47,313 nucleotides of DNA, from NCBI GenBank assembly GCA_027310625.1, contig DAIDAM010000010.1, forward strand, positions 1 through 47,313. The letters run 5' to 3'. Shown in pieces: positions 1-47,313 of this stretch. The DNA comes from a bacterium. GTDB lineage: Bacteria; Patescibacteriota; Minisyncoccia; UBA6257; 2-01-FULL-56-20. Numbering within the stretch: position 1 is the stretch's first letter; each line of letters starts with the position of its first letter. The translations under genes were made by a program, and so were the position numbers. The notes under the pieces were generated by a model. The model worked only from the letters and a program-made list of their open reading frames with translations, searched no databases and was not told the DNA's origin.

Positions 1-1
1 A

Positions 2-412
2 GGGTTGAGATACGCTATTGCCGCAGGCAATCCTTCCACGCAGGCGGACGCCCGAGACCAGATACTGCAATCTCTTCTCGGACTTCTCCTTCTCTTCGGC
101 GCTTACCTCATCCTCTACGTCATCAATCCCGGTCTTGTGCAGCTGAAGTTTCCGGAGCTAAATAATGTGAGCGTGGGGCCGGTACAGCAAGGAGGAACTG
201 GCGGTGCAACGGCACCCGCAACCGACAATGGAACTATAAGTCCGGGCGCCACAACTGGCCTTTTCCAGTGCAATGTCGGAGGGATAATTACAAAATTCAA
301 CACTTTAGCTGCGTGCAATTACAGGTGTGTGCCCGCCGGGGGAGCGTGCAGTCCAACGCCGGTAGGTGGAGGTACGGATAACACCGGGGAAGACAGCGAA
401 AATCAGCCGTAA
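2..412 (+). CDS. Pilin-like / VirB2-like small membrane protein, 5' end cut by the window edge
   Basis: The reading frame is open from the first bases, and the in-frame TTG at 5 is unlikely to be a start, so this is the C-terminal part of a longer gene. A hydrophobic segment (about residues 22-44 of the visible part, rich in Leu and Ile) follows the stretch AGNPSTQADARDQI and ends in NPGL. That pattern is typical of small two-helix membrane proteins annotated in Parcubacteria as pilin or TrbC/VirB2-like; this is from memory of the family. The rest is a Gly/Thr/Pro-rich, probably extracellular tail with four cysteines. It lies 15 bp upstream of a second exported protein and may share its transcript. 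Confidence 0.55.
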   Translation, partial: GLRYAIAAGNPSTQADARDQILQSLLGLLLLFGAYLILYVINPGLVQLKFPELNNVSVGPVQQGGTGGATAPATDNGTISPGATTGLFQCNVGGIITKFNTLAACNYRCVPAGGACSPTPVGGGTDNTGEDSENQP

Positions 413-427
413 TAAATTTAAAAACAA

Positions 428-1657
428 ATGAAAAAAATTTTCATAGTTTTAATAGTCGTTTCCGCTATCATCATTCTCGGCGTCGGCGGCTACTATCTTC
501 GCTCAAGACAACAGGCACCCCAGCCCGCGGCGCAAGAAACGGGAACTCTCCCGCCGGTGCAAACACAAACGACGCAGCCCGCCGGCGTCCAAACGAGCGG
601 CCAGGCAACAACCGGCGCGCAAAGACCGGCGGCCGTCGCGCAGGAGAAAGCGCTTTACTACTCGGTTGACAAGGGGAACAACACGATACTCGTCCAGGAA
701 GACGGAAAAATTCTCAAGGCGTCGGGAGGAAAGTCGGAAATATTGAGCGGAAACGCAATGGCGGGATTCCGAAAGGCCTACTTTTCCTATGACGGAAAAA
801 GAGTTTTGGCGCTTTCGTTCGACGGAAAGGCAAACATTTTTGACGTTGACCAGAAAAAGTGGACTTCCGTTTCGGGGGTGTTCCAGGACGCGGCCTGGTC
901 GCCGTCAGACCGCAGGGTCGCGCTTCTTTCTGTCCCATCCGGCGGAGCAAGCTCAATATCAACGCTCAACGCGGACGACGCGAAAGCGAAGCCGGTTGAA
1001 GTGACAAAAATAAATCAGCGCGATATGACCATAAACTGGCCGTACGCCTCAAAAATTTTCCTCGGGGACGAGCCGAGCGGGAACTGGGCTTCGTCGCTTT
1101 TTTCCCTCGATGTCGGAAGTAAAACTTTTTCTCTGATTCTTGAAAATAGACTCGGTCTTCAAACAATATGGAGCTTTTCTTCGCCGGCTGTCGGTCTTTC
1201 CTTTTTTGCCGGAACAACCGGACGCGGCGGAGAACTGCGTCTCATTGACCAAAACGGAAGACAAATACAAACTTTTAACTTCATTACTTTCCCCTCAAAG
1301 TGCGCGTTTTACAACAAAGCGGTTACTGCAAAAACGCCGACAACTCAATCAACTTCTTCCGCCACGTCCACAAAAACGGCGGCCGCGCCGCAACAAACGG
1401 CGCCCACTCTTGTCTGCGCCATTCCAGGAGACCAATCCGCCCTTCAAAACAATCTCCTACCCGATTCCTACCTCAAAAAATCAATCTTTACCTCGGACAA
1501 TTTCGTTGAAATAGACATTTCAACGGGCAACTTAAAAGCTCTCTTAGGCGACGCGGGGCAGGACATGGACGCCGACGACCTCAAAGTATTCAATCAGTCG
1601 GTTTTTTTCATCAACCGCTACGACCAAAACGTTTATTCCTTCCAGCTGCCGAAGTAG
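428..1657 (+). CDS. Membrane-anchored beta-propeller-like protein of unknown function
   Basis: 409 residues. A Lys-rich start and one hydrophobic helix (about residues 4-24) predict a signal anchor with the rest outside the membrane. Residues about 30-70 form a Pro/Gln/Thr-rich linker. From about residue 75 there are repeated short strands with motifs such as SYDGKRVLALSFDGKA and AAWSPSDRRVALLS, which resemble TolB or WD40-type propeller blades. A second Ser/Thr/Ala-rich linker lies near residues 300-325. I see no catalytic motif. The gene follows the pilin-like gene by 15 bp and converges with jag, so it could be an envelope or pilus-associated factor, but that is inference. Confidence 0.6.
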   Translation: MKKIFIVLIVVSAIIILGVGGYYLRSRQQAPQPAAQETGTLPPVQTQTTQPAGVQTSGQATTGAQRPAAVAQEKALYYSVDKGNNTILVQEDGKILKASGGKSEILSGNAMAGFRKAYFSYDGKRVLALSFDGKANIFDVDQKKWTSVSGVFQDAAWSPSDRRVALLSVPSGGASSISTLNADDAKAKPVEVTKINQRDMTINWPYASKIFLGDEPSGNWASSLFSLDVGSKTFSLILENRLGLQTIWSFSSPAVGLSFFAGTTGRGGELRLIDQNGRQIQTFNFITFPSKCAFYNKAVTAKTPTTQSTSSATSTKTAAAPQQTAPTLVCAIPGDQSALQNNLLPDSYLKKSIFTSDNFVEIDISTGNLKALLGDAGQDMDADDLKVFNQSVFFINRYDQNVYSFQLPK

Positions 1658-1681
1658 CCATCAACGAATGGCGAATCTGTT

Positions 1682-1725
1682 GCGAATAAACTAATTCGTA
1701 AATTCGAAATGAATTCGTTATTCGC
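1682..1725. terminator. Hairpin between convergent genes, overlapping the jag stop codon
   Basis: GCGAATAAACTAATTC (1682-1697) pairs with GAATTCGTTATTCGC (1711-1725) with one small bulge. It lies between the end of the propeller gene and the jag gene, and supplies jag's last codons (Ser-Glu-stop). It may act as a bidirectional terminator, or it may be a dispersed ATTCG-type repeat that became part of the gene end. Confidence 0.45.
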
Positions 1726-2203
1726 TGATTTCGTCGCGTGCCGCAGCTTCCTTTTTCTCAAACCCTCCTTCTTTTATCGGTTTCACAATTACATAGCGCG
1801 ATTTCCCCGCGCCGACGCTCTCGGTCAACACATCCGGACGCCCCGCAAGTTCAACGTGGATTATCCTTCGCTCGTAAGAATTCATTGTCGGCAGGGAAAT
1901 TTCCTGCTTGGTGGCGACGGCTTTCCTCGCGGCGGCGCGCGCAAGTTCCGTAATTATGTTCTCGCGCTCGCGCCTGTAGTTGTTGACGTCAAAAAAAATG
2001 GGCTGGCTGTTTTCTTTTTTAGCGACAAGCTGAGAAAGATGATTTATTGATTCGATGATTACCGGAAGATTTTCCTTTACAAGGGTTTGGTTGCTGTAAA
2101 TGAAAATTCTTCCGTGGCGATGTTCTTCGTTCAACTCCACGTTATAATCGTCGAATCCCATCAGTTCTATCATCCTCTTTATAAATATTTCCGTGTTCTT
2201 CAT
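1718..2203 (-). CDS. jag: Jag/KhpB family RNA-binding protein (KH-R3H)
   Basis: About 161 residues from the ATG at 2203, which I prefer to upstream in-frame codons because those lie in a repeat element (2202-2322). The C-terminal half is an R3H domain: LPTMNSYERRIIHVEL contains the R-x3-H signature, followed by TESVGAGKSRYVIVKP. The N-terminal half matches the single KH-like region of Jag; the long Jag-N domain is absent, as in many small genomes. Jag binds RNA and acts with YidC in cell-envelope and division control in Firmicutes. It sits downstream of yidC in the conserved rpmH-rnpA-yidC-jag order. The repeat between yidC and jag places a hairpin directly before its start. Confidence 0.88.
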   Translation of the reverse strand: MKNTEIFIKRMIELMGFDDYNVELNEEHRHGRIFIYSNQTLVKENLPVIIESINHLSQLVAKKENSQPIFFDVNNYRRERENIITELARAAARKAVATKQEISLPTMNSYERRIIHVELAGRPDVLTESVGAGKSRYVIVKPIKEGGFEKKEAAARDEISE

Positions 2204-2322
2204 CCCGTTTAGAAGCGGGTTGTCATTAGACAACCGTAGCGCCCGCTTCTTAAATAAAACGATGTTTTGCAAAAATTGCCGGGTGTACTTGTAATCATTG
2301 GTTTTGGTGCTTCTAACGGGAT
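2202..2322 (-). repeat. 121-bp inverted-repeat element, copy A (TCCCGTTAGA family)
   Basis: The ends are ATCCCGTTTAGAAGC (2202-2216) and GCTTCTAACGGGAT (2309-2322), inverted with one extra T. Next to the left end is a hairpin, GGTTGTC-ATTA-GACAACC (about 2218-2235). The interior aligns with copies at 41886-42007 and 43195-43314 (shared AAAACGAYRTTTTTGC-like block and hairpin). The element fills the yidC-jag junction exactly: one end gives the yidC stop codon and last two residues, and the other end overlaps the jag ATG. It has no coding capacity, so it looks like a non-autonomous, MITE- or REP-like element. Confidence 0.85.
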
Positions 2323-3023
2323 TCATTTGATTTCAGTTTGCGGCTTATAACTTCCTGCTGGAATATTGAAAAGAGGGTGCTCGTCGCCCAATAAAGTGAT
2401 ATTGCGGCAGGCAGCCTCCAGAAAATAAACAGCGTCAGCGCCGGAGCGAGATAAACCATTTTTCTGCTCATTGCCTCCGCCGGCGAGGGGCTTCTCCCTT
2501 CAACCTTCGGCAGCATCATTTTCCCTTGAAAATACTGCAGAATCGCCGCCAAGCCAACTACTACAATATTACTCTCGTTGAGATTTATCAAGCCCAAAAA
2601 GGAAGTGCCGAAGCGGTCCGGCGCACCGACGAAGGAGTAAATATTTTTCAAAACATCGGGCGTGATTTTGTTGTTGAAAATCTGAAAAAGCGCTATCAAA
2701 ACCGGAATTTGAATCAACAAAAAAAATATTCCGGAAAAAGGATTGATGCCGTGTTCCTTATAAACGCCCATTGTCGCCTCAAGTTGTTTCTCTTTGTTGT
2801 TTTTGTGGGTATCTTTTATCTTCTCGAGCTTCGGCTGAATTTTCTGCATCATCATCTGATGCCTGGCGCCTTTTTCAAAAATCGGATAAAGGAGAAGGCG
2901 TATAAAGAGAGTGGAGAGAATTATCGCAAGCCCAAAGTCATACAGAGCGGCTGTTTTATAAAAAAAGATGAGGATGTTGAGTATCGGCTGATAAATAAAA
3001 ATATTGTAGAGGTTGTAAATCAT
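2313..3023 (-). CDS. yidC: YidC/Oxa1 family membrane protein insertase
   Basis: 236 residues, the short form without the large periplasmic P1 domain. It has the family pattern of a conserved Arg in the first core helix (STLFIRLLLYPIF), a cytoplasmic charged hairpin rich in Lys, and membrane segments FFLLIQIPVLIALFQIF, LAPALTLFIFWRLPAAISLYW and a final helix. It inserts membrane proteins alone or with SecYEG. The start overlaps the rnpA stop region by 4 bp (ATGA), which suggests translational coupling. The last codons, Ser-Arg-stop, are provided by the inverted repeat of the downstream element, so the native C-terminus may have been altered. Confidence 0.93.
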   Translation of the reverse strand: MIYNLYNIFIYQPILNILIFFYKTAALYDFGLAIILSTLFIRLLLYPIFEKGARHQMMMQKIQPKLEKIKDTHKNNKEKQLEATMGVYKEHGINPFSGIFFLLIQIPVLIALFQIFNNKITPDVLKNIYSFVGAPDRFGTSFLGLINLNESNIVVVGLAAILQYFQGKMMLPKVEGRSPSPAEAMSRKMVYLAPALTLFIFWRLPAAISLYWATSTLFSIFQQEVISRKLKSNESR

Positions 3024-3346
3024 TTTGTTTCTTCCGCCGCTTTTTTGAAAATTTCCTCAAGTTCTTCTTTAGCGCTCCTTGCCGAAAGAGAAACAAGGCC
3101 CCGCTTCCCGAATATTATCACGTCCTTTGAAAAATTCGGCTGAGCGGCGGCCACGTTGAGTATAAATCTTTTCCAGAAATTTCTCCTCGTTGACAATTTT
3201 TCCACCTTAGAGCCGATAACCGCCGCGAACCTGTTGCGGCCCAGGTTGTTTTCAAAAACTTTGACGGCGAAATGGCTTGAAGAAATTTTCTTTTGGGGCG
3301 CCTTTGAAAAAACGCTTCTCGGAACCCTCGATTCTCGTGGTATCAT
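3020..3346 (-). CDS. rnpA: Ribonuclease P protein component
   Basis: 108 residues, close to the family's usual 110-120. The conserved RNR-like element is seen as [16 protein letters not shown], preceded by [11 protein letters not shown] and followed by the strand [10 protein letters not shown]. The protein binds RNase P RNA and helps 5' maturation of tRNA precursors. It overlaps rpmH by 4 bp (ATGA) and yidC by 4 bp, in the canonical origin-side operon, so order and overlap support the call as strongly as sequence does. Confidence 0.9.
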
Positions 3347-3477
3347 AGGGCGACCCTGTTGCGCTTCTTTCTTCTTCGGCGCCTGAGAACGTTTCTGCCG
3401 CCGGCGGAGCGCATCCTTCGCAGGAACCCGTGCGTTCTTTTTCTCTTCTTTTTCTTCGGGTTGTATGTTCTGGACAT
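3343..3477 (-). CDS. rpmH: Large ribosomal subunit protein bL34
   Basis: 44 residues starting [20 protein letters not shown], an almost diagnostic bL34 sequence, ending in an Arg/Lys-rich tail. The start at 3477 fits the normal 44-46 residue length; the frame stays open upstream but that extension has no similarity to bL34. It is the first gene of rpmH-rnpA-yidC-jag, divergent from dnaA, as at many bacterial replication origins. Confidence 0.95.
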
Positions 3478-3639
3478 TTCCGCGATTCTATCATAAAAAA
3501 TAACATAATCAAACGGCGGCATTGCGGAGGCGCGAAAAGCGTTTTCAACAGACAATCCACATTTTTCGTTGCTTGAACTATTTCCTTTTGGGGCTTTTAA
3601 TTATATGGTCATTGGTGGAATTGAAAGCAATTGCTAACC
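3478..3639. promoter_or_regulatory. Divergent rpmH/dnaA intergenic region, possible part of oriC
   Basis: 162 bp separates rpmH and dnaA, the usual place for promoters of both genes and often for DnaA binding. I find only near matches to the DnaA box TTATCCACA: TTTTCAACA followed by CAATCCACA around 3543-3561. A further near match, TTATCAACC, lies at 5008-5016 in the AT-rich dnaA-dnaN gap. The gene order supports an origin nearby; the boxes alone would not. Confidence 0.3.
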
Positions 3640-5001
3640 ATGGAAAAAAATCTTGAAAAACTCTGGCAATCTGTTTTAGGAGAAATGGAGCTCCAGATTT
3701 CAAGGGCCAATTTCGTAACCTGGTTGAAAAACAGCAGGCTGACCGAGGAAAAAGACGGGACTTTGTTTATAGTTTTGCCGAATAATTTTGCTAAGGAGTG
3801 GGTTGAAAACAAATACCACAAAAATTTACTGGGCATAGTGAGAAATTTTGACGATTCGGTAAGAAAACTTGAGTTTGTTGTTTCCGGGCAGAAGTTAGAA
3901 ATTTTGGAAAAGAAGGCGCCGGTTGGGACCGCTGTGGTGTTTGAAAACAAAATAAATTTTGAATTCAGGGTTGACCCCGAAAGCAATTTGAATCCGAGGT
4001 ACAACTTGAATTCTTTCGTGGTCGGGCCGTCGAACGAGCTCGCGTTCGGCGCAGCCAGCGCGGTTATTCAGAATGTAGGAGTAAAATACAATCCGTTCTT
4101 TGTATATGGAGGGGTTGGTCTTGGAAAAACGCACCTAATTCAATCAATAGGAAACGAGATAAGGGCGAAATACAAAGGGAAAGTGCGGCCGAAGTACGTT
4201 CCTTCCGAGAAATTCACAAGTGATGTGGTGTGGGCGATAAGAAACAAGAGAATGGACGATATAAAAAGGAAATATCGCGACGTGGATGTTTTAATAATAG
4301 ACGACATACAGTTTATAGGCGGCAAGGAAAAAACCGAGGAAGAATTCTTCCACACATTCAACGCCCTTTACGAAAACAATAAGCAGATAATCATATCCTC
4401 CGACCGCCCCCCGCAGTCGATACCGACGCTGGAGGAAAGATTGAGGTCGAGGTTTGAGGGCGGGTTGATAGCGGACATCGTCTATCCGGAATACGAGACG
4501 AGGGTAGCGATAATAAAAAGCAAGCTTCAGGAAAATAAAAAGGAGTTGGGTAATGAAATAATAGAACTGATCGCGAGCAAGGTAAGGAAAAACGTGAGGG
4601 AAATTGAGGGAGTTATAAACAAAATAATCTTTTATCAGGACGTCAGGGGTTCTCAAATAAACGAGAAAATTGTCGAAGACATAATAGAAAAAACAACGCA
4701 AAACTTCAGTAAAAGGGTTAGTGATTCGCAGATAATAAAATCTGTTGCCGAGTTTTATAGGGTGTCCACAGACGATTTGGTTGGTAAGGTGAGAAAAAAA
4801 GAAATTGTGGAACCGAGGCAGGTTGCTATGTACTTGCTTAGGGATATTCTGGATATGTCCTATCCCTATATTGGTGAAAAGCTGGGCAAAGACCACACGA
4901 CCGCTATACACGCCATCAAAAAAATAAACATTGAAATAAACAAGAACTCCTCATTATTTCAAAAAATAATCACAATAAAAGAATTGATTTATAAGTCATA
5001 A
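3640..5001 (+). CDS. dnaA: Chromosomal replication initiator DnaA
   Basis: 453 residues from the ATG at 3640; an in-frame TTG at 3631 is possible. Domain I starts LEKLWQSVLGEMELQIS. Domain III carries the Walker A motif GGVGLGKTH, Walker B LIIDDIQFI and the sensor region IISSDRPP. Domain IV ends with the helix-turn-helix signature LGKDHTTAIHAI, which reads DnaA boxes. The protein opens oriC in an ATP-dependent way. There is no SD before the start. The gene is divergent from rpmH and followed after 64 bp by dnaN, the classic origin order. Confidence 0.97.
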   Translation: MEKNLEKLWQSVLGEMELQISRANFVTWLKNSRLTEEKDGTLFIVLPNNFAKEWVENKYHKNLLGIVRNFDDSVRKLEFVVSGQKLEILEKKAPVGTAVVFENKINFEFRVDPESNLNPRYNLNSFVVGPSNELAFGAASAVIQNVGVKYNPFFVYGGVGLGKTHLIQSIGNEIRAKYKGKVRPKYVPSEKFTSDVVWAIRNKRMDDIKRKYRDVDVLIIDDIQFIGGKEKTEEEFFHTFNALYENNKQIIISSDRPPQSIPTLEERLRSRFEGGLIADIVYPEYETRVAIIKSKLQENKKELGNEIIELIASKVRKNVREIEGVINKIIFYQDVRGSQINEKIVEDIIEKTTQNFSKRVSDSQIIKSVAEFYRVSTDDLVGKVRKKEIVEPRQVAMYLLRDILDMSYPYIGEKLGKDHTTAIHAIKKINIEINKNSSLFQKIITIKELIYKS

Positions 5002-5065
5002 TCCAACTTATCAACCAAAAAGTTTCCTATAACAACAGTAATAAATTAAATAACTAATTAAGTTA

Positions 5066-6178
5066 ATGAAAGCAGTAGTTGTGAAAGACAACTTAAAAGA
5101 AGGTCTTTTTGTGGTTGGTAGAGTACCGACGGAAAGCTCGCAACTCCCCATACTCAAAAACGTTTTGATTGAAACGTCGGAAAATAAATTAGTTATCGCG
5201 GCGACGAATTTGGAAATAGCGGTGAAATTTTATATCTCCGGAAAGATTATAGAGAACGGCGCGCTGGCCGCGCCAATCGGCGTCCTGTCCAATATCATTT
5301 CGAACATATCAAGCGAAAGGATTAATCTCTGGGGTAAAAAAAATATTTTTGAGATAAAAACCGACAATTACCACGCGCAAATAAATTCCTCACCAAGCGA
5401 CGACTTCCCCATCATACCGAAGATAAAAAACCAGGGCGGATATATAGAAACAGACTCGGAACTATTGAAGGAATCTCTGAGCCAGGTCACGTCGGCGTCG
5501 CAGTTTTCAGAATTGAGGCCGGAATTGAACAGCGTTTTTGTGGACTATTCAATTGATTGTTTGAAATTTGTTTCTACGGACAGCTTCCGCTTGGCGGAAA
5601 AATCGCTCAATCCCAACCAAATCAATTCAACAATAGAAAGCCCGTTCAGTTTACTGATACCGCTAAGAAGCTGTCAGGAACTTATGAGAATTCTGGGGAA
5701 TGACGGCGCTGTGAAAATTTTTTTTGATGATAGCCAAATCCTTTTCAAATCGGACAAGTGGGAACTGTTTTCGAGATTGCTTGAGGGTTCATTTCCCGAC
5801 TACAAGCAGGTCGTGCCCAAAAAATACGGCGCGGAAACCACAATGTTAAAAGACGAACTTGTAAGCGGAATAAAACTTTCGAGCATCTTCAGCTCGAAGA
5901 ACAACGAAGTGAAAATCAAAATTTTGGAAGGAAAGAAAAATATCGAAATTTCTTCTTCGGACCAGACGACCGGCGAGAATAAATTTGTGCTGCCGGCGAG
6001 GATCAACGGCTCCGTAAATGAAATCTCATTCAACTGGAAGTATCTTGGCGACGGTCTCAAGGCGATAAGTTCCGAGGAGGTTATGTTTGGATTCAGCGAT
6101 GATAATAAGCCGGCGGTTATAAAATCACCAAAAGACGACTCATTCTTCTACCTAATAATGCCGATTCTCAAGGCGTGA
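5066..6178 (+). CDS. dnaN: DNA polymerase III beta subunit (sliding clamp)
   Basis: 370 residues, the normal length. Three clamp domains are recognisable: start MKAVVVKDNLKEGLFVVGRV, mid-part FVSTDSFRLAEKSL (the conserved TDxxRL-like motif), and the ending SFFYLIMPI, which matches the usual YLIMPxR end. The ring-shaped dimer tethers the replicative polymerase to DNA. It follows dnaA by 64 bp of AT-rich sequence with no SD. recF and gyrB do not follow; the next gene is on the opposite strand. Confidence 0.96.
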   Translation: MKAVVVKDNLKEGLFVVGRVPTESSQLPILKNVLIETSENKLVIAATNLEIAVKFYISGKIIENGALAAPIGVLSNIISNISSERINLWGKKNIFEIKTDNYHAQINSSPSDDFPIIPKIKNQGGYIETDSELLKESLSQVTSASQFSELRPELNSVFVDYSIDCLKFVSTDSFRLAEKSLNPNQINSTIESPFSLLIPLRSCQELMRILGNDGAVKIFFDDSQILFKSDKWELFSRLLEGSFPDYKQVVPKKYGAETTMLKDELVSGIKLSSIFSSKNNEVKIKILEGKKNIEISSSDQTTGENKFVLPARINGSVNEISFNWKYLGDGLKAISSEEVMFGFSDDNKPAVIKSPKDDSFFYLIMPILKA

Positions 6179-6206
6179 GCCGCCGCTGCCTAAACGAGGG
6201 ATAGGT

Positions 6207-8657
6207 TCACTGGTAAACTATAACTTCGTCTTGCGAGCGCTGGTTTTTTTCGTCAAAGACCTCAACGACGAGCGAATTCTGTGGCAGAAGCGCATATGCC
6301 GTAAAAGACCAATTCAGGGTGTAGTTTTTGCCGAAGCTTCCGGTGAAACTCCCCACGTTTTGGTTGTTGAAGTAAACGTTTATCTTTCCGACGTTGAAAT
6401 AAGACACTATATCGGCGGCGACACTTATCTGCGACCCCACAAAACCTCCCTGTTGCGGATTCCTTATTTTTACAACGGGCAAAGACGACAATTGCAGCCC
6501 CGGGCCCGATTGGCCCGGCGTTATCTGGCTATAAGACGAAACCACCCCAACGTTGTTTTTTGCCCACTCGAGAACCCCCGTTTCCCAATTTTCAAATTGC
6601 GGGTCGCGCGAGGGGTCGAGTGGCTGCGGTCCGAGCGGGTCGGATTTATCCGCGTAGTAAAGTATCGAGTGAAGTTGGTTGTTATAGAAATAATCGCCGT
6701 TGAGCATCGGTTTGTCTTCCGGAACAGCGTCCGGCCTGTTGAACGTTTGTTTTGGTTGGCTTTTCAGCGCCTCCGTCATAAATTTATTCCATATGGGAAC
6801 GGCGGCGAGAATGCTGCCGGCATTTTTTTGCATCTTGGTATTGTCGCTGTTGCCTGCCCATACCCCGACAACAAACGTCGGCGTGTAGCCGATTGCCCAC
6901 GCATCCCTGTAGTCCTGTGTTGTCCCCGTTTTCAGCGCGACATCGTATTCCGGAAATACCGTGAGCGAAAGGCCTCCGCGGAAAAGCCCCGACCTCGCCT
7001 CAACGTCCGAAAGAATATCGTTCACGAGCCGCACGGATTGCGCATCCGCAACGACTTCTTTTTTGTCTTCGTATGATTCAATTGTGTTTCCGTTGCCGTC
7101 GCGAACCTCAAGCACCAGTGATTGCTGACGCTTTACGCCCTCGTTCGCAAGGACCGAGTACGCGCCGACCAAATCAAAAAGTTTCACCTCCCCGCCGCCG
7201 AGCACGAGCGAAAGCCCGTAGCGATTCGGTTCGTTAAGCGTCGTTATACCGAATTTGTGGAGATTGTCCAGAACATTCTGAATCCCCGCGAGATAAAGAA
7301 CCTTTACTGCCGGAAGGTTTACCGATTGCGCAAGTGCGTTTCGGAGCGTTATCGGTCCGGAAAACGTATTACTGAAATTTTGGGGATGGAAGCACTCTGT
7401 ATTTTCATTGTTGAAATCCACTATCGCCGGACATGACGGATTTTTTGACGCAAATTCCGTCGGAACGTCGAAAAGGACGCTGTCGGGCGAATAACCTTTT
7501 TGAAAGAGAGTTAAATAGGCAAACGGCTTCAACGCCGAACCCGGCTGTCTCAAACCCTGCGTTGCGACGTTGAAATTCCCGTCAACATCCTTGTCAAAGT
7601 AGTCGCGCGAGCCGACCATCGCGAGAATCTGACCCGTTCCCGCGTCCTGAGCGACAAGCGCAGCATTCTTTCCTTGATAAAGCTCCTCGTTTCTTTTTGC
7701 GCCGTCATAAACGGTTTTCTCCGCAATTTCCTGAAGGTTCCAATCCAGCGTTGTGATTACCCTTAATCCCCCGCGGTTGACCATGTTCTCGCCATACTTT
7801 TGGACCAGGTAATCCTCCACGGCCATGACAAAATGAGGGGCCTTGATTCCGCCGATTGATTTCGGCTGGAAACTTACATTGTAGGCGACCGCTTCATCAA
7901 GCTCCTTTTTGCTTATCTTTCCCAATTCGTACATTTTCTCCAAGACGATTTTCTGTCTCTTGAAAAGGTCTTTTAAGCGGCTGCCCCACGGCGAGTAGTA
8001 AGTCGGCGCTTTCGGTAAAGCGGCGAGAATCGCCGCTTCCGCAAGGTTGATATCCTGCACCCCCTTGCCGAAATATGCCCGGCTTGCCGCCTCCACCCCG
8101 TAAATTGTCGGACCGTAAGGTATCTGGTTGAGGTAAAGTCCCAAAATTTCGTCCTTGGAATAATTTTCATCCAGCTTTATGGCGAGGACCAACTCTTTTA
8201 TTTTTCTCAAAAAAGTCCTTTCCGGTTTCAGGAAGGCGTTCCTTGCAAGCTGTTGGGTTATCGTTGAGCCGCCCTGGAAAATTCCGCCGCGGGTGAGGTT
8301 GACGAGCGCCGCCCTTGCTATTCCCCTCCAGTCAAAAGCCGGCTCGTTGTAAAAATTTTCATCCTCAATGCTTATCGTTGCGTCTTTGAGATATTGCGGC
8401 ATCTGGCTGAAGGGGACGATGGTCCGCGTTTCGCCGGAATCACTTATCTCATATAGAAGAATTTGCCCCGTGCGGTCGTATATTTTCGTTGATTGGCTTA
8501 TCTTGCCGCTTGTCAGCTGTGTGACGGAGGGAAGGTCGCTTGTTACGGCGATCGCTGCGCCTATTAGGAACAGAAAAAGAAGCGCAGCCGAAAGACATGC
8601 GTACCAAACCGCTTTTTTGAGAGAAAATTTTTTCTTCCGCATTTTTCGGGTTTTCAT
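6207..8657 (-). CDS. Penicillin-binding protein 1A, bifunctional glycosyltransferase/transpeptidase
   Basis: About 816 residues from the ATG at 8657; an ATG at 8669 would start inside a terminator hairpin. After a basic tail there is one membrane helix. The GT51 domain has EDENFY and GGSTITQQLARN. The transpeptidase domain has SALK (the SxxK active-site serine, in PGSALKPF), SVN (SxN) and KTGTTQDYRDAW (KTG). A C-terminal Ig-like or beta-rich segment follows. It polymerises and crosslinks peptidoglycan on the outer face of the membrane. It is the only cell-wall synthase in the window and converges with dnaN. Confidence 0.95.
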   Translation of the reverse strand: MKTRKMRKKKFSLKKAVWYACLSAALLFLFLIGAAIAVTSDLPSVTQLTSGKISQSTKIYDRTGQILLYEISDSGETRTIVPFSQMPQYLKDATISIEDENFYNEPAFDWRGIARAALVNLTRGGIFQGGSTITQQLARNAFLKPERTFLRKIKELVLAIKLDENYSKDEILGLYLNQIPYGPTIYGVEAASRAYFGKGVQDINLAEAAILAALPKAPTYYSPWGSRLKDLFKRQKIVLEKMYELGKISKKELDEAVAYNVSFQPKSIGGIKAPHFVMAVEDYLVQKYGENMVNRGGLRVITTLDWNLQEIAEKTVYDGAKRNEELYQGKNAALVAQDAGTGQILAMVGSRDYFDKDVDGNFNVATQGLRQPGSALKPFAYLTLFQKGYSPDSVLFDVPTEFASKNPSCPAIVDFNNENTECFHPQNFSNTFSGPITLRNALAQSVNLPAVKVLYLAGIQNVLDNLHKFGITTLNEPNRYGLSLVLGGGEVKLFDLVGAYSVLANEGVKRQQSLVLEVRDGNGNTIESYEDKKEVVADAQSVRLVNDILSDVEARSGLFRGGLSLTVFPEYDVALKTGTTQDYRDAWAIGYTPTFVVGVWAGNSDNTKMQKNAGSILAAVPIWNKFMTEALKSQPKQTFNRPDAVPEDKPMLNGDYFYNNQLHSILYYADKSDPLGPQPLDPSRDPQFENWETGVLEWAKNNVGVVSSYSQITPGQSGPGLQLSSLPVVKIRNPQQGGFVGSQISVAADIVSYFNVGKINVYFNNQNVGSFTGSFGKNYTLNWSFTAYALLPQNSLVVEVFDEKNQRSQDEVIVYQ

Positions 8658-8666
8658 TAGGGATAA

Positions 8667-8712
8667 CAAAAATCGCCCGCTTTGTCTATGCGACTGCTGC
8701 GGGCGATTTTTG
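8667..8712 (-). terminator. Intrinsic terminator downstream of the acidic protein gene
   Basis: CAAAAATCGCCCGC (8667-8680) pairs perfectly with GCGGGCGATTTTTG (8699-8712). The A and T flanks make it usable in both directions, but only the minus-strand acidic gene ends here. It isolates that gene from the PBP gene downstream. Confidence 0.75.
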
Positions 8713-8726
8713 CTTTTGATTTTTTA

Positions 8727-8978
8727 TCAGTATGAATCCTCGCTGTCGCCTGAACCCCCAGAAGGATTCTCAAGCGGTTCTCCCCCCTCTTCATCATAAT
8801 CCTCCTCATCCTCTTCTATATCCACGTCTACATCGTCCGTGTCGTCATCTGAATCGTCATCAACAAGGCCATCTTCTTCTTGGAGGAGCAGCTCGTCCGC
8901 AATTTCTATTGCCATATTTGGCTCCGCCAGTTGGCGGATTCTTACGATTGATATGGTAATTTCTGCGACCTTTGGCAT
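8727..8978 (-). CDS. Small protein with a very acidic tail, unknown function
   Basis: 83 residues from the ATG at 8978 (MPKVAEITISIVRIRQLAEP). An in-frame TTG at 9035 would add 19 residues, but that stretch lies in an intergenic repeat (ATTCGGATG type), so I prefer the later start. Residues about 1-35 could form a short folded segment. The rest is dominated by Asp and Glu runs (DDDSDDDTDDVDVDIEEDEE) and ends in a Gly/Ser-rich tail. Such tails often bind basic proteins or cations, but no function can be assigned. It has its own terminator. Confidence 0.5.
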   Translation of the reverse strand: MPKVAEITISIVRIRQLAEPNMAIEIADELLLQEEDGLVDDDSDDDTDDVDVDIEEDEEDYDEEGGEPLENPSGGSGDSEDSY

Positions 8979-9140
8979 GTATCCAAATGCCTTAACGAAT
9001 GGCACATCCGAACCGCTACTTGTGTTTGTGTCCAAGTTTACCTCTCCAACATCTGATTTGTTCGGAGTATTCGGATGTAATTCGGAGCATCGAATCGCTG
9101 TTCTTTAATCAGAAAAAGTATATGGGAAAGATTTTTTGTG

Positions 9141-9614
9141 TCAATCCCCAGTTTTCAAGCCCTGGGCGGCGAAAATCGCGATGGCTAAAGCGTCGCTGGC
9201 GTCGTCAATCACCTTCAGGCGCGGGGTTCCGAGAATCATATTCACGATTTTCGCCACCGCCGCTTTGTCGGCATGGCCGTATCCCGTCAGCCCCGCCTTA
9301 ACTTCGTTCGGCGAGCATTCCTTGATTTTTATTCCCGCCTCCAGGGCGGAAAGCATTATGATTCCCCGCGCCTCGGCGACGGCCATGGCTGTTTTTTGAT
9401 TCTTTGAGAAATATAATCTTTCGACTGCTACAAGCGCCGGACTCCATTTTTTCAAAAGCGAGCGAAACTCTTTTTTTATTTGGACGAACGGATGTTCGTT
9501 TGCCTTTTTTACTTTCAAGATACCGGCTTCAAGGAAAACTATCCCTCCTTTTTCTTTTTTGACGACGCCGTAACCGACGCGCGCCGTTCCGGGGTCAATG
9601 CCTAATATAATCAT
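9141..9614 (-). CDS. ruvC: Crossover junction endodeoxyribonuclease RuvC
   Basis: About 157 residues from the ATG at 9614. It begins MIILGIDPGTARVGYGVV, where the first catalytic Asp sits in GIDPGT. The other acidic residues are visible in AVERLYFSKN (Glu) and the C-terminal VIDDASDALAIAI (Asp pair). It resolves Holliday junctions with RuvAB; ruvB (14367) and ruvA (28829) are elsewhere in the window. Upstream codons in frame derive from an AAATCTGAA-type repeat and are not likely to be translated. yebC lies just upstream, a common pairing. Confidence 0.93.
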   Translation of the reverse strand: MIILGIDPGTARVGYGVVKKEKGGIVFLEAGILKVKKANEHPFVQIKKEFRSLLKKWSPALVAVERLYFSKNQKTAMAVAEARGIIMLSALEAGIKIKECSPNEVKAGLTGYGHADKAAVAKIVNMILGTPRLKVIDDASDALAIAIFAAQGLKTGD

Positions 9615-9660
9615 GAGAGCAAATCTTAAATATGAAATCTGAAAACTTTTCTTTCGAATT

Positions 9661-10206
9661 TCATGCTTCGGATTTTGCGTTTGTGTAAACACCTTGCACG
9701 TCATTGTGCTCATCAAGCGCCCCGAGAAACTTTTCTAATTTGTCTTTATCCTCTTTGTTTAGCTCCTGCGTAAACTTCGCCGACCATCTTCCGTGTTCAT
9801 CAGCGCTTTTCTCGAATGCCCAGCGCACGCTTCCCGGCTCCGCCCATTTGGCGCCGTGCCCGTTCAGAATTTTTTTCACTTCGGAGATCGTCCGATTTTT
9901 GTTGTCGGTTGCAGCTTCAATCAAAATCGCAACTCCGCCCGGCCCATACGCCTCTATTTCCAATTCTTCAATCGCGCCGCCCGGTTCGGAAGCGCGTTTT
10001 ATCGCCCGCGAAATGTTTTCCGTAGGCACGCTTGCGTCTTTTGCTTTCTGCACCGCCGTGCGGAGACGGGGATTGAATTCCGGATTCGGCTCGCCGCGTG
10101 CGGCAGCCGTAATCGCCGCGAGAAGTTTTGAAAAAATCTGTCCCCGTTTTTTATCCGCAATTTCCTTTTTGTGCTTTATTCCCGCCCAATGACTATGTCC
10201 GGACAT
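9661..10206 (-). CDS. YebC/PmpR family protein, short form
   Basis: 181 residues from the ATG at 10206, chosen because the family begins MSGHSHWAGIKHKK. Domain 1 is typical (KRGQIFSKLLAAITAAARG, then RTAVQKAKDASVPTENISRAI) and is followed by YGPGGVAILIEAATDNKNRT and a short end. Most YebC proteins have about 240 residues; here most of the last domain is missing, leaving only about 60 residues after EPGSVRWAFEK. The family has been described as transcription regulators and recently as translation factors. A second copy of the first codons (MSGHSHW) lies upstream at 10431-10460 behind a structured element. Confidence 0.9.
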   Translation of the reverse strand: MSGHSHWAGIKHKKEIADKKRGQIFSKLLAAITAAARGEPNPEFNPRLRTAVQKAKDASVPTENISRAIKRASEPGGAIEELEIEAYGPGGVAILIEAATDNKNRTISEVKKILNGHGAKWAEPGSVRWAFEKSADEHGRWSAKFTQELNKEDKDKLEKFLGALDEHNDVQGVYTNAKSEA

Positions 10207-10265
10207 AAATCTATAGTAAGACGAAAATCGCTTATATCGCAAATATAAAACTGGCACTGCGGGAA

Positions 10266-10428
10266 TAAATTTTCCCCGTGTTGGAAGATAGGAGCGAAGC
10301 GACGTAAGAAACCAGAAGGTGTCTAATGAAACTTTGTTTCATTCAATCGGTTCGCTCAGCAATCACAATAACTTTATATTCTTGTGTTGCCTCGTTGCCG
10401 ATTGTAAGCGGGGGTCGGGGAAAATTTA
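10266..10428 (+). repeat. Structured repeat element, copy 1 (long form, at the yebC start)
   Basis: The terminal arms TAAATTTTCCCCG (10266-10278) and CGGGGAAAATTTA (10416-10428) are perfectly complementary. A 51-nt block (10274-10324) and a 16-nt block (10405-10420) are identical to the copy at 41267-41349. This copy has an extra 80-nt arm (10325-10404) with two stems: AATGAAAC/GTTTCATT and CAATCGG/CCGATTG. The outer arms differ from those of the other copy but still pair, which argues for selection on structure. It lies between the intact yebC start and a displaced copy of the yebC start. Confidence 0.8.
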
Positions 10429-10430
10429 AA

Positions 10431-10460
10431 ATTCCTGTCCCAATGTGAATGTCCAGACAT
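10431..10460 (-). pseudogene. Displaced 5' fragment of yebC
   Basis: On the minus strand this reads MSGHSHWDRNF, from the ATG at 10460. It matches the intact yebC start (MSGHSHWAG at 10206), including the DNA ATGTCYGGACAT and CATTGGG. It breaks off 2 nt before the structured element. I read it as the original yebC head left behind when sequence was inserted at the gene's 5' end. Confidence 0.7.
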
Positions 10461-10578
10461 TGCTTTGAATGATGAATTATGAATTTTGAATGACGAATTA
10501 TAAATAAAGAATAATGAACTCCAAATTTTTATCAAATCCGAAATACTGTGAAATACACTAACTACTAAAAGTATGATC

Positions 10579-10613
10579 GTTGTGCTATAGCACAACACTA
10601 TGACTTGTCATAG
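10579..10613. repeat. Two adjacent perfect palindromes (GTTGTGCTATAGCACAAC and CTATGAC-TT-GTCATAG)
   Basis: 10579-10596 is an 18-bp perfect palindrome; 10598-10613 is a 16-bp hairpin. Related sequences occur elsewhere: GTTGTGC-TAAA-GCACAAC inside holA (22241-22264), and CTATGACTAGTCATAG in the terminator at 23055-23090 and in the palindrome at 23118-23157. Confidence 0.6.
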
Positions 10614-10693
10614 CGATGAAGCCGGAGGCCATCCGGAGACCATTCAGATGTACTCGGATGTGTCTATTCGAAGGCATTCGCATACAATACAAA

Positions 10694-10741
10694 ATGAAAA
10701 ACCCGGGGGCTATGAGCATTGCACTCATAGTTGCCCCGGGG
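10694..10741 (-). terminator. Strong intrinsic terminator for the lipoprotein gene pair
   Basis: The GC-rich stem at 10702-10741 (CCCGGGGGC.TATGAG against CTCATAG.TTGCCCCGGGG) is followed, in minus-strand direction, by a T run at 10697-10701. About 50 bp separates it from the stop codon of the gene at 10792. Confidence 0.8.
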
Positions 10742-10791
10742 TGCTGCACGCGGCTGGCGGCAAGGGAGTTACCGCCAACCGCGCAAACTGA

Positions 10792-11343
10792 CTACCAGCC
10801 GACGTAGATCGCCTGCCAGCGATCCTCTGGCCGGACCGTGAACAGGATAAACCTGTATACTTCCAGCACGCCGAAGCTCGCTGTCGGGCGCTCGATTGTC
10901 ACCTTCACCCGGTGTTCCCCCGGCTTGAAGGCGATGTCCACACTCGACTGATAAGGCTCGAGTCTTATTTCCTCCTTCTGATCGTTCAGGCGGAGGCGAA
11001 CCACATTGCTCGACTGGTTGACGAATGCCCGTAATGTCGGGTCGTCAACTTTCTTGTAGACGGTCGAGTACTGCACGGCCGGCGGCGTGACCGCTGTGCC
11101 GGGCGGCTGGAGTACCGGCGACGGAGGCGGCGCGCCCGGCGGTGTTGGCGCCGGCTGGGTTGTTGCGCCGTACTGATACACCGTGATTACAGTGCCGAAC
11201 GCCGGCACCGGCCGTCCCTCCTTGTCCTTGTCGGACTCGAACCCCAGAATCGGAGTTCCGCCGACCGTCAGGGTTCCGCACCCGCCGACAGCCAAGCCGG
11301 CGACCAACGCTACGAACGCAGTCAGAAACTTTTTCATCGTCAT
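10792..11343 (-). CDS. Predicted lipoprotein of unknown function
   Basis: 183 residues from the ATG at 11343, chosen because AAGGAGG lies 5 nt upstream. The next in-frame ATG (11337) is possible. A signal peptide with hydrophobic core LTAFVALVAGLAV leads to a lipobox-like VGGC near residue 23. A Pro-rich stretch (PAPTPPGAPPPSP) follows, then a C-terminal beta-rich part with the line RVKVTIERPT and the ending YVGW. No family is recognised. It is the second gene of a two-lipoprotein unit that has its own promoter and terminator and strong SDs, unlike the surrounding housekeeping genes. Base composition looks richer in G+C than its neighbours. Confidence 0.6.
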   Translation of the reverse strand: MTMKKFLTAFVALVAGLAVGGCGTLTVGGTPILGFESDKDKEGRPVPAFGTVITVYQYGATTQPAPTPPGAPPPSPVLQPPGTAVTPPAVQYSTVYKKVDDPTLRAFVNQSSNVVRLRLNDQKEEIRLEPYQSSVDIAFKPGEHRVKVTIERPTASFGVLEVYRFILFTVRPEDRWQAIYVGW

Positions 11344-11353
11344 CGTCGCCTCC

Positions 11354-12040
11354 TTAGCGTCCGAACGGGTTGAGAACCTGGAACGACGGAAGACCCGTCG
11401 CCCCGTCGGGGATGTTTGTCCCGATCTGTAAGACCCATCCCCAGTAGCGCCCGCCGTAGTAGTAGGCGGTCGGGTTCGCACCGACGCAGACGGAGTACGT
11501 CTGTTTCGGTAAATCCGCACGCACCATCACGGGCGGCAGCGTCCAGCGCACGGTTTTGTAGAACGGCCACACTTCCGCCCGATAGCAACCGGGCTCGAGC
11601 ATGAGAACCTTGTACTGCGGGTATGACTGGCCGTCGTAGCGGACGGAGACCCTGTCCGCGCCCGACATGTAGATTACTCCGTCCCTGCCGAGCTGCTGAT
11701 TCGGTCCCAACTCCGGCAGAATTGGAACAACGATACGGTTCGCTTGGTCGTAGAAAACCAAGTTGCTCGGTGCCGTGCCGTTGTTGACCACCAGCCCAAC
11801 GCGCGGGTCCTGGTTGCGGAGCGGAAACTGCTCTGCTTCCGTCCGCGGCTTGGCCGGGTCGGACAGGCTCGCGCAGCCAGGCAGCGCTAATAACACCACC
11901 AGCATTACGGCTGCGAGAATAGGGAATAACAATTGTCGGCGGATTTGATACCAGTCCGACCTCCACTTGTTCTCCCTCACAAACACTACGATTGCGACAA
12001 GTATTGCGGCCAGCGATACACCGAGGAAAAGCGGTTCCAT
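11354..12040 (-). CDS. Predicted membrane lipoprotein of unknown function
   Basis: 228 residues. Two hydrophobic segments (about residues 5-20 and 38-54) flank a basic loop; the second ends in the lipobox-like LPGCASL. The remainder is probably outside the membrane, with repeated Tyr/Gly-rich stretches and five cysteines in all. AGGAGG and AAGGG lie just upstream of the ATG at 12040, and a small hairpin, CCTCGC-TTA-GCGAGG, overlaps the upstream part of this SD region and might modulate it. The gene precedes the other lipoprotein by 10 bp. No family is recognised; an envelope role is inferred only from the signals. Confidence 0.6.
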   Translation of the reverse strand: MEPLFLGVSLAAILVAIVVFVRENKWRSDWYQIRRQLLFPILAAVMLVVLLALPGCASLSDPAKPRTEAEQFPLRNQDPRVGLVVNNGTAPSNLVFYDQANRIVVPILPELGPNQQLGRDGVIYMSGADRVSVRYDGQSYPQYKVLMLEPGCYRAEVWPFYKTVRWTLPPVMVRADLPKQTYSVCVGANPTAYYYGGRYWGWVLQIGTNIPDGATGLPSFQVLNPFGR

Positions 12041-12126
12041 GATTTACCCTTCCTCCTCGCTAAGCGAGGATAATCCAGTTTATGAACTCCCGAAATGCAC
12101 GGGAGGGCTGTGAATAGCTGTTGAGC

Positions 12127-12155
12127 ATAGTACATCAAAACTTCCATTTTGTCAA
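12127..12155 (-). promoter_or_regulatory. Sigma70-type promoter for the lipoprotein pair
   Basis: Minus-strand TTGACA (12150-12155), a 17-bp spacer, and TACTAT (12127-12132). The expected start falls about 80 bp before the first lipoprotein ATG, leaving a leader with two hairpins (CTCCCG/CGGGAG and CCTCGC/GCGAGG). Confidence 0.7.
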
Positions 12156-12210
12156 CGCAGTTGAAAAACTAACTTGTTTGTTCACCGCCTTAGGGCTTAT
12201 CCTAAACTCA

Positions 12211-13944
12211 ATGTTCGGAGCCAAGCAACAGACCGTTCTCCAGAAAAAGCTCGGCGAGATGCGTCGCGAAGCCGAGGAGCGGGACGCTTATCGCACGGCA
12301 CAGAAACTCGGCATCGGCTACATAGACCTGAAAACCGTGCCGGTGAGCATAGACGCGCTGAAGCTGATTCCGGAAGAAGACGCGAGAAAAGCCGGAGCCG
12401 CCGCTTTGGAAGTGTCCGCCCAGGGCGGATCCCTGCCCGCCGGCGGGCGCGGCGCCTCGGGCGGAAAAAGAAACGTCGTTGCCGTCGCCACTTACGCGCC
12501 GCAGTCGCCGGAACTGGAAGCGGTAATAAAAAAACTTAAATCCTCCGGCTACGACGCGAGAATTTTCGTCGCCTCCAGAAGCGCGGTTGAAAAAATTTTC
12601 GAATCGTATTCCTTCGTTCCCAAGGAATCGAAAGAAATAACCGGCAAGGTTGAAATTTCGCCGGAGCGCATCGCCGAACTTGCGAAAGAACTCAAAACCC
12701 TCCGCTCCGTTCAGGAGGAAATAAAGAACATTGATTTCGCGCAGGCGAGCACCACGTCAATTCTTGAAATAATTCTCGCCGGCGGGCTTTCCGTGGGAGC
12801 GTCGGACATTCACCTGGAAGCGGAAGAGGAAAAAGCGAGGATCAGATTCCGCATGGACGGGATTTTGCACGATGTCTCCGCAAACTTCCCGTTAAAAAAC
12901 TATGAGCACATCGTTTCAAGAATAAAACTCATTTCCAATCTCAAGCTCAACGTGCGCGACAAGCCGCAGGATGGCAGGTTCGCCATCGGGCTCGGCAGGA
13001 AAGAAGTGGAGGTGAGGGTCTCAACCGCGCCGTCGGATTTCGGCGAGACGATAGTTATGCGCCTTTTGGACCCGGAAACGGCCGCCGTTGGTCTTAAGGA
13101 GCTTGGCTTGAGAGAAGACGACCTTGAAATTGCGGAACGCAACATAAAAATGCCGAACGGGCTCATTCTCAACACCGGCCCCACCGGCTCCGGCAAAACG
13201 ACGACGCTCTACGCCTTCATAAAGGAAATATCAAATCCGGGGCTGAAGATAATCACCATAGAAGACCCGATAGAATACCGCCTTGAGGGCGTGGAACAGA
13301 CGCAGGTTGAGCCGGAATCGGGCTACACTTTTGCCGACGGCCTCCGCTCCATCATGCGCCAGGACCCCGACATAATTCTTGTCGGCGAGGTGCGCGACCG
13401 CGACACCGCCGACATCGCGCTTCAGGCGTCGCTCACGGGACATCTTGTTTTTTCGACGCTGCACACCAATGACGCCATCGGGACGGTTCCGCGGCTTGTT
13501 GACCTGGGTGTGAGACCGGCGACCATCGGGCCGGCGCTGACGCTCGCCATCGCCCAGCGCCTCGTCCGCCGCCTCTGCGCCAACTGCAAGAAAGAAACGA
13601 AACTGGACGAAAAATTGAAATCAAAAATCAAAGCTTTCATTGACAAATTGCCTTCGCGCGTGGACAAAAAACATTACAAGACAGATTACATTTACGAGCC
13701 GGTTGGCTGCGACAAGTGCAGCGGCATCGGCTACAAAGGTCGGGTGGGAATTTTCGAGTTTTTGGAAAGCAAGTCAGAGTTCGAGGAAGCGATTCTGAAG
13801 GACTCCACGCGTCTCACGCTCAAAGAATTGGCGAAAAAGCAGGGAATGGTTACCATGCAGGAAGACGGAGTTCTCAAGGTTCTTGAGGGCAGGACAAGCT
13901 TTGAGGAGGTGGAAAGCGCAACGGGGCCGATTAAATGGCAATAA
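12211..13944 (+). CDS. Type IV pilus / type II secretion assembly ATPase, PilB/GspE family
   Basis: 577 residues from the ATG at 12211 (MFGAKQQTVLQKKLGEM). The frame is open further upstream, but that part overlaps the divergent promoter. An N-terminal GspE-N domain is followed by the ATPase core: Walker A GPTGSGKTTTL near residue 323, the Asp box ITIEDPIEYR, Walker B DPDIILVGEVRDRDTAD, and the His box TGHLVFSTLHTNDA. A C-terminal zinc motif uses CANC and CDKC. It powers pilus assembly from the cytoplasm. Residues near 70-85 (SAQGGSLPAGGRGASGG) come from an in-frame palindromic insertion. No other pilus gene is adjacent. Confidence 0.93.
   Translation: MFGAKQQTVLQKKLGEMRREAEERDAYRTAQKLGIGYIDLKTVPVSIDALKLIPEEDARKAGAAALEVSAQGGSLPAGGRGASGGKRNVVAVATYAPQSPELEAVIKKLKSSGYDARIFVASRSAVEKIFESYSFVPKESKEITGKVEISPERIAELAKELKTLRSVQEEIKNIDFAQASTTSILEIILAGGLSVGASDIHLEAEEEKARIRFRMDGILHDVSANFPLKNYEHIVSRIKLISNLKLNVRDKPQDGRFAIGLGRKEVEVRVSTAPSDFGETIVMRLLDPETAAVGLKELGLREDDLEIAERNIKMPNGLILNTGPTGSGKTTTLYAFIKEISNPGLKIITIEDPIEYRLEGVEQTQVEPESGYTFADGLRSIMRQDPDIILVGEVRDRDTADIALQASLTGHLVFSTLHTNDAIGTVPRLVDLGVRPATIGPALTLAIAQRLVRRLCANCKKETKLDEKLKSKIKAFIDKLPSRVDKKHYKTDYIYEPVGCDKCSGIGYKGRVGIFEFLESKSEFEEAILKDSTRLTLKELAKKQGMVTMQEDGVLKVLEGRTSFEEVESATGPIKWQ
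12415..12448 (+). repeat. Palindromic insertion inside the pilB-like gene (TCCGCC-GGCGGATCC family)
   Basis: TCCGCCCAGGGCGGA (12415-12429) is followed by the 14-bp palindrome GCCCGCCGGCGGGC (12435-12448). It keeps the frame and adds a Gly-rich loop between EV and the strand VVAVATY. A near copy, TCCGCCAAAGGCGGATCC, lies at 34369-34398 next to the tRNA genes. Confidence 0.6.
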
Positions 13945-14029
13945 ATTTGAAATCTGAAGCATGAAATCCGAAATGGATCGGTGCTTCAGTTTCAAATTTC
14001 AGATTTGTGATTTGTAATTTTAAAATGAA

Positions 14030-14181
14030 TCGCCTCATATCTGGGGGCTCTTCCCTGAAAGGGAACGATGAAACTCTTTTTAATAAAATTAAAAGAGGTT
14101 AGAATTATCCGCGAGGATGGGTTCAGCCGGAACCGAACCGTCCTGGTCGCAAAACAGTTCCCGCCCCCAGGTATGAGGCGA
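14030..14181 (+). ncRNA. Candidate structured RNA with a 19-bp closing stem
   Basis: TCGCCTCATATCTGGGGGC (14030-14048) pairs with GCCCCCAGGTATGAGGCGA (14163-14181); the only non-Watson-Crick position is a G-U pair. Inside are three further hairpins: TTCCC-TGAA-AGGGAA, CTCTTTT..AAAAGAG, and a GCGAGGA..TCCTGGTCGC arm containing GGTTC/GAACC. It does not match SRP RNA, RNase P RNA or tRNA by eye. It could be a small RNA or a large palindromic repeat between pilB and ruvB. Confidence 0.45.
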
Positions 14182-14240
14182 CTCCTTGAATCATCTCCAA
14201 AGAGTGCCGACATGCTAGCACAAGATTTTTATTTTGTCAA

Positions 14241-14320
14241 CCCCCACGCCAAACGGCAACTCCTTGCGGAGAATCTGCATTTAACTTTCCGGTAGCCATA
14301 ATTGCCGTTTGGCGTGGGGG
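14241..14320. repeat. CCCCCACGCCAA inverted-repeat element, intergenic copy
   Basis: CCCCCACGCCAAACGGCAA (14241-14259) and its perfect 19-bp reverse complement (14302-14320) enclose 42 bp. The same CCCCCACRCCA termini occur in the lamin-tail gene (15833-15900) and in holA (22132-22160). It lies 47 bp before ruvB and could also act as a terminator or RNA hairpin. Confidence 0.75.
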
Positions 14321-14366
14321 TCAAGACCATTTTTTCACATAAATCTTAGCGTTTTCTGACAACACC

Positions 14367-15368
14367 ATGCCCGAAAACAGCGCAACACTTTCAAAAGAGG
14401 ATATAACGATAGACCAGGCGCTTCGTCCTTCGCGCTGGGAGGAATATTTCGGTCAGGAAAAAATAAAAAAGAACCTTCGGGTGATAATAGAAGCGGCGCT
14501 AAGGAGAAGTGAGGCAATGGACCACATTCTTTTCTGCGGACAGGCGGGTCTCGGGAAGACGACGCTTGCTTATCTCGTCGGCAAAGAACTCAAGGCGAAC
14601 GTGAAAACGACTTCCGGACCGGCGCTTGAAAAGCTCGGCGACATGGCGGCGATTCTCTCCAACCTTGAAGCCGGGGAAGTTCTTTTTATAGACGAAGCGC
14701 ACCGCGTTAACCGACTGATTGAAGAAGTTTTGTATCCAGCAATGGAATCGAGAAAACTTCACCTTGTCGTCGGCAAGGGTCCGACGGCGCGGAGTTTCAG
14801 CATCGACTTGCCGCCGTTCACTTTGATTGCGGCGACCACGAGGGAAAATCTTTTGTCGCAGCCGCTCCGTTCCCGCTTCGGCGCGATTTTCCGCCTGGAT
14901 TATTACAACCCCGAGGACATAAAAGCGATTATCGCGCGCTCGGCGAAAATTTTGGGCATCAACGTCACTCCCGGAGCGGTGGGAATCATCGCCAAGGCCT
15001 CAAGGGCGACACCGCGCGTCGCCAATCGGCTTTTGAAGAGGGCGCGCGACTACGCCGAGGTTCACGGCGATTCCGAAATAGACGAAAAAATCGCGAGAAA
15101 GACGCTTAATGCTCTGGATATAGACGAGGCGGGGCTTGAGCCACAAGATAAACGGCTTTTGGAAACAATAATCGGCAAGTTCGGCGGCGGGCCGGTAGGG
15201 CTGGGAACGCTCGCCGCGGCGTTGAATGAAGACAAAGGCGCGATAGAGGATATCTACGAACCGTATTTGATGACGCTCGGTTTTCTCAAAAGGACGTCGA
15301 GCGGGCGCGTGGCCATGCCCGCCGCTTACGACCACCTCGGAATAAAAAAGAAAGGAGAATTGCTGTAA
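14367..15368 (+). CDS. ruvB: Holliday junction branch migration ATPase RuvB
   Basis: 333 residues, normal length. Walker A GQAGLGKTTLAYL, Walker B LFIDEAHRV, sensor TLIAATTRENLLSQPLRSRF with the arginine finger region, and a C-terminal winged helix. A family-typical opening reads DQALRPSRWEEYFGQEKIKKNL. It forms hexameric motors on RuvA-bound junctions. In this genome ruvA, ruvB and ruvC are all separated, in contrast to the ruvAB or ruvCAB operons of many bacteria. No SD is seen. Confidence 0.97.
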   Translation: MPENSATLSKEDITIDQALRPSRWEEYFGQEKIKKNLRVIIEAALRRSEAMDHILFCGQAGLGKTTLAYLVGKELKANVKTTSGPALEKLGDMAAILSNLEAGEVLFIDEAHRVNRLIEEVLYPAMESRKLHLVVGKGPTARSFSIDLPPFTLIAATTRENLLSQPLRSRFGAIFRLDYYNPEDIKAIIARSAKILGINVTPGAVGIIAKASRATPRVANRLLKRARDYAEVHGDSEIDEKIARKTLNALDIDEAGLEPQDKRLLETIIGKFGGGPVGLGTLAAALNEDKGAIEDIYEPYLMTLGFLKRTSSGRVAMPAAYDHLGIKKKGELL

Positions 15369-15370
15369 GC

Positions 15371-15521
15371 GTGATACCAATATACAAATGCGTGCTAATG
15401 ATACTAATCGCGCTTAGGCATTAGGAATGCAAATATGCTAATGAAAATTGATTCGTATATTAGCATCATTGAGCTGTAGCGACATTCGCAGCATTCGCAT
15501 ACATTTGTAGATTAGTATCAT
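15371..15521. repeat. Long imperfect inverted repeat ending on the start codon of the lamin-tail gene
   Basis: The left arm (GTGATACCAATATACAAATG, from 15371) matches the inverse of the right arm (CATTTGTAGATTAGTATCAT, to 15521) and continues with about 75 percent pairing for some 45 nt. The arms are made of short ATACTAAT / TGCGAATG units like those scattered through other intergenic gaps. The right end supplies the AT of the next gene's ATG. Nothing else is seen in this gap. Confidence 0.55.
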
Positions 15522-16113
15522 GGTATATATCAACGAGTGGTTTCCGAATCCCGTCGGCGCCGACAAAGGCAACGAATGGGTCGAGCTTTTCAACGGCGGC
15601 GAAGAGCCGGTTTCGCTCGGCGGCTGGTTTCTCACGAACGGCACAGGCAAGGAGTTTGCCCTGAACGGAAAAAACATCGGCGCGGGGCAGTATCTCGTTC
15701 TGAATCCCGAGGAGGCGAAAGTGACTCTGCGGAATACCGACGAACTCATTTCCCTGTACGACGACAAAGGAAACCTTGTCAGCCAGTCGCGCATGCTGGG
15801 AAGCGCGCCCGAAGGGAAAAGCTATTCGCTTGCCCCCACACCAGAACGAGAATCATCAACCGGAAGCACCGTAGGCGCGAATTCTCGTTTGGTGTGGGGG
15901 TTCGCCGAGCCGACCCCGGGGGCGGCGAACAAAATAATCAAGGAGTTCGCCGCCGTGGACAGCTATCCCTTGAACCAACAGCTCAACAAAACCTTCGGTT
16001 ATTTCGACTTCACGCTGCTGGCGATATTCGTCGGCCTCATTTATTCTTTTTTGACAATCGCCGTTTTTAAAAGAAATGAATACTTATCTAAGCTCTTCTT
16101 CGGCCGCGACTAA
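15520..16113 (+). CDS. Lamin-tail domain protein with C-terminal membrane anchor
   Basis: 197 residues. The N-terminal part (MVYINEWFPNPVGADKGNEW then VELFNGG.EPVSLGGWFL) is a typical lamin-tail (LTD) beta-sandwich as found in many secreted bacterial proteins, ending in EPTPGAAN. A membrane helix spans about residues 165-187, followed by a short basic tail. There is no obvious signal peptide at this start, so the true start or topology is uncertain. Residues around 105-127 are contributed by an inserted palindrome. The 3' end overlaps tsaE by 38 bp. Confidence 0.7.
   Translation: MVYINEWFPNPVGADKGNEWVELFNGGEEPVSLGGWFLTNGTGKEFALNGKNIGAGQYLVLNPEEAKVTLRNTDELISLYDDKGNLVSQSRMLGSAPEGKSYSLAPTPERESSTGSTVGANSRLVWGFAEPTPGAANKIIKEFAAVDSYPLNQQLNKTFGYFDFTLLAIFVGLIYSFLTIAVFKRNEYLSKLFFGRD
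15833..15900 (+). repeat. CCCCCACACCA inverted-repeat element inside the lamin-tail gene
   Basis: CCCCCACACCAGAACGAGAAT (15833-15853) pairs with ATTCTCGTTTGGTGTGGGGG (15881-15900), with one unpaired base. It keeps the reading frame and encodes APTPERESSTGS..RLVWG, between SYSL and the conserved EPTPGAAN. It shares its ends with the elements at 14241-14320 and 22132-22160. Confidence 0.7.
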
Positions 16114-16555
16114 ACGGTTCGGTTTTGATTTTGCAAGACGGATTTTGAAGAGCAAACAAAGAAAGAAAGCCGTTGTTGTCGCTCTTGTCGGGGAACTCGG
16201 CTGCGGAAAGACAACTTTTGCGCAGGGGTTTGCCGCCGGCTTGGGCGTCCGCGAAAGGGTTTCCAGCCCGACGTTCATTTTGATGAGAATTTCAACGCTG
16301 AAAAGAAAAAGATTCTTGAATTTTATTCATGTTGACGCCTACCGCGCAGAAGCAAAAGATTTTTTGAAGTTAGGATTCAAAAAACTGGCCGCAGACCCGA
16401 AAAACATAATTTTGATAGAATGGGCTGACAGGTTGAAAAGGATTTTGCCGAAGTCGGTTTTGTGGGTCAGGTTCAGACACGGGGGAAAAAGAAACGAAAG
16501 GATAATCGGAGTAATCGCGAATAATGCGAATGTCGGCGAAATAATGCGGATATAA
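16076..16555 (+). CDS. tsaE: tRNA threonylcarbamoyladenosine biosynthesis ATPase TsaE
   Basis: 159 residues. The Walker A motif GELGCGKTTFAQGFAAGLG and the following VSSPTFILM are family hallmarks; HVDAYR and IILIEWADR (Walker B region) complete it. TsaE drives the TsaB-TsaD-TsaC system that makes t6A37 in ANN-decoding tRNAs. The start overlaps the end of the lamin-tail gene by 38 bp, and the 5'-3' exonuclease gene follows after 22 bp, so it is probably cotranscribed. tsaB, tsaC and tsaD are not in the window. Confidence 0.93.
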   Translation: MNTYLSSSSAATKRFGFDFARRILKSKQRKKAVVVALVGELGCGKTTFAQGFAAGLGVRERVSSPTFILMRISTLKRKRFLNFIHVDAYRAEAKDFLKLGFKKLAADPKNIILIEWADRLKRILPKSVLWVRFRHGGKRNERIIGVIANNANVGEIMRI

Positions 16556-16577
16556 AATTCGTAATTTCGTAAACCAG

Positions 16578-17492
16578 ATGAAAATCCTGTTTCTCATAGA
16601 CGCCAATTCCATCATCCACCGCTGTTTTCATGCTCTCCCGAAGTTCACGACGCCTGACGGGAGACCGAGCGGCGCGCTTTACGGACTTTCAAGCATTCTT
16701 CTAAAAATTTTCCGCGAGAACAAGCCGGATTACGCCGCGGCGCTTTTTGACCGACCTGAGCCGACCTTTCGGGACGAAATTTACAAGGAGTATAAAGCCA
16801 CCCGTCCGCCGACCGCCGACGCGCTTATCCCGCAAATAATCGAAGCACCAAAGCTTTTTGAGAAATTCGGGGTGAAACCGTTTGATAAAGCGGGTTTTGA
16901 AGCGGACGATTTGATTGCGACCTTTGCCGAAAAGTTTTCCCACGAGCCGGATTTGAAAGTGGTGATACTCACGGGCGATATGGACACGCTGCAACTTGTC
17001 CACGACGATAAAATAATGGTGCGCGCTTTCAAGAAGGGAATCAGCGAGACCGTTGATTATGACGAAAAAGCGGTTGAGGAAAAATACGGCTTGAAGCCGA
17101 ACCAAATCATCGATTACAAAGCGCTGGTCGGCGACGTTTCCGACAACGTCAAAGGCGTTCCGGGAGTCGGCCCGAAAACAGCCGCAGACATTCTCCAGAA
17201 ATTCGGCACGATTGAAAACGTTTACAAGAACGCGGGCTCTCTGCCCGAAAAGGTTCGCGCGAAATTGCTGGAGTACGAAAAACAGGCCGAGATTTCGGAA
17301 AAACTCGTCACTCTCGAGAAAAACGTGCCCGTCGGCCGCGTTGAATTGGAAGAACTTTCTGCGGATATGAACCGCGAAAAACTTGAAAATTATTTCAGCG
17401 AAATGGGGTTCAAATCGCTTTTGAAGAGATTGGAAAACGGCGGTAACGCAGGGAGAGACGAGAACCACGCGCCGCAGGGCAAAATCTTTTAA
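16578..17492 (+). CDS. 5'-3' exonuclease (N-terminal domain of DNA polymerase I type)
   Basis: 304 residues. It starts MKILFLIDANSIIHRCFHAL with the first catalytic Asp, then the acidic cluster FEADDLIATFA, GDMDTLQLV and YKALVGDVSDNVKGVPGVGPKTA, which includes the helix-hairpin-helix. It removes RNA primers and flaps. The length shows a stand-alone nuclease or the N-terminal part of Pol I; no polymerase domain follows, and the frame ends normally with TAA. An unusual C-terminal tail (GNAGRDENHAPQGKIF) follows the last helix. Confidence 0.9.
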   Translation: MKILFLIDANSIIHRCFHALPKFTTPDGRPSGALYGLSSILLKIFRENKPDYAAALFDRPEPTFRDEIYKEYKATRPPTADALIPQIIEAPKLFEKFGVKPFDKAGFEADDLIATFAEKFSHEPDLKVVILTGDMDTLQLVHDDKIMVRAFKKGISETVDYDEKAVEEKYGLKPNQIIDYKALVGDVSDNVKGVPGVGPKTAADILQKFGTIENVYKNAGSLPEKVRAKLLEYEKQAEISEKLVTLEKNVPVGRVELEELSADMNREKLENYFSEMGFKSLLKRLENGGNAGRDENHAPQGKIF

Positions 17493-17498
17493 ATAAAC

Positions 17499-17507
17499 TG
17501 GTATAAT
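17499..17507 (+). promoter_or_regulatory. Extended -10 promoter of the sensor kinase gene
   Basis: TGGTATAAT, 24 nt before the ATG at 17532, predicts a leader of roughly 18 nt with no SD. Similar TGNTATAAT motifs precede several other genes here. Confidence 0.5.
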
Positions 17508-17531
17508 TTCTTAAAGTTCTCCCTTGATCCA

Positions 17532-18854
17532 ATGTCCAATCTGAAATTGTTTTTCATTTCTCTTCCACCGGCAGTCGGCATTGCAGTAATATCTTTTTAC
17601 TTCCTTCCTCTTTTGTGGAGCGTTGTTTCCGTCGCGCTCGCGATATTGCTGCTCGTCATTTTGTTTGTTGCAACAGGAGGATTTGTCGGGACAAGGGCGC
17701 GGCAAACCGAACTTGGCGCAGCGGGAGGGATTCCGGACTCGGAAGTGAGCGAGTCCGAGCTCCGTCTCATTTTCAATACTCTGGGAGACGCGCTTTTGAT
17801 TTACGACGAGGACTTCAGAATACTTTTCTTCAACGCCGCCGCCGAACGGCTGTTCATGATGTCCGAAAAGGAAGTGTCGGGAGCGAGAATGCAGCCGGAG
17901 AACATAAACGACCCGAAACTCAAACTTCTTGCAGAAGTGATTTTTCCAAGCCTCGCGCCGGTCATGGTCCCGCGCTCGCAGGCGGGTGCTTGGCCGCAAA
18001 TTGTTGACCTTTCGTTTGACGAGCCGCAACTCGAACTCCGCGTGATGACCTCCCAGCTCGGCCAAGCCCCGGGTCAGCCGGCGAGATTTCTGAAAATCAT
18101 CCAAAACCGCACGCACGAGACGGCGCTTCTCAAAACCAAAAGCGATTTTGTGACCGTCGCCTCCCATCAATTCAAAACGCCGCTTACGCATATAAATTGG
18201 GCGCTGGACGCGCTGAAGAGCGACCCTGCATTGGGCGAAGGAAACAAAGAAATGATAAATGAAGCATCGAAAGCCGGGCATCTTCTTGCGGAAATAGTGG
18301 AGAATCTTCTGAGTATTTCAAAAATGGAAGAGGGACGGTTCGGCTACAAGTTCGAGCCGGCCGACCCGGTGGAATTTTTGGACAAGGTTTTGGGGCAGGT
18401 TCTGCCCGAGGCAAACAGGGCGGGCGTGCGGCTTTATTTTGAAAAGCCGCCGTCGTCCCTGCCCGAGGTCTTTATTGACAAGCAGCGGCTTGCTCTCGCG
18501 CTGACGAATTTTTTGGATAACGCCGTTCGTTACAACACTAAAAACGGCGAAGTGATAGTTCGCGTCGCTCAGCTCGCGGATAAGCCGTTTCTTCAATTCA
18601 GCATAAAGGACACCGGCATCGGCATACCCGGAGAGGATATCCCGAAACTCTTCGGTAAGTTTTTCCGCGCCGAGAACGCCGTGAAATTCCAAACTGAGGG
18701 AACAGGACTCGGTCTTTACATCGCAAAAAACATCATTGAGGCGCACGGCGGCAAAGTTCGCATTGAGTCGGAGCTTAACCGCGGGACGACGCTTTATTTT
18801 ACTCTGCCGACCGACAAATCGCTCGTGCCCCAGAGGGAAATGCCGATAGAATAA
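17532..18854 (+). CDS. Membrane sensor histidine kinase with PAS domain
   Basis: 440 residues. Two closely spaced membrane helices (about residues 6-24 and 28-50) are followed by a PAS domain (LRLIFNTLGDALLIYDEDFR). The H box is VASHQFKTPLTHINW with the phosphorylated His. The ATPase domain has N box LTNFLDNAVRYN, G1 DTGIGIPG and G2 GTGLGLYIAK. It should autophosphorylate and pass the phosphate to a response regulator, but none is encoded nearby, so the partner is unknown. A small palindrome (GGACTCG..CGAGTCC near 17726) sits in the linker before the PAS domain. Confidence 0.93.
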   Translation: MSNLKLFFISLPPAVGIAVISFYFLPLLWSVVSVALAILLLVILFVATGGFVGTRARQTELGAAGGIPDSEVSESELRLIFNTLGDALLIYDEDFRILFFNAAAERLFMMSEKEVSGARMQPENINDPKLKLLAEVIFPSLAPVMVPRSQAGAWPQIVDLSFDEPQLELRVMTSQLGQAPGQPARFLKIIQNRTHETALLKTKSDFVTVASHQFKTPLTHINWALDALKSDPALGEGNKEMINEASKAGHLLAEIVENLLSISKMEEGRFGYKFEPADPVEFLDKVLGQVLPEANRAGVRLYFEKPPSSLPEVFIDKQRLALALTNFLDNAVRYNTKNGEVIVRVAQLADKPFLQFSIKDTGIGIPGEDIPKLFGKFFRAENAVKFQTEGTGLGLYIAKNIIEAHGGKVRIESELNRGTTLYFTLPTDKSLVPQREMPIE

Positions 18855-18855
18855 T

Positions 18856-18935
18856 AAATCTGAAATTTGAAGCACGAAATCCGAAGCACGAAATCCGAAA
18901 AGTTTCATATTTCAGATTTGAGATTTCAAATTTTC
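18856..18935. repeat. AAATCTGAAATTTGAA-type dispersed intergenic repeat
   Basis: AAATCTGAAATTTGAAGCAC, then two copies of ACGAAATCCGAA, and the inverse TTTCAGATTTGAGATTTCAAA form an imperfect palindrome filling the gap before mutM. Related sequence lies at 13943-14015 after pilB and at 9622-9665 between ruvC and yebC. Confidence 0.55.
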
Positions 18936-18942
18936 TGCAAAT

Positions 18943-19752
18943 ATGCCCGAGCTTCCGGAAGTCGAAACGATTGTTCGCGAGTTAAGAAAAAAATTATCCG
19001 GCAAAAAACTTTTGCGTCTGGAAATTTTTGACCGGCGTTTGAGGCGCTTGCGTTTGCCTTTGCCGCTGAAAATTTCCTCCGTGGACAGGCACGGGAAATA
19101 TATTGTCGTTCATACGAAGAAAGGGAAATTGCTTTTGCACCTGCGGATGACCGGGCGGCTGCGCTTCGCGAAAAAAGTTTCGCGTGCGCCGGAGGAAAAA
19201 CACGAACGGGCGAGATTTTATTTCGGCGGAGGTGTTATTTTAAAGTTTATTGACTCGCGGAGGTTCGGAACAATTGAGTGGTTCGACTTTACTCGCTACA
19301 AGTGGAAAACGGAAAAACTTCCCGAACTCGGACTTAACCCGATGAAGGGGGAATTTAACGCCGGGAGTTTGAAGGATGTTCTTCGTCTGCGGTCGCGCGC
19401 AATCAGGAGTTTGCTCTTGGACCAGAAAATCGTCGCTGGTCTCGGCACGATTTACGCCGACGAGGCGCTGTGGTACGCCAAAATTGCCCCGGGGCGCAAA
19501 AGCGATTCGCTGACGGACGCGGAAGTAAAGCGACTCGTCGCTTCCATAAAACGTGTTCTGCGCCTCGCGATAAAAAAAGGCGGCACTACATTCCGCGATT
19601 ACAGAAAAACCGGCGGCGACCCCGGCGGCTACCAGTTTTTCCGCAAGGTCTACGGGCGGGAAGGATTGCCTTGTTTCCGCTGCCGAGGCAAAATTAAGAG
19701 GATGAAAATCGGCGGACGCAGCGCGCACTTTTGTCCTGCCTGCCAGAAATGA
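18943..19752 (+). CDS. mutM: Formamidopyrimidine-DNA glycosylase (Fpg/MutM)
   Basis: 269 residues. The processed N-terminus MPELPEVETIVREL holds the catalytic Pro and Glu. The DNA-binding loop LHLRMTGRL, the helix-two-turn-helix (LLDQKIVAGLGTIYADEALW, with conserved Asn replaced by Thr) and a C-terminal zinc finger (CFRC and CPAC) follow. It removes oxidised purines such as 8-oxoguanine. The family's usual GNIYADE appears here as GTIYADE, a small deviation at a residue that normally helps to position catalysis. It is followed by pyrG after 24 bp. Confidence 0.93.
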   Translation: MPELPEVETIVRELRKKLSGKKLLRLEIFDRRLRRLRLPLPLKISSVDRHGKYIVVHTKKGKLLLHLRMTGRLRFAKKVSRAPEEKHERARFYFGGGVILKFIDSRRFGTIEWFDFTRYKWKTEKLPELGLNPMKGEFNAGSLKDVLRLRSRAIRSLLLDQKIVAGLGTIYADEALWYAKIAPGRKSDSLTDAEVKRLVASIKRVLRLAIKKGGTTFRDYRKTGGDPGGYQFFRKVYGREGLPCFRCRGKIKRMKIGGRSAHFCPACQK

Positions 19753-19776
19753 AGAATGACACTTGATACCTGACAC

Positions 19777-21471
19777 ATGACACATTCTACCAAATACATT
19801 TTCGTCGTCGGCGGAGTGATGTCGGGCGTCGGCAAAGGCATTACCGCCGCATCCATCGCAAAAATCATCCAGTCCCGCGGCATTGAAACGACCGCCGTGA
19901 AAATCGACCCCTACGTCAACGTTGACGCCGGCACGATGAACCCCACCGAACACGGTGAGGTTTTTGTTTTGGACGACGGCACGGAGTGCGACCAGGACAT
20001 GGGCAACTACGAGCGCTTTTTGAACAGGAGTTTGACAAAAACGAATTACATGACGACGGGCAGCATTTATCTTTCAGTGATACAAAAAGAAAGAAATTTG
20101 GAATACGGCGGCAGGCAGGTGGAAGTCGTGCCGCGGATACCGCTGGAAGTGATCGACCGCCTCGGGAAAGCCGCGACGAAAAATAAAGCGAAGGTTGTCA
20201 TCACAGAAATCGGCGGCACGGTCGGCGAATACGAAAACATTCTTTTTTTGGAAGCGGTGAGAATGCTCAAACTCAAAAAACCGGAGGACGTTGCCCTCGT
20301 TCTCGTAAGTTTTGTTCCCGCGCTCGGCGCCGGCGGAACGGAACTCAAAACAAAGCCGACGCAGCACGCGGTAAGAAGCTTGAACTCCGTCGGACTTCAT
20401 CCCGACTTCATCATGGCGCGGGCGCACATTCCGCTCGATAAAAAACGGAAGGAAAAATTGGAATTTATGTGCAGCATCGAGCAGGGCAACGTCGTTTCCG
20501 CGCCGAACGTGGAAAACATCTACGACGTGCCGCTCAATTTCGAAAAAGACGGCTTGGGCGAGAAAATTTTTAAAAAGCTGGGACTGAAATCAAGAATACG
20601 CGACATGAAGGACTGGAAAAAACTTTCCGGCGCGGCGAAAAACAGCAGGAAAGAAACGAAGATAGGCATCGTCGGCAAATATTTCGGCAGCGGCGATTTC
20701 ACGCTCACCGATTCCTACATTTCCGTCATCGAAGCCGTGAAACACGCCGCTTACGCGCTGAAAATGAAGCCGATTATCGAGTGGCTGGACTCGGAGGAAT
20801 TCTCCGCTCAAGGCGGAAAATCATTAAAAAAACTCTCCGGCTACGGCGGCATAATCGTTCCCGGCGGCTTCGGCGGCCGCGGCGTGGAAGGAAAAATCGC
20901 CGTTATTCGCCACTGCCGCGAAAATAAAATTCCTTACTTCGGGCTCTGCTACGGCATGCAGCTTGCCGTCGCCGAGTTCGCGCGGAACGCCGCCGGAATG
21001 AAAAAAGCGAACACGACGGAAATAAATCCCAAGACGCCGTTTCCGGTGATTGACATCCTTCCCGAACAGAAGAAAAATGTTGAGGAGAAAAATTACGGCG
21101 GGACGATGCGTCTCGGCGCCTACCCGGCGCTGTTGAAAAAAGGAACGATTGCGTACAGGGCATACGTTTCCGGTCACCGGTCGCTTGTCTCCGGTCGCAT
21201 ATCGGAGCGCCACCGCCACCGCTACGAAGTGAATCCCAAATACATCGAGCGGCTGGAAAAGAAAGGACTGGTTTTCTCCGGCGTTTCGCTGGACAGACGC
21301 CTGATGGAAATCGCCGAACTGCCGCGGTTCGACGCGGCTCACCGCAAGCGCGAGACGCATCCTTTTTTTCTCGGCACGCAGTTTCACCCGGAATTCAAAT
21401 CCCGCCCGCTTCATCCTCACCCGCTCTTTTCGGAGTTTATGAAAGCCGCCGCGAGAAGTAAAAAGAAATAA
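19777..21471 (+). CDS. pyrG: CTP synthase
   Basis: 564 residues. The N-terminal amidoligase has FVVGGVMSGVGKGITAASIA and DPYVNVDAGTMNP. The C-terminal class-I glutamine amidotransferase has GLCYGMQLAV (nucleophile Cys) and GTQFHPEF (His-Glu). It makes CTP from UTP, ATP and glutamine. Two stretches look like repeat-derived insertions in loops: EEFSAQGGKSLKKL, and a short duplicated unit SGHRSLVSGR just before the conserved ERHRHRYEVNP. Those may be harmless surface extensions. Confidence 0.97.
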   Translation: MTHSTKYIFVVGGVMSGVGKGITAASIAKIIQSRGIETTAVKIDPYVNVDAGTMNPTEHGEVFVLDDGTECDQDMGNYERFLNRSLTKTNYMTTGSIYLSVIQKERNLEYGGRQVEVVPRIPLEVIDRLGKAATKNKAKVVITEIGGTVGEYENILFLEAVRMLKLKKPEDVALVLVSFVPALGAGGTELKTKPTQHAVRSLNSVGLHPDFIMARAHIPLDKKRKEKLEFMCSIEQGNVVSAPNVENIYDVPLNFEKDGLGEKIFKKLGLKSRIRDMKDWKKLSGAAKNSRKETKIGIVGKYFGSGDFTLTDSYISVIEAVKHAAYALKMKPIIEWLDSEEFSAQGGKSLKKLSGYGGIIVPGGFGGRGVEGKIAVIRHCRENKIPYFGLCYGMQLAVAEFARNAAGMKKANTTEINPKTPFPVIDILPEQKKNVEEKNYGGTMRLGAYPALLKKGTIAYRAYVSGHRSLVSGRISERHRHRYEVNPKYIERLEKKGLVFSGVSLDRRLMEIAELPRFDAAHRKRETHPFFLGTQFHPEFKSRPLHPHPLFSEFMKAAARSKKK

Positions 21472-21472
21472 T

Positions 21473-21784
21473 ATGAAAAATCCTTTTGAAAAAGAGAAAC
21501 GGGAAAACCCGGAAGTTAAAGAGCTCTTTAGTTCTTTATATCATCATATAAGCCATTTTCTTTTGCTGTCTAGGATTGGTGAGCCCGGCATTGGACACTT
21601 GCGCAAAAGCAACGAAATTATTGATCAAATACTCCAAATTTCGAAAAACGATTCACTTGTTTCCGTTTTGCAAAGGTTAAAAAATGAAATTGGTAATATA
21701 AGTGTTAATTTAAAGCCGGACATCGACCTATTGACTCCCATAAACGAACTCGCGAGCGAAGCAAACAAACAAGAAAAATTTTAA
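21473..21784 (+). CDS. Small helical hypothetical protein
   Basis: 103 residues, charged at the N-terminus (MKNPFEKEKRENPEVKEL), then predicted helices with regular Leu/Ile spacing around residues 15-40 and 50-80. It starts 1 bp after the pyrG stop and ends immediately before the holA ATG, so it is almost certainly cotranscribed with both. No family is recognised and no catalytic or metal-binding motif is seen. Confidence 0.6.
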   Translation: MKNPFEKEKRENPEVKELFSSLYHHISHFLLLSRIGEPGIGHLRKSNEIIDQILQISKNDSLVSVLQRLKNEIGNISVNLKPDIDLLTPINELASEANKQEKF

Positions 21785-22639
21785 ATGATTATTTTCCTTC
21801 ACGGGCCGGACGAGTACCGGCGCCTGCAAAAGAAAAAAGAAATAACCGCGGAGTTCAGGAAAAAGCACGCCGTCGTCGGGGTAGACATCTTTGATTTGGA
21901 AAAGAAAGACGAAGTCGCAAGGTTCAAAGATTTCGTCGGCAGTCAGTCGCTCTTTGACACGAAGAAAATGGCCGTTTTGGAGAACGCTTTCTCGTCGGAA
22001 ATAAGCGATGCCGACAAAAAAGAACTCGCCGCCGGGCTGAAAGAGGTTGCAAAAAGCGACAGTACAACCGTTCTTATCTCTGAAAAGAACAAAACAAGCG
22101 AAGATTTTCCGTTTCTCTCGCGAAAGATTCACCCCCACATCAAAAGTGTTGGCGTGGGGGCGGGCGTGAAGTCGCAGGACTTTTCCTGGCTGACCGGCCC
22201 GAAATGGGAAACGTTTATTTCGGAAATCGCGAGAGAGAACGGCGTTGTGCTAAAGCACAACGCCGTGGAGTTCCTCGCCGAGGTTTATCAAAACGATACA
22301 TGGGGTTTAGCAACCGAATTGGAAAAAATCTCCGTGCTCAAAAACCCTTCGACGGGCTCAGAGCATGAAAGAACAATCGGTTTAGACGACTTGAGAAAAC
22401 TAGATTTAGAAATTAGTCAGGACTTCTTCGAGCTTTTGAAAAACTTGAAGAATTATGCTCTCGAAAACCGACTGGCGTCGCTCGAAAAACTTTTTTCGGC
22501 GAACGAGCCGATGCCGAAAGTTTTCAATATGATTGCCTACCAAATTCCCGACAAACTGCCGCAGCTCGCGAAGTACGACGTGCTCGTGAAATCGGGAAAA
22601 CTTGATTATGAAGAAGCGCTTGTGGACCTGATTGTTTGA
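21785..22639 (+). CDS. holA: DNA polymerase III delta subunit
   Basis: 284 residues. MIIFLHGPDEYRRLQKKKEI is the typical start (GxDxYR), followed by a LFDTKKMAVLENAF-like region, and C-terminal helices with DFFELLKNL and FNMIAYQIPDKLPQLAKYD. HolA opens the sliding clamp in the clamp loader. The middle holds two palindromes in frame: CCCCCACATCAA..GTGGGGG (22132-22160), encoding part of HPHIKSVGVGAGV, and GGCGTTGTGC-TAAA-GCACAACGCC (22241-22264), encoding GVVLKHNAV. The protein is somewhat shorter than the roughly 330 residues of typical HolA. Confidence 0.85.
   Translation: MIIFLHGPDEYRRLQKKKEITAEFRKKHAVVGVDIFDLEKKDEVARFKDFVGSQSLFDTKKMAVLENAFSSEISDADKKELAAGLKEVAKSDSTTVLISEKNKTSEDFPFLSRKIHPHIKSVGVGAGVKSQDFSWLTGPKWETFISEIARENGVVLKHNAVEFLAEVYQNDTWGLATELEKISVLKNPSTGSEHERTIGLDDLRKLDLEISQDFFELLKNLKNYALENRLASLEKLFSANEPMPKVFNMIAYQIPDKLPQLAKYDVLVKSGKLDYEEALVDLIV
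22132..22160 (+). repeat. CCCCCAC..GTGGGGG hairpin inside holA
   Basis: CCCCCACATCAA (22132-22143) faces TTGGCGTGGGGG (22149-22160). The right arm's inverse, CCCCCACGCCAA, is the exact start of the intergenic element at 14241. The reading frame is maintained. Confidence 0.6.
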
Positions 22640-22721
22640 ACCATAGCTATGCATATTTTGAGTGTCACATCGTGGTATCATTAAACTGGTAACTCAGCCG
22701 ACCAACCTGACGGAGGTAACC

Positions 22722-22961
22722 ATGCCGCAATACGTTTTGGAGTTGCGCGCAGGATATCGGCTCAGAACCGAGCCGGACTCGCTGGAATTTGAAGCTGGAG
22801 ACGACGAGGAGGCGTTGGAGAAGGTGGCGGAAGCCATCGGCTCCGAACTGACTGACGGGAAGCTGAATGAAGAAGATTTCCTCGCTTTCGGCGCGGAGGC
22901 GCTAGTGAAAGACGGCACGGTGATATTTCTATCGCCGCTACCGAGAACCATCTGCCACTGA
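22722..22961 (+). CDS. Small acidic protein, unknown, with strong SD
   Basis: 79 residues from the ATG at 22722, fixed by GGAGGT 4 nt upstream. The sequence begins MPQYVLELRAGYRLRTEPDS and is rich in Glu and Asp (EAGDDEEALEKVAEAIGSEL), consistent with a small alpha/beta fold. No family is recognised. It stands alone between holA and rpsT and ends before a perfect 36-bp terminator palindrome. With the SD, this is one of several independent small units in the window. Confidence 0.6.
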   Translation: MPQYVLELRAGYRLRTEPDSLEFEAGDDEEALEKVAEAIGSELTDGKLNEEDFLAFGAEALVKDGTVIFLSPLPRTICH

Positions 22962-23054
22962 CGCTCGGGTGCAGCATTTCACTCGCTGCGCCCCTCACCC
23001 AAGTCCAGTACACAGCACAAGGGTAGTGAATTTAGGCGAGAGTAAAACGATAAA

Positions 23055-23096
23055 ACAAAGAACGCTATGACTAGTCATAGCGTTCTTTGTTTTTTA
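23055..23096 (+). terminator. Perfect 36-bp palindromic terminator
   Basis: ACAAAGAACGCTATGAC-TA-GTCATAGCGTTCTTTGT (23055-23090) followed by TTTTTT. It ends the small gene at 22722. The centre carries the CTATGACTAGTCATAG sequence seen in other palindromes here. Confidence 0.85.
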
Positions 23097-23117
23097 AATC
23101 ACAGACAATTTTGTGAG

Positions 23118-23157
23118 TTACTATGATTACATCACAATTGTGATATAGTCATAGTAA
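23118..23157. repeat. 40-bp palindrome downstream of rpsT
   Basis: TTACTATGA (23118-23126) and TCATAGTAA (23149-23157) enclose ATCACAATTGTGAT, itself a perfect palindrome. It lies 6 bp past the rpsT stop. It could be a terminator without T run, or an operator or recombination site. Confidence 0.5.
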
Positions 23158-23163
23158 GTGAAA

Positions 23164-23427
23164 TCACTTATTTTTTGCTGTTAGTTTGGCGAGGCGGGAC
23201 TTAAGGCGGGCGGCTTTATTTTTCTTGATGGCGCCGGTTTTGGCGGCTTTGTCGAGCGCCTTGTAGGCGGCGGCGAGTTTTGCCTGCGCTTCCTTTATGT
23301 TTTTCGCAGCCAGAAGTTTTTTGTAGATTTTAACCGCGCTCTTGTAGGCGTCTTTTCTTTTGATGTTCCTTTCGCGCCGGCGGACGCTCTGCCGCAGGGC
23401 TTTTTTGGCTGAAGATGTGATGGGCAT
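23164..23427 (-). CDS. rpsT: Small ribosomal subunit protein bS20
   Basis: 87 residues: MPITSSAKKALRQSVRRRER, then a Lys/Ala-rich helical protein ending LKSRLAKLTAKNK, which matches bS20 in start motif, composition and length. It binds 16S rRNA early in 30S assembly. It is a single-gene unit on the minus strand, with a palindrome just past its stop codon. No SD is evident. Confidence 0.94.
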   Translation of the reverse strand: MPITSSAKKALRQSVRRRERNIKRKDAYKSAVKIYKKLLAAKNIKEAQAKLAAAYKALDKAAKTGAIKKNKAARLKSRLAKLTAKNK

Positions 23428-23603
23428 AAAAGTGGAAGTTAGTATAGCAGGGAATTTATGATTTACAAGCTTTTAAGGCTTACTTTCAAGAAAGATTTAA
23501 TGTAGATTTTACTTGAAATATTTTATGCGGCTGTTATAATTTTTGCTGAGCTTTTAAAAAGTGTTGTAAAAAAAGCTCAAATTCAGCTTCTAAACGTTAA
23601 CCC

Positions 23604-23632
23604 TTGACAGCTATCTTATAGCAATATATTAT
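23604..23632 (+). promoter_or_regulatory. Consensus sigma70 promoter P1 upstream of the small-protein pair
   Basis: TTGACA (23604-23609), a 17-bp spacer, TATTAT (23627-23632). The spacer includes CTATCTTATAG, a short inverted repeat that could bind a regulator. It is among the best -35/-10 pairs in the window. Confidence 0.7.
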
Positions 23633-23647
23633 ATTCGTATAAAACTA

Positions 23648-23676
23648 TTGATTTTGCTGTGTTAATACGATACAAT
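23648..23676 (+). promoter_or_regulatory. Second promoter P2 upstream of the small-protein pair
   Basis: TTGATT (23648-23653), a 17-bp spacer, TACAAT (23671-23676), located 54 bp before the ATG at 23730 and in tandem with P1. Confidence 0.55.
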
Positions 23677-23729
23677 ATAGCATCATATAGTTTAAAAGGT
23701 CGTAAAAATTAAAGAAAAATTACAAACAA

Positions 23730-24134
23730 ATGCGACTCGATAAAAGTACGGTAACCGATGCAGTGAAAAGGACGATTGAATTACTTGAGGGCATACCAGA
23801 ATCAGAGCGCTCTATGAGCTTCCCTGTTGTCTTGTCTAAAATTCTTGAGGCGGGCGATAAAAAACCTGATCGTGCCTCGGAAGTGATGATGAAGACAGAG
23901 GCCGCAACAGAAGAGAACTTTTCAGGGCTAACTGGAGGGATAAGACTGCTTGTTCGAGAAGGGTTCTTTAAGGAAGGAAAAACGCAAAATGATATATTCG
24001 AAGAACTTAAACGACAGGGATATCATAGTCCGAAAACTTCTCTGCCTATAACGCTCAAAGGATTTATGCAAAAAAGAATCCTTACGCGGTTTAAAGGTGA
24101 TGATAAGCAATATCGTTATGTTGAAAAAAAATAA
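23730..24134 (+). CDS. Hypothetical protein, possible winged-helix regulator
   Basis: 134 residues, starting MRLDKSTVTDAVKRTIELLE. The C-terminal half (LVREGFFKEGKTQNDIFEEL then KTSLPITLKGFMQKRILTRF) resembles a winged helix in which a recognition helix precedes a basic, aromatic wing. No family is recognised with certainty. Two good promoters lie upstream, with a 5' leader lacking an SD. It is followed by a second small protein (24240) whose C-terminal half has a similar layout, so the two may form a regulatory pair. Confidence 0.55.
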   Translation: MRLDKSTVTDAVKRTIELLEGIPESERSMSFPVVLSKILEAGDKKPDRASEVMMKTEAATEENFSGLTGGIRLLVREGFFKEGKTQNDIFEELKRQGYHSPKTSLPITLKGFMQKRILTRFKGDDKQYRYVEKK

Positions 24135-24239
24135 CGATAATCTCGGCTTTAAAAAATCCAAGTTTGGTGCGTCGTCGAACACTGGACGTGGGTATGCTTC
24201 TGCAAAAGCAGGAGTAATAAAAAATAAAAACAATCAGAT

Positions 24240-24620
24240 ATGTCAATACAAAACCTTCTTGTTAAGAGTTCTGATATCGGAGAAACAGCAATGGAAAAGA
24301 TTTTGAAACCCTATATGCAGTTCGTAGATAACGGGGAAATTTCTTTTAACGGTTCTTTCTTCGATCTCGGGGCCAACGAGAGAATCGGTGTTGCTTTGCT
24401 GGCAAAAGATGCCTGGAGGTATATTCCTGGGAAGGAAAATTTGGCGGGCGGGATGAAGAATGAAGAACTCGAGAAATTAACCCTTCTTCGTGGTAATACT
24501 GTTCGCCCGATAGTTAAAGGTTTGCGTGATAAAGGATTGGTAAGGACAGATAAAGCAATTCATTATCCAACCGCTAAGCTTGTCATAGCACTCCACGCAA
24601 AACTATCAGGCAAAAAATGA
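24240..24620 (+). CDS. Hypothetical protein with helix-turn-helix-like end
   Basis: 126 residues from ATG 24240; an internal ATG at 24291 (MEKILKPYMQFV) is an alternative start. The part NEELEKLTLLRGNTVRPIVKGLRDKGLVRTDKAIHYPTAK looks like a winged helix-turn-helix with a wing of basic residues. No known family is identified. It shares the promoters of the gene at 23730, although a 105-bp gap separates them, and a hairpin follows at 24669-24708. The pair lies between rpsT and the stacked uvrB cassettes. Confidence 0.55.
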   Translation: MSIQNLLVKSSDIGETAMEKILKPYMQFVDNGEISFNGSFFDLGANERIGVALLAKDAWRYIPGKENLAGGMKNEELEKLTLLRGNTVRPIVKGLRDKGLVRTDKAIHYPTAKLVIALHAKLSGKK

Positions 24621-24668
24621 TAAGCAGCATGGAATAATTTTCGTCTCGAGCGAGCACTATTTCAAAGG

Positions 24669-24708
24669 AAAGCGCCCAGCTAGGAGGATATCACCTGCTG
24701 GGCACTTT
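24669..24708 (+). terminator. Hairpin after the small-protein pair
   Basis: AAAGCGCCCAGC (24669-24680) faces GCTGGGCACTTT (24697-24708), with one mismatch. The following T tract is weak (GCTATTT), so efficiency is uncertain. Confidence 0.55.
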
Positions 24709-24736
24709 GCTATTTAAGTATATCAAATCAAATAAT

Positions 24737-24826
24737 TTACACCTCCACGTCCTCCTCGCTTTCCTGGATACCGGCGATTTCGAGGAGGTCGATAGACCGT
24801 TAAGTCGGGGTCGGTAATCCCAACTT
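24737..24826 (-). pseudogene. Displaced 3' tail of uvrB, outer copy
   Basis: On the minus strand this reads [17 protein letters not shown] and stop (TAA at 24737-24739), matching the C-terminus of intact uvrB ([14 protein letters not shown]). Similarity continues upstream in another frame (GITDPDLTV, compare GITPQTI..PLTV), so it has at least one frameshift. That upstream part overlaps the last codons of the restriction endonuclease gene. I take it as the oldest uvrB end, pushed away by later insertions. Confidence 0.8.
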
Positions 24827-25321
24827 TTGTAACGGCAAATAATGAAAATAATACTGACACCCTACTGAAATAACGTAATCTAAGACATTTTTATATTCCG
24901 GTTTTCTAAACCAATCGTTCAAAATATAAATATATTCTACTTCGATATTGAGCGGCGCCATCAGTTTGGCGTATTGTTTCCTTTTGAAATCGCAGGTTTG
25001 TAGTTTTTCGTCCACAGAACCAGCGACTTTTTGGAATTTGATTTCAATTATGAAAAGAGTGTTATTTACAATGACATAAATTGCTTCATCAGGAAGTAAT
25101 TTTTTAGAAATATATTTCTTATAGTTAACGCCCTTGGATTCCAAATATTTGTAAAGAGAATTTTTCTTAAAACTCTTGGCGACTTCTTTGCCTTGATAAT
25201 AAATAGTGTTTCCCTTAACGCTATAACCGATTTTCCTTTTTAATAGAGATAGAATATCAACTCTTTTCTCGAACAAAATGCCGGTTTTCGTGTTGGCGCC
25301 ACCTTTACCTTTTTTAATCAT
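24800..25321 (-). CDS. Type II restriction endonuclease, PD-(D/E)xK fold
   Basis: 173 residues. The catalytic core is visible as LLPDEAIYVIVNNTLFIIEIKFQ: the PD, then E-x-K on the next strand. An N-terminal GGANTKTG.LFE motif precedes it. The start overlaps the methyltransferase stop by 4 bp (ATGA). Paired with the adjacent N6-adenine methyltransferase it should form a small type II system that cuts unmethylated DNA; the target site cannot be read from sequence. The last codons (GLPTPT) lie in DNA resembling a displaced uvrB tail, so its C-terminus may have been created by the insertion. Confidence 0.8.
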   Translation of the reverse strand: MIKKGKGGANTKTGILFEKRVDILSLLKRKIGYSVKGNTIYYQGKEVAKSFKKNSLYKYLESKGVNYKKYISKKLLPDEAIYVIVNNTLFIIEIKFQKVAGSVDEKLQTCDFKRKQYAKLMAPLNIEVEYIYILNDWFRKPEYKNVLDYVISVGCQYYFHYLPLQKLGLPTPT

Positions 25322-26151
25322 GAAATTTTCAAATCCTCAAACCTTTTCATGGACAAATCCAAGAATTTTTTCTCGTTATCGATACCGACGAATTTGCGTT
25401 TATGCACAATTGCCGCAATACCAGTAGTAGAACTGCCAGTAAATGGATCTAGAATGATATCTCCTGCCTTTGTACTCGCCAAAACAACCCTTTTCAATAA
25501 ATCTAGAGGTTTTTGTGTAGGATGTTTCCCAAATTTTTTTTCCTCTTTCTTTGGTGTGCCAATTGACCAAACTGAACGCATTTGAAGTCCTGCTTTTTTT
25601 ATTTTATCTTCCGGCCAGCTTCCATCTTTCATTATTTTATAATTGAAAGTATGCTTTGATTTTTTTTCTTTGCGAGCCCAAATCAAAGTTTCGTGGCTAG
25701 CGGTAAAAAATCTACAACTTAAATTCGGCGCTGCATTCGGCTTGAACCAAGAAATATCGTTTAAGATGTGATAACCAAGAGATTGCAAGGCGTGACCGCA
25801 CTGATATATTGAATGATAAGTACCACTAACCCAAAGCGTTCCGTGCGGTTTCAAAACACGCCTACAGGTTTCAAGCCAACGATAGTGAAAATCATAATCA
25901 TCTTCAAACCCTTTGCTTATGTCCCAGATGCCCTTGTTGACGCTAACCATTCTGCCAGCATGGACGGTAAAACCGCCATTCGAGAGATTGTATGGCGGAT
26001 CAGCAAAAATCATGTCAATTGAACTTTCTGGAAATTGCTCGAGGATATTAATAGCGTCGCCGAAGTAAAGGACAAAATTACCATTTTTGTAGTATGGTTT
26101 TGTGTTTACTTTAGAAAGTATTTTAGGAGATGCTATAACAGGCGATGGCAT
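25318..26151 (-). CDS. DNA N6-adenine methyltransferase, beta class (DpnA/M2.DpnII-like)
   Basis: 277 residues. The order of motifs is that of beta-class enzymes: catalytic DPPY in DMIFADPPYNLSNGG first, then HPTQKPLDLLKRVVLAST and the SAM-binding DPFTGSSTTG near the C-terminus. The lines WVSGTYHSIYQCGHALQSLG and NAAPNLSCRFFTASHETLIWARK resemble DpnA of the DpnII system from memory. It protects host DNA against the linked endonuclease. It is the first gene of the restriction-modification cassette, placed between two displaced uvrB tails and in the same orientation as uvrB. Confidence 0.92.
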   Translation of the reverse strand: MPSPVIASPKILSKVNTKPYYKNGNFVLYFGDAINILEQFPESSIDMIFADPPYNLSNGGFTVHAGRMVSVNKGIWDISKGFEDDYDFHYRWLETCRRVLKPHGTLWVSGTYHSIYQCGHALQSLGYHILNDISWFKPNAAPNLSCRFFTASHETLIWARKEKKSKHTFNYKIMKDGSWPEDKIKKAGLQMRSVWSIGTPKKEEKKFGKHPTQKPLDLLKRVVLASTKAGDIILDPFTGSSTTGIAAIVHKRKFVGIDNEKKFLDLSMKRFEDLKIS

Positions 26152-26194
26152 AAATTAATTTTATCCCCTTCCACCCCTATTTTCAAAGACATAC

Positions 26195-26277
26195 CTACAC
26201 CTCCACATCCTCCTCGCTTTCTTGAATGCCGGCGATTTCGAGCAAGTTAGCCACAGTGAGCGGGCGGCTGGCGGTTT
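26195..26277 (-). pseudogene. Displaced 3' tail of uvrB, inner copy
   Basis: Minus-strand translation [18 protein letters not shown] then QESEEDVEV and TAG stop (26195-26197). A 61-bp block (26207-26267) matches intact uvrB (26853-26913) at 60 of 61 positions. Intact uvrB ends EEDMTLSR instead of EEDVEV. The near identity over the shared block and its sharp ends indicate a recent duplication of the gene tail flanking the toxin-antitoxin cassette. Confidence 0.92.
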
Positions 26278-26293
26278 GGTTTATAGAGCAAAT

Positions 26294-26587
26294 TTAACTT
26301 TTTCTTTGTAGTCGTTTGTAGATTTTGTCACGTTTGTCGGCGGCGAGAAGCAAAATTACACGCGGAGCGTGAAATTTGAAACCGACACGATAATCCCTGA
26401 CAATGCGGAAAGAAAAAATGCCCTGAAGCGGAGCGTTTAACGGCTTTGTATGAAGCGAAGAATTGAAAGGGTCTTCTTGGAGAATTTCCAAAAGCTCGGC
26501 AAGTTTTTCCCGAACCTCAAGCGGCAGACGGCGAGCGTCTTTAATAAAATCCTTACCGTAGATTATTTCATTTTTTGGCACCGACAT
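26294..26587 (-). CDS. Type II toxin, RelE/ParE superfamily
   Basis: 97 residues. The layout helix (DARRLPLEVREKLAELLEIL), then FSFRIVRDYRVGFKFH, then VILLLAADKRDKIYKRL is the RelE/YafQ/ParE fold. RelE-like members cut mRNA on the ribosome; ParE-like ones hit gyrase, and sequence by eye does not decide. It overlaps the antitoxin gene by 20 bp. It is the downstream gene of the cassette, its stop about 17 bp from the displaced uvrB tail. Confidence 0.88.
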   Translation of the reverse strand: MSVPKNEIIYGKDFIKDARRLPLEVREKLAELLEILQEDPFNSSLHTKPLNAPLQGIFSFRIVRDYRVGFKFHAPRVILLLAADKRDKIYKRLQRKS

Positions 26588-26792
26588 GCCGCAAGAACGA
26601 TTCTTTGCCGGAGAAGCGATGGAACGGTCCTTTTTCTCCCGCCCGAGAAAGCATTTTCTTCACAAAAGATGCTTTATATTCTCCTTCTTCGTCTTTAAGC
26701 GGAGAAAAAATAAATTTCTTCATTTCCCGCAAATCTTTTTTTAGCCCCTTTACTTCCTTGTCCAATTTTTTTACAAGCACTTGAGTGGTCAT
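26568..26792 (-). CDS. Antitoxin of the RelE/ParE module
   Basis: 74 residues from the ATG at 26792 (MTTQVLVKKLDKEVKGLKK); an ATG at 26804 is possible. The N-terminal half is strongly charged and probably helical, while the C-terminal part carries the toxin-binding segment. Small size, overlap with the toxin gene, and order antitoxin-toxin are typical. It probably also represses the pair's promoter, but no operator is obvious in the 43 bp before it. It lies directly after the uvrB stop. Confidence 0.75.
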   Translation of the reverse strand: MTTQVLVKKLDKEVKGLKKDLREMKKFIFSPLKDEEGEYKASFVKKMLSRAGEKGPFHRFSGKESFLRHVGAKK

Positions 26793-26834
26793 AAGTGTAA
26801 ACATACTACATCCGGTTTGTAAAAACAACATTAA

Positions 26835-28661
26835 TCATCTACTTAATGTCATATCCTCCTCGCTTTCCTGAATGCCGGCGATTTCGAGCAAGTTAGCCAC
26901 AGTGAGCGGGCGGTTGATGGTTTGCGGCGTGATACCGAATTTTTTGTTGTAGGCGAGCTGGATTTTGCGGCGGCGGTTGGTTTCGGCGACGGCTTTCCTG
27001 ATCGATCCCGTTATTTGGTCGGCGTAAAGAATAACCTGGCCGTTAGTGGAACGCGCTGCGCGTCCCGCCATTTGCATCAAGCTGCGTTTGTTTCGCAAGA
27101 ACCCTTCGCGGTCGGCGTTCAAAATCGCGATCAAGCTCACTTCCGGCAAGTCCAGTCCTTCGCGCAAAAGGTTGATGCCGACAAGCACGTCCACTTCGCC
27201 GCTCCGCAACTGGTGCAAAATTTTCGGGCGCTGGAGCGTTTTTATTTCCGAGTGAATGTATTGCGCGCGGATGCCTTTGGCGAGCAGAAATTCCGTCAGG
27301 TCTTCCGACTGCCGTTTGGTCAGAGTCAGCGCCAGCACGCGCTCGTTCCGCTCGGCGCGCTTTTTTATTTCTTCCAGCAGACTTTTTATCTGCGTCTCCG
27401 CCGGCTTGATGACGATTTCCGGGTCAATGACGCCCGTGGGACGGATGAGCTGTTCGACTATCTGCCCGCCGTCTTTTGCGTGATTCATTTCGCAATCGCC
27501 CGGCGTCGCCGAGACGTAAATCGTCCGCCCGATTTTTTCCTTGAACTCGGCGAAGCGGAGCGGGCGATTGTCCAGAGCCGACGGCAGACGGAAGCCGTGT
27601 TCAACGAGCGTCTGCTTGCGGCGTCTGTCGCCCGCGTACATTCCGTTCAGCTGGGGAACGCCGATATGCGATTCGTCAATGAAAAGTAAAAACGGCTTTT
27701 GAAAATAGTCAATTATCGTCATCGGCGGTTCGCCCTGCTCGCGGAAGGCGAGGTGGCGGGAATAATTTTCGATGCCGTTCACGTAGCCGTCTTTTTTGAG
27801 CCGCTCCATATCGAAGGAAACGCGCTTTTCCAGGCGCTCGGCTTCGGCGAATTTTCCCGCCGCCTGCAAATCTTCCACGCGTTCGGCGAGTTCCTTTTTG
27901 ATGTTCGCCATCGCGAGGCGCAGGCGGTCGCGCGGCGTCACCCAAAATTTGGAGGGAAAAATTTTCAGCGTTTGCAATTCTCCGCTTTTCACAATGTTTA
28001 ATATTGATTCCAGTTTCCGGTTGCGGAATTCGAGGAGAAATTTTTCTCCGGTTATCAAAACGAGCAGCAGTTCGTTTTTGTTCAGGGAAAACTGGCCGGC
28101 GAATTTCGGTTCGCCTTCCACCCGTTCGTACTGGAGGAAATTCAAGTGCCGTCCGACGTCGGCCGGGCTGATTTTCTGCCCGACGGCGAGCTCCAAGCTG
28201 ACGCGGTCGTATTCCGCCGGGTCGCCGACGCCATAAATGCAGGAAACGGAAGAAATTATAATCGCGTCGCGACGGTTCAAAACCGCCTGCAAAGCGGCGT
28301 GGCGGAGTTTGTCGATGTCTTTATTGATGCGCGCGTCTTTGGCGATATAGGTGTCGGTCGCCGGCAGGTAGGCCTCGGGCTGGTAGTAGTCGTAATAGGA
28401 AACGAAGTAGTGAACCGCGTTTTCGGGAAAAAAATTTTTGAACTCCTGATAGAGCTGGGCGGCGAGGATTTTATTCGGCGAAACAATAAGCGTCGGCAAA
28501 CCGGCGTTCTTGACGATGTTCGCCATCGTGAACGTTTTGCCGCTGCCGGTGACGCCCAAAAGCACCTGCTCTTCGAGCCCCTTTCGAAGCCCGTCGGTCA
28601 GTTTTTCAATGGCGGCCGGCTGGTCGCCCTTGGGATGAAAATTGGAAACGAGTTTGAACAT
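26835..28661 (-). CDS. uvrB: UvrABC system protein B, short form without the UVR domain
   Basis: 608 residues from the ATG at 28661 ([20 protein letters not shown]). Walker [12 protein letters not shown], the beta-hairpin [11 protein letters not shown], the DEAH-like FIDESH and helicase motif VI (QMAGRAARS) are present. The protein stops after [14 protein letters not shown]; the C-terminal UVR domain that binds UvrC in Escherichia coli is absent. UvrB verifies DNA damage in nucleotide excision repair. Its 3' end is duplicated twice downstream, and the current last residues (MTLSR) differ from those in both displaced tails (VEV), so the tail was exchanged by insertion. Confidence 0.96.
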
Positions 28662-28672
28662 TTTAGTTAGTC

Positions 28673-28800
28673 GCCGACGGGATTTTTCGGAATCGCGGTT
28701 CGCTCGCTCCTGCGGCTCACGCCCGCCGCGCTCTCGGCGAAAAAATCCTTCGGATGCCGAGCTTTTTCGCCTCCGAGAGCTTCCGAAAAATCCCGTCGGC
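28673..28800. repeat. 128-bp element with 20-bp perfect terminal inverted repeats
   Basis: GCCGACGGGATTTTTCGGAA (28673-28692) and its exact reverse complement (28781-28800) enclose 88 bp that itself holds an inner stem (GCTCTCGG..CCGAGAGC). It fills the uvrB-ruvA divergent gap and ends 3 nt before the -10-like TACAAT of ruvA. It could be a transposon-like remnant or a regulatory cruciform. Confidence 0.75.
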
Positions 28801-28809
28801 TGATACAAT
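28801..28809 (+). promoter_or_regulatory. Extended -10 promoter of ruvA
   Basis: TGATACAAT sits 19 nt before the ruvA ATG (28829), directly after the inverted-repeat element. No SD is present. Confidence 0.45.
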
Positions 28810-28828
28810 AAAGTTAATCCAAATCAAA

Positions 28829-29407
28829 ATGATCTACACCGTTTCAGGGAAGCTCGCCGAGAAAAAAGACAATTTCGTGGTTGTTGATGTCGGCGGAGTG
28901 GGATTGAAACTGACGACGCACAAGCGAGCGCTATCAAGTTTGCCGTCCGTAGGCGCGGATGTCAAATTATTTTCCTATCTTTACGTCCGCGAAGACGCGC
29001 TCGACCTTTACGGTTTCCTGAACGAGGAGGAACTGAATTTTTTCACGCTTTTGAATTCGGTCGCCGGCGTGGGACCGAAATCGGCGCTTTCCATCCTTGA
29101 AATCTCGGAGCTGAAGGAACTTGCCGCCTCCATTCAAGAGAACCGCCCGGATTTATTGACGCGCGCCTCGGGCATCGGCAGGAAAACGGCGGAGAGGATA
29201 ATTCTCGAACTCAAAAACAAAGTACTCGCCGAAAAATCGGCGGAGGCGGTGAAAAAAATGGAATCGGATGCGGATATTGTTGAGACGCTCGCCGGACTCG
29301 GCTACCGCCGCGAAGACGCAAGAAACGCGCTTCAGAAAATAGACAAGTCGATTGCCGGGCTGGAAGCGCGGCTGAAAGCGGCGCTGAAGATTTTGGGGAA
29401 GAAATAA
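28829..29407 (+). CDS. ruvA: Holliday junction DNA helicase subunit RuvA
   Basis: 192 residues from the ATG at 28829 (MIYTVSGKLAEKKDNFVVVD), preferred to upstream ATGs that lie in the inverted repeat. The OB-fold part reads VGGVGLKLTTHKRAL; the two helix-hairpin-helix motifs are LLNSVAGVGPKSALSILE and RASGIGRKTAERIILELKN. The C-terminal domain III (LAGLGYRREDARNALQ) binds RuvB. It tetramerises on four-way junctions. ruvB and ruvC are elsewhere in the window. Confidence 0.95.
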   Translation: MIYTVSGKLAEKKDNFVVVDVGGVGLKLTTHKRALSSLPSVGADVKLFSYLYVREDALDLYGFLNEEELNFFTLLNSVAGVGPKSALSILEISELKELAASIQENRPDLLTRASGIGRKTAERIILELKNKVLAEKSAEAVKKMESDADIVETLAGLGYRREDARNALQKIDKSIAGLEARLKAALKILGKK

Positions 29408-29431
29408 ATCGGCGACTTATAAATCAATTTT

Positions 29432-30325
29432 ATGTTCGTAACGCTGAGCTTGTTGGCGGGGTTGATTTTAACCCTCGTCAATTTCGCCGACAAAACAATT
29501 GTCAGTAAATACGTCAAAGATTGGCGCGTCGCCGTAATATTCGGCGCCGTTGCCGGGGGAATTTTGGCTTTAATAGTCCTGCCTTTCAACACGCCGTCAT
29601 TATCGGCGAACGATATGTTCCTCGCCGTCGGGGTCGGCGTAATATTGTTTGTCGGCTACTTCATTTATTGGAAGGCGATTTCGATATCGAGCGCGTCGTT
29701 AATCGTGATGCTTTTTCAAATGTCTCCGATTTTCACGCTTGTATTCAGTTTTTATCTTCTCGGCGAAAAATTGACCGGCGCGCAACTTTTCGGGTTCGGC
29801 TTGATATTGCTGTCGACGACAGCTTTATCAATAAAGAAAAATTTACAAAGCAGCAAACTTGAAATAAGCGAGGCGTTTTTCCTTGCTTTTGTTTCGAGCA
29901 TATTTTTCGGGATAGCGGGGGTCATCGCAAAATACATTGTTTCGGAAACTGGTTTCTTTTCAGCAACCGTGTTGGAAAGCGCCGGAGTTTTTATCGGCGG
30001 CGCGATAACACTACTTTTATCTAAAAGTATGAGGGAAAGCTTTGTTTCGATTTTCAAAACCAATTGGGGCTTGCCGATTTTGTTTATTTTCGGCGTAGAA
30101 TTACTTTATTTAAGCTTCCGTTTTATTTCATATGCCGCAACGTTTCTGGGCCCCGTTTCGATAGAAAGAGTTCTTGAAAACGCGAGAATATTTTTCGCGC
30201 TGATTATCGGCTTGATATTGTCGAAGCTGATTCCCTCCATATTTGTTTCAGAAAAAGAAAACTTTACGCCTCTTAAAATAATTTTTGCAATCATTCTTTT
30301 CTTTGGCGTCTATCTGATTTCTTAA
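29432..30325 (+). CDS. EamA/DMT-superfamily membrane transporter
   Basis: 297 residues with about ten hydrophobic segments in two similar halves. The first half ends SPIFTLVFSFYLLGEKLTGAQ, a typical EamA motif (a glutamate after a helix, near the proline of SPIF); the second half has SIERVLENARIFFALIIGLI. Such proteins move small metabolites or nucleotide sugars; the substrate cannot be inferred. It lies 24 bp after ruvA on the same strand. Confidence 0.82.
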   Translation: MFVTLSLLAGLILTLVNFADKTIVSKYVKDWRVAVIFGAVAGGILALIVLPFNTPSLSANDMFLAVGVGVILFVGYFIYWKAISISSASLIVMLFQMSPIFTLVFSFYLLGEKLTGAQLFGFGLILLSTTALSIKKNLQSSKLEISEAFFLAFVSSIFFGIAGVIAKYIVSETGFFSATVLESAGVFIGGAITLLLSKSMRESFVSIFKTNWGLPILFIFGVELLYLSFRFISYAATFLGPVSIERVLENARIFFALIIGLILSKLIPSIFVSEKENFTPLKIIFAIILFFGVYLIS

Positions 30326-30354
30326 ATACAAAATTTTCGATTATTATTTACGAT

Positions 30355-31770
30355 ATGAAACTAACTTTCTACGGCGGGGTCGGAAGCGTTACGGGGTCGA
30401 ACTACCTTCTTGAAGCGCGGACCAACGCAGACCTTACGCAAACGCACGCAGAAAATGGAAGTCCGCGTAAGTCCGCGTCTAGTCAGCGTAAATCTGCGGT
30501 ACTGGTGGACTGCGGGATGCAGCAGGGCAGCCACTTTGCCGAGCGGAAAAATTTCGAGCCGTTTGCCTACGACGCCTCAAAAATTGACGCCGTTTTCATC
30601 ACCCACGCGCACATCGACCACATCGGTCTTTTGCCGAAGCTTTTGAAAGCCGGATTCAAGGGAAAAGTTTATTCCACGCCGGCGACGAGGGATTTCGCGG
30701 AGCTGATGCTCCTCGACTCCGAACACATTCTTGACAAGGAAGCGGAACGCGAAGGCAAGCCGCCGCTTTATAAAACCAATGACATTCAAAATCTGATAAA
30801 GGTTTGGGAGGGAATCGGGTATCACAAGCCGATAAATGTCGGCGGCTTCGCCGTCGAGTTTTTTGACGCCGGACACATTCTCGGTTCGGCGATTATTCAT
30901 GTGGAAGCCAACGGGAAAACAGTCGTTTTTTCCGGCGACCTCGGCAATTCGCCGGCGCCGATAATCCAGCCGACGGAAAAAATCGCTTCCGCCGATTACT
31001 GCCTGATTGAGTCAACCTACGGAAACCGTCTGCATGAAAACATCGGCAGGAGACAAGAGGAACTCGAGGACATTATCGAAGAAACCGTCAAATCCGGCGG
31101 GACGCTGATGATACCGGCGTTCGCGCTCGAGCGCACGCAGGAACTTCTTTTTCACATGCACGAACTTTTCGAGAAGGGACGCGTGCCCAAAGTGCCGGTG
31201 TTCATTGACAGCCCGCTAGCCATCAAACTGACGACGGTTTACAAAAAATACGAGGCGAGTTTCAACAAAGAAATCGTCAAAATGGAACGCGACGGCGACG
31301 ATATTTTCAATTTTCCGGGCCTGCGCTTCACACTGACGACGGAGCAATCGAAGGAAATCAACGACGCGCCGCAGCCGAAGGTGATTATCGCCGGCTCGGG
31401 AATGTCGAACGGCGGCAGGATTTTGCACCACGAGATGCGCTATCTCTCCGACCCGAAGAGCGCGATACTTTTCGTCGGCTATCAGACAGCCGGCTCGCTC
31501 GGGAGAAGAATTCTCGACGGCGCGAAGTCCGTCAGAATTTTCGGCGAAGAAGTTCCTGTCCGCTGCCGCGTCGCCGAAATCAGCGCTTACTCCGCGCACG
31601 CCGACCAAGGACAGCTTTTGGATTGGCTGAAACCGATGCGCATATCTCTCAAAAAAATTTTCGTGGTTCAAGGCGAGGAAGGTTCGAGCGAGGTGCTGGC
31701 CCAAAAAATCAGGGACAATTACGCCGTGGAAGCGGCAGTCCCGAAGCTCGGAGAGAAATACGTGCTATAA
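30355..31770 (+). CDS. Beta-CASP metallo-beta-lactamase ribonuclease-like protein
   Basis: 471 residues. Metal-binding motif HAHIDHIG (HxHxDH), GDLGN with the bridging Asp, a beta-CASP region with LIESTYGNRLH, and the C-terminal AGSGMSNGGRILHHE and AYSAHADQGQL. This is the layout of CPSF-type RNA endonucleases, also called RNA-specific MBL exonucleases. Between residues 20 and 48 an insertion, RTNADLTQTHAENGSPRKSA.., interrupts the usual SNYLLEA..VLVDCGM, and derives from a palindromic repeat also present in the polX gene. The insertion is in frame and lies in an expected surface loop. Confidence 0.9.
   Translation: MKLTFYGGVGSVTGSNYLLEARTNADLTQTHAENGSPRKSASSQRKSAVLVDCGMQQGSHFAERKNFEPFAYDASKIDAVFITHAHIDHIGLLPKLLKAGFKGKVYSTPATRDFAELMLLDSEHILDKEAEREGKPPLYKTNDIQNLIKVWEGIGYHKPINVGGFAVEFFDAGHILGSAIIHVEANGKTVVFSGDLGNSPAPIIQPTEKIASADYCLIESTYGNRLHENIGRRQEELEDIIEETVKSGGTLMIPAFALERTQELLFHMHELFEKGRVPKVPVFIDSPLAIKLTTVYKKYEASFNKEIVKMERDGDDIFNFPGLRFTLTTEQSKEINDAPQPKVIIAGSGMSNGGRILHHEMRYLSDPKSAILFVGYQTAGSLGRRILDGAKSVRIFGEEVPVRCRVAEISAYSAHADQGQLLDWLKPMRISLKKIFVVQGEEGSSEVLAQKIRDNYAVEAAVPKLGEKYVL
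30415..30499 (+). repeat. In-frame palindromic insertion in the beta-CASP gene
   Basis: About 85 nt beginning GGACCAACGCAGACCTTACG and ending AGTCAGCGTAAATCTGCGG. It aligns with 40313-40395 in polX (shared GACCAACGC, ACGCAGAAAA-like and GCGTAAGTC-GCGT-TAGTC-GCG blocks). It encodes TNADLTQTHAENGSPRKSAS. Confidence 0.75.
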
Positions 31771-31771
31771 T
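31763..31771 (+). promoter_or_regulatory. Extended -10 promoter of the DUF805 gene
   Basis: TGCTATAAT overlaps the stop codon of the beta-CASP gene and lies 14 nt before the ATG at 31786, predicting a leader of about 8 nt. Confidence 0.5.
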
Positions 31772-31785
31772 GAACTGATAAAGAA

Positions 31786-32190
31786 ATGTCACTGATGGGC
31801 AAAAATTTCAAAGGATTGCGGAATAGAATCAACCGCACGCAATATCTTTTTACACGCTTCATCATTTTAGCGTTTTATGCGGCGTACTTCGTAGTTTTTA
31901 TTCCTCTCATTGCCAATGCCACTTTACCATTTACAATTGGCAGTTTTCTCTTTGTTGCTTTAGCCATCACTATTGTTTTGAGCGCGGTGCTATTCGGATA
32001 TGAAATCTATTGGGCTGTGTGGAGATTTCATGATCTCGGTAGAAGCGGATGGTGGGCTATTTTGAGCTTTATTCCATATCTGAATTTTGTAACATGGCTT
32101 TTTCTGCTATTTTTGAAGGGCAATAAAGGACTGAACAAATACGGAGAAGAACCCGGCAGGGTCACGATAAAGAGTCTATTCGGTTATTAA
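31786..32190 (+). CDS. DUF805 membrane protein
   Basis: 134 residues. Starts MSLMGKNFKGLRNRINRTQY, then three membrane helices at about residues 22-45, 50-72 and 92-110. The DUF805 signature WRFHDLGRSGWWAIL, between the second and third helices, is clear, as is the tail KGNKGLNKYGEEP. The role of this family is not known. It begins a few bases after an extended -10 motif and is followed at once by the LOG family gene. Confidence 0.85.
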   Translation: MSLMGKNFKGLRNRINRTQYLFTRFIILAFYAAYFVVFIPLIANATLPFTIGSFLFVALAITIVLSAVLFGYEIYWAVWRFHDLGRSGWWAILSFIPYLNFVTWLFLLFLKGNKGLNKYGEEPGRVTIKSLFGY

Positions 32191-32195
32191 TCGAC

Positions 32196-32795
32196 GTGCT
32201 TGAAAAGAAAAAGAACAACAACCACAATCACGGGTTTTATCACCTGAAGTACAAAATCTGCGTCTCCGGCGCGGCGGAGACCTCGCGCATGGCTCCGGAG
32301 GCGATGGAGAAAGTTGAAGAACTCGGGCGGCTCATCGCCAAGCGCGGAATAATTTTGATAACGGGCGCGACGACGGGCGCTCCCTACTGGGCGGCGAAGG
32401 GCGCGAAGGAAGCCGGCGGTTTCGTCATCGGCATTTCGCCGGCGTATTCCAAAATCCAGCACGTGAAGACCTATCATCTGCCGCTGGATTATCACGACAT
32501 CATAGTTTACACGGGTTTCGGATATTCCGGACGCAACCTCCTTTTGACGCGCGCCTCGGACGCTGTTATCACTGTTGCTGGGCGGATCGGAACGCTCAAC
32601 GAGTTCACCGACGCCTTTGAAGACGGAAAACCTCAGGGCGTTCTGCTCGGCATGGGCGGGACGACGGATATGCTCCCGGATATTTTGGAGCGCGCCGGCC
32701 GCGGCCGCGGCAAAGCGTTTTTCGGGAAAGACGTGGAGCCCCTGCTTGATAAAGTGGTGGAAATGATAGTTGAGGAAGAAAAAGAGCTGGAATAA
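32196..32795 (+). CDS. LOG-family / Rossmann nucleotide-binding protein
   Basis: 199 residues with a GTG start at 32196. The core YKICVSGAAETSRMAPEAME, GIILITGATTGAPYWAAKGA and the TVAGRIGTLNEFTDAFE motif resemble the LOG/TIGR00725 group, where PGGxGT is catalytic in cytokinin-type phosphoribohydrolases. Here the motif reads AGRIGTLNE, so the first residues differ and activity is uncertain. The family is often annotated as putative lysine decarboxylase, which is an error. It lies 5 bp behind the DUF805 gene. Confidence 0.8.
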   Translation: MLEKKKNNNHNHGFYHLKYKICVSGAAETSRMAPEAMEKVEELGRLIAKRGIILITGATTGAPYWAAKGAKEAGGFVIGISPAYSKIQHVKTYHLPLDYHDIIVYTGFGYSGRNLLLTRASDAVITVAGRIGTLNEFTDAFEDGKPQGVLLGMGGTTDMLPDILERAGRGRGKAFFGKDVEPLLDKVVEMIVEEEKELE

Positions 32796-32844
32796 ATAAT
32801 TCCTAATTTCCAATTGAATTGAATCATAATTTCGTATCATAATT

Positions 32845-32874
32845 TTGTTTGGTGCGGGGGAAAGGTCGTATAAT
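32845..32874 (+). promoter_or_regulatory. Promoter of the EF-Tu domain-2-like gene
   Basis: TTGTTT (32845-32850), an 18-bp spacer, TATAAT (32869-32874), 13 nt before the ATG at 32888, giving a very short leader and no SD. Confidence 0.55.
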
Positions 32875-32887
32875 AATAGAAGTCATT

Positions 32888-33148
32888 ATGGCTGAAAAAA
32901 AAGAAAAACCAATCGGCGCCGTTACTCACTATTACGGTCATCTCGGTGTTGCGATTGTGAAATTCAGTAAGGCGGTGAAAGTCGGCGACAAAGTTCATTT
33001 CCGGGGCGCGACGACGGATTTCAACGAGACGATAAATTCCATGCAGTACGACCACAAGCCGATTGAGGCGGCGAAAAAAGGACAGGAAGTGGGAATTAAA
33101 GTCGGCGACAAAGTAAGGGAAGGGGACGAGGTTTACGCATCCGAATAG
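32888..33148 (+). CDS. Small beta-barrel protein resembling translation factor domain 2
   Basis: 86 residues from the ATG at 32888 (MAEKKEKPIGAVTHYYGHLG). The sequence VAIVKFSKAVKVGDKVHFRG, then VGIKVGDKVREGDEVY, is the EF-Tu domain-2 (OB-like) pattern that appears as stand-alone proteins in many CPR and archaeal genomes. The function is not established. Its last codons, Ala-Ser-Glu-stop, are supplied by a repeat element (33137-33195). It has its own promoter and is separated by about 100 bp from the permease gene. Confidence 0.8.
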   Translation: MAEKKEKPIGAVTHYYGHLGVAIVKFSKAVKVGDKVHFRGATTDFNETINSMQYDHKPIEAAKKGQEVGIKVGDKVREGDEVYASE

Positions 33149-33195
33149 CGCGCCTCCGCCTTTGGCTGCGGCAATCCGAATGCGCCCATCCGAAT
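33137..33195. repeat. CATCCGAATAGCGC / GCGCCCATCCGAAT repeat, copy a
   Basis: Left end GCATCCGAATAGCGC (33137-33151), right end GAATGCGCCCATCCGAAT (33178-33195), with a GC-rich hairpin-forming middle. Copies lie at 43833-43906 and, inside tmRNA, at 45008-45045. It supplies the stop codon of the gene at 32888. A further ATTCGGATGTAATTCGG unit follows at 33214-33230, shared with about 9066-9083. Confidence 0.75.
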
Positions 33196-33249
33196 CAGAC
33201 TTTCGGGGCATTCGGATGTAATTCGGGTTGTTCGTATCGCTTCAATTTT

Positions 33250-34347
33250 ATGGCTAACCGGAAATCTTTTTGGGGCAGCGTGGGATTGCTGACGGCGACG
33301 ACCATCGGCGCGGGAATGTTTTCGCTGCCTTACGTTTTTCAAAAATCCGGCTGGCTGCTTGGAATTTTTTACATGGCTGTTTTGGGCGCGGCGGTGATTT
33401 TCGTTCACTGGCTTTACTGGCTCGCGCTCGCGCGGGTTGACGAGAGAAAACGCCTGCTCGGCCTCGTGCGCGAACGCCTCGGAAAATTCGCTTACTACTC
33501 GGCGATAATTTCCGTCGTTGGCGGACTTTTTTTGATTCTCGTCGTTTATCTTATTCTCGCCGAGATTTTCGGGAAATTGATTCTTCCTTCGCCGCTTGAA
33601 AATTTCGGCGCGGTTTTGTTCTGGATTGCCGCGACCTTCCCGCTCTTTTTCAATCTGCCGCGGGTTATCGGCGCGGAATTGTGGGGAGCGGTTTTGATGG
33701 TTCTTATAATTCTTTTCGTTTTTTTGACGGGAAATTCCGGACTTTCCGCCGCGCCAACGATAAACATTCAAAACTTTTTGTTTCCTTTCGGCGCGGTGCT
33801 TTTCTCACTGACGGCGTGGACGGCGATAGAACCGATGTTTGAGTGGGACAAAAAGAACGGCGGCGCGCTTTCGAAGCTCGCGCTCGGAACAATAATTTCC
33901 GCGGCCGCCTATCTTCTTTTTACCTTCGGGATTCTCGGCTCCGCCGGCGCGATTTCGGAAGACACGCTTTCCGGGCTCTCGTCGTGGCCGTCGTGGAAAA
34001 TTCAACTCCTCGGCTGGCTCGGAATTTTCGCCATCTGGACTTCGCACGTGCCGATAAGCATGGAACTCAGAAACGAACTTGAAAAAGACCTCGACTTGCC
34101 GCCGTCATTCAGTTTTTGGATCGTCGTTTTTCTTCCGCTTCTACTCCTTTTTACGGGTATCTTCAGTTTTTTGGGAGCGATAAGTTTGGCAGGAGGATTT
34201 TTCTTGGCGCTGCAGTACGTTTTTATCATCCTCGTCAGCAAAAAAATTCTCGCTTTGTCGGCGACAAAAAAGTTTTTTGCGAATATGCTGATCCTCGTTT
34301 TTCTTGCGGCGGCGGTTTACGAAACGTGGTACTTCGTAATAAACTAG
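33250..34347 (+). CDS. Amino acid permease-like membrane protein (aromatic amino acid transporter type)
   Basis: 365 residues with about ten membrane helices. The opening TATTIGAGMFSLPYVFQKSG is the typical unwound first helix (GAG) of APC-superfamily transporters, closest to the aromatic amino acid permease group. Other visible segments: VVYLILAEIFGKLIL and GAVLFSLTAWTAIEPMFEWD. It would import amino acids, which fits a host-dependent lifestyle with few biosynthetic pathways. Substrate is unknown. The gene ends 9 bp before a broken tRNA-like sequence. Confidence 0.82.
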   Translation: MANRKSFWGSVGLLTATTIGAGMFSLPYVFQKSGWLLGIFYMAVLGAAVIFVHWLYWLALARVDERKRLLGLVRERLGKFAYYSAIISVVGGLFLILVVYLILAEIFGKLILPSPLENFGAVLFWIAATFPLFFNLPRVIGAELWGAVLMVLIILFVFLTGNSGLSAAPTINIQNFLFPFGAVLFSLTAWTAIEPMFEWDKKNGGALSKLALGTIISAAAYLLFTFGILGSAGAISEDTLSGLSSWPSWKIQLLGWLGIFAIWTSHVPISMELRNELEKDLDLPPSFSFWIVVFLPLLLLFTGIFSFLGAISLAGGFFLALQYVFIILVSKKILALSATKKFFANMLILVFLAAAVYETWYFVIN

Positions 34348-34368
34348 GCAGATAAAGCTCTCGTAGTT

Positions 34369-34398
34369 TCCGCCAAAGGCGGATCCGCCTCGGACGGA
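34369..34398. repeat. TCCGCC-GGCGGATCC palindrome in the interrupted tRNA
   Basis: TCCGCCAAAGGCGGA (34369-34383), then TCCGCCTCGGACGGA (34384-34398). The first half matches the in-frame insertion in the pilB-like gene at 12415-12429. Confidence 0.6.
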
Positions 34399-34421
34399 CA
34401 ATGGATTTCTGCACCTTTTAC

Positions 34422-34493
34422 GCCCTCATAGTTTAATGGATAAAACGCGAGCTTCCGAAGCTTGAGATCGAGGTTCGATTCCTCGCGAGGGCA
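34422..34493 (+). tRNA. tRNA-Arg (anticodon CCG)
   Basis: Acceptor GCCCTCA/CGAGGGC (last pair A-C mismatched), D arm GTTT..AAAC, anticodon arm CGAGC-TTCCGAA-GCTTG with anticodon CCG, T arm CGAGG-TTCGATT-CCTCG, discriminator A. No CCA is encoded. GCACCTTT just upstream and AAAGGTGC just downstream are complementary, as in many precursors. It reads the CGG codon. A terminator follows at 34715-34746. Confidence 0.92.
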
Positions 34494-34714
34494 CATAGAA
34501 AGGTGCGAGGCAAGCAGAGTGCGACCCTCCGAAGGAGGTGATGCAGGTTCAATTCCTGCCGAGAGCACCATTTCGAATTCGAAAATTGCAAGCCAGAGGA
34601 AGCCGCCTCGCTGCGCTCGGCGGCTCGCGCGTATCGCATTTTCGGCTCAAAACGGAATTTGCTATTTCGCTTAAGGGGAAGAAAAATTTTTAATCCAGTA
34701 CGAATACGAAAACC

Positions 34715-34746
34715 CAGAAAAAGCCCTAAAATGTGGGCTTTTTCTG
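34715..34746 (+). terminator. Intrinsic terminator after the tRNA
   Basis: CAGAAAAAGCCC (34715-34726) pairs perfectly with GGGCTTTTTCTG (34735-34746). Downstream, GCCACGATTTG is repeated in tandem. The rest of 34571-35018 has no convincing gene; I see only this terminator and the promoter at 34925. Confidence 0.75.
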
Positions 34747-34924
34747 TTGCCACGATTTGTGCCACGATTTGACCATTTTCTAATCAATACCTTTCACACC
34801 CCACCCTCTTCGTACCAGGTCCGCTGCGTCTCGACGCACGCGCGGCAGGTAGGGATTTTTTGAATACGCCATTTTCATAGTCTAAACGATGATGGGTGTT
34901 TCCAAGCTATTGAACCATGGGGGG

Positions 34925-34953
34925 TTGACAATTACATTATATTCTGTCACAAT
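34925..34953 (+). promoter_or_regulatory. Possible promoter of the small membrane protein gene
   Basis: TTGACA (34925-34930), a 17-bp spacer, CACAAT (34948-34953). The -10 is imperfect; TATATT inside the spacer is an alternative at a shorter distance. Confidence 0.4.
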
Positions 34954-35018
34954 TGCCGCGTAATCCTGATGGATTATAAAGTTCTTTAACCCTCAAACCC
35001 ACTAAACAGGAGGTCAGT

Positions 35019-35204
35019 ATGACGAGCGAAAAGCGGATCAGTTGTGCGGCCCAGATCATGGCCGCCGTCGGGGTGTTGCTATGGATAGGAGCGACGATAT
35101 ACTTCGGGTTCTATCCCGCCACCATTATCATCGCGATGACCGCTGTTCCGGCGACCATCTACAACATCGTGCGCGAAGCCAGGAGTGCCGAACCCGTGCG
35201 GTAG
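35019..35204 (+). CDS. Small two-helix membrane protein, unknown, with strong SD
   Basis: 61 residues. AGGAGGT lies 5 nt before the ATG. Two hydrophobic helices (about residues 9-28 and 31-46) are separated by a Tyr-Pro turn, with a charged tail, VREARSAEPVR. No family is recognised. It is a single-gene unit: TTGACA-type promoter upstream, and a perfect hairpin with T run downstream (35235-35279). An unknown role in the membrane is all that can be said. Confidence 0.6.
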   Translation: MTSEKRISCAAQIMAAVGVLLWIGATIYFGFYPATIIIAMTAVPATIYNIVREARSAEPVR

Positions 35205-35234
35205 GTGGCAACTCGACAGCGCCTGCGATCCAAA

Positions 35235-35279
35235 GCCCCAAGCGGAAACATGTTTCCGCTTGGGGCCCCTCACTTTTTC
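35235..35279 (+). terminator. Perfect-palindrome terminator
   Basis: GCCCCAAGCGGAAACA and TGTTTCCGCTTGGGGC (35235-35266) form an uninterrupted 16-bp stem, followed by TTTTT at 35274-35278. It ends the small membrane protein gene. The remaining bases to 35516 hold no gene that I can support. Confidence 0.85.
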
Positions 35280-35516
35280 TAAAATTGAAATTGTTGTCAT
35301 TATTTTCTACATTTGATTCATTCAGGGTATTCACTTCGCGAATTCTTGGTTGGATTTATTCGCCGCCAAAGGAAAACTTGAAATTGTCAGCGGTGCGGCT
35401 CCGCCGTGTTCCGGATTTTTCGCGGGGTGGGTTCCTCGCCGCCGCAGGCGCGATGGATTCGCACTAATTCAAGTATCCTGCACAAAAGGAAAGCCGCCAT
35501 TGCTGGCGGTCTTGTT

Positions 35517-35795
35517 CTATTTGCTCGGGCTCGGAAGTTTTCTCACCCTCAGAATTTTTGCGACTTCCTTCCCCACGCTCTCTGGGCTTTCTTCGATCAG
35601 CTTGAGAAGCAGCAAAGCAGTGGTGCGCGGCCTTGCGCCACGTCTGCCTTGTTCCCAGTTCTTGAGGGTGGATAGAGGAATCCCGAATGTCCGGGAGAAT
35701 TCTTCTTGTGTCATCATCAGCTTTTTGCGTATCTCCCTTACACTAACCTTGATTTCGAAGTACCTTTTTTCAAAGAGCGTGGCACGTTTTTTCAC
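35517..35795 (-). CDS. XRE-family helix-turn-helix protein, antitoxin- or regulator-like
   Basis: 92 residues with a GTG start at 35795; AAGGAGG lies 8 nt upstream. The HTH is VREIRKKLMMTQEEFSRTFGIPLSTLKNWEQGRR, followed by PRTTALLLLKLIEESPESV, as in HigA- or NadS-type regulators of toxin-antitoxin modules. No toxin gene is adjacent on either side, so it is an orphan. The SD sets it apart from neighbouring core genes and fits an acquired unit. It converges on the region after the small membrane protein. Confidence 0.82.
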   Translation of the reverse strand: MKKRATLFEKRYFEIKVSVREIRKKLMMTQEEFSRTFGIPLSTLKNWEQGRRGARPRTTALLLLKLIEESPESVGKEVAKILRVRKLPSPSK

Positions 35796-35860
35796 AACGC
35801 AAACCTCCTTAGGTTGTCCACGGGTTTTTTATACCGCACCTAAAGAATAAAATGTCAAAC

Positions 35861-35869
35861 TGATATAAT
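35861..35869 (+). promoter_or_regulatory. Extended -10 promoter of the uracil-DNA glycosylase gene
   Basis: TGATATAAT, 6 nt before the ATG at 35876. Transcription would start almost at the initiation codon, implying a leaderless or near-leaderless message. Confidence 0.55.
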
Positions 35870-35875
35870 TTCTTT

Positions 35876-36502
35876 ATGACCAAACCCGAAGCGCTGAAAA
35901 AGCTCGAGGAAGAAATCGCCGCCGACGCTTCCCTGCCCTTGCGGGAGTCAAATTTGGTTTTCGGGGAGGGAAATCCTGATAGCGAAGTTATGTTCATCGG
36001 CGAGGGGCCGGGATTCGACGAAGACAGGCAGAAGCGGCCCTTCGTCGGGCGTTCGGGACAGCTTCTGCGGAAAAATCTCCGCGCTCTCGGCTGGAAAGAA
36101 GAAAGCGTTTACATCACAAACATCGTCAAACGCCGGCCGCCGGGAAACCGCGACCCTCTGCCCGACGAAATCGCCGCCTACGAGCCGTATCTCGAAAAAC
36201 AAATCGAAATTATTAAGCCGAAAATCATCGTCGCCCTCGGCAGATTCGCGATGAATTATTTCCTGCCCGACGCCAAAATCAGCCGCGATCGCGGAAAAAT
36301 TTTCCGCTTCAAGGATTTTCTCGTTTATCCCGTTTATCATCCGGCGGCGGCGCTCCGTTCCACCGCCGTTCTCGGAGAAATGGAAGACGACTTGAAAAAA
36401 CTCCCGCAGATAATTGAGAAGGCGGACAAACTCCTTGCCGAAACAAAGCCCGAGCCGCCGCGCGTAAAAGAATCGAAAATAAAACAGGAGAAGTTATTTT
36501 GA
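35876..36502 (+). CDS. Uracil-DNA glycosylase, family 4-like, lacking all cysteines
   Basis: 208 residues. Motifs of family 4/UDGa are clear: FGEGNPDSEVMFIGEGPGFDEDRQ with GEGPG, PFVGRSGQLL, NIVKRRPPGNRDP, and the C-terminal HPAAALRS. In the family four cysteines bind a 4Fe-4S cluster (CxxC near the start, VKCRPP, and a Cys before EPYL). Here they are replaced: no CxxC, VKRRPP, and YEPYL. The whole protein has no cysteine. It should still excise uracil if the fold is stable without the cluster. A Lys/Pro-rich tail follows. Confidence 0.88.
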   Translation: MTKPEALKKLEEEIAADASLPLRESNLVFGEGNPDSEVMFIGEGPGFDEDRQKRPFVGRSGQLLRKNLRALGWKEESVYITNIVKRRPPGNRDPLPDEIAAYEPYLEKQIEIIKPKIIVALGRFAMNYFLPDAKISRDRGKIFRFKDFLVYPVYHPAAALRSTAVLGEMEDDLKKLPQIIEKADKLLAETKPEPPRVKESKIKQEKLF

Positions 36503-36553
36503 GAAGCTTACGAAAGTACGAAATGGTACGAAAGTACGAAAATTATTTCTCGG

Positions 36554-36562
36554 TGATATAAT
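36554..36562 (+). promoter_or_regulatory. Extended -10 promoter for the small membrane protein / Clp-like pair
   Basis: TGATATAAT ends 8 nt before the ATG at 36571, again suggesting an almost leaderless mRNA. The gap before it holds tandem TACGAAA repeats (36509-36541). Confidence 0.5.
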
Positions 36563-36570
36563 TAACGTAA

Positions 36571-36921
36571 ATGAACTTTTCGCTGACATACTTGGTCGGG
36601 AGATTTTTTTACCGGATTTACGATTTTTTTCACCATTGGTACGCCGACGCCTCGCGGGTTTTTTTTCACAAACTCGTTTCGTTTCTGGAGTCGCTTGACT
36701 ATGCGTTTGCCCTGAAAATCACGCTGCGCTACTTTTTCCAGCCGCTTTTCAAGGACTACACCGTTATCGGGAGGATTATCGGCGTCGTTTTCAGAACCTG
36801 CAGGATTCTCGGAAGCTTGGCGGTTTATTTCCTGATTTTGGTCGTTTTTTCAATCGTGTACATTTTCTGGCTTGCCCTGCCGGTCGTTTTAATTCTCTAT
36901 GTGATTGGTTATTCGTCATAA
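36571..36921 (+). CDS. Small membrane protein upstream of the Clp-like ATPase
   Basis: 116 residues, rich in Phe, Tyr and Ile. An amphipathic N-terminal part (LVGRFFYRIYDFFHHWYADA) precedes two strongly hydrophobic helices at about residues 78-95 and 97-114. No family is recognised. It lies 19 bp before the membrane-bound AAA ATPase gene and is probably cotranscribed. This pairing suggests a shared membrane complex, which is inference. Confidence 0.65.
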   Translation: MNFSLTYLVGRFFYRIYDFFHHWYADASRVFFHKLVSFLESLDYAFALKITLRYFFQPLFKDYTVIGRIIGVVFRTCRILGSLAVYFLILVVFSIVYIFWLALPVVLILYVIGYSS

Positions 36922-36940
36922 ATTATCTGTTATTGGTCAC

Positions 36941-39445
36941 ATGAACGAGAGATTTTATTTCAATGAGCAGCGCCTCGTAATGACTCTGCCCGGAAGGCTT
37001 CTTGTGAGAATTGCCGGTTACGTTTCTTACGCAGTTTTCTTTGTCGCCGGTCTTTCCATGGCTTTTTCCGACGTCCCGAATCTCCGGGCGCTCGGAATTT
37101 TGATACTTCTTTTCTTCGCCGATTACTTCGTTCATTTCGGCGAGGGAGACAAACCGTTTTCGGAAATGCCGGCCGCGGGGAAAATAAATCTCGCGGAGTA
37201 CTTGTCGCCGTCCGCCTATTCCGTTATTGAAAAAAGTTTTGACAGAAGCGTCATCTCCAAAACGGACTTCTTTTCAAACGCAGTCAAGGAACTTTTGCAA
37301 AGAAAGGAAATTAAAGAGGGACTTATGCGCCTTGACCTCAATGCCGACGAGCTCCGGCGGAAAATTGAGTCGCTTTCCGAATCGTCGGGAGCGAAGCGTT
37401 TGAATAAAAAGGAGATTATAAAAATGGCGGAGGCGCTGATTTTGAAGGCGGGAGAGAGAAGCATCGTAAATAGGCGGGAATTTATAGAAACGAGCGATAT
37501 TTTTTCGGGTCTTTTCTTTGTTGGCGACGAGACGATAAATCGCCTTTTCAACACGTTTTCAATCGAAGCGGACGATTTGGAATTGGCTCTTCTTTTGAGT
37601 TCGCTCAAGAAAAAATGGGGTTTCCGCCTGCCTTCAACTTTGGGCGGGTTCAGTTTTGAGACGCAGCGCGGAATGCGGCACAGAGTGGTCAACAGGGCTT
37701 GGACAAGCAGGCCGACGCCCACACTTGATAAATTCAGTTCCGATTTGACGGATTTGGCGGCGGAAAACGAGGTCGGTTTCATCATCGGGCACAACGCGGA
37801 GTATCAAAGGATGGTTGACACTCTTTCCAGGCCGCTCAGTCCGAATGTTCTTCTCGTCGGCGAGGAAGGCGTGGGCAAAGAAACGATGGTTCTTCACCTT
37901 GCCCGCCAGATTGTGAAAGACGAAGTTCCCCAGCGCTTGTTTGACAAACGCCTCGTAAGTTTGGAAATTTCAAGCTTGGTCGCCGGCGCGTCTCCCGAGG
38001 AACTGCAGGCGCGCCTGAAAAAGATAGTTGAAGAAATAACGATTTCCGAAAACGTAATTCTGTACATTCCCGATTTTCACAATCTCGTCAGAACCTCCGG
38101 GGAATATTATCTCTCGGCGGCTGACGCGCTGATGCCGATAATGAAAAATGACCTTTTCCCGCTCGTGGGCGCGACCTATCCGAGGGAATACAAAGAATTT
38201 GTTGAGCCGCGGAGCGACATCAAAAACATTTTCGAAGTGATAATGGTGAACGAGGTAAGTGAGGAAGAAGCAAGGAGGATTCTTGTCTACGACAGTTTGA
38301 TTCTTGAGAGGAAAACGGGAATCGTCGTCAGTTTCGCGGCGATAAAAGCGGCCGTGACTCTGGGAAAGAAATACCTTGCGGGAAAATTCCTTCCCTCGAG
38401 CGCGCAAGAACTTTTGAGGAGCGCTTTGTCTGCGGCGGCAAGGGAAAAGAATAAATATCTGACGCGGGATGGGATAGTGAAAGCGGCCGAAGCTAAAGTC
38501 AACGTGCCGATACACGAGGCGAGCGGGGCGGAGGCGGAGGCGCTCCTCAACCTTGAGGAAACGATACATAAGCGCCTCATAGACCAGGAAGAGGCGGTGA
38601 AAGTTGTCAGCACCGCGCTCCGCGAATACAGGAGCGGCTTGAGCCGCCCTGGCGGCCCGATAGCGAGCTTTCTTTTTATCGGTCCGACCGGTGTCGGCAA
38701 GACCGAGCTTGCAAAAATACTTTCAAGAATCCAGTTCGGCTCGGAATCGGCGATGATCAGATTTGATATGACGGAATATCAGGACAAAGCAAGCTTTTTC
38801 CGCTTCATCGGCTCGCCCGACGGGAAAATGAGCGGCGCGCTGACGGACGCCGTTCTCAAAAAACCGTACTCACTTATCCTTTTGGACGAGTTTGAGAAGG
38901 CGTTCCCGGACATCCTCGGTCTTTTTCTTCAGGTTTTCGACGACGGGCGGCTGACGGACAATCTCGGCAGAACGGTGGGATTTCAGAACACGATAATCAT
39001 CGCCACCTCCAACGCCCACTCCGACATCATCAACGAATCGCTTTCCAAAGGAGAAAAAATGGAGAATATCGCCGAGTATCTCAAAAGAAAACTGACCGAC
39101 GTTTTCAAACCGGAGCTTTTGAACAGGTTTTCAAAAGTCGTCGTTTTCAAAGACCTTTCGCCGGACGATGTTTACAAAATAGCGAAGATAAACCTTTCTG
39201 ACCTCGGGGGGATGCTTCTTGAGCAGGGAATAAAGCTTGGGTTTGACGAATCGGCTGTGAAGCAGATAGCGAAGCTCGGCTACGAGCCGGCTTTCGGCGC
39301 GCGCCCCCTGAGACGCGCCGTGGAGGAGCATCTCCGCGCCCCGCTTGCGGAAAAGATTTTGAGAAAGGAAGTGGCGCGCGGCGACGATATCACAATTCAT
39401 CATGAAGGTGACTCCTTTCAATTCAAAGTCGGCCGCTCCATTTGA
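36941..39445 (+). CDS. Membrane-anchored ClpA/B-type double AAA+ ATPase
   Basis: About 834 residues from the ATG at 36941. Two membrane helices (about residues 18-38 and 48-64) come first, then a helical region, then two AAA modules. Module 1 is degenerate: Walker A GEEGVGKET, where the family has GK[TS], and Walker B ILYIPDFHNL, without DE. Module 2 is intact: IGPTGVGKTELAKIL, LILLDEFEKAFPDI, TSNAHSDI, and the C-terminal D2-small domain FGARPLRRAVEEHL. It should unfold proteins at the membrane. No ClpP is nearby; a disaggregase or secretion-linked role is equally possible. Confidence 0.9.
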   Translation: MNERFYFNEQRLVMTLPGRLLVRIAGYVSYAVFFVAGLSMAFSDVPNLRALGILILLFFADYFVHFGEGDKPFSEMPAAGKINLAEYLSPSAYSVIEKSFDRSVISKTDFFSNAVKELLQRKEIKEGLMRLDLNADELRRKIESLSESSGAKRLNKKEIIKMAEALILKAGERSIVNRREFIETSDIFSGLFFVGDETINRLFNTFSIEADDLELALLLSSLKKKWGFRLPSTLGGFSFETQRGMRHRVVNRAWTSRPTPTLDKFSSDLTDLAAENEVGFIIGHNAEYQRMVDTLSRPLSPNVLLVGEEGVGKETMVLHLARQIVKDEVPQRLFDKRLVSLEISSLVAGASPEELQARLKKIVEEITISENVILYIPDFHNLVRTSGEYYLSAADALMPIMKNDLFPLVGATYPREYKEFVEPRSDIKNIFEVIMVNEVSEEEARRILVYDSLILERKTGIVVSFAAIKAAVTLGKKYLAGKFLPSSAQELLRSALSAAAREKNKYLTRDGIVKAAEAKVNVPIHEASGAEAEALLNLEETIHKRLIDQEEAVKVVSTALREYRSGLSRPGGPIASFLFIGPTGVGKTELAKILSRIQFGSESAMIRFDMTEYQDKASFFRFIGSPDGKMSGALTDAVLKKPYSLILLDEFEKAFPDILGLFLQVFDDGRLTDNLGRTVGFQNTIIIATSNAHSDIINESLSKGEKMENIAEYLKRKLTDVFKPELLNRFSKVVVFKDLSPDDVYKIAKINLSDLGGMLLEQGIKLGFDESAVKQIAKLGYEPAFGARPLRRAVEEHLRAPLAEKILRKEVARGDDITIHHEGDSFQFKVGRSI

Positions 39446-39448
39446 TTC

Positions 39449-41251
39449 ATGCTTTCAAATCTTGAAGTAGCGAGAGTGCTCCGCGAGATCGGCGAATACC
39501 TTGAGATGCAGAACGTGCCTTTCAAGCCGAGGGCGTACGAGAAAGCGGCACTGGCCGTGGAAGAACTGGAGAACAATGTTTCTGAAATCTACGGAAGCGG
39601 CGGGCTGAAAGCGCTCGAGGAAATTCCCGGAGTCGGCGTTTCCATTGCTGAAAAAATCGAGGAGCTTTTGAAAACCGGAAAATTGAAATATTACGAGCAG
39701 CTGAAGAAAAAAACGCCGGTGGATTTGTCTTCGCTGGCGAGAATCGAAGGTCTGGGTCCGAAATCAATTAAAAAACTTTACAGGGAGCTCGGCGTTGCTG
39801 ATTTGAAAGACCTCGAAAAAGCGGCGCGCGCGGGGAAAATAAGAAAACTCGAGGGCTTCGGCGAGAAAAGCGAAGAAAAAATAATCAAGGGACTGGAATT
39901 TATCGAAAAAGCCGGCGGGAGATTTCTTTTAGGAAGTGTTCTGCCGACGGCATATATGATTGAAGAAAGATTGAGAGAATTGCCCGGCGTCGAAAAAGCG
40001 GTTGTTGCCGGCTCGGCGCGCAGACGAAAAGAGACGATCGGCGATATCGATATTCTGGTCATTTCCAAAAAACCTGCCGCGGCGATGAATTATTTCACGA
40101 ATATGCCGGAGGTGGCGAGAGTGCTGGCTTCTGGGGAAACCAAATCGTCGGTCAAGCTTTCCTCGGGATTGAATGTCGATGTGCGCGTCGTGCCGGCGGA
40201 ATCGTACGGCGCGGCGCTGAATTATTTTACCGGCTCAAAAGACCACAACGTCGCTTTGCGTCGCATCGCCGTAGAGAAAGGATGGAAACTTAACGAGTAC
40301 GGCTTATTTAAAGACGCAGACCAACGCGGACTTCACGCAGAACGACGCGGAAAAATTCAGCGTAAGTCAGCGTTTAGTCGGCGAGAGTCTGCGTCAATGA
40401 TCGCGGGGAGGACAGAGGAAGAAATCTACCGCGCTTTCGGCATGGAGTATGTCGAGCCGGAGATGCGCGAGAACACGGGCGAGATAGAATTGGCGCAAAA
40501 ACACAAACTTCCGAAGCTCGTCGGCTACGGCGACCTCCGCGGCGATTTGCAGACGCAGACGGATTGGACGGACGGCTCAGATTCCATAGAAGACATGGCG
40601 CGGGCGGCAATCAAAGCGGGTCTCGAGTACATCGCTATCACCGACCACACCAAGCGCCTGGCGATGACCGGCGGACTGGACGAAAAAAGAATTCTGAAAC
40701 AAATGGATGAAATCGACGTACTGAACAAAAAACTCGGCGGCAAAATAAAAGTTCTCAAGGGCACGGAATGCGACATTTTGAAAGACGGCTCGCTCGATTT
40801 GCCGGACGGCGTTTTGTCGAAACTTGACGTTGTCGGCGCTTCTGTTCACTCACTTTTCAATCTTTCGGAAGCGGAGCAGACCGCGAGGATAAAAAAAGCG
40901 ATGTCCAATCCGCATGTCGACATTGTTTTCCATCCGACAGGACGTCTGATAAACCGGCGTGAACCTTACAAAGTCAATGTGGAGGAGCTGATTTCGCACG
41001 CCAAGAAAACAGGAACGATTCTTGAAATAAACGCTGACGCGAACCGCCTGGATTTGAAAGACGACTACATCAGAAAATGCGTCGAAGCAGGCGTAAAAAT
41101 GAGCATCGATTCCGACGCCCACTCGGCGGGCCAAGTCGGTTTTTTGGAACTGGGAATCGCGCAGGCGCGCAGAGGCTGGGCGACAAAAGACGATATCGTT
41201 AATGCATGGTCGCTAGAAAAAATGCTGAAATTTTTGAAAGGTGGAAAATAA
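39449..41251 (+). CDS. polX: DNA polymerase X family protein with PHP domain (PolX)
   Basis: 600 residues. The N-terminal HhH part (EEIPGVGVSIAEKIEELLK, then IEGLGPKSIKKLYREL) is followed by the nucleotidyltransferase core GSARRRKETIGDIDILV (paired Asp) and the C-terminal PHP domain (DLQTQTDWTDGSDSIEDMA, ITDHTK, SIDSDAHSAG). Bacterial PolX fills gaps and has 3'-5' exonuclease activity. A repeat-derived insertion (DADQRGLHAERRGKIQRKSA..) sits between EYGLFK and IAGRTEEE. The 3' end is of foreign or exchanged origin: a second version of the last 20 codons lies after the structured element at 41267-41349. Confidence 0.93.
   Translation: MLSNLEVARVLREIGEYLEMQNVPFKPRAYEKAALAVEELENNVSEIYGSGGLKALEEIPGVGVSIAEKIEELLKTGKLKYYEQLKKKTPVDLSSLARIEGLGPKSIKKLYRELGVADLKDLEKAARAGKIRKLEGFGEKSEEKIIKGLEFIEKAGGRFLLGSVLPTAYMIEERLRELPGVEKAVVAGSARRRKETIGDIDILVISKKPAAAMNYFTNMPEVARVLASGETKSSVKLSSGLNVDVRVVPAESYGAALNYFTGSKDHNVALRRIAVEKGWKLNEYGLFKDADQRGLHAERRGKIQRKSAFSRRESASMIAGRTEEEIYRAFGMEYVEPEMRENTGEIELAQKHKLPKLVGYGDLRGDLQTQTDWTDGSDSIEDMARAAIKAGLEYIAITDHTKRLAMTGGLDEKRILKQMDEIDVLNKKLGGKIKVLKGTECDILKDGSLDLPDGVLSKLDVVGASVHSLFNLSEAEQTARIKKAMSNPHVDIVFHPTGRLINRREPYKVNVEELISHAKKTGTILEINADANRLDLKDDYIRKCVEAGVKMSIDSDAHSAGQVGFLELGIAQARRGWATKDDIVNAWSLEKMLKFLKGGK
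40313..40395 (+). repeat. In-frame palindromic insertion in polX
   Basis: Ends GACGCAGA (40313-40320) and TCTGCGTC (40388-40395) are perfect inverted repeats, and the interior aligns with 30415-30499 in the beta-CASP gene. It encodes ADQRGLHAERRGKIQRKSAF in a loop that is short in other PolX proteins. Confidence 0.75.
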
Positions 41252-41266
41252 AAAAATGCCCAGCAT

Positions 41267-41349
41267 TGCAAAAACCCCGTGTTGGAAGATAGGAGCGAAG
41301 CGACGTAAGAAACCAGAAGGTGTCTTAAGCGGGGGTCGGGGTTTTTGCA
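41267..41349 (+). repeat. Structured repeat element, copy 2 (short form, at the polX 3' end)
   Basis: Arms TGCAAAAACCCCG (41267-41279) and CGGGGTTTTTGCA (41337-41349) pair perfectly. The interior has the 51-nt core (41275-41325) and 16-nt tail (41326-41341) found identically at 10266-10428, here without the 80-nt extra arm. The core includes GCGAAGC, a known very stable DNA mini-hairpin. The intact polX stop is 15 bp to the left and a displaced polX tail starts about 12 bp to the right. Confidence 0.85.
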
Positions 41350-41360
41350 TGGAGGATGTG

Positions 41361-41423
41361 GCAACCAAAGAAAATATAATCAACGCCTGGCCACTGGAAA
41401 AGATGTTATCATTCCTTAAATGA
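41361..41423 (+). pseudogene. Displaced 3' tail of polX
   Basis: Reads ATKENIINAWPLEKMLSFLK then TGA; intact polX ends ATKDDIVNAWSLEKMLKFLKGGK. About 15 of 20 residues and 40 of 60 bases agree, with many synonymous differences. The TGA overlaps the Nudix ATG (ATGA at 41420-41423), so this fragment is the native operon junction and the intact upstream version is the newcomer. Confidence 0.88.
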
Positions 41424-41911
41424 CCCAAGAGAAACAAAAAAGATTTAAGCGGGAAATCTCTGCCGGCTTCATAGTTTTTAGGAGAACGAGCGAAGGAATA
41501 AAATTTCTCGTTCTCTACCACGGACACAACTACTGGAATTTTCCCAAAGGGAAAATCGAATCGGAGGAGCGGTCGCTGGAAGCCGCTTTCCGGGAAACCA
41601 GGGAGGAATCGGGTCTCGGCAGACACGATCTGCGGCTTGTAAGCAATTTTAAAGTTTATCAGAAATTTTCTTTCCGCAGCCGCGCGCATCGCGGCGGCAA
41701 AGCGCAGGAACCGCAAAATATTTTCAAAATCGTCATTTTTTATCTTGCCGAAACGAGGAATTCGCACATCAGGATTTCGCACGAGCATCAGGGGTACGCG
41801 TGGTTTTCTTTTCCGGAAGCGATGAAAATAATGAACCGCTACAAGGGTAATCAAAAAATATTGAAACAGGCCTATGACTTCATTCATCCCGTTAGAAGCA
41901 ACAGGCCATGA
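41420..41911 (+). CDS. Nudix hydrolase (Ap4A-type)
   Basis: 163 residues. A complete Nudix box, GKIESEERSLEAAFRETREESG, is preceded by YWNFPKG, typical of diadenosine tetraphosphate hydrolases. The start overlaps the displaced polX tail (ATGA). The last seven residues (VRSNRP and neighbours) are encoded by the inverted repeat of the element at 41886-42007, so the native stop has been replaced. It would cleave nucleoside diphosphate derivatives in the cytoplasm. Confidence 0.9.
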   Translation: MTQEKQKRFKREISAGFIVFRRTSEGIKFLVLYHGHNYWNFPKGKIESEERSLEAAFRETREESGLGRHDLRLVSNFKVYQKFSFRSRAHRGGKAQEPQNIFKIVIFYLAETRNSHIRISHEHQGYAWFSFPEAMKIMNRYKGNQKILKQAYDFIHPVRSNRP

Positions 41912-42007
41912 TTGTGAAATTATAGTTTGCAATTTAAGCAAAAATGTCGTTTCACTTGAAAAGGCATGCGTTACGGTTGCCTGAAGACAACCTGCTTCTA
42001 ACGGGAT
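41886..42007 (+). repeat. 122-bp inverted-repeat element, copy B (TCCCGTTAGA family)
   Basis: Ends ATCCCGTTAGAAGC (41886-41899) and GCTTCTAACGGGAT (41994-42007) are perfect 14-bp inverted repeats. A hairpin, GGTTGCC-TGAA-GACAACC, lies beside the right end. It fills the Nudix-alkyltransferase junction, giving the Nudix stop codon and the first 21 codons of the next gene. Orientation relative to transcription is the same as in copies A and C. Confidence 0.88.
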
Positions 42008-42249
42008 TCACAAAGAAAGTTCTCGCCGCCGTGAGGAAAATACCGCGCGGCAAAACCGCAACGTATAGGGAAATCGCGAGGGCGGCCGGCAATCCGCGCG
42101 CTTATCGCGCCGTCGGCAATATTTTGAACAAAAATTTCAGCCCGAAGATTCCCTGCCACCGCGTTGTGCGGAGCGATGGAAAAATCGGCGGCTACAACCG
42201 CGGGGCGAAAAAGAAACTGATGCTATTAAAAAAAGAGAAAACAATGTAA
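41944..42249 (+). CDS. O6-alkylguanine-DNA alkyltransferase DNA-binding domain protein
   Basis: 101 residues. The catalytic motif PCHRVVRSDGKIGGYNRG with the alkyl-acceptor Cys, and ATYREIARAAGNPRAYRAVGN, define the Ogt/MGMT C-terminal domain; the usual N-terminal domain is absent. Cys is retained, so unlike Trp-containing ATL proteins it may still transfer alkyl groups. The first 21 residues (MSFHLKRHALRLPEDNLLLT..) come from repeat element B; the domain proper begins FTKKVLAAVRKIP. The true start is therefore uncertain. Confidence 0.85.
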   Translation: MSFHLKRHALRLPEDNLLLTGFTKKVLAAVRKIPRGKTATYREIARAAGNPRAYRAVGNILNKNFSPKIPCHRVVRSDGKIGGYNRGAKKKLMLLKKEKTM

Positions 42250-42349
42250 TTTTCTAAAATTTGTTTTCCGCGACTTTGTGGTATTATGATGCTAAGCTAT
42301 TTGTAACACTGGTTTTTTCTGTACTGACTTGGCCGAAAGGAGAGCGAGA

Positions 42350-42544
42350 ATGGCAAAGAAAGCGAAAAGCAGTCGACGTATGACAAACAAGCAAATCGTG
42401 AAAAGACACTTCCCGAGTGCGTATTGCAGACCATGGGGAATGTTCCATCTCTGGCGTGTTATTGCCAGATGCATGCCAATTGGTGCGGGGAAAACTGCGA
42501 ATGCAGCATGGGCAGATGCTGCAAGAGAAATCCGTCACCCCTAA
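42350..42544 (+). CDS. Small basic protein, unknown, with SD
   Basis: 64 residues from ATG 42350, with AAGGAG 8-9 nt upstream. The sequence is basic at the start (MAKKAKSSRRMTNKQIVKRH) and includes aromatic residues and two Cys (CRPWGMFHLWRVIARCMPIG). No family is recognised. A TATTAT -10 at 42282-42287 may drive it. A terminator lies just downstream (42561-42587). It forms a separate unit between the alkyltransferase gene and the ribosomal operon. Confidence 0.55.
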   Translation: MAKKAKSSRRMTNKQIVKRHFPSAYCRPWGMFHLWRVIARCMPIGAGKTANAAWADAAREIRHP

Positions 42545-42560
42545 CGCAGTCCAAGAATAA

Positions 42561-42587
42561 AAAGCCGCCGACATCGTCAGCGGCTTT
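42561..42587 (+). terminator. Terminator after the small basic protein
   Basis: AAAGCCGC (42561-42568) pairs with GCGGCTTT (42580-42587), followed by GATAATTTT. Confidence 0.7.
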
Positions 42588-42629
42588 GATAATTTTGTGA
42601 CAAGCAGATTAACGTTAGAACAATGTTCG

Positions 42630-42977
42630 TTATTTTTTCGCAAACTCCACAACTTTCGAAAACACCGCCGGTTCGTTCTCGGCGAGGTCGGCGAGAATTT
42701 TTCTGTCAAGTTTTATATTTTTGGATTTGAGAAGGGGAATCAGGCGGCTGTAGGAAATTCCCTGCGCGCGGACGGCGGCGTTGATTTTGACGTTCCAAAG
42801 CCGGCGAAAAACGCGCTTTTTTTCCTTTCGTCCGCGAAAAGCGCGTGACCAGGCGTGAAGGAGCGCTTCTTTCGCGGCGCGCTCCTTTGATTTTCTTCCC
42901 CAGCGGAATCCCTTGACGTGCCTGAGAAGTTCGCGCCGTTTTTTCGTTTGAATTTTTCCTCGTTTTACTCGGGGCAT
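42630..42977 (-). CDS. rplT: Large ribosomal subunit protein bL20
   Basis: 115 residues, typical length. MPRVKRGKIQTKKRRELLRH and GFRWGRKSKERAAKEALLHA are highly conserved in bL20. It is essential in early 50S assembly. In Escherichia coli and Bacillus it represses the infC-rpmI-rplT transcript by binding the leader. It is the last gene of infC-rpmI-rplT here, 36 bp downstream of rpmI. Confidence 0.96.
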   Translation of the reverse strand: MPRVKRGKIQTKKRRELLRHVKGFRWGRKSKERAAKEALLHAWSRAFRGRKEKKRVFRRLWNVKINAAVRAQGISYSRLIPLLKSKNIKLDRKILADLAENEPAVFSKVVEFAKK

Positions 42978-43013
42978 AAAATTGGCTAATGGCTAATCGC
43001 TAATTGTTTATGG

Positions 43014-43196
43014 TTAAAACACCGCGGCGGCGTAATCGAGAATTTTTTTGGAAGGATAGTTGAGCTGCAATCTCTTCCGCTTGCTTCTGATGTTCTTGGT
43101 GGATTTGCGGGTGCGGAAATGATTGACCGACATCGGTCGTCTCATAAACTTCCCCTTCTTGGTAAGTTTTATTCTTTTGATGAAACTTTTCTGCAT
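43014..43196 (-). CDS. rpmI: Large ribosomal subunit protein bL35
   Basis: 60 residues: MQKSFIKRIKLTKKGKFMRR, then NHFRTRKSTKNIRSKRKRLQL, matching bL35. The ATG at 43196 overlaps the end of repeat element C by 2 bases (GGGATG), so the translation start is flush with the element's inverted repeat and a 7-bp hairpin lies about 12 nt upstream. That hairpin will be part of the mRNA and could affect expression of this gene relative to infC. Confidence 0.93.
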   Translation of the reverse strand: MQKSFIKRIKLTKKGKFMRRPMSVNHFRTRKSTKNIRSKRKRLQLNYPSKKILDYAAAVF

Positions 43197-43314
43197 CCCG
43201 TTAGAGACAGGTCGTCAAAGACGACCGTGAAATCATTGACTTGAAAATAATCGACTTTTTTATTTGATTTGTAAACTCATGCGTAATTTATTGGTTAGTT
43301 GTCTCTAACGGGAT
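43195..43314 (-). repeat. 120-bp inverted-repeat element, copy C (TCCCGTTAGA family)
   Basis: Ends ATCCCGTTAGAGAC (43195-43208) and GTCTCTAACGGGAT (43301-43314) are perfect 14-bp inverted repeats. The hairpin GGTCGTC-AAA-GACGACC lies beside the left end (43210-43226). It fills the infC-rpmI junction in the same orientation relative to transcription as A and B. The internal stem differs from A and B by compensating changes (GGTCGTC/GACGACC against GGTTGTC/GACAACC), which indicates that the structure is maintained. Confidence 0.88.
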
Positions 43315-43322
43315 TGCATTCC

Positions 43323-43820
43323 TTACTTCTTTATTATCGGCACCATCAATCCTCTGCCGCCGAATTTCGGCTCTCCTAATTTTTTGTATTCCACGGTTAT
43401 CATTTTGAGAAAATCATCCAATCTTTGGAGCGCCCATCCCTTGTTCGCTTTCTCGCGCCCCCTCAGCCGCATTGCCACGTCCACCTGCCTACCTTCTTCC
43501 AAAAATTTTTCGAGCTGTCTCGCTTTTATGAGAAGGTCGTTTTGCGCGGCGCGGGCGCTTATCTGAATCTGCTTCGGGCCGGCGGATTTCTGCGCAACCC
43601 GCGCCTTTTTCTCCGCCTTTTCCTGCATGTAGCGGAATTTGTCGAAGCTCATCAGGCGGGCAACGGGCGGTTTCGCGCTCGGCGCTATTTCTATGAGGTC
43701 AATTCCTTCTTCGATGAGCGCAAGCGCTTTTTCTCTCGGCATCACGCCGAGATTCTCTCCGTCTTTTCCGATGATACGCAGTTCGGGAGCGGTTATTCCG
43801 TTGTTGATTTTCGGCTTAAT
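43323..43820 (-). CDS. infC: Translation initiation factor IF-3, with a non-AUG start codon
   Basis: 165 residues if translation starts at ATT 43820 (I-KPKINNGITAPELRIIGKD). The usual N-terminal IF-3 sequence runs upstream of the first in-frame ATG (43745) with no ATG, GTG or TTG at a suitable place, so an ATT (or the preceding ATC at 43823) must be the start, as known for infC of Escherichia coli. The rest includes LGVMPREKALALIEEGIDLI and the C-domain KMITVEYKKLGEPKF. IF-3 itself discriminates against non-AUG starts, giving autoregulation. A repeat (43833-43906) lies 12 bp upstream. Confidence 0.9.
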   Translation of the reverse strand: MKPKINNGITAPELRIIGKDGENLGVMPREKALALIEEGIDLIEIAPSAKPPVARLMSFDKFRYMQEKAEKKARVAQKSAGPKQIQISARAAQNDLLIKARQLEKFLEEGRQVDVAMRLRGREKANKGWALQRLDDFLKMITVEYKKLGEPKFGGRGLMVPIIKK

Positions 43821-43832
43821 GATGTTTGCTTT

Positions 43833-43906
43833 GCATCCGAATAGCGCTTAACCTGCCCGCTTCGCGTTGCGAAGCAAGGCGGGCGGGCGAATGCGCCCAC
43901 GCGAAT
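43833..43906. repeat. CATCCGAATAGCGC / GCGCCCAYSCGAAT repeat, copy b
   Basis: Left end GCATCCGAATAGCGC (43833-43847), identical to copy a at 33137; right end GAATGCGCCCACGCGAAT (43889-43906). The middle is a GC-rich hairpin (CTGCCCGCTTCGC..GCGAAGCAAGGCGGG). It occupies the upstream region of infC. Confidence 0.75.
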
Positions 43907-43998
43907 GACTCAAGAATTGCCCTTGTTTACTTTTTGATTCCGCAAACGCCAGATTATGTTAATCTTCCGTGCCCGTTTTGTCAAAATGTTTATTAAAA

Positions 43999-44041
43999 AT
44001 GGAATGCCCCGGGTCGTACGCTTGTGGCGTACGCCCGGGGC
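43999..44041 (-). terminator. GC-rich terminator for the small-gene pair
   Basis: GCCCCGGG.CGTACGC (44006-44021) pairs with GCGTACG.CCCGGGGC (44026-44041); in minus direction ATTCCATTTTT follows. The bases between this and the stop at 44110 are also rich in inverted GC segments (44047-44107). Confidence 0.8.
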
Positions 44042-44109
44042 CAACCTTAACGGCTGCGGTGCAGGGAGGTGACACCGCCGGGGTCAGGGAGGAGAACCCC
44101 GCCGCCAGG

Positions 44110-44361
44110 TTAAAACTTGAACTTTAAGGAGAGTTGACCGCCCTTTCTTGCGTCGGCCAGTGCTTCGACGGCCTTGCGTACAGCCGCACTACAAAGCATA
44201 TCCAGATACTCTCTGGTGAGCAGTCCGCGGCGCCGTGGCGGTATCTTGACTTGAGACACAATGAGCAGACCTTCTTTTTCTATCACCGTCAGCTCAAAGC
44301 CATCAATGTTCACCACCGCCCTGCCGCGCTTGGCGTCAACTTTGGTGGTGTCATCAATCAT
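44110..44361 (-). CDS. Small hypothetical protein, second gene of an SD-led pair
   Basis: 83 residues, start MIDDTTKVDAKRGRAVVNID, overlapping the upstream gene by 8 bp. A beta-rich first half (AVVNIDGFELTVIEKEGLLI) is followed by a helix (REYLDMLCSAAVRKAVEALADARK). No family is recognised; the arrangement resembles small regulators but that is a guess. It shares promoter and terminator with the membrane protein gene upstream. Confidence 0.55.
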   Translation of the reverse strand: MIDDTTKVDAKRGRAVVNIDGFELTVIEKEGLLIVSQVKIPPRRRGLLTREYLDMLCSAAVRKAVEALADARKGGQLSLKFKF

Positions 44362-44641
44362 TGTTTCTCTCCCTCCACTGACGCTCGGCGTCTCGACTCA
44401 GTTCTTCCAGCTTCTCCGAGAACCGCACCCAAGAACTGGCGAACTCCGCTTTGTAAACGGTGACCGCCTCCTTGGCGAAGTGGAGACCAGCGGCAGCCAT
44501 CGCGAAAAAGATCACGAGGCCGATGAAGTCCTCTTTGCCGGGCACGGTGTTGCCCGCGTTGTACCGCAGGGCAAACAACGCCGCCGCGAAAAACACTGCG
44601 GCGAGCGCGACGTTGGTTACGAAATCCAGAATCTTATTCAT
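44354..44641 (-). CDS. Small membrane protein, first gene of an SD-led pair
   Basis: 95 residues from ATG 44641; GGAGGG lies 7 nt upstream. Two membrane helices at about residues 7-26 and 39-57 precede a charged helical tail ending DAERQWRERNND. No family is recognised. The unit has a TTGACA-N17-TATTGA promoter, a leader hairpin (CGCGC-CTTTA-GCGCG), a second small gene and a strong terminator, so it appears self-contained. Confidence 0.6.
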   Translation of the reverse strand: MNKILDFVTNVALAAVFFAAALFALRYNAGNTVPGKEDFIGLVIFFAMAAAGLHFAKEAVTVYKAEFASSWVRFSEKLEELSRDAERQWRERNND

Positions 44642-44701
44642 GGTTCTTCCCTCCAATATGTGAATCGCGCTAAAGGCGCGGGATGTAAATTTGCACTTTA
44701 A

Positions 44702-44730
44702 TCAATAGCAGATTTTGTTGCATTTGTCAA
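44702..44730 (-). promoter_or_regulatory. Sigma70-type promoter of the SD-led pair
   Basis: Minus-strand TTGACA (44725-44730), a 17-bp spacer, TATTGA (44702-44707). Confidence 0.6.
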
Positions 44731-44761
44731 ACTTTCATTTTTGTTGTATTATCCCGCCGTC

Positions 44762-45112
44762 GGGGATGAACGGCTTCGATAAAGACGAATCCCGGACTCG
44801 CGAGCAGTTTCGTCGAAACTTTAAATCGGCAAAAAAATCATAACTGCCAACCAAAGAGTTGCAGCTCCCGCTTTTGCTTTTGCTTAAGCAGGACATCGGC
44901 TGACTTCCGTCCCTTAGGTCAGGAACCGGTGTTATAAATGGGACTAACTCCGATTGGACTGCTTCACGTTCAACGGAAGGAAAACTCTGTGAAGCATTCG
45001 TTCTAAAATTCGGATGGGCGCTTTCGTAGCGCGCCATTCGGATGCAGGACTACGCTCGTAGAAGGTTCGGCGACGACATCTTTAGACGGCGGTTCGACTC
45101 CGCCCATCTCCA
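44762..45112 (+). ncRNA. ssrA: Transfer-messenger RNA (tmRNA)
   Basis: The 5' end GGGGATGAACGGCTTCGA and 3' end GACGGCGGTTCGACTCCGCC then CATCTCCA form the tRNA-Ala-like domain, with acceptor GGGGATG/CATCTCC. The tag frame at 44828-44887 reads GKKIITANQRVAAPAFAFA and stop; the hydrophobic Ala/Phe end fits a protease degron. CCA is not encoded. A repeat of the CATCCGAAT family (45008-45045) lies inside the 3' part. tmRNA with SmpB rescues stalled ribosomes. A terminator follows. Confidence 0.93.
45008..45045. repeat. CATCCGAAT-family repeat, copy c, inside tmRNA
   Basis: ATTCGGATGGGCGC (45008-45021) and GCGCGCCATTCGGATGC (45029-45045) are the reverse complements of the ends of copies a and b, with the middle reduced to TTTCGTA. 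In the RNA it forms a GGGCGC/GCGCGCC stem, so it probably extends a tmRNA helix. Confidence 0.65.
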
Positions 45113-45120
45113 CTGGACTA

Positions 45121-45149
45121 AAAATATCCGCAACAAGCGCGGATATTTT
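45121..45149 (+). terminator. tmRNA terminator
   Basis: AAAATATCCGC (45121-45131) pairs with GCGGATATTTT (45139-45149), followed by TATT. Confidence 0.8.
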
Positions 45150-45178
45150 TATTCTACGATGCGGAATTAATGGCATGA

Positions 45179-45187
45179 TGCTATAAT
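45179..45187 (+). promoter_or_regulatory. Extended -10 promoter of the polysaccharide deacetylase gene
   Basis: TGCTATAAT, 10 nt before the ATG at 45198, implying a leader of only a few bases. Confidence 0.55.
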
Positions 45188-45197
45188 TATTCCGATA

Positions 45198-46088
45198 ATG
45201 TTCAATCCGCTGCAGAGATTTAATCCGGTGCAAAAGGACAATATTTTGCACCTGACGCTCCTCGGAATTATCTTCGTCCTTCTGGGCATGTCTGCTTATT
45301 TCGCCGTTCGCGGCGGGAGCGGCAATGGCGAAAAAGAAAAATTTTTCACGGAGAGCGATAAATTCAACGCCGAAATAGCGTTGCAAAGCGTTAAAGAGGA
45401 AATATTGCCGGGTTCGATCAGGGTGCCCATTTTGATTTACCACAGCGTGGCCCCGCACGGGCCGCTGCAAACTTCGCTTCAACGATATTATGACGTTGCT
45501 CCGGAGCAATTTGCTAAGCAGATGCAGTATCTGCGGGACAACGGTTGGTCTATAATTGCGCTTGATTACCTGGCGGATGCCTTGGAACAAAACATTTCCC
45601 TGCCGCCGAAGTCGATTGTGATTACTCTCGACGACGGCTGGGAAAACCAGTACAAGTGGGCATATCCGATTCTGAAAAAGTATGGCTACACCGCCACCTT
45701 TTTTGTATTTACGCGGGCGATCGATAGCAGCGGCTTTATGACATGGGACGAAGTGAAAACACTTGATGAAAACGGTATGACGATCGGCGGACACACAAGG
45801 ACGCATCCTTATCTAGCCGATATTACCGACCCAGTGGCCCTGCGCAGCGAAATTATCGGCGGGAAAGGAATCATTGAAAATCGCATCGGTCGCCCGATTT
45901 ACACCTTTGCTTATCCCTACGGTCATTACAATGACCAGATTATAGACATCGTGAAGGAAGCCGGATACAAAACTGCGAGAAGCACGTACTACGGCACCCA
46001 CAACGCCCCCGAAGAAATTTACAAGCTGAAAAGCATTGAAGTGACCGACGACTTCGACAAGTTCGTGAAAGATATCAACGCACGGTGA
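45198..46088 (+). CDS. Polysaccharide deacetylase (NodB homology, CE4), membrane-anchored
   Basis: 296 residues. A single N-terminal helix (about residues 20-37, LTLLGIIFVLLGMSAYFAV) anchors the protein. The NodB domain starts VPILIYHSV; the metal and catalytic motifs are ITLDDGWEN (Asp-Asp) and GGHTRTHPYL (H-x3-H), then FAYPYGHYNDQI. Such enzymes remove N-acetyl groups from peptidoglycan or other glycans outside the cell. An extended -10 immediately precedes the start. It is a single gene after tmRNA. Confidence 0.93.
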   Translation: MFNPLQRFNPVQKDNILHLTLLGIIFVLLGMSAYFAVRGGSGNGEKEKFFTESDKFNAEIALQSVKEEILPGSIRVPILIYHSVAPHGPLQTSLQRYYDVAPEQFAKQMQYLRDNGWSIIALDYLADALEQNISLPPKSIVITLDDGWENQYKWAYPILKKYGYTATFFVFTRAIDSSGFMTWDEVKTLDENGMTIGGHTRTHPYLADITDPVALRSEIIGGKGIIENRIGRPIYTFAYPYGHYNDQIIDIVKEAGYKTARSTYYGTHNAPEEIYKLKSIEVTDDFDKFVKDINAR

Positions 46089-46100
46089 GAGCTCCGCACC

Positions 46101-46226
46101 CTAAACGCAGTCCTTAACTTTTTCCACCGCTTCGTAGAGTTTCAAATCCGCCTTCACAAGATAATAGGAGGGTTCGTTTTTTATCACGCCCTTCAATGTT
46201 CCGGCTGCTAATTTTATTCCGCTCCG
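46101..46226 (-). pseudogene. Possible gene-end remnant or frameshifted small gene
   Basis: A minus-strand frame without a good start reads SGIKLAAGTLKGVIKNEPSY, then a charged stretch and KVKDCV before TAG at 46101-46103. Its amphipathic, charged pattern looks like real protein. An ATG at 46229 lies in a different frame, so either a frameshift or a displaced gene end is possible. No match is recognised. Confidence 0.3.
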
Positions 46227-46290
46227 CCATAAACTTTATTTTACCATCACATCTAGATTTGGAGATTAACACTCGCCGGCGCGCAATGAC

Positions 46291-46321
46291 CAAAAGAAGA
46301 AGCCCCGCGGGGGCGGGGCTT
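46291..46321 (-). terminator. Terminator of the small SD-led gene at 46338
   Basis: AAGCCCCGC (46300-46308) pairs with GCGGGGCTT (46313-46321); TCTTCTTTTG follows in minus direction. Confidence 0.75.
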
Positions 46322-46337
46322 GGAATACCGGCTCGGG

Positions 46338-46514
46338 CTAGTCGTCGAGGAGCTTGTAAGCTTCGATTATTTCTTCACTTGCGATGTCCTCCGGATTCCG
46401 TGATGGGTTTTTTTGTACTTCCTCGTCGAACCTGTCGAGAACGGCGCTTTGCTCGCCGGGGGACAAGAAACGGATTTTGCCTTTGAGTCGGTCTCGGGCG
46501 GCGGTGGGGTTCAT
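46338..46514 (-). CDS. Small acidic helical protein, unknown, with strong SD
   Basis: 58 residues from the ATG at 46514, with AAGGAGG 5 nt upstream (GGAAGGAGGATAACATG). The sequence starts MNPTAARDRLKGKIRFLSPG and continues QSAVLDRFDEEVQKNP, ending EEIIEAYKLLDD. It is predicted to be mostly helical. No family is recognised. A terminator lies 17 bp beyond the stop. Like the other SD-led genes it is a compact single unit, between the deacetylase and the SDR gene. Confidence 0.6.
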   Translation of the reverse strand: MNPTAARDRLKGKIRFLSPGEQSAVLDRFDEEVQKNPSRNPEDIASEEIIEAYKLLDD

Positions 46515-46615
46515 GTTATCCTCCTTCCGCGTAGCTGACTATATTTTACGTCCGAATTGCGCCGCTTGTACGGAAGTAATCCACAGCGCGAAATTAATGT
46601 TGTTTTGCCGGCTTC

Positions 46616-47287
46616 TCACCACGGCAGTTCCTCGCCTTGGAACCAGAATTTGCCGGTTTCCGGTCTTGAAACCGCGATTTTGAAAATTCCTTCCGCGGCT
46701 TCTTCGGGCGATATGTCCGCGTTTTCGCCGCCCATTTCCGTTCTCACCCAGCCGGGGTGAACCGAGGAAACAATTATTTCTTTTTCTTTCAAACGCGAGG
46801 CGAGCGTGACGGTGTACATATTCAGCGCCGTTTTGGAAATTTTGTAGGCGGGATAATGGTAAGGATGATGACTGATTCCGCGACCCGACATTTCCAAAGA
46901 CCCGGCGGTTGATGAAATGTTTACGATGTGTCCGCCTTTTTCCATCAGAGGAATTACGAGTTCCGTGAAGTCCGCCGTGCCGATGAGATTTACCTCCAGT
47001 GTTCTTCGGAGTTTTTCCGGGATGACTTTCGTTTCGTCTTCGTCAAGAAGAACGCCGGCGTTGTTTATTAAAATTTCTATTTTCTTTCCGAGCGAGGCGA
47101 TTTCTTTTGCGCACGAAGCGATGCTTTCGCGTGACGACAAATCAAGTTTGTGCAAAGAAATATTCCCGCCCTTCGACGCTTCGCCGGAGAAAATCGTCCC
47201 TATCACAAAAAATCCTTCCTTGAGAAATTTTTCGGCAAGCGCTTTTCCGATTCCTTTTCCGACGCCGGTTATCAAAACGTTTTTCAT
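46616..47287 (-). CDS. Short-chain dehydrogenase/reductase (SDR)
   Basis: 223 residues, complete. The NAD(P)-binding motif is TGVGKGIGKALAEKF (TGxxxGIG), then NNAG in LINNAGVLL, the catalytic Ser in VNISSTAGS, and the YxxxK pair in YPAYKISKTALNMY. PGWVRTEMGG follows, as in many SDRs. The substrate cannot be deduced; the closest pattern is that of generic cytosolic oxidoreductases such as carbonyl reductase-like or C-factor-like proteins. It begins 26 bp before the end of the window. Confidence 0.93.
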   Translation of the reverse strand: MKNVLITGVGKGIGKALAEKFLKEGFFVIGTIFSGEASKGGNISLHKLDLSSRESIASCAKEIASLGKKIEILINNAGVLLDEDETKVIPEKLRRTLEVNLIGTADFTELVIPLMEKGGHIVNISSTAGSLEMSGRGISHHPYHYPAYKISKTALNMYTVTLASRLKEKEIIVSSVHPGWVRTEMGGENADISPEEAAEGIFKIAVSRPETGKFWFQGEELPW

Positions 47288-47313
47288 AAATAGATTTTAC
47301 AATTTGATTTTTG

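Follow-up and report, generated by a model that had tools for sequence, protein, structure and literature searches.

In-frame palindromic inserts in two Patescibacteria genes are probably miniatures of a selfish element carrying a GxxExxY nuclease

Two palindromic inserts lying in frame in a DNA polymerase X and a beta-CASP nuclease of a Patescibacteria genome are, in our judgement, probably non-autonomous miniatures of a selfish element whose full form consists of a left arm, an in-frame GxxExxY PD-(D/E)XK nuclease and a right arm. We infer further that this nuclease mobilises the element. Both inserts lie in the window, i.e. the whole stretch of 47,313 nucleotides that was analysed, with the following features.

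30355..31770, + strand: host gene 1, beta-CASP metallo-beta-lactamase nuclease of 471 aa (Pfam Lactamase_B, Beta-Casp and RMMBL)
30414..30500, + strand: palindromic element, putative miniature, copy 1 (match to the R1 model, 75.4 bits)
30416..30452, + strand: left arm of copy 1, CGCGGA at 30416, CGCAGA at 30426, CGCAAA at 30437 and CGCAGA at 30447 (sequence and ten-copy alignment A1)
30462..30498, + strand: right arm of copy 1, TCCGCG at 30462, TCCGCG at 30472, TCAGCG at 30483 and TCTGCG at 30493 (sequence and alignment A1)
39449..41251, + strand: host gene 2, DNA polymerase X family (PolX) of 600 aa (Pfam DNA_pol_B_thumb, HHH and PHP)
40313..40395, + strand: palindromic element, putative miniature, copy 2 (match to the R1 model, 86.1 bits; 9-bp perfect terminal inverted repeats)
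40313..40351, + strand: left arm of copy 2, CGCAGA at 40315, CGCGGA at 40325, CGCAGA at 40336 and CGCGGA at 40346 (sequence and alignment A1)
40357..40395, + strand: right arm of copy 2, TCAGCG at 40357, TCAGCG at 40367, TCGGCG at 40378 and TCTGCG at 40388 (sequence and alignment A1)

The first-pass annotation of this DNA had proposed that 30415–30499 and 40313–40395 align along their length, and an end-to-end alignment of the two gave a score of 72, against a best score of 29 in 1000 dinucleotide shuffles. The limits set by the model agreed with that annotation for the PolX copy and moved the other copy to 30414–30500. The terminal inverted repeats of the PolX copy were perfect, as had been stated, and were 9 bp long (GACGCAGAC/GTCTGCGTC) rather than 8 bp. 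Both copies indeed keep the reading frame inside real genes, a PolX and a beta-CASP nuclease confirmed by Pfam. The element makes up residues 20–49 of the beta-CASP nuclease and residues 289–316 of PolX, the latter within the thumb domain (DNA_pol_B_thumb, 256–341 in the Pfam scan), and the right arm is read as PRKSASSQRKSA and QRKSAFSRRESA respectively. The PolX copy forms a single long hairpin with imperfect pairing (folded as DNA, −25 kcal/mol; z = −5.6), and the hairpin of the beta-CASP copy has decayed further (z = −1.8). The two loops had also been described as short in their families. The homologues of 27 (PolX) and 29 (beta-CASP) relatives lack the full insert; the insert is thus not common to all homologues, and the two genes do resemble each other in it at the DNA level. 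A genome of the same genus (G001, ~80% identity) has NEYGLFKVGKGGKETMIAG and YLLELNGKKILIDCG in place of the element, and the beta-CASP site of G021 holds a half-element. Among the relatives compared, full PolX and beta-CASP copies were found in this genome only. No direct target-site duplication was discernible at either site, the native loop residues being replaced, and a clear flanking hairpin is missing from both copies.

When aligned, ten copies revealed an element of ~84 bp composed of four CGCRGA motifs (10/11/10 nt apart), a short loop rich in A/T, and four complementary TCNGCG motifs with mirrored spacing. The arms are conserved at the sequence level. The motif centres are almost always, and systematically, mispaired in the hairpin, and covariation within the element did not exceed chance. 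As the motifs follow each other once per helical turn, they may be arrayed binding sites. Neither window copy matched Rfam, including any group I intron core.

The first-pass annotation had also suggested looking for further copies in the genome, and these are numerous. The covariance model R1 detected approximately 22 sites at E < 0.05, of which 18 lie in long ORFs, three in rRNA genes and one is intergenic; matches on both strands were counted as one site because the element is palindromic, and the counts come from filtered searches, with the genome covered by the model plus targeted stretches. Hosts read from conserved motifs, rather than by a profile test, include NifS, LeuS (two copies), GlyA, GltX, GyrA, MnmA and RluA. 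One 16S copy lies inside a group I intron, as judged from the sequence together with empty sites in relatives. The element was present in 15 of 60 relatives (all genomes are MAGs), with a very uneven copy number: many in G021, G050 and G008, and one in G001. Scanning 84,980 species with a DNA pattern returned 99 stretches, nearly all from Patescibacteria, and a phylum-wide sample under stricter filters was positive in seven of 287 genomes, so the distribution is patchy. Two identical 85-nt copies occur in G050; copies within the present genome diverge by ~20%, and recent transposition is therefore not evident here. No viral contig matched the pattern. Matches outside Patescibacteria (Deltaproteobacteria, Spirochaetia and Clostridia MAGs) were treated as chance, with no strong model match in L174, L200 or L205. 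The 'Nanoarchaeota' L246 has a LepA gene close to that of Patescibacteria and is probably a binning error.

A longer form of the element emerged from a search of the relatives for GxxExxY (TIGR04256), which found domains within ORFs of 494–910 aa. In the full form, the nuclease is immediately preceded by the left arm and immediately followed by the right arm, in frame and with the same motif spacing, so that the terminal inverted repeats of the miniatures are common to the nuclease-coding form. Its hosts are a glycosyltransferase-like ORF of 862 aa in this genome, a RecG-like gene in G027, and LepA, in a loop of the G-domain, in G021, G050, G008 and G022. In a survey of 42 distinct domains, arm motifs were found on both sides of 14 of the 16 in-frame domains, the other two being a degenerate copy (L252) and a domain of another clade. 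The parent nuclease domain is, by its profile matches, a clear member of the GxxExxY/PDDEXK_3 family (TIGR04256, 114.5 bits against a cut-off of 35; PF13366, 109.8 against 22), and its catalytic residues are intact, with Glu23, Asp62, Glu72, Lys74 and Gln86 invariant in 21 members. The predicted fold (pLDDT 94) is most similar to the Cas4-like nuclease SSO0001, with weaker matches to the homing endonuclease I-Bth0305I, archaeal splicing endonucleases and Holliday junction resolvases. When the LepA fusion of G021 was modelled, both folds were kept and confidence was low at the arms (67–81 and 203–217) and a few other loops. The open-access literature searched yielded no report of a function for the GxxExxY family, which two papers mention by name alone.

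Traces of how the element may integrate were seen in its flanks. Stems of at least 7 bp flank 32% of left ends and 31% of right ends, compared with 2.3% of control windows, and these hairpins stop at a fixed distance from the first motif; such a stem on either side was present in only 30% of the copies in ORFs. In LepA, flanking hairpins were found on both sides of all seven full copies. In each of them, conserved sequence native to the gene (..MAPVRM and LNLIDTPGH..) forms the outer arm, and the inner arm repeats it as the reverse complement. These pairs vary jointly between genomes (for example CAGGTTGAGGA/TCCTCAACCTG and CAAGTTGAGGA/TCCTCAACTTG), and the uninserted LepA genes of 15 relatives have no such hairpin (best stem 3–6). 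RecG-like genes of this genome and G021 likewise contain inverted duplications of host codons, in which synonymous codons differ (TGTCCGAGGAT/ATCCTCGGACA and TGTCCCCGT/ACGGGGACA). These duplications may have arisen during insertion, when broken target ends folded back and were copied. A similar hairpin pair (GTCAGTG.. and GCCAATG..) is found repeatedly, at unrelated sites, in rRNA genes, where the hairpins may therefore travel with the element.

The same LepA loop holds three heptad-arm inserts of a four-helix-bundle type, which have no GxxExxY nuclease and also show inverted duplications, of 12–16 bp; the signature may therefore be that of host repair rather than of the nuclease. This observation favours an explanation in which some other enzyme, or else replication and repair through template switching at hairpins, moves the arms and hairpins, and the GxxExxY ORFs are passengers captured between the arms, as does the fact that five element-positive genomes have no recognisable GxxExxY gene. 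In favour of the nuclease-bearing parent, GxxExxY was found in 11 of 16 element-positive genomes compared with 13 of 45 negative genomes (p = 0.008). Against the passenger reading, the type of arm tracks the nuclease clade. In a tree of 39 nucleases, 16 of the 19 inside one clade (support 100/99) have the arms, against none of the 20 outside it. The other clades are mostly free-standing genes, and their flanks are inverted repeats of a different, ACGAAT-like motif in a similar layout; the 862-aa ORF also contains a second GxxExxY domain, which comes from another clade. The invariance of the catalytic residues in a domain that sits in unrelated host proteins likewise speaks against a passenger. 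We consider this explanation unlikely.

We think it quite improbable that the sites common to several genera (LepA, RecG, LeuS and GltX) represent a few ancient insertions that were vertically inherited and homogenised. The same LepA loop is occupied in seven genomes, and RecG-like and LeuS-like genes are occupied in several, as would be expected from ancient events, but 15 LepA genes of the sampled relatives are uninserted, different classes of insert share the LepA loop, and the full PolX and beta-CASP copies were seen in this genome only.

Orientation and reading frame both indicate that copies in protein genes are read. Across genomes, ORFs of at least 250 aa contain 64 copies, 60 of them in the sense orientation. 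Three of the four exceptions are short (60–66 nt) with an uncertain strand call, and in the fourth both strands contain open frames. Since each antisense frame is open in 24–52 of 113 copies, the sense bias is not an effect of stop codons alone. The frame ending in ..RKSAxSxRESA, in which the last motif encodes Ser-Ala, was open in 57 of 60 ORF copies compared with 21 of 52 elsewhere (p = 2e-10), with the phase fixed on the last motif of the element; in the wrong phase of the 10/11-spaced motifs, no difference was detected (12 of 57 compared with 11 of 51). The Ser-Ala phase is used by 54 of the 60 hosts, and the core length is a multiple of three in 44 of 60 ORF copies compared with 17 of 52 elsewhere. 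As the low proportion of open copies elsewhere indicates that the element is not open by itself, the copies in protein genes appear to be read and constrained. Judging from these frame statistics, the element peptide is probably translated.

It is very doubtful that the insert is missing from the mature protein, either through ribosomal bypass or through removal from the RNA or protein as by a byp, an intron or an intein. The strong hairpin is compatible with such a process, and ribosomes do bypass inserts in Magnusiomyces mitochondria and phage T4 gene 60 (PMC5009743). However, bypass needs neither a kept frame nor an open Ser-Ala frame, and it is the kept open frame that makes it unlikely. 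The 862-aa fusion has no splicing domain in Pfam, which gave PDDEXK_3 and host-type or weak nuclease matches only, and the location of the 16S copy in a group I intron is a property of that intron. Equally remote is an immobile functional hairpin under selection (a regulatory, DNA-uptake or RNA-processing signal, with the flanking hairpins insulating RNA folding), which would suit the location of most copies in transcribed genes and the LepA genes of G021 and G008, where the left hairpin is common and the right hairpins differ yet remain complementary, suggesting maintenance, but not the presence or absence of the insert among close relatives in PolX, beta-CASP and LepA, the single copy in same-genus G001 against ~22 here, the two identical copies in G050 or the nuclease ORF of the full form.

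If the palindromes are miniatures of the nuclease-bearing element, the host gene would supply its promoter, start codon and translation. The arms would be read as hydrophilic linkers, so that the nuclease is made as an inserted domain and the host protein is not killed. The nuclease may recognise its own arm motif, present once per helical turn, and cut DNA, allowing the element to move; the broken target ends would then fold back, be copied to leave the inverted flank duplications, and be joined to the element. If the ORF between the arms were lost, what remained would be a hairpin such as those in PolX and beta-CASP, perhaps moved in trans, and insertions would survive only in frame and in permissive surface loops. 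We raise more tentatively, and as something short of probable, the possibility that this is an undescribed class of selfish element: one that lives as a domain inside essential proteins, with its nuclease made only within the host polypeptide, its repeats serving as both recognition sites and linkers, and its fold-back integration leaving inverted host codons on both sides. Together with the heptad-arm four-helix-bundle elements, it may repeatedly have given rise to insertions in loops of Patescibacteria proteins and rRNAs. The open-access literature searched, which contains no preprints and few subscription papers, yielded no paper on protein-coding palindromes from this phylum.

Rickettsia has been known since 2000 to carry palindromic repeats in its protein genes, and to our knowledge no enzyme is known to move them; none was found in the open-access literature. 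A probable source of 'protein-coding palindromes' can now be tested, as a candidate nuclease parent, a defined putative recognition motif, empty sites and a distinct scar make the question of mobility experimentally addressable. The proposal also provides a concrete functional hypothesis for the uncharacterised GxxExxY family, and helps to explain the insertions in loops of Patescibacteria proteins and rRNAs, a complication for annotation, structure prediction and rRNA surveys.

Several known systems share features with the element. Like MITEs, its miniatures have terminal inverted repeats common to a longer coding element. In contrast with MITEs, however, the putative mobilising protein is a GxxExxY PD-(D/E)XK nuclease rather than a known transposase, no direct target-site duplication is discernible at PolX or beta-CASP and other loci have inverted flank duplications instead, and the element is read through in frame by the host gene. 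REPIN/RAYT systems also combine short palindromic repeats with a separate single-gene parent; REPINs are mostly intergenic and are served by the RAYT transposase. Inteins and free-standing homing endonuclease genes similarly place a nuclease ORF in frame in conserved genes, whereas here there is no splicing domain, the insert is apparently translated as a permanent linker or domain, and nuclease-less miniatures exist. Compared with the GxxExxY family at large (TIGR04256, PDDEXK_3), the nuclease here lies between specific arms, as a domain inserted in frame in housekeeping proteins.

The likeness to Rickettsia palindromic elements proposed in the first-pass annotation holds for behaviour. Those of Rickettsia and Wolbachia are multicopy palindromes of ~100–150 bp that lie in frame in unrelated genes and encode a recurring peptide (PMC3767692, PMC10969869), and the present element is likewise a multicopy palindrome that keeps the frame of protein genes, with a peptide that recurs. 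The element belongs to a different phylum (Patescibacteria, not Rickettsiales). The picture given in that annotation was incomplete, as there is a larger form with a nuclease between the same arms (four CGCRGA motifs), together with rRNA copies and inverted flank duplications. Finally, rRNA intervening sequences are selfish inserts in 23S helices that at times contain an ORF of the S23/four-helix-bundle type (PMC4990558), whereas the four-helix-bundle class observed here has heptad arms and a different protein, and appears to invade the same LepA loop as the nuclease-bearing element.

The loops of PolX and of the β-CASP nuclease that hold the palindromic miniature in the window carry GACAAGG-like heptad repeats in relatives, the PolX loop in genome G021 and the β-CASP loop in G007 and G009 (loci L093, L124 and L126), indicating that each of the two loops also draws inserts of a second class.

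An EF-G-like gene of the related genome G020 (L304) has SPHPSLEKEGKT three times as an in-frame tandem insert in the loop that corresponds to the LepA insertion site. At L178 (JAUYBE010000006.1), LepA has a CCCTATACCCTAAAC-like repeat in this same loop, which may represent a small insert of a third kind.

The clearest sign that a copy was recently duplicated or moved comes from G050, where two intergenic 85-nt copies of a variant ending in TAGAAGC are identical and lie ~0.9 kb apart (L078; G050:C8:21694 and 22626). Within G000, the genome of the window, a single 862-residue glycosyltransferase-like ORF contains two in-frame GxxExxY nuclease domains of different clades (L290; G000:C10:112800-117200).

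The window contains other repeats. Identical copies of a 51-bp direct repeat (10274-10324 and 41275-41325), both non-coding, are separated by 31 kb. Within 24738-26924, three copies of the uvrB 3′ end surround a DNA methylase (N6_N4_Mtase) together with a probable PD-(D/E)XK restriction enzyme:

24738-24789, uvrB 3′-end copy
26196-26278, uvrB 3′-end copy
26842-26924, uvrB 3′-end copy

This arrangement has the appearance of a restriction-modification cassette that entered behind uvrB, the tail of the gene being repaired or duplicated. Heptad repeats with inverted halves lie between genes:

9618-9682, GAAATCTGAAATC-like, intergenic
13940-14021, GAAATCTGAAATC-like, intergenic
18853-18936, GAAATCTGAAATC-like, intergenic

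These resemble miniatures of the heptad-arm elements that bear four-helix-bundle genes.
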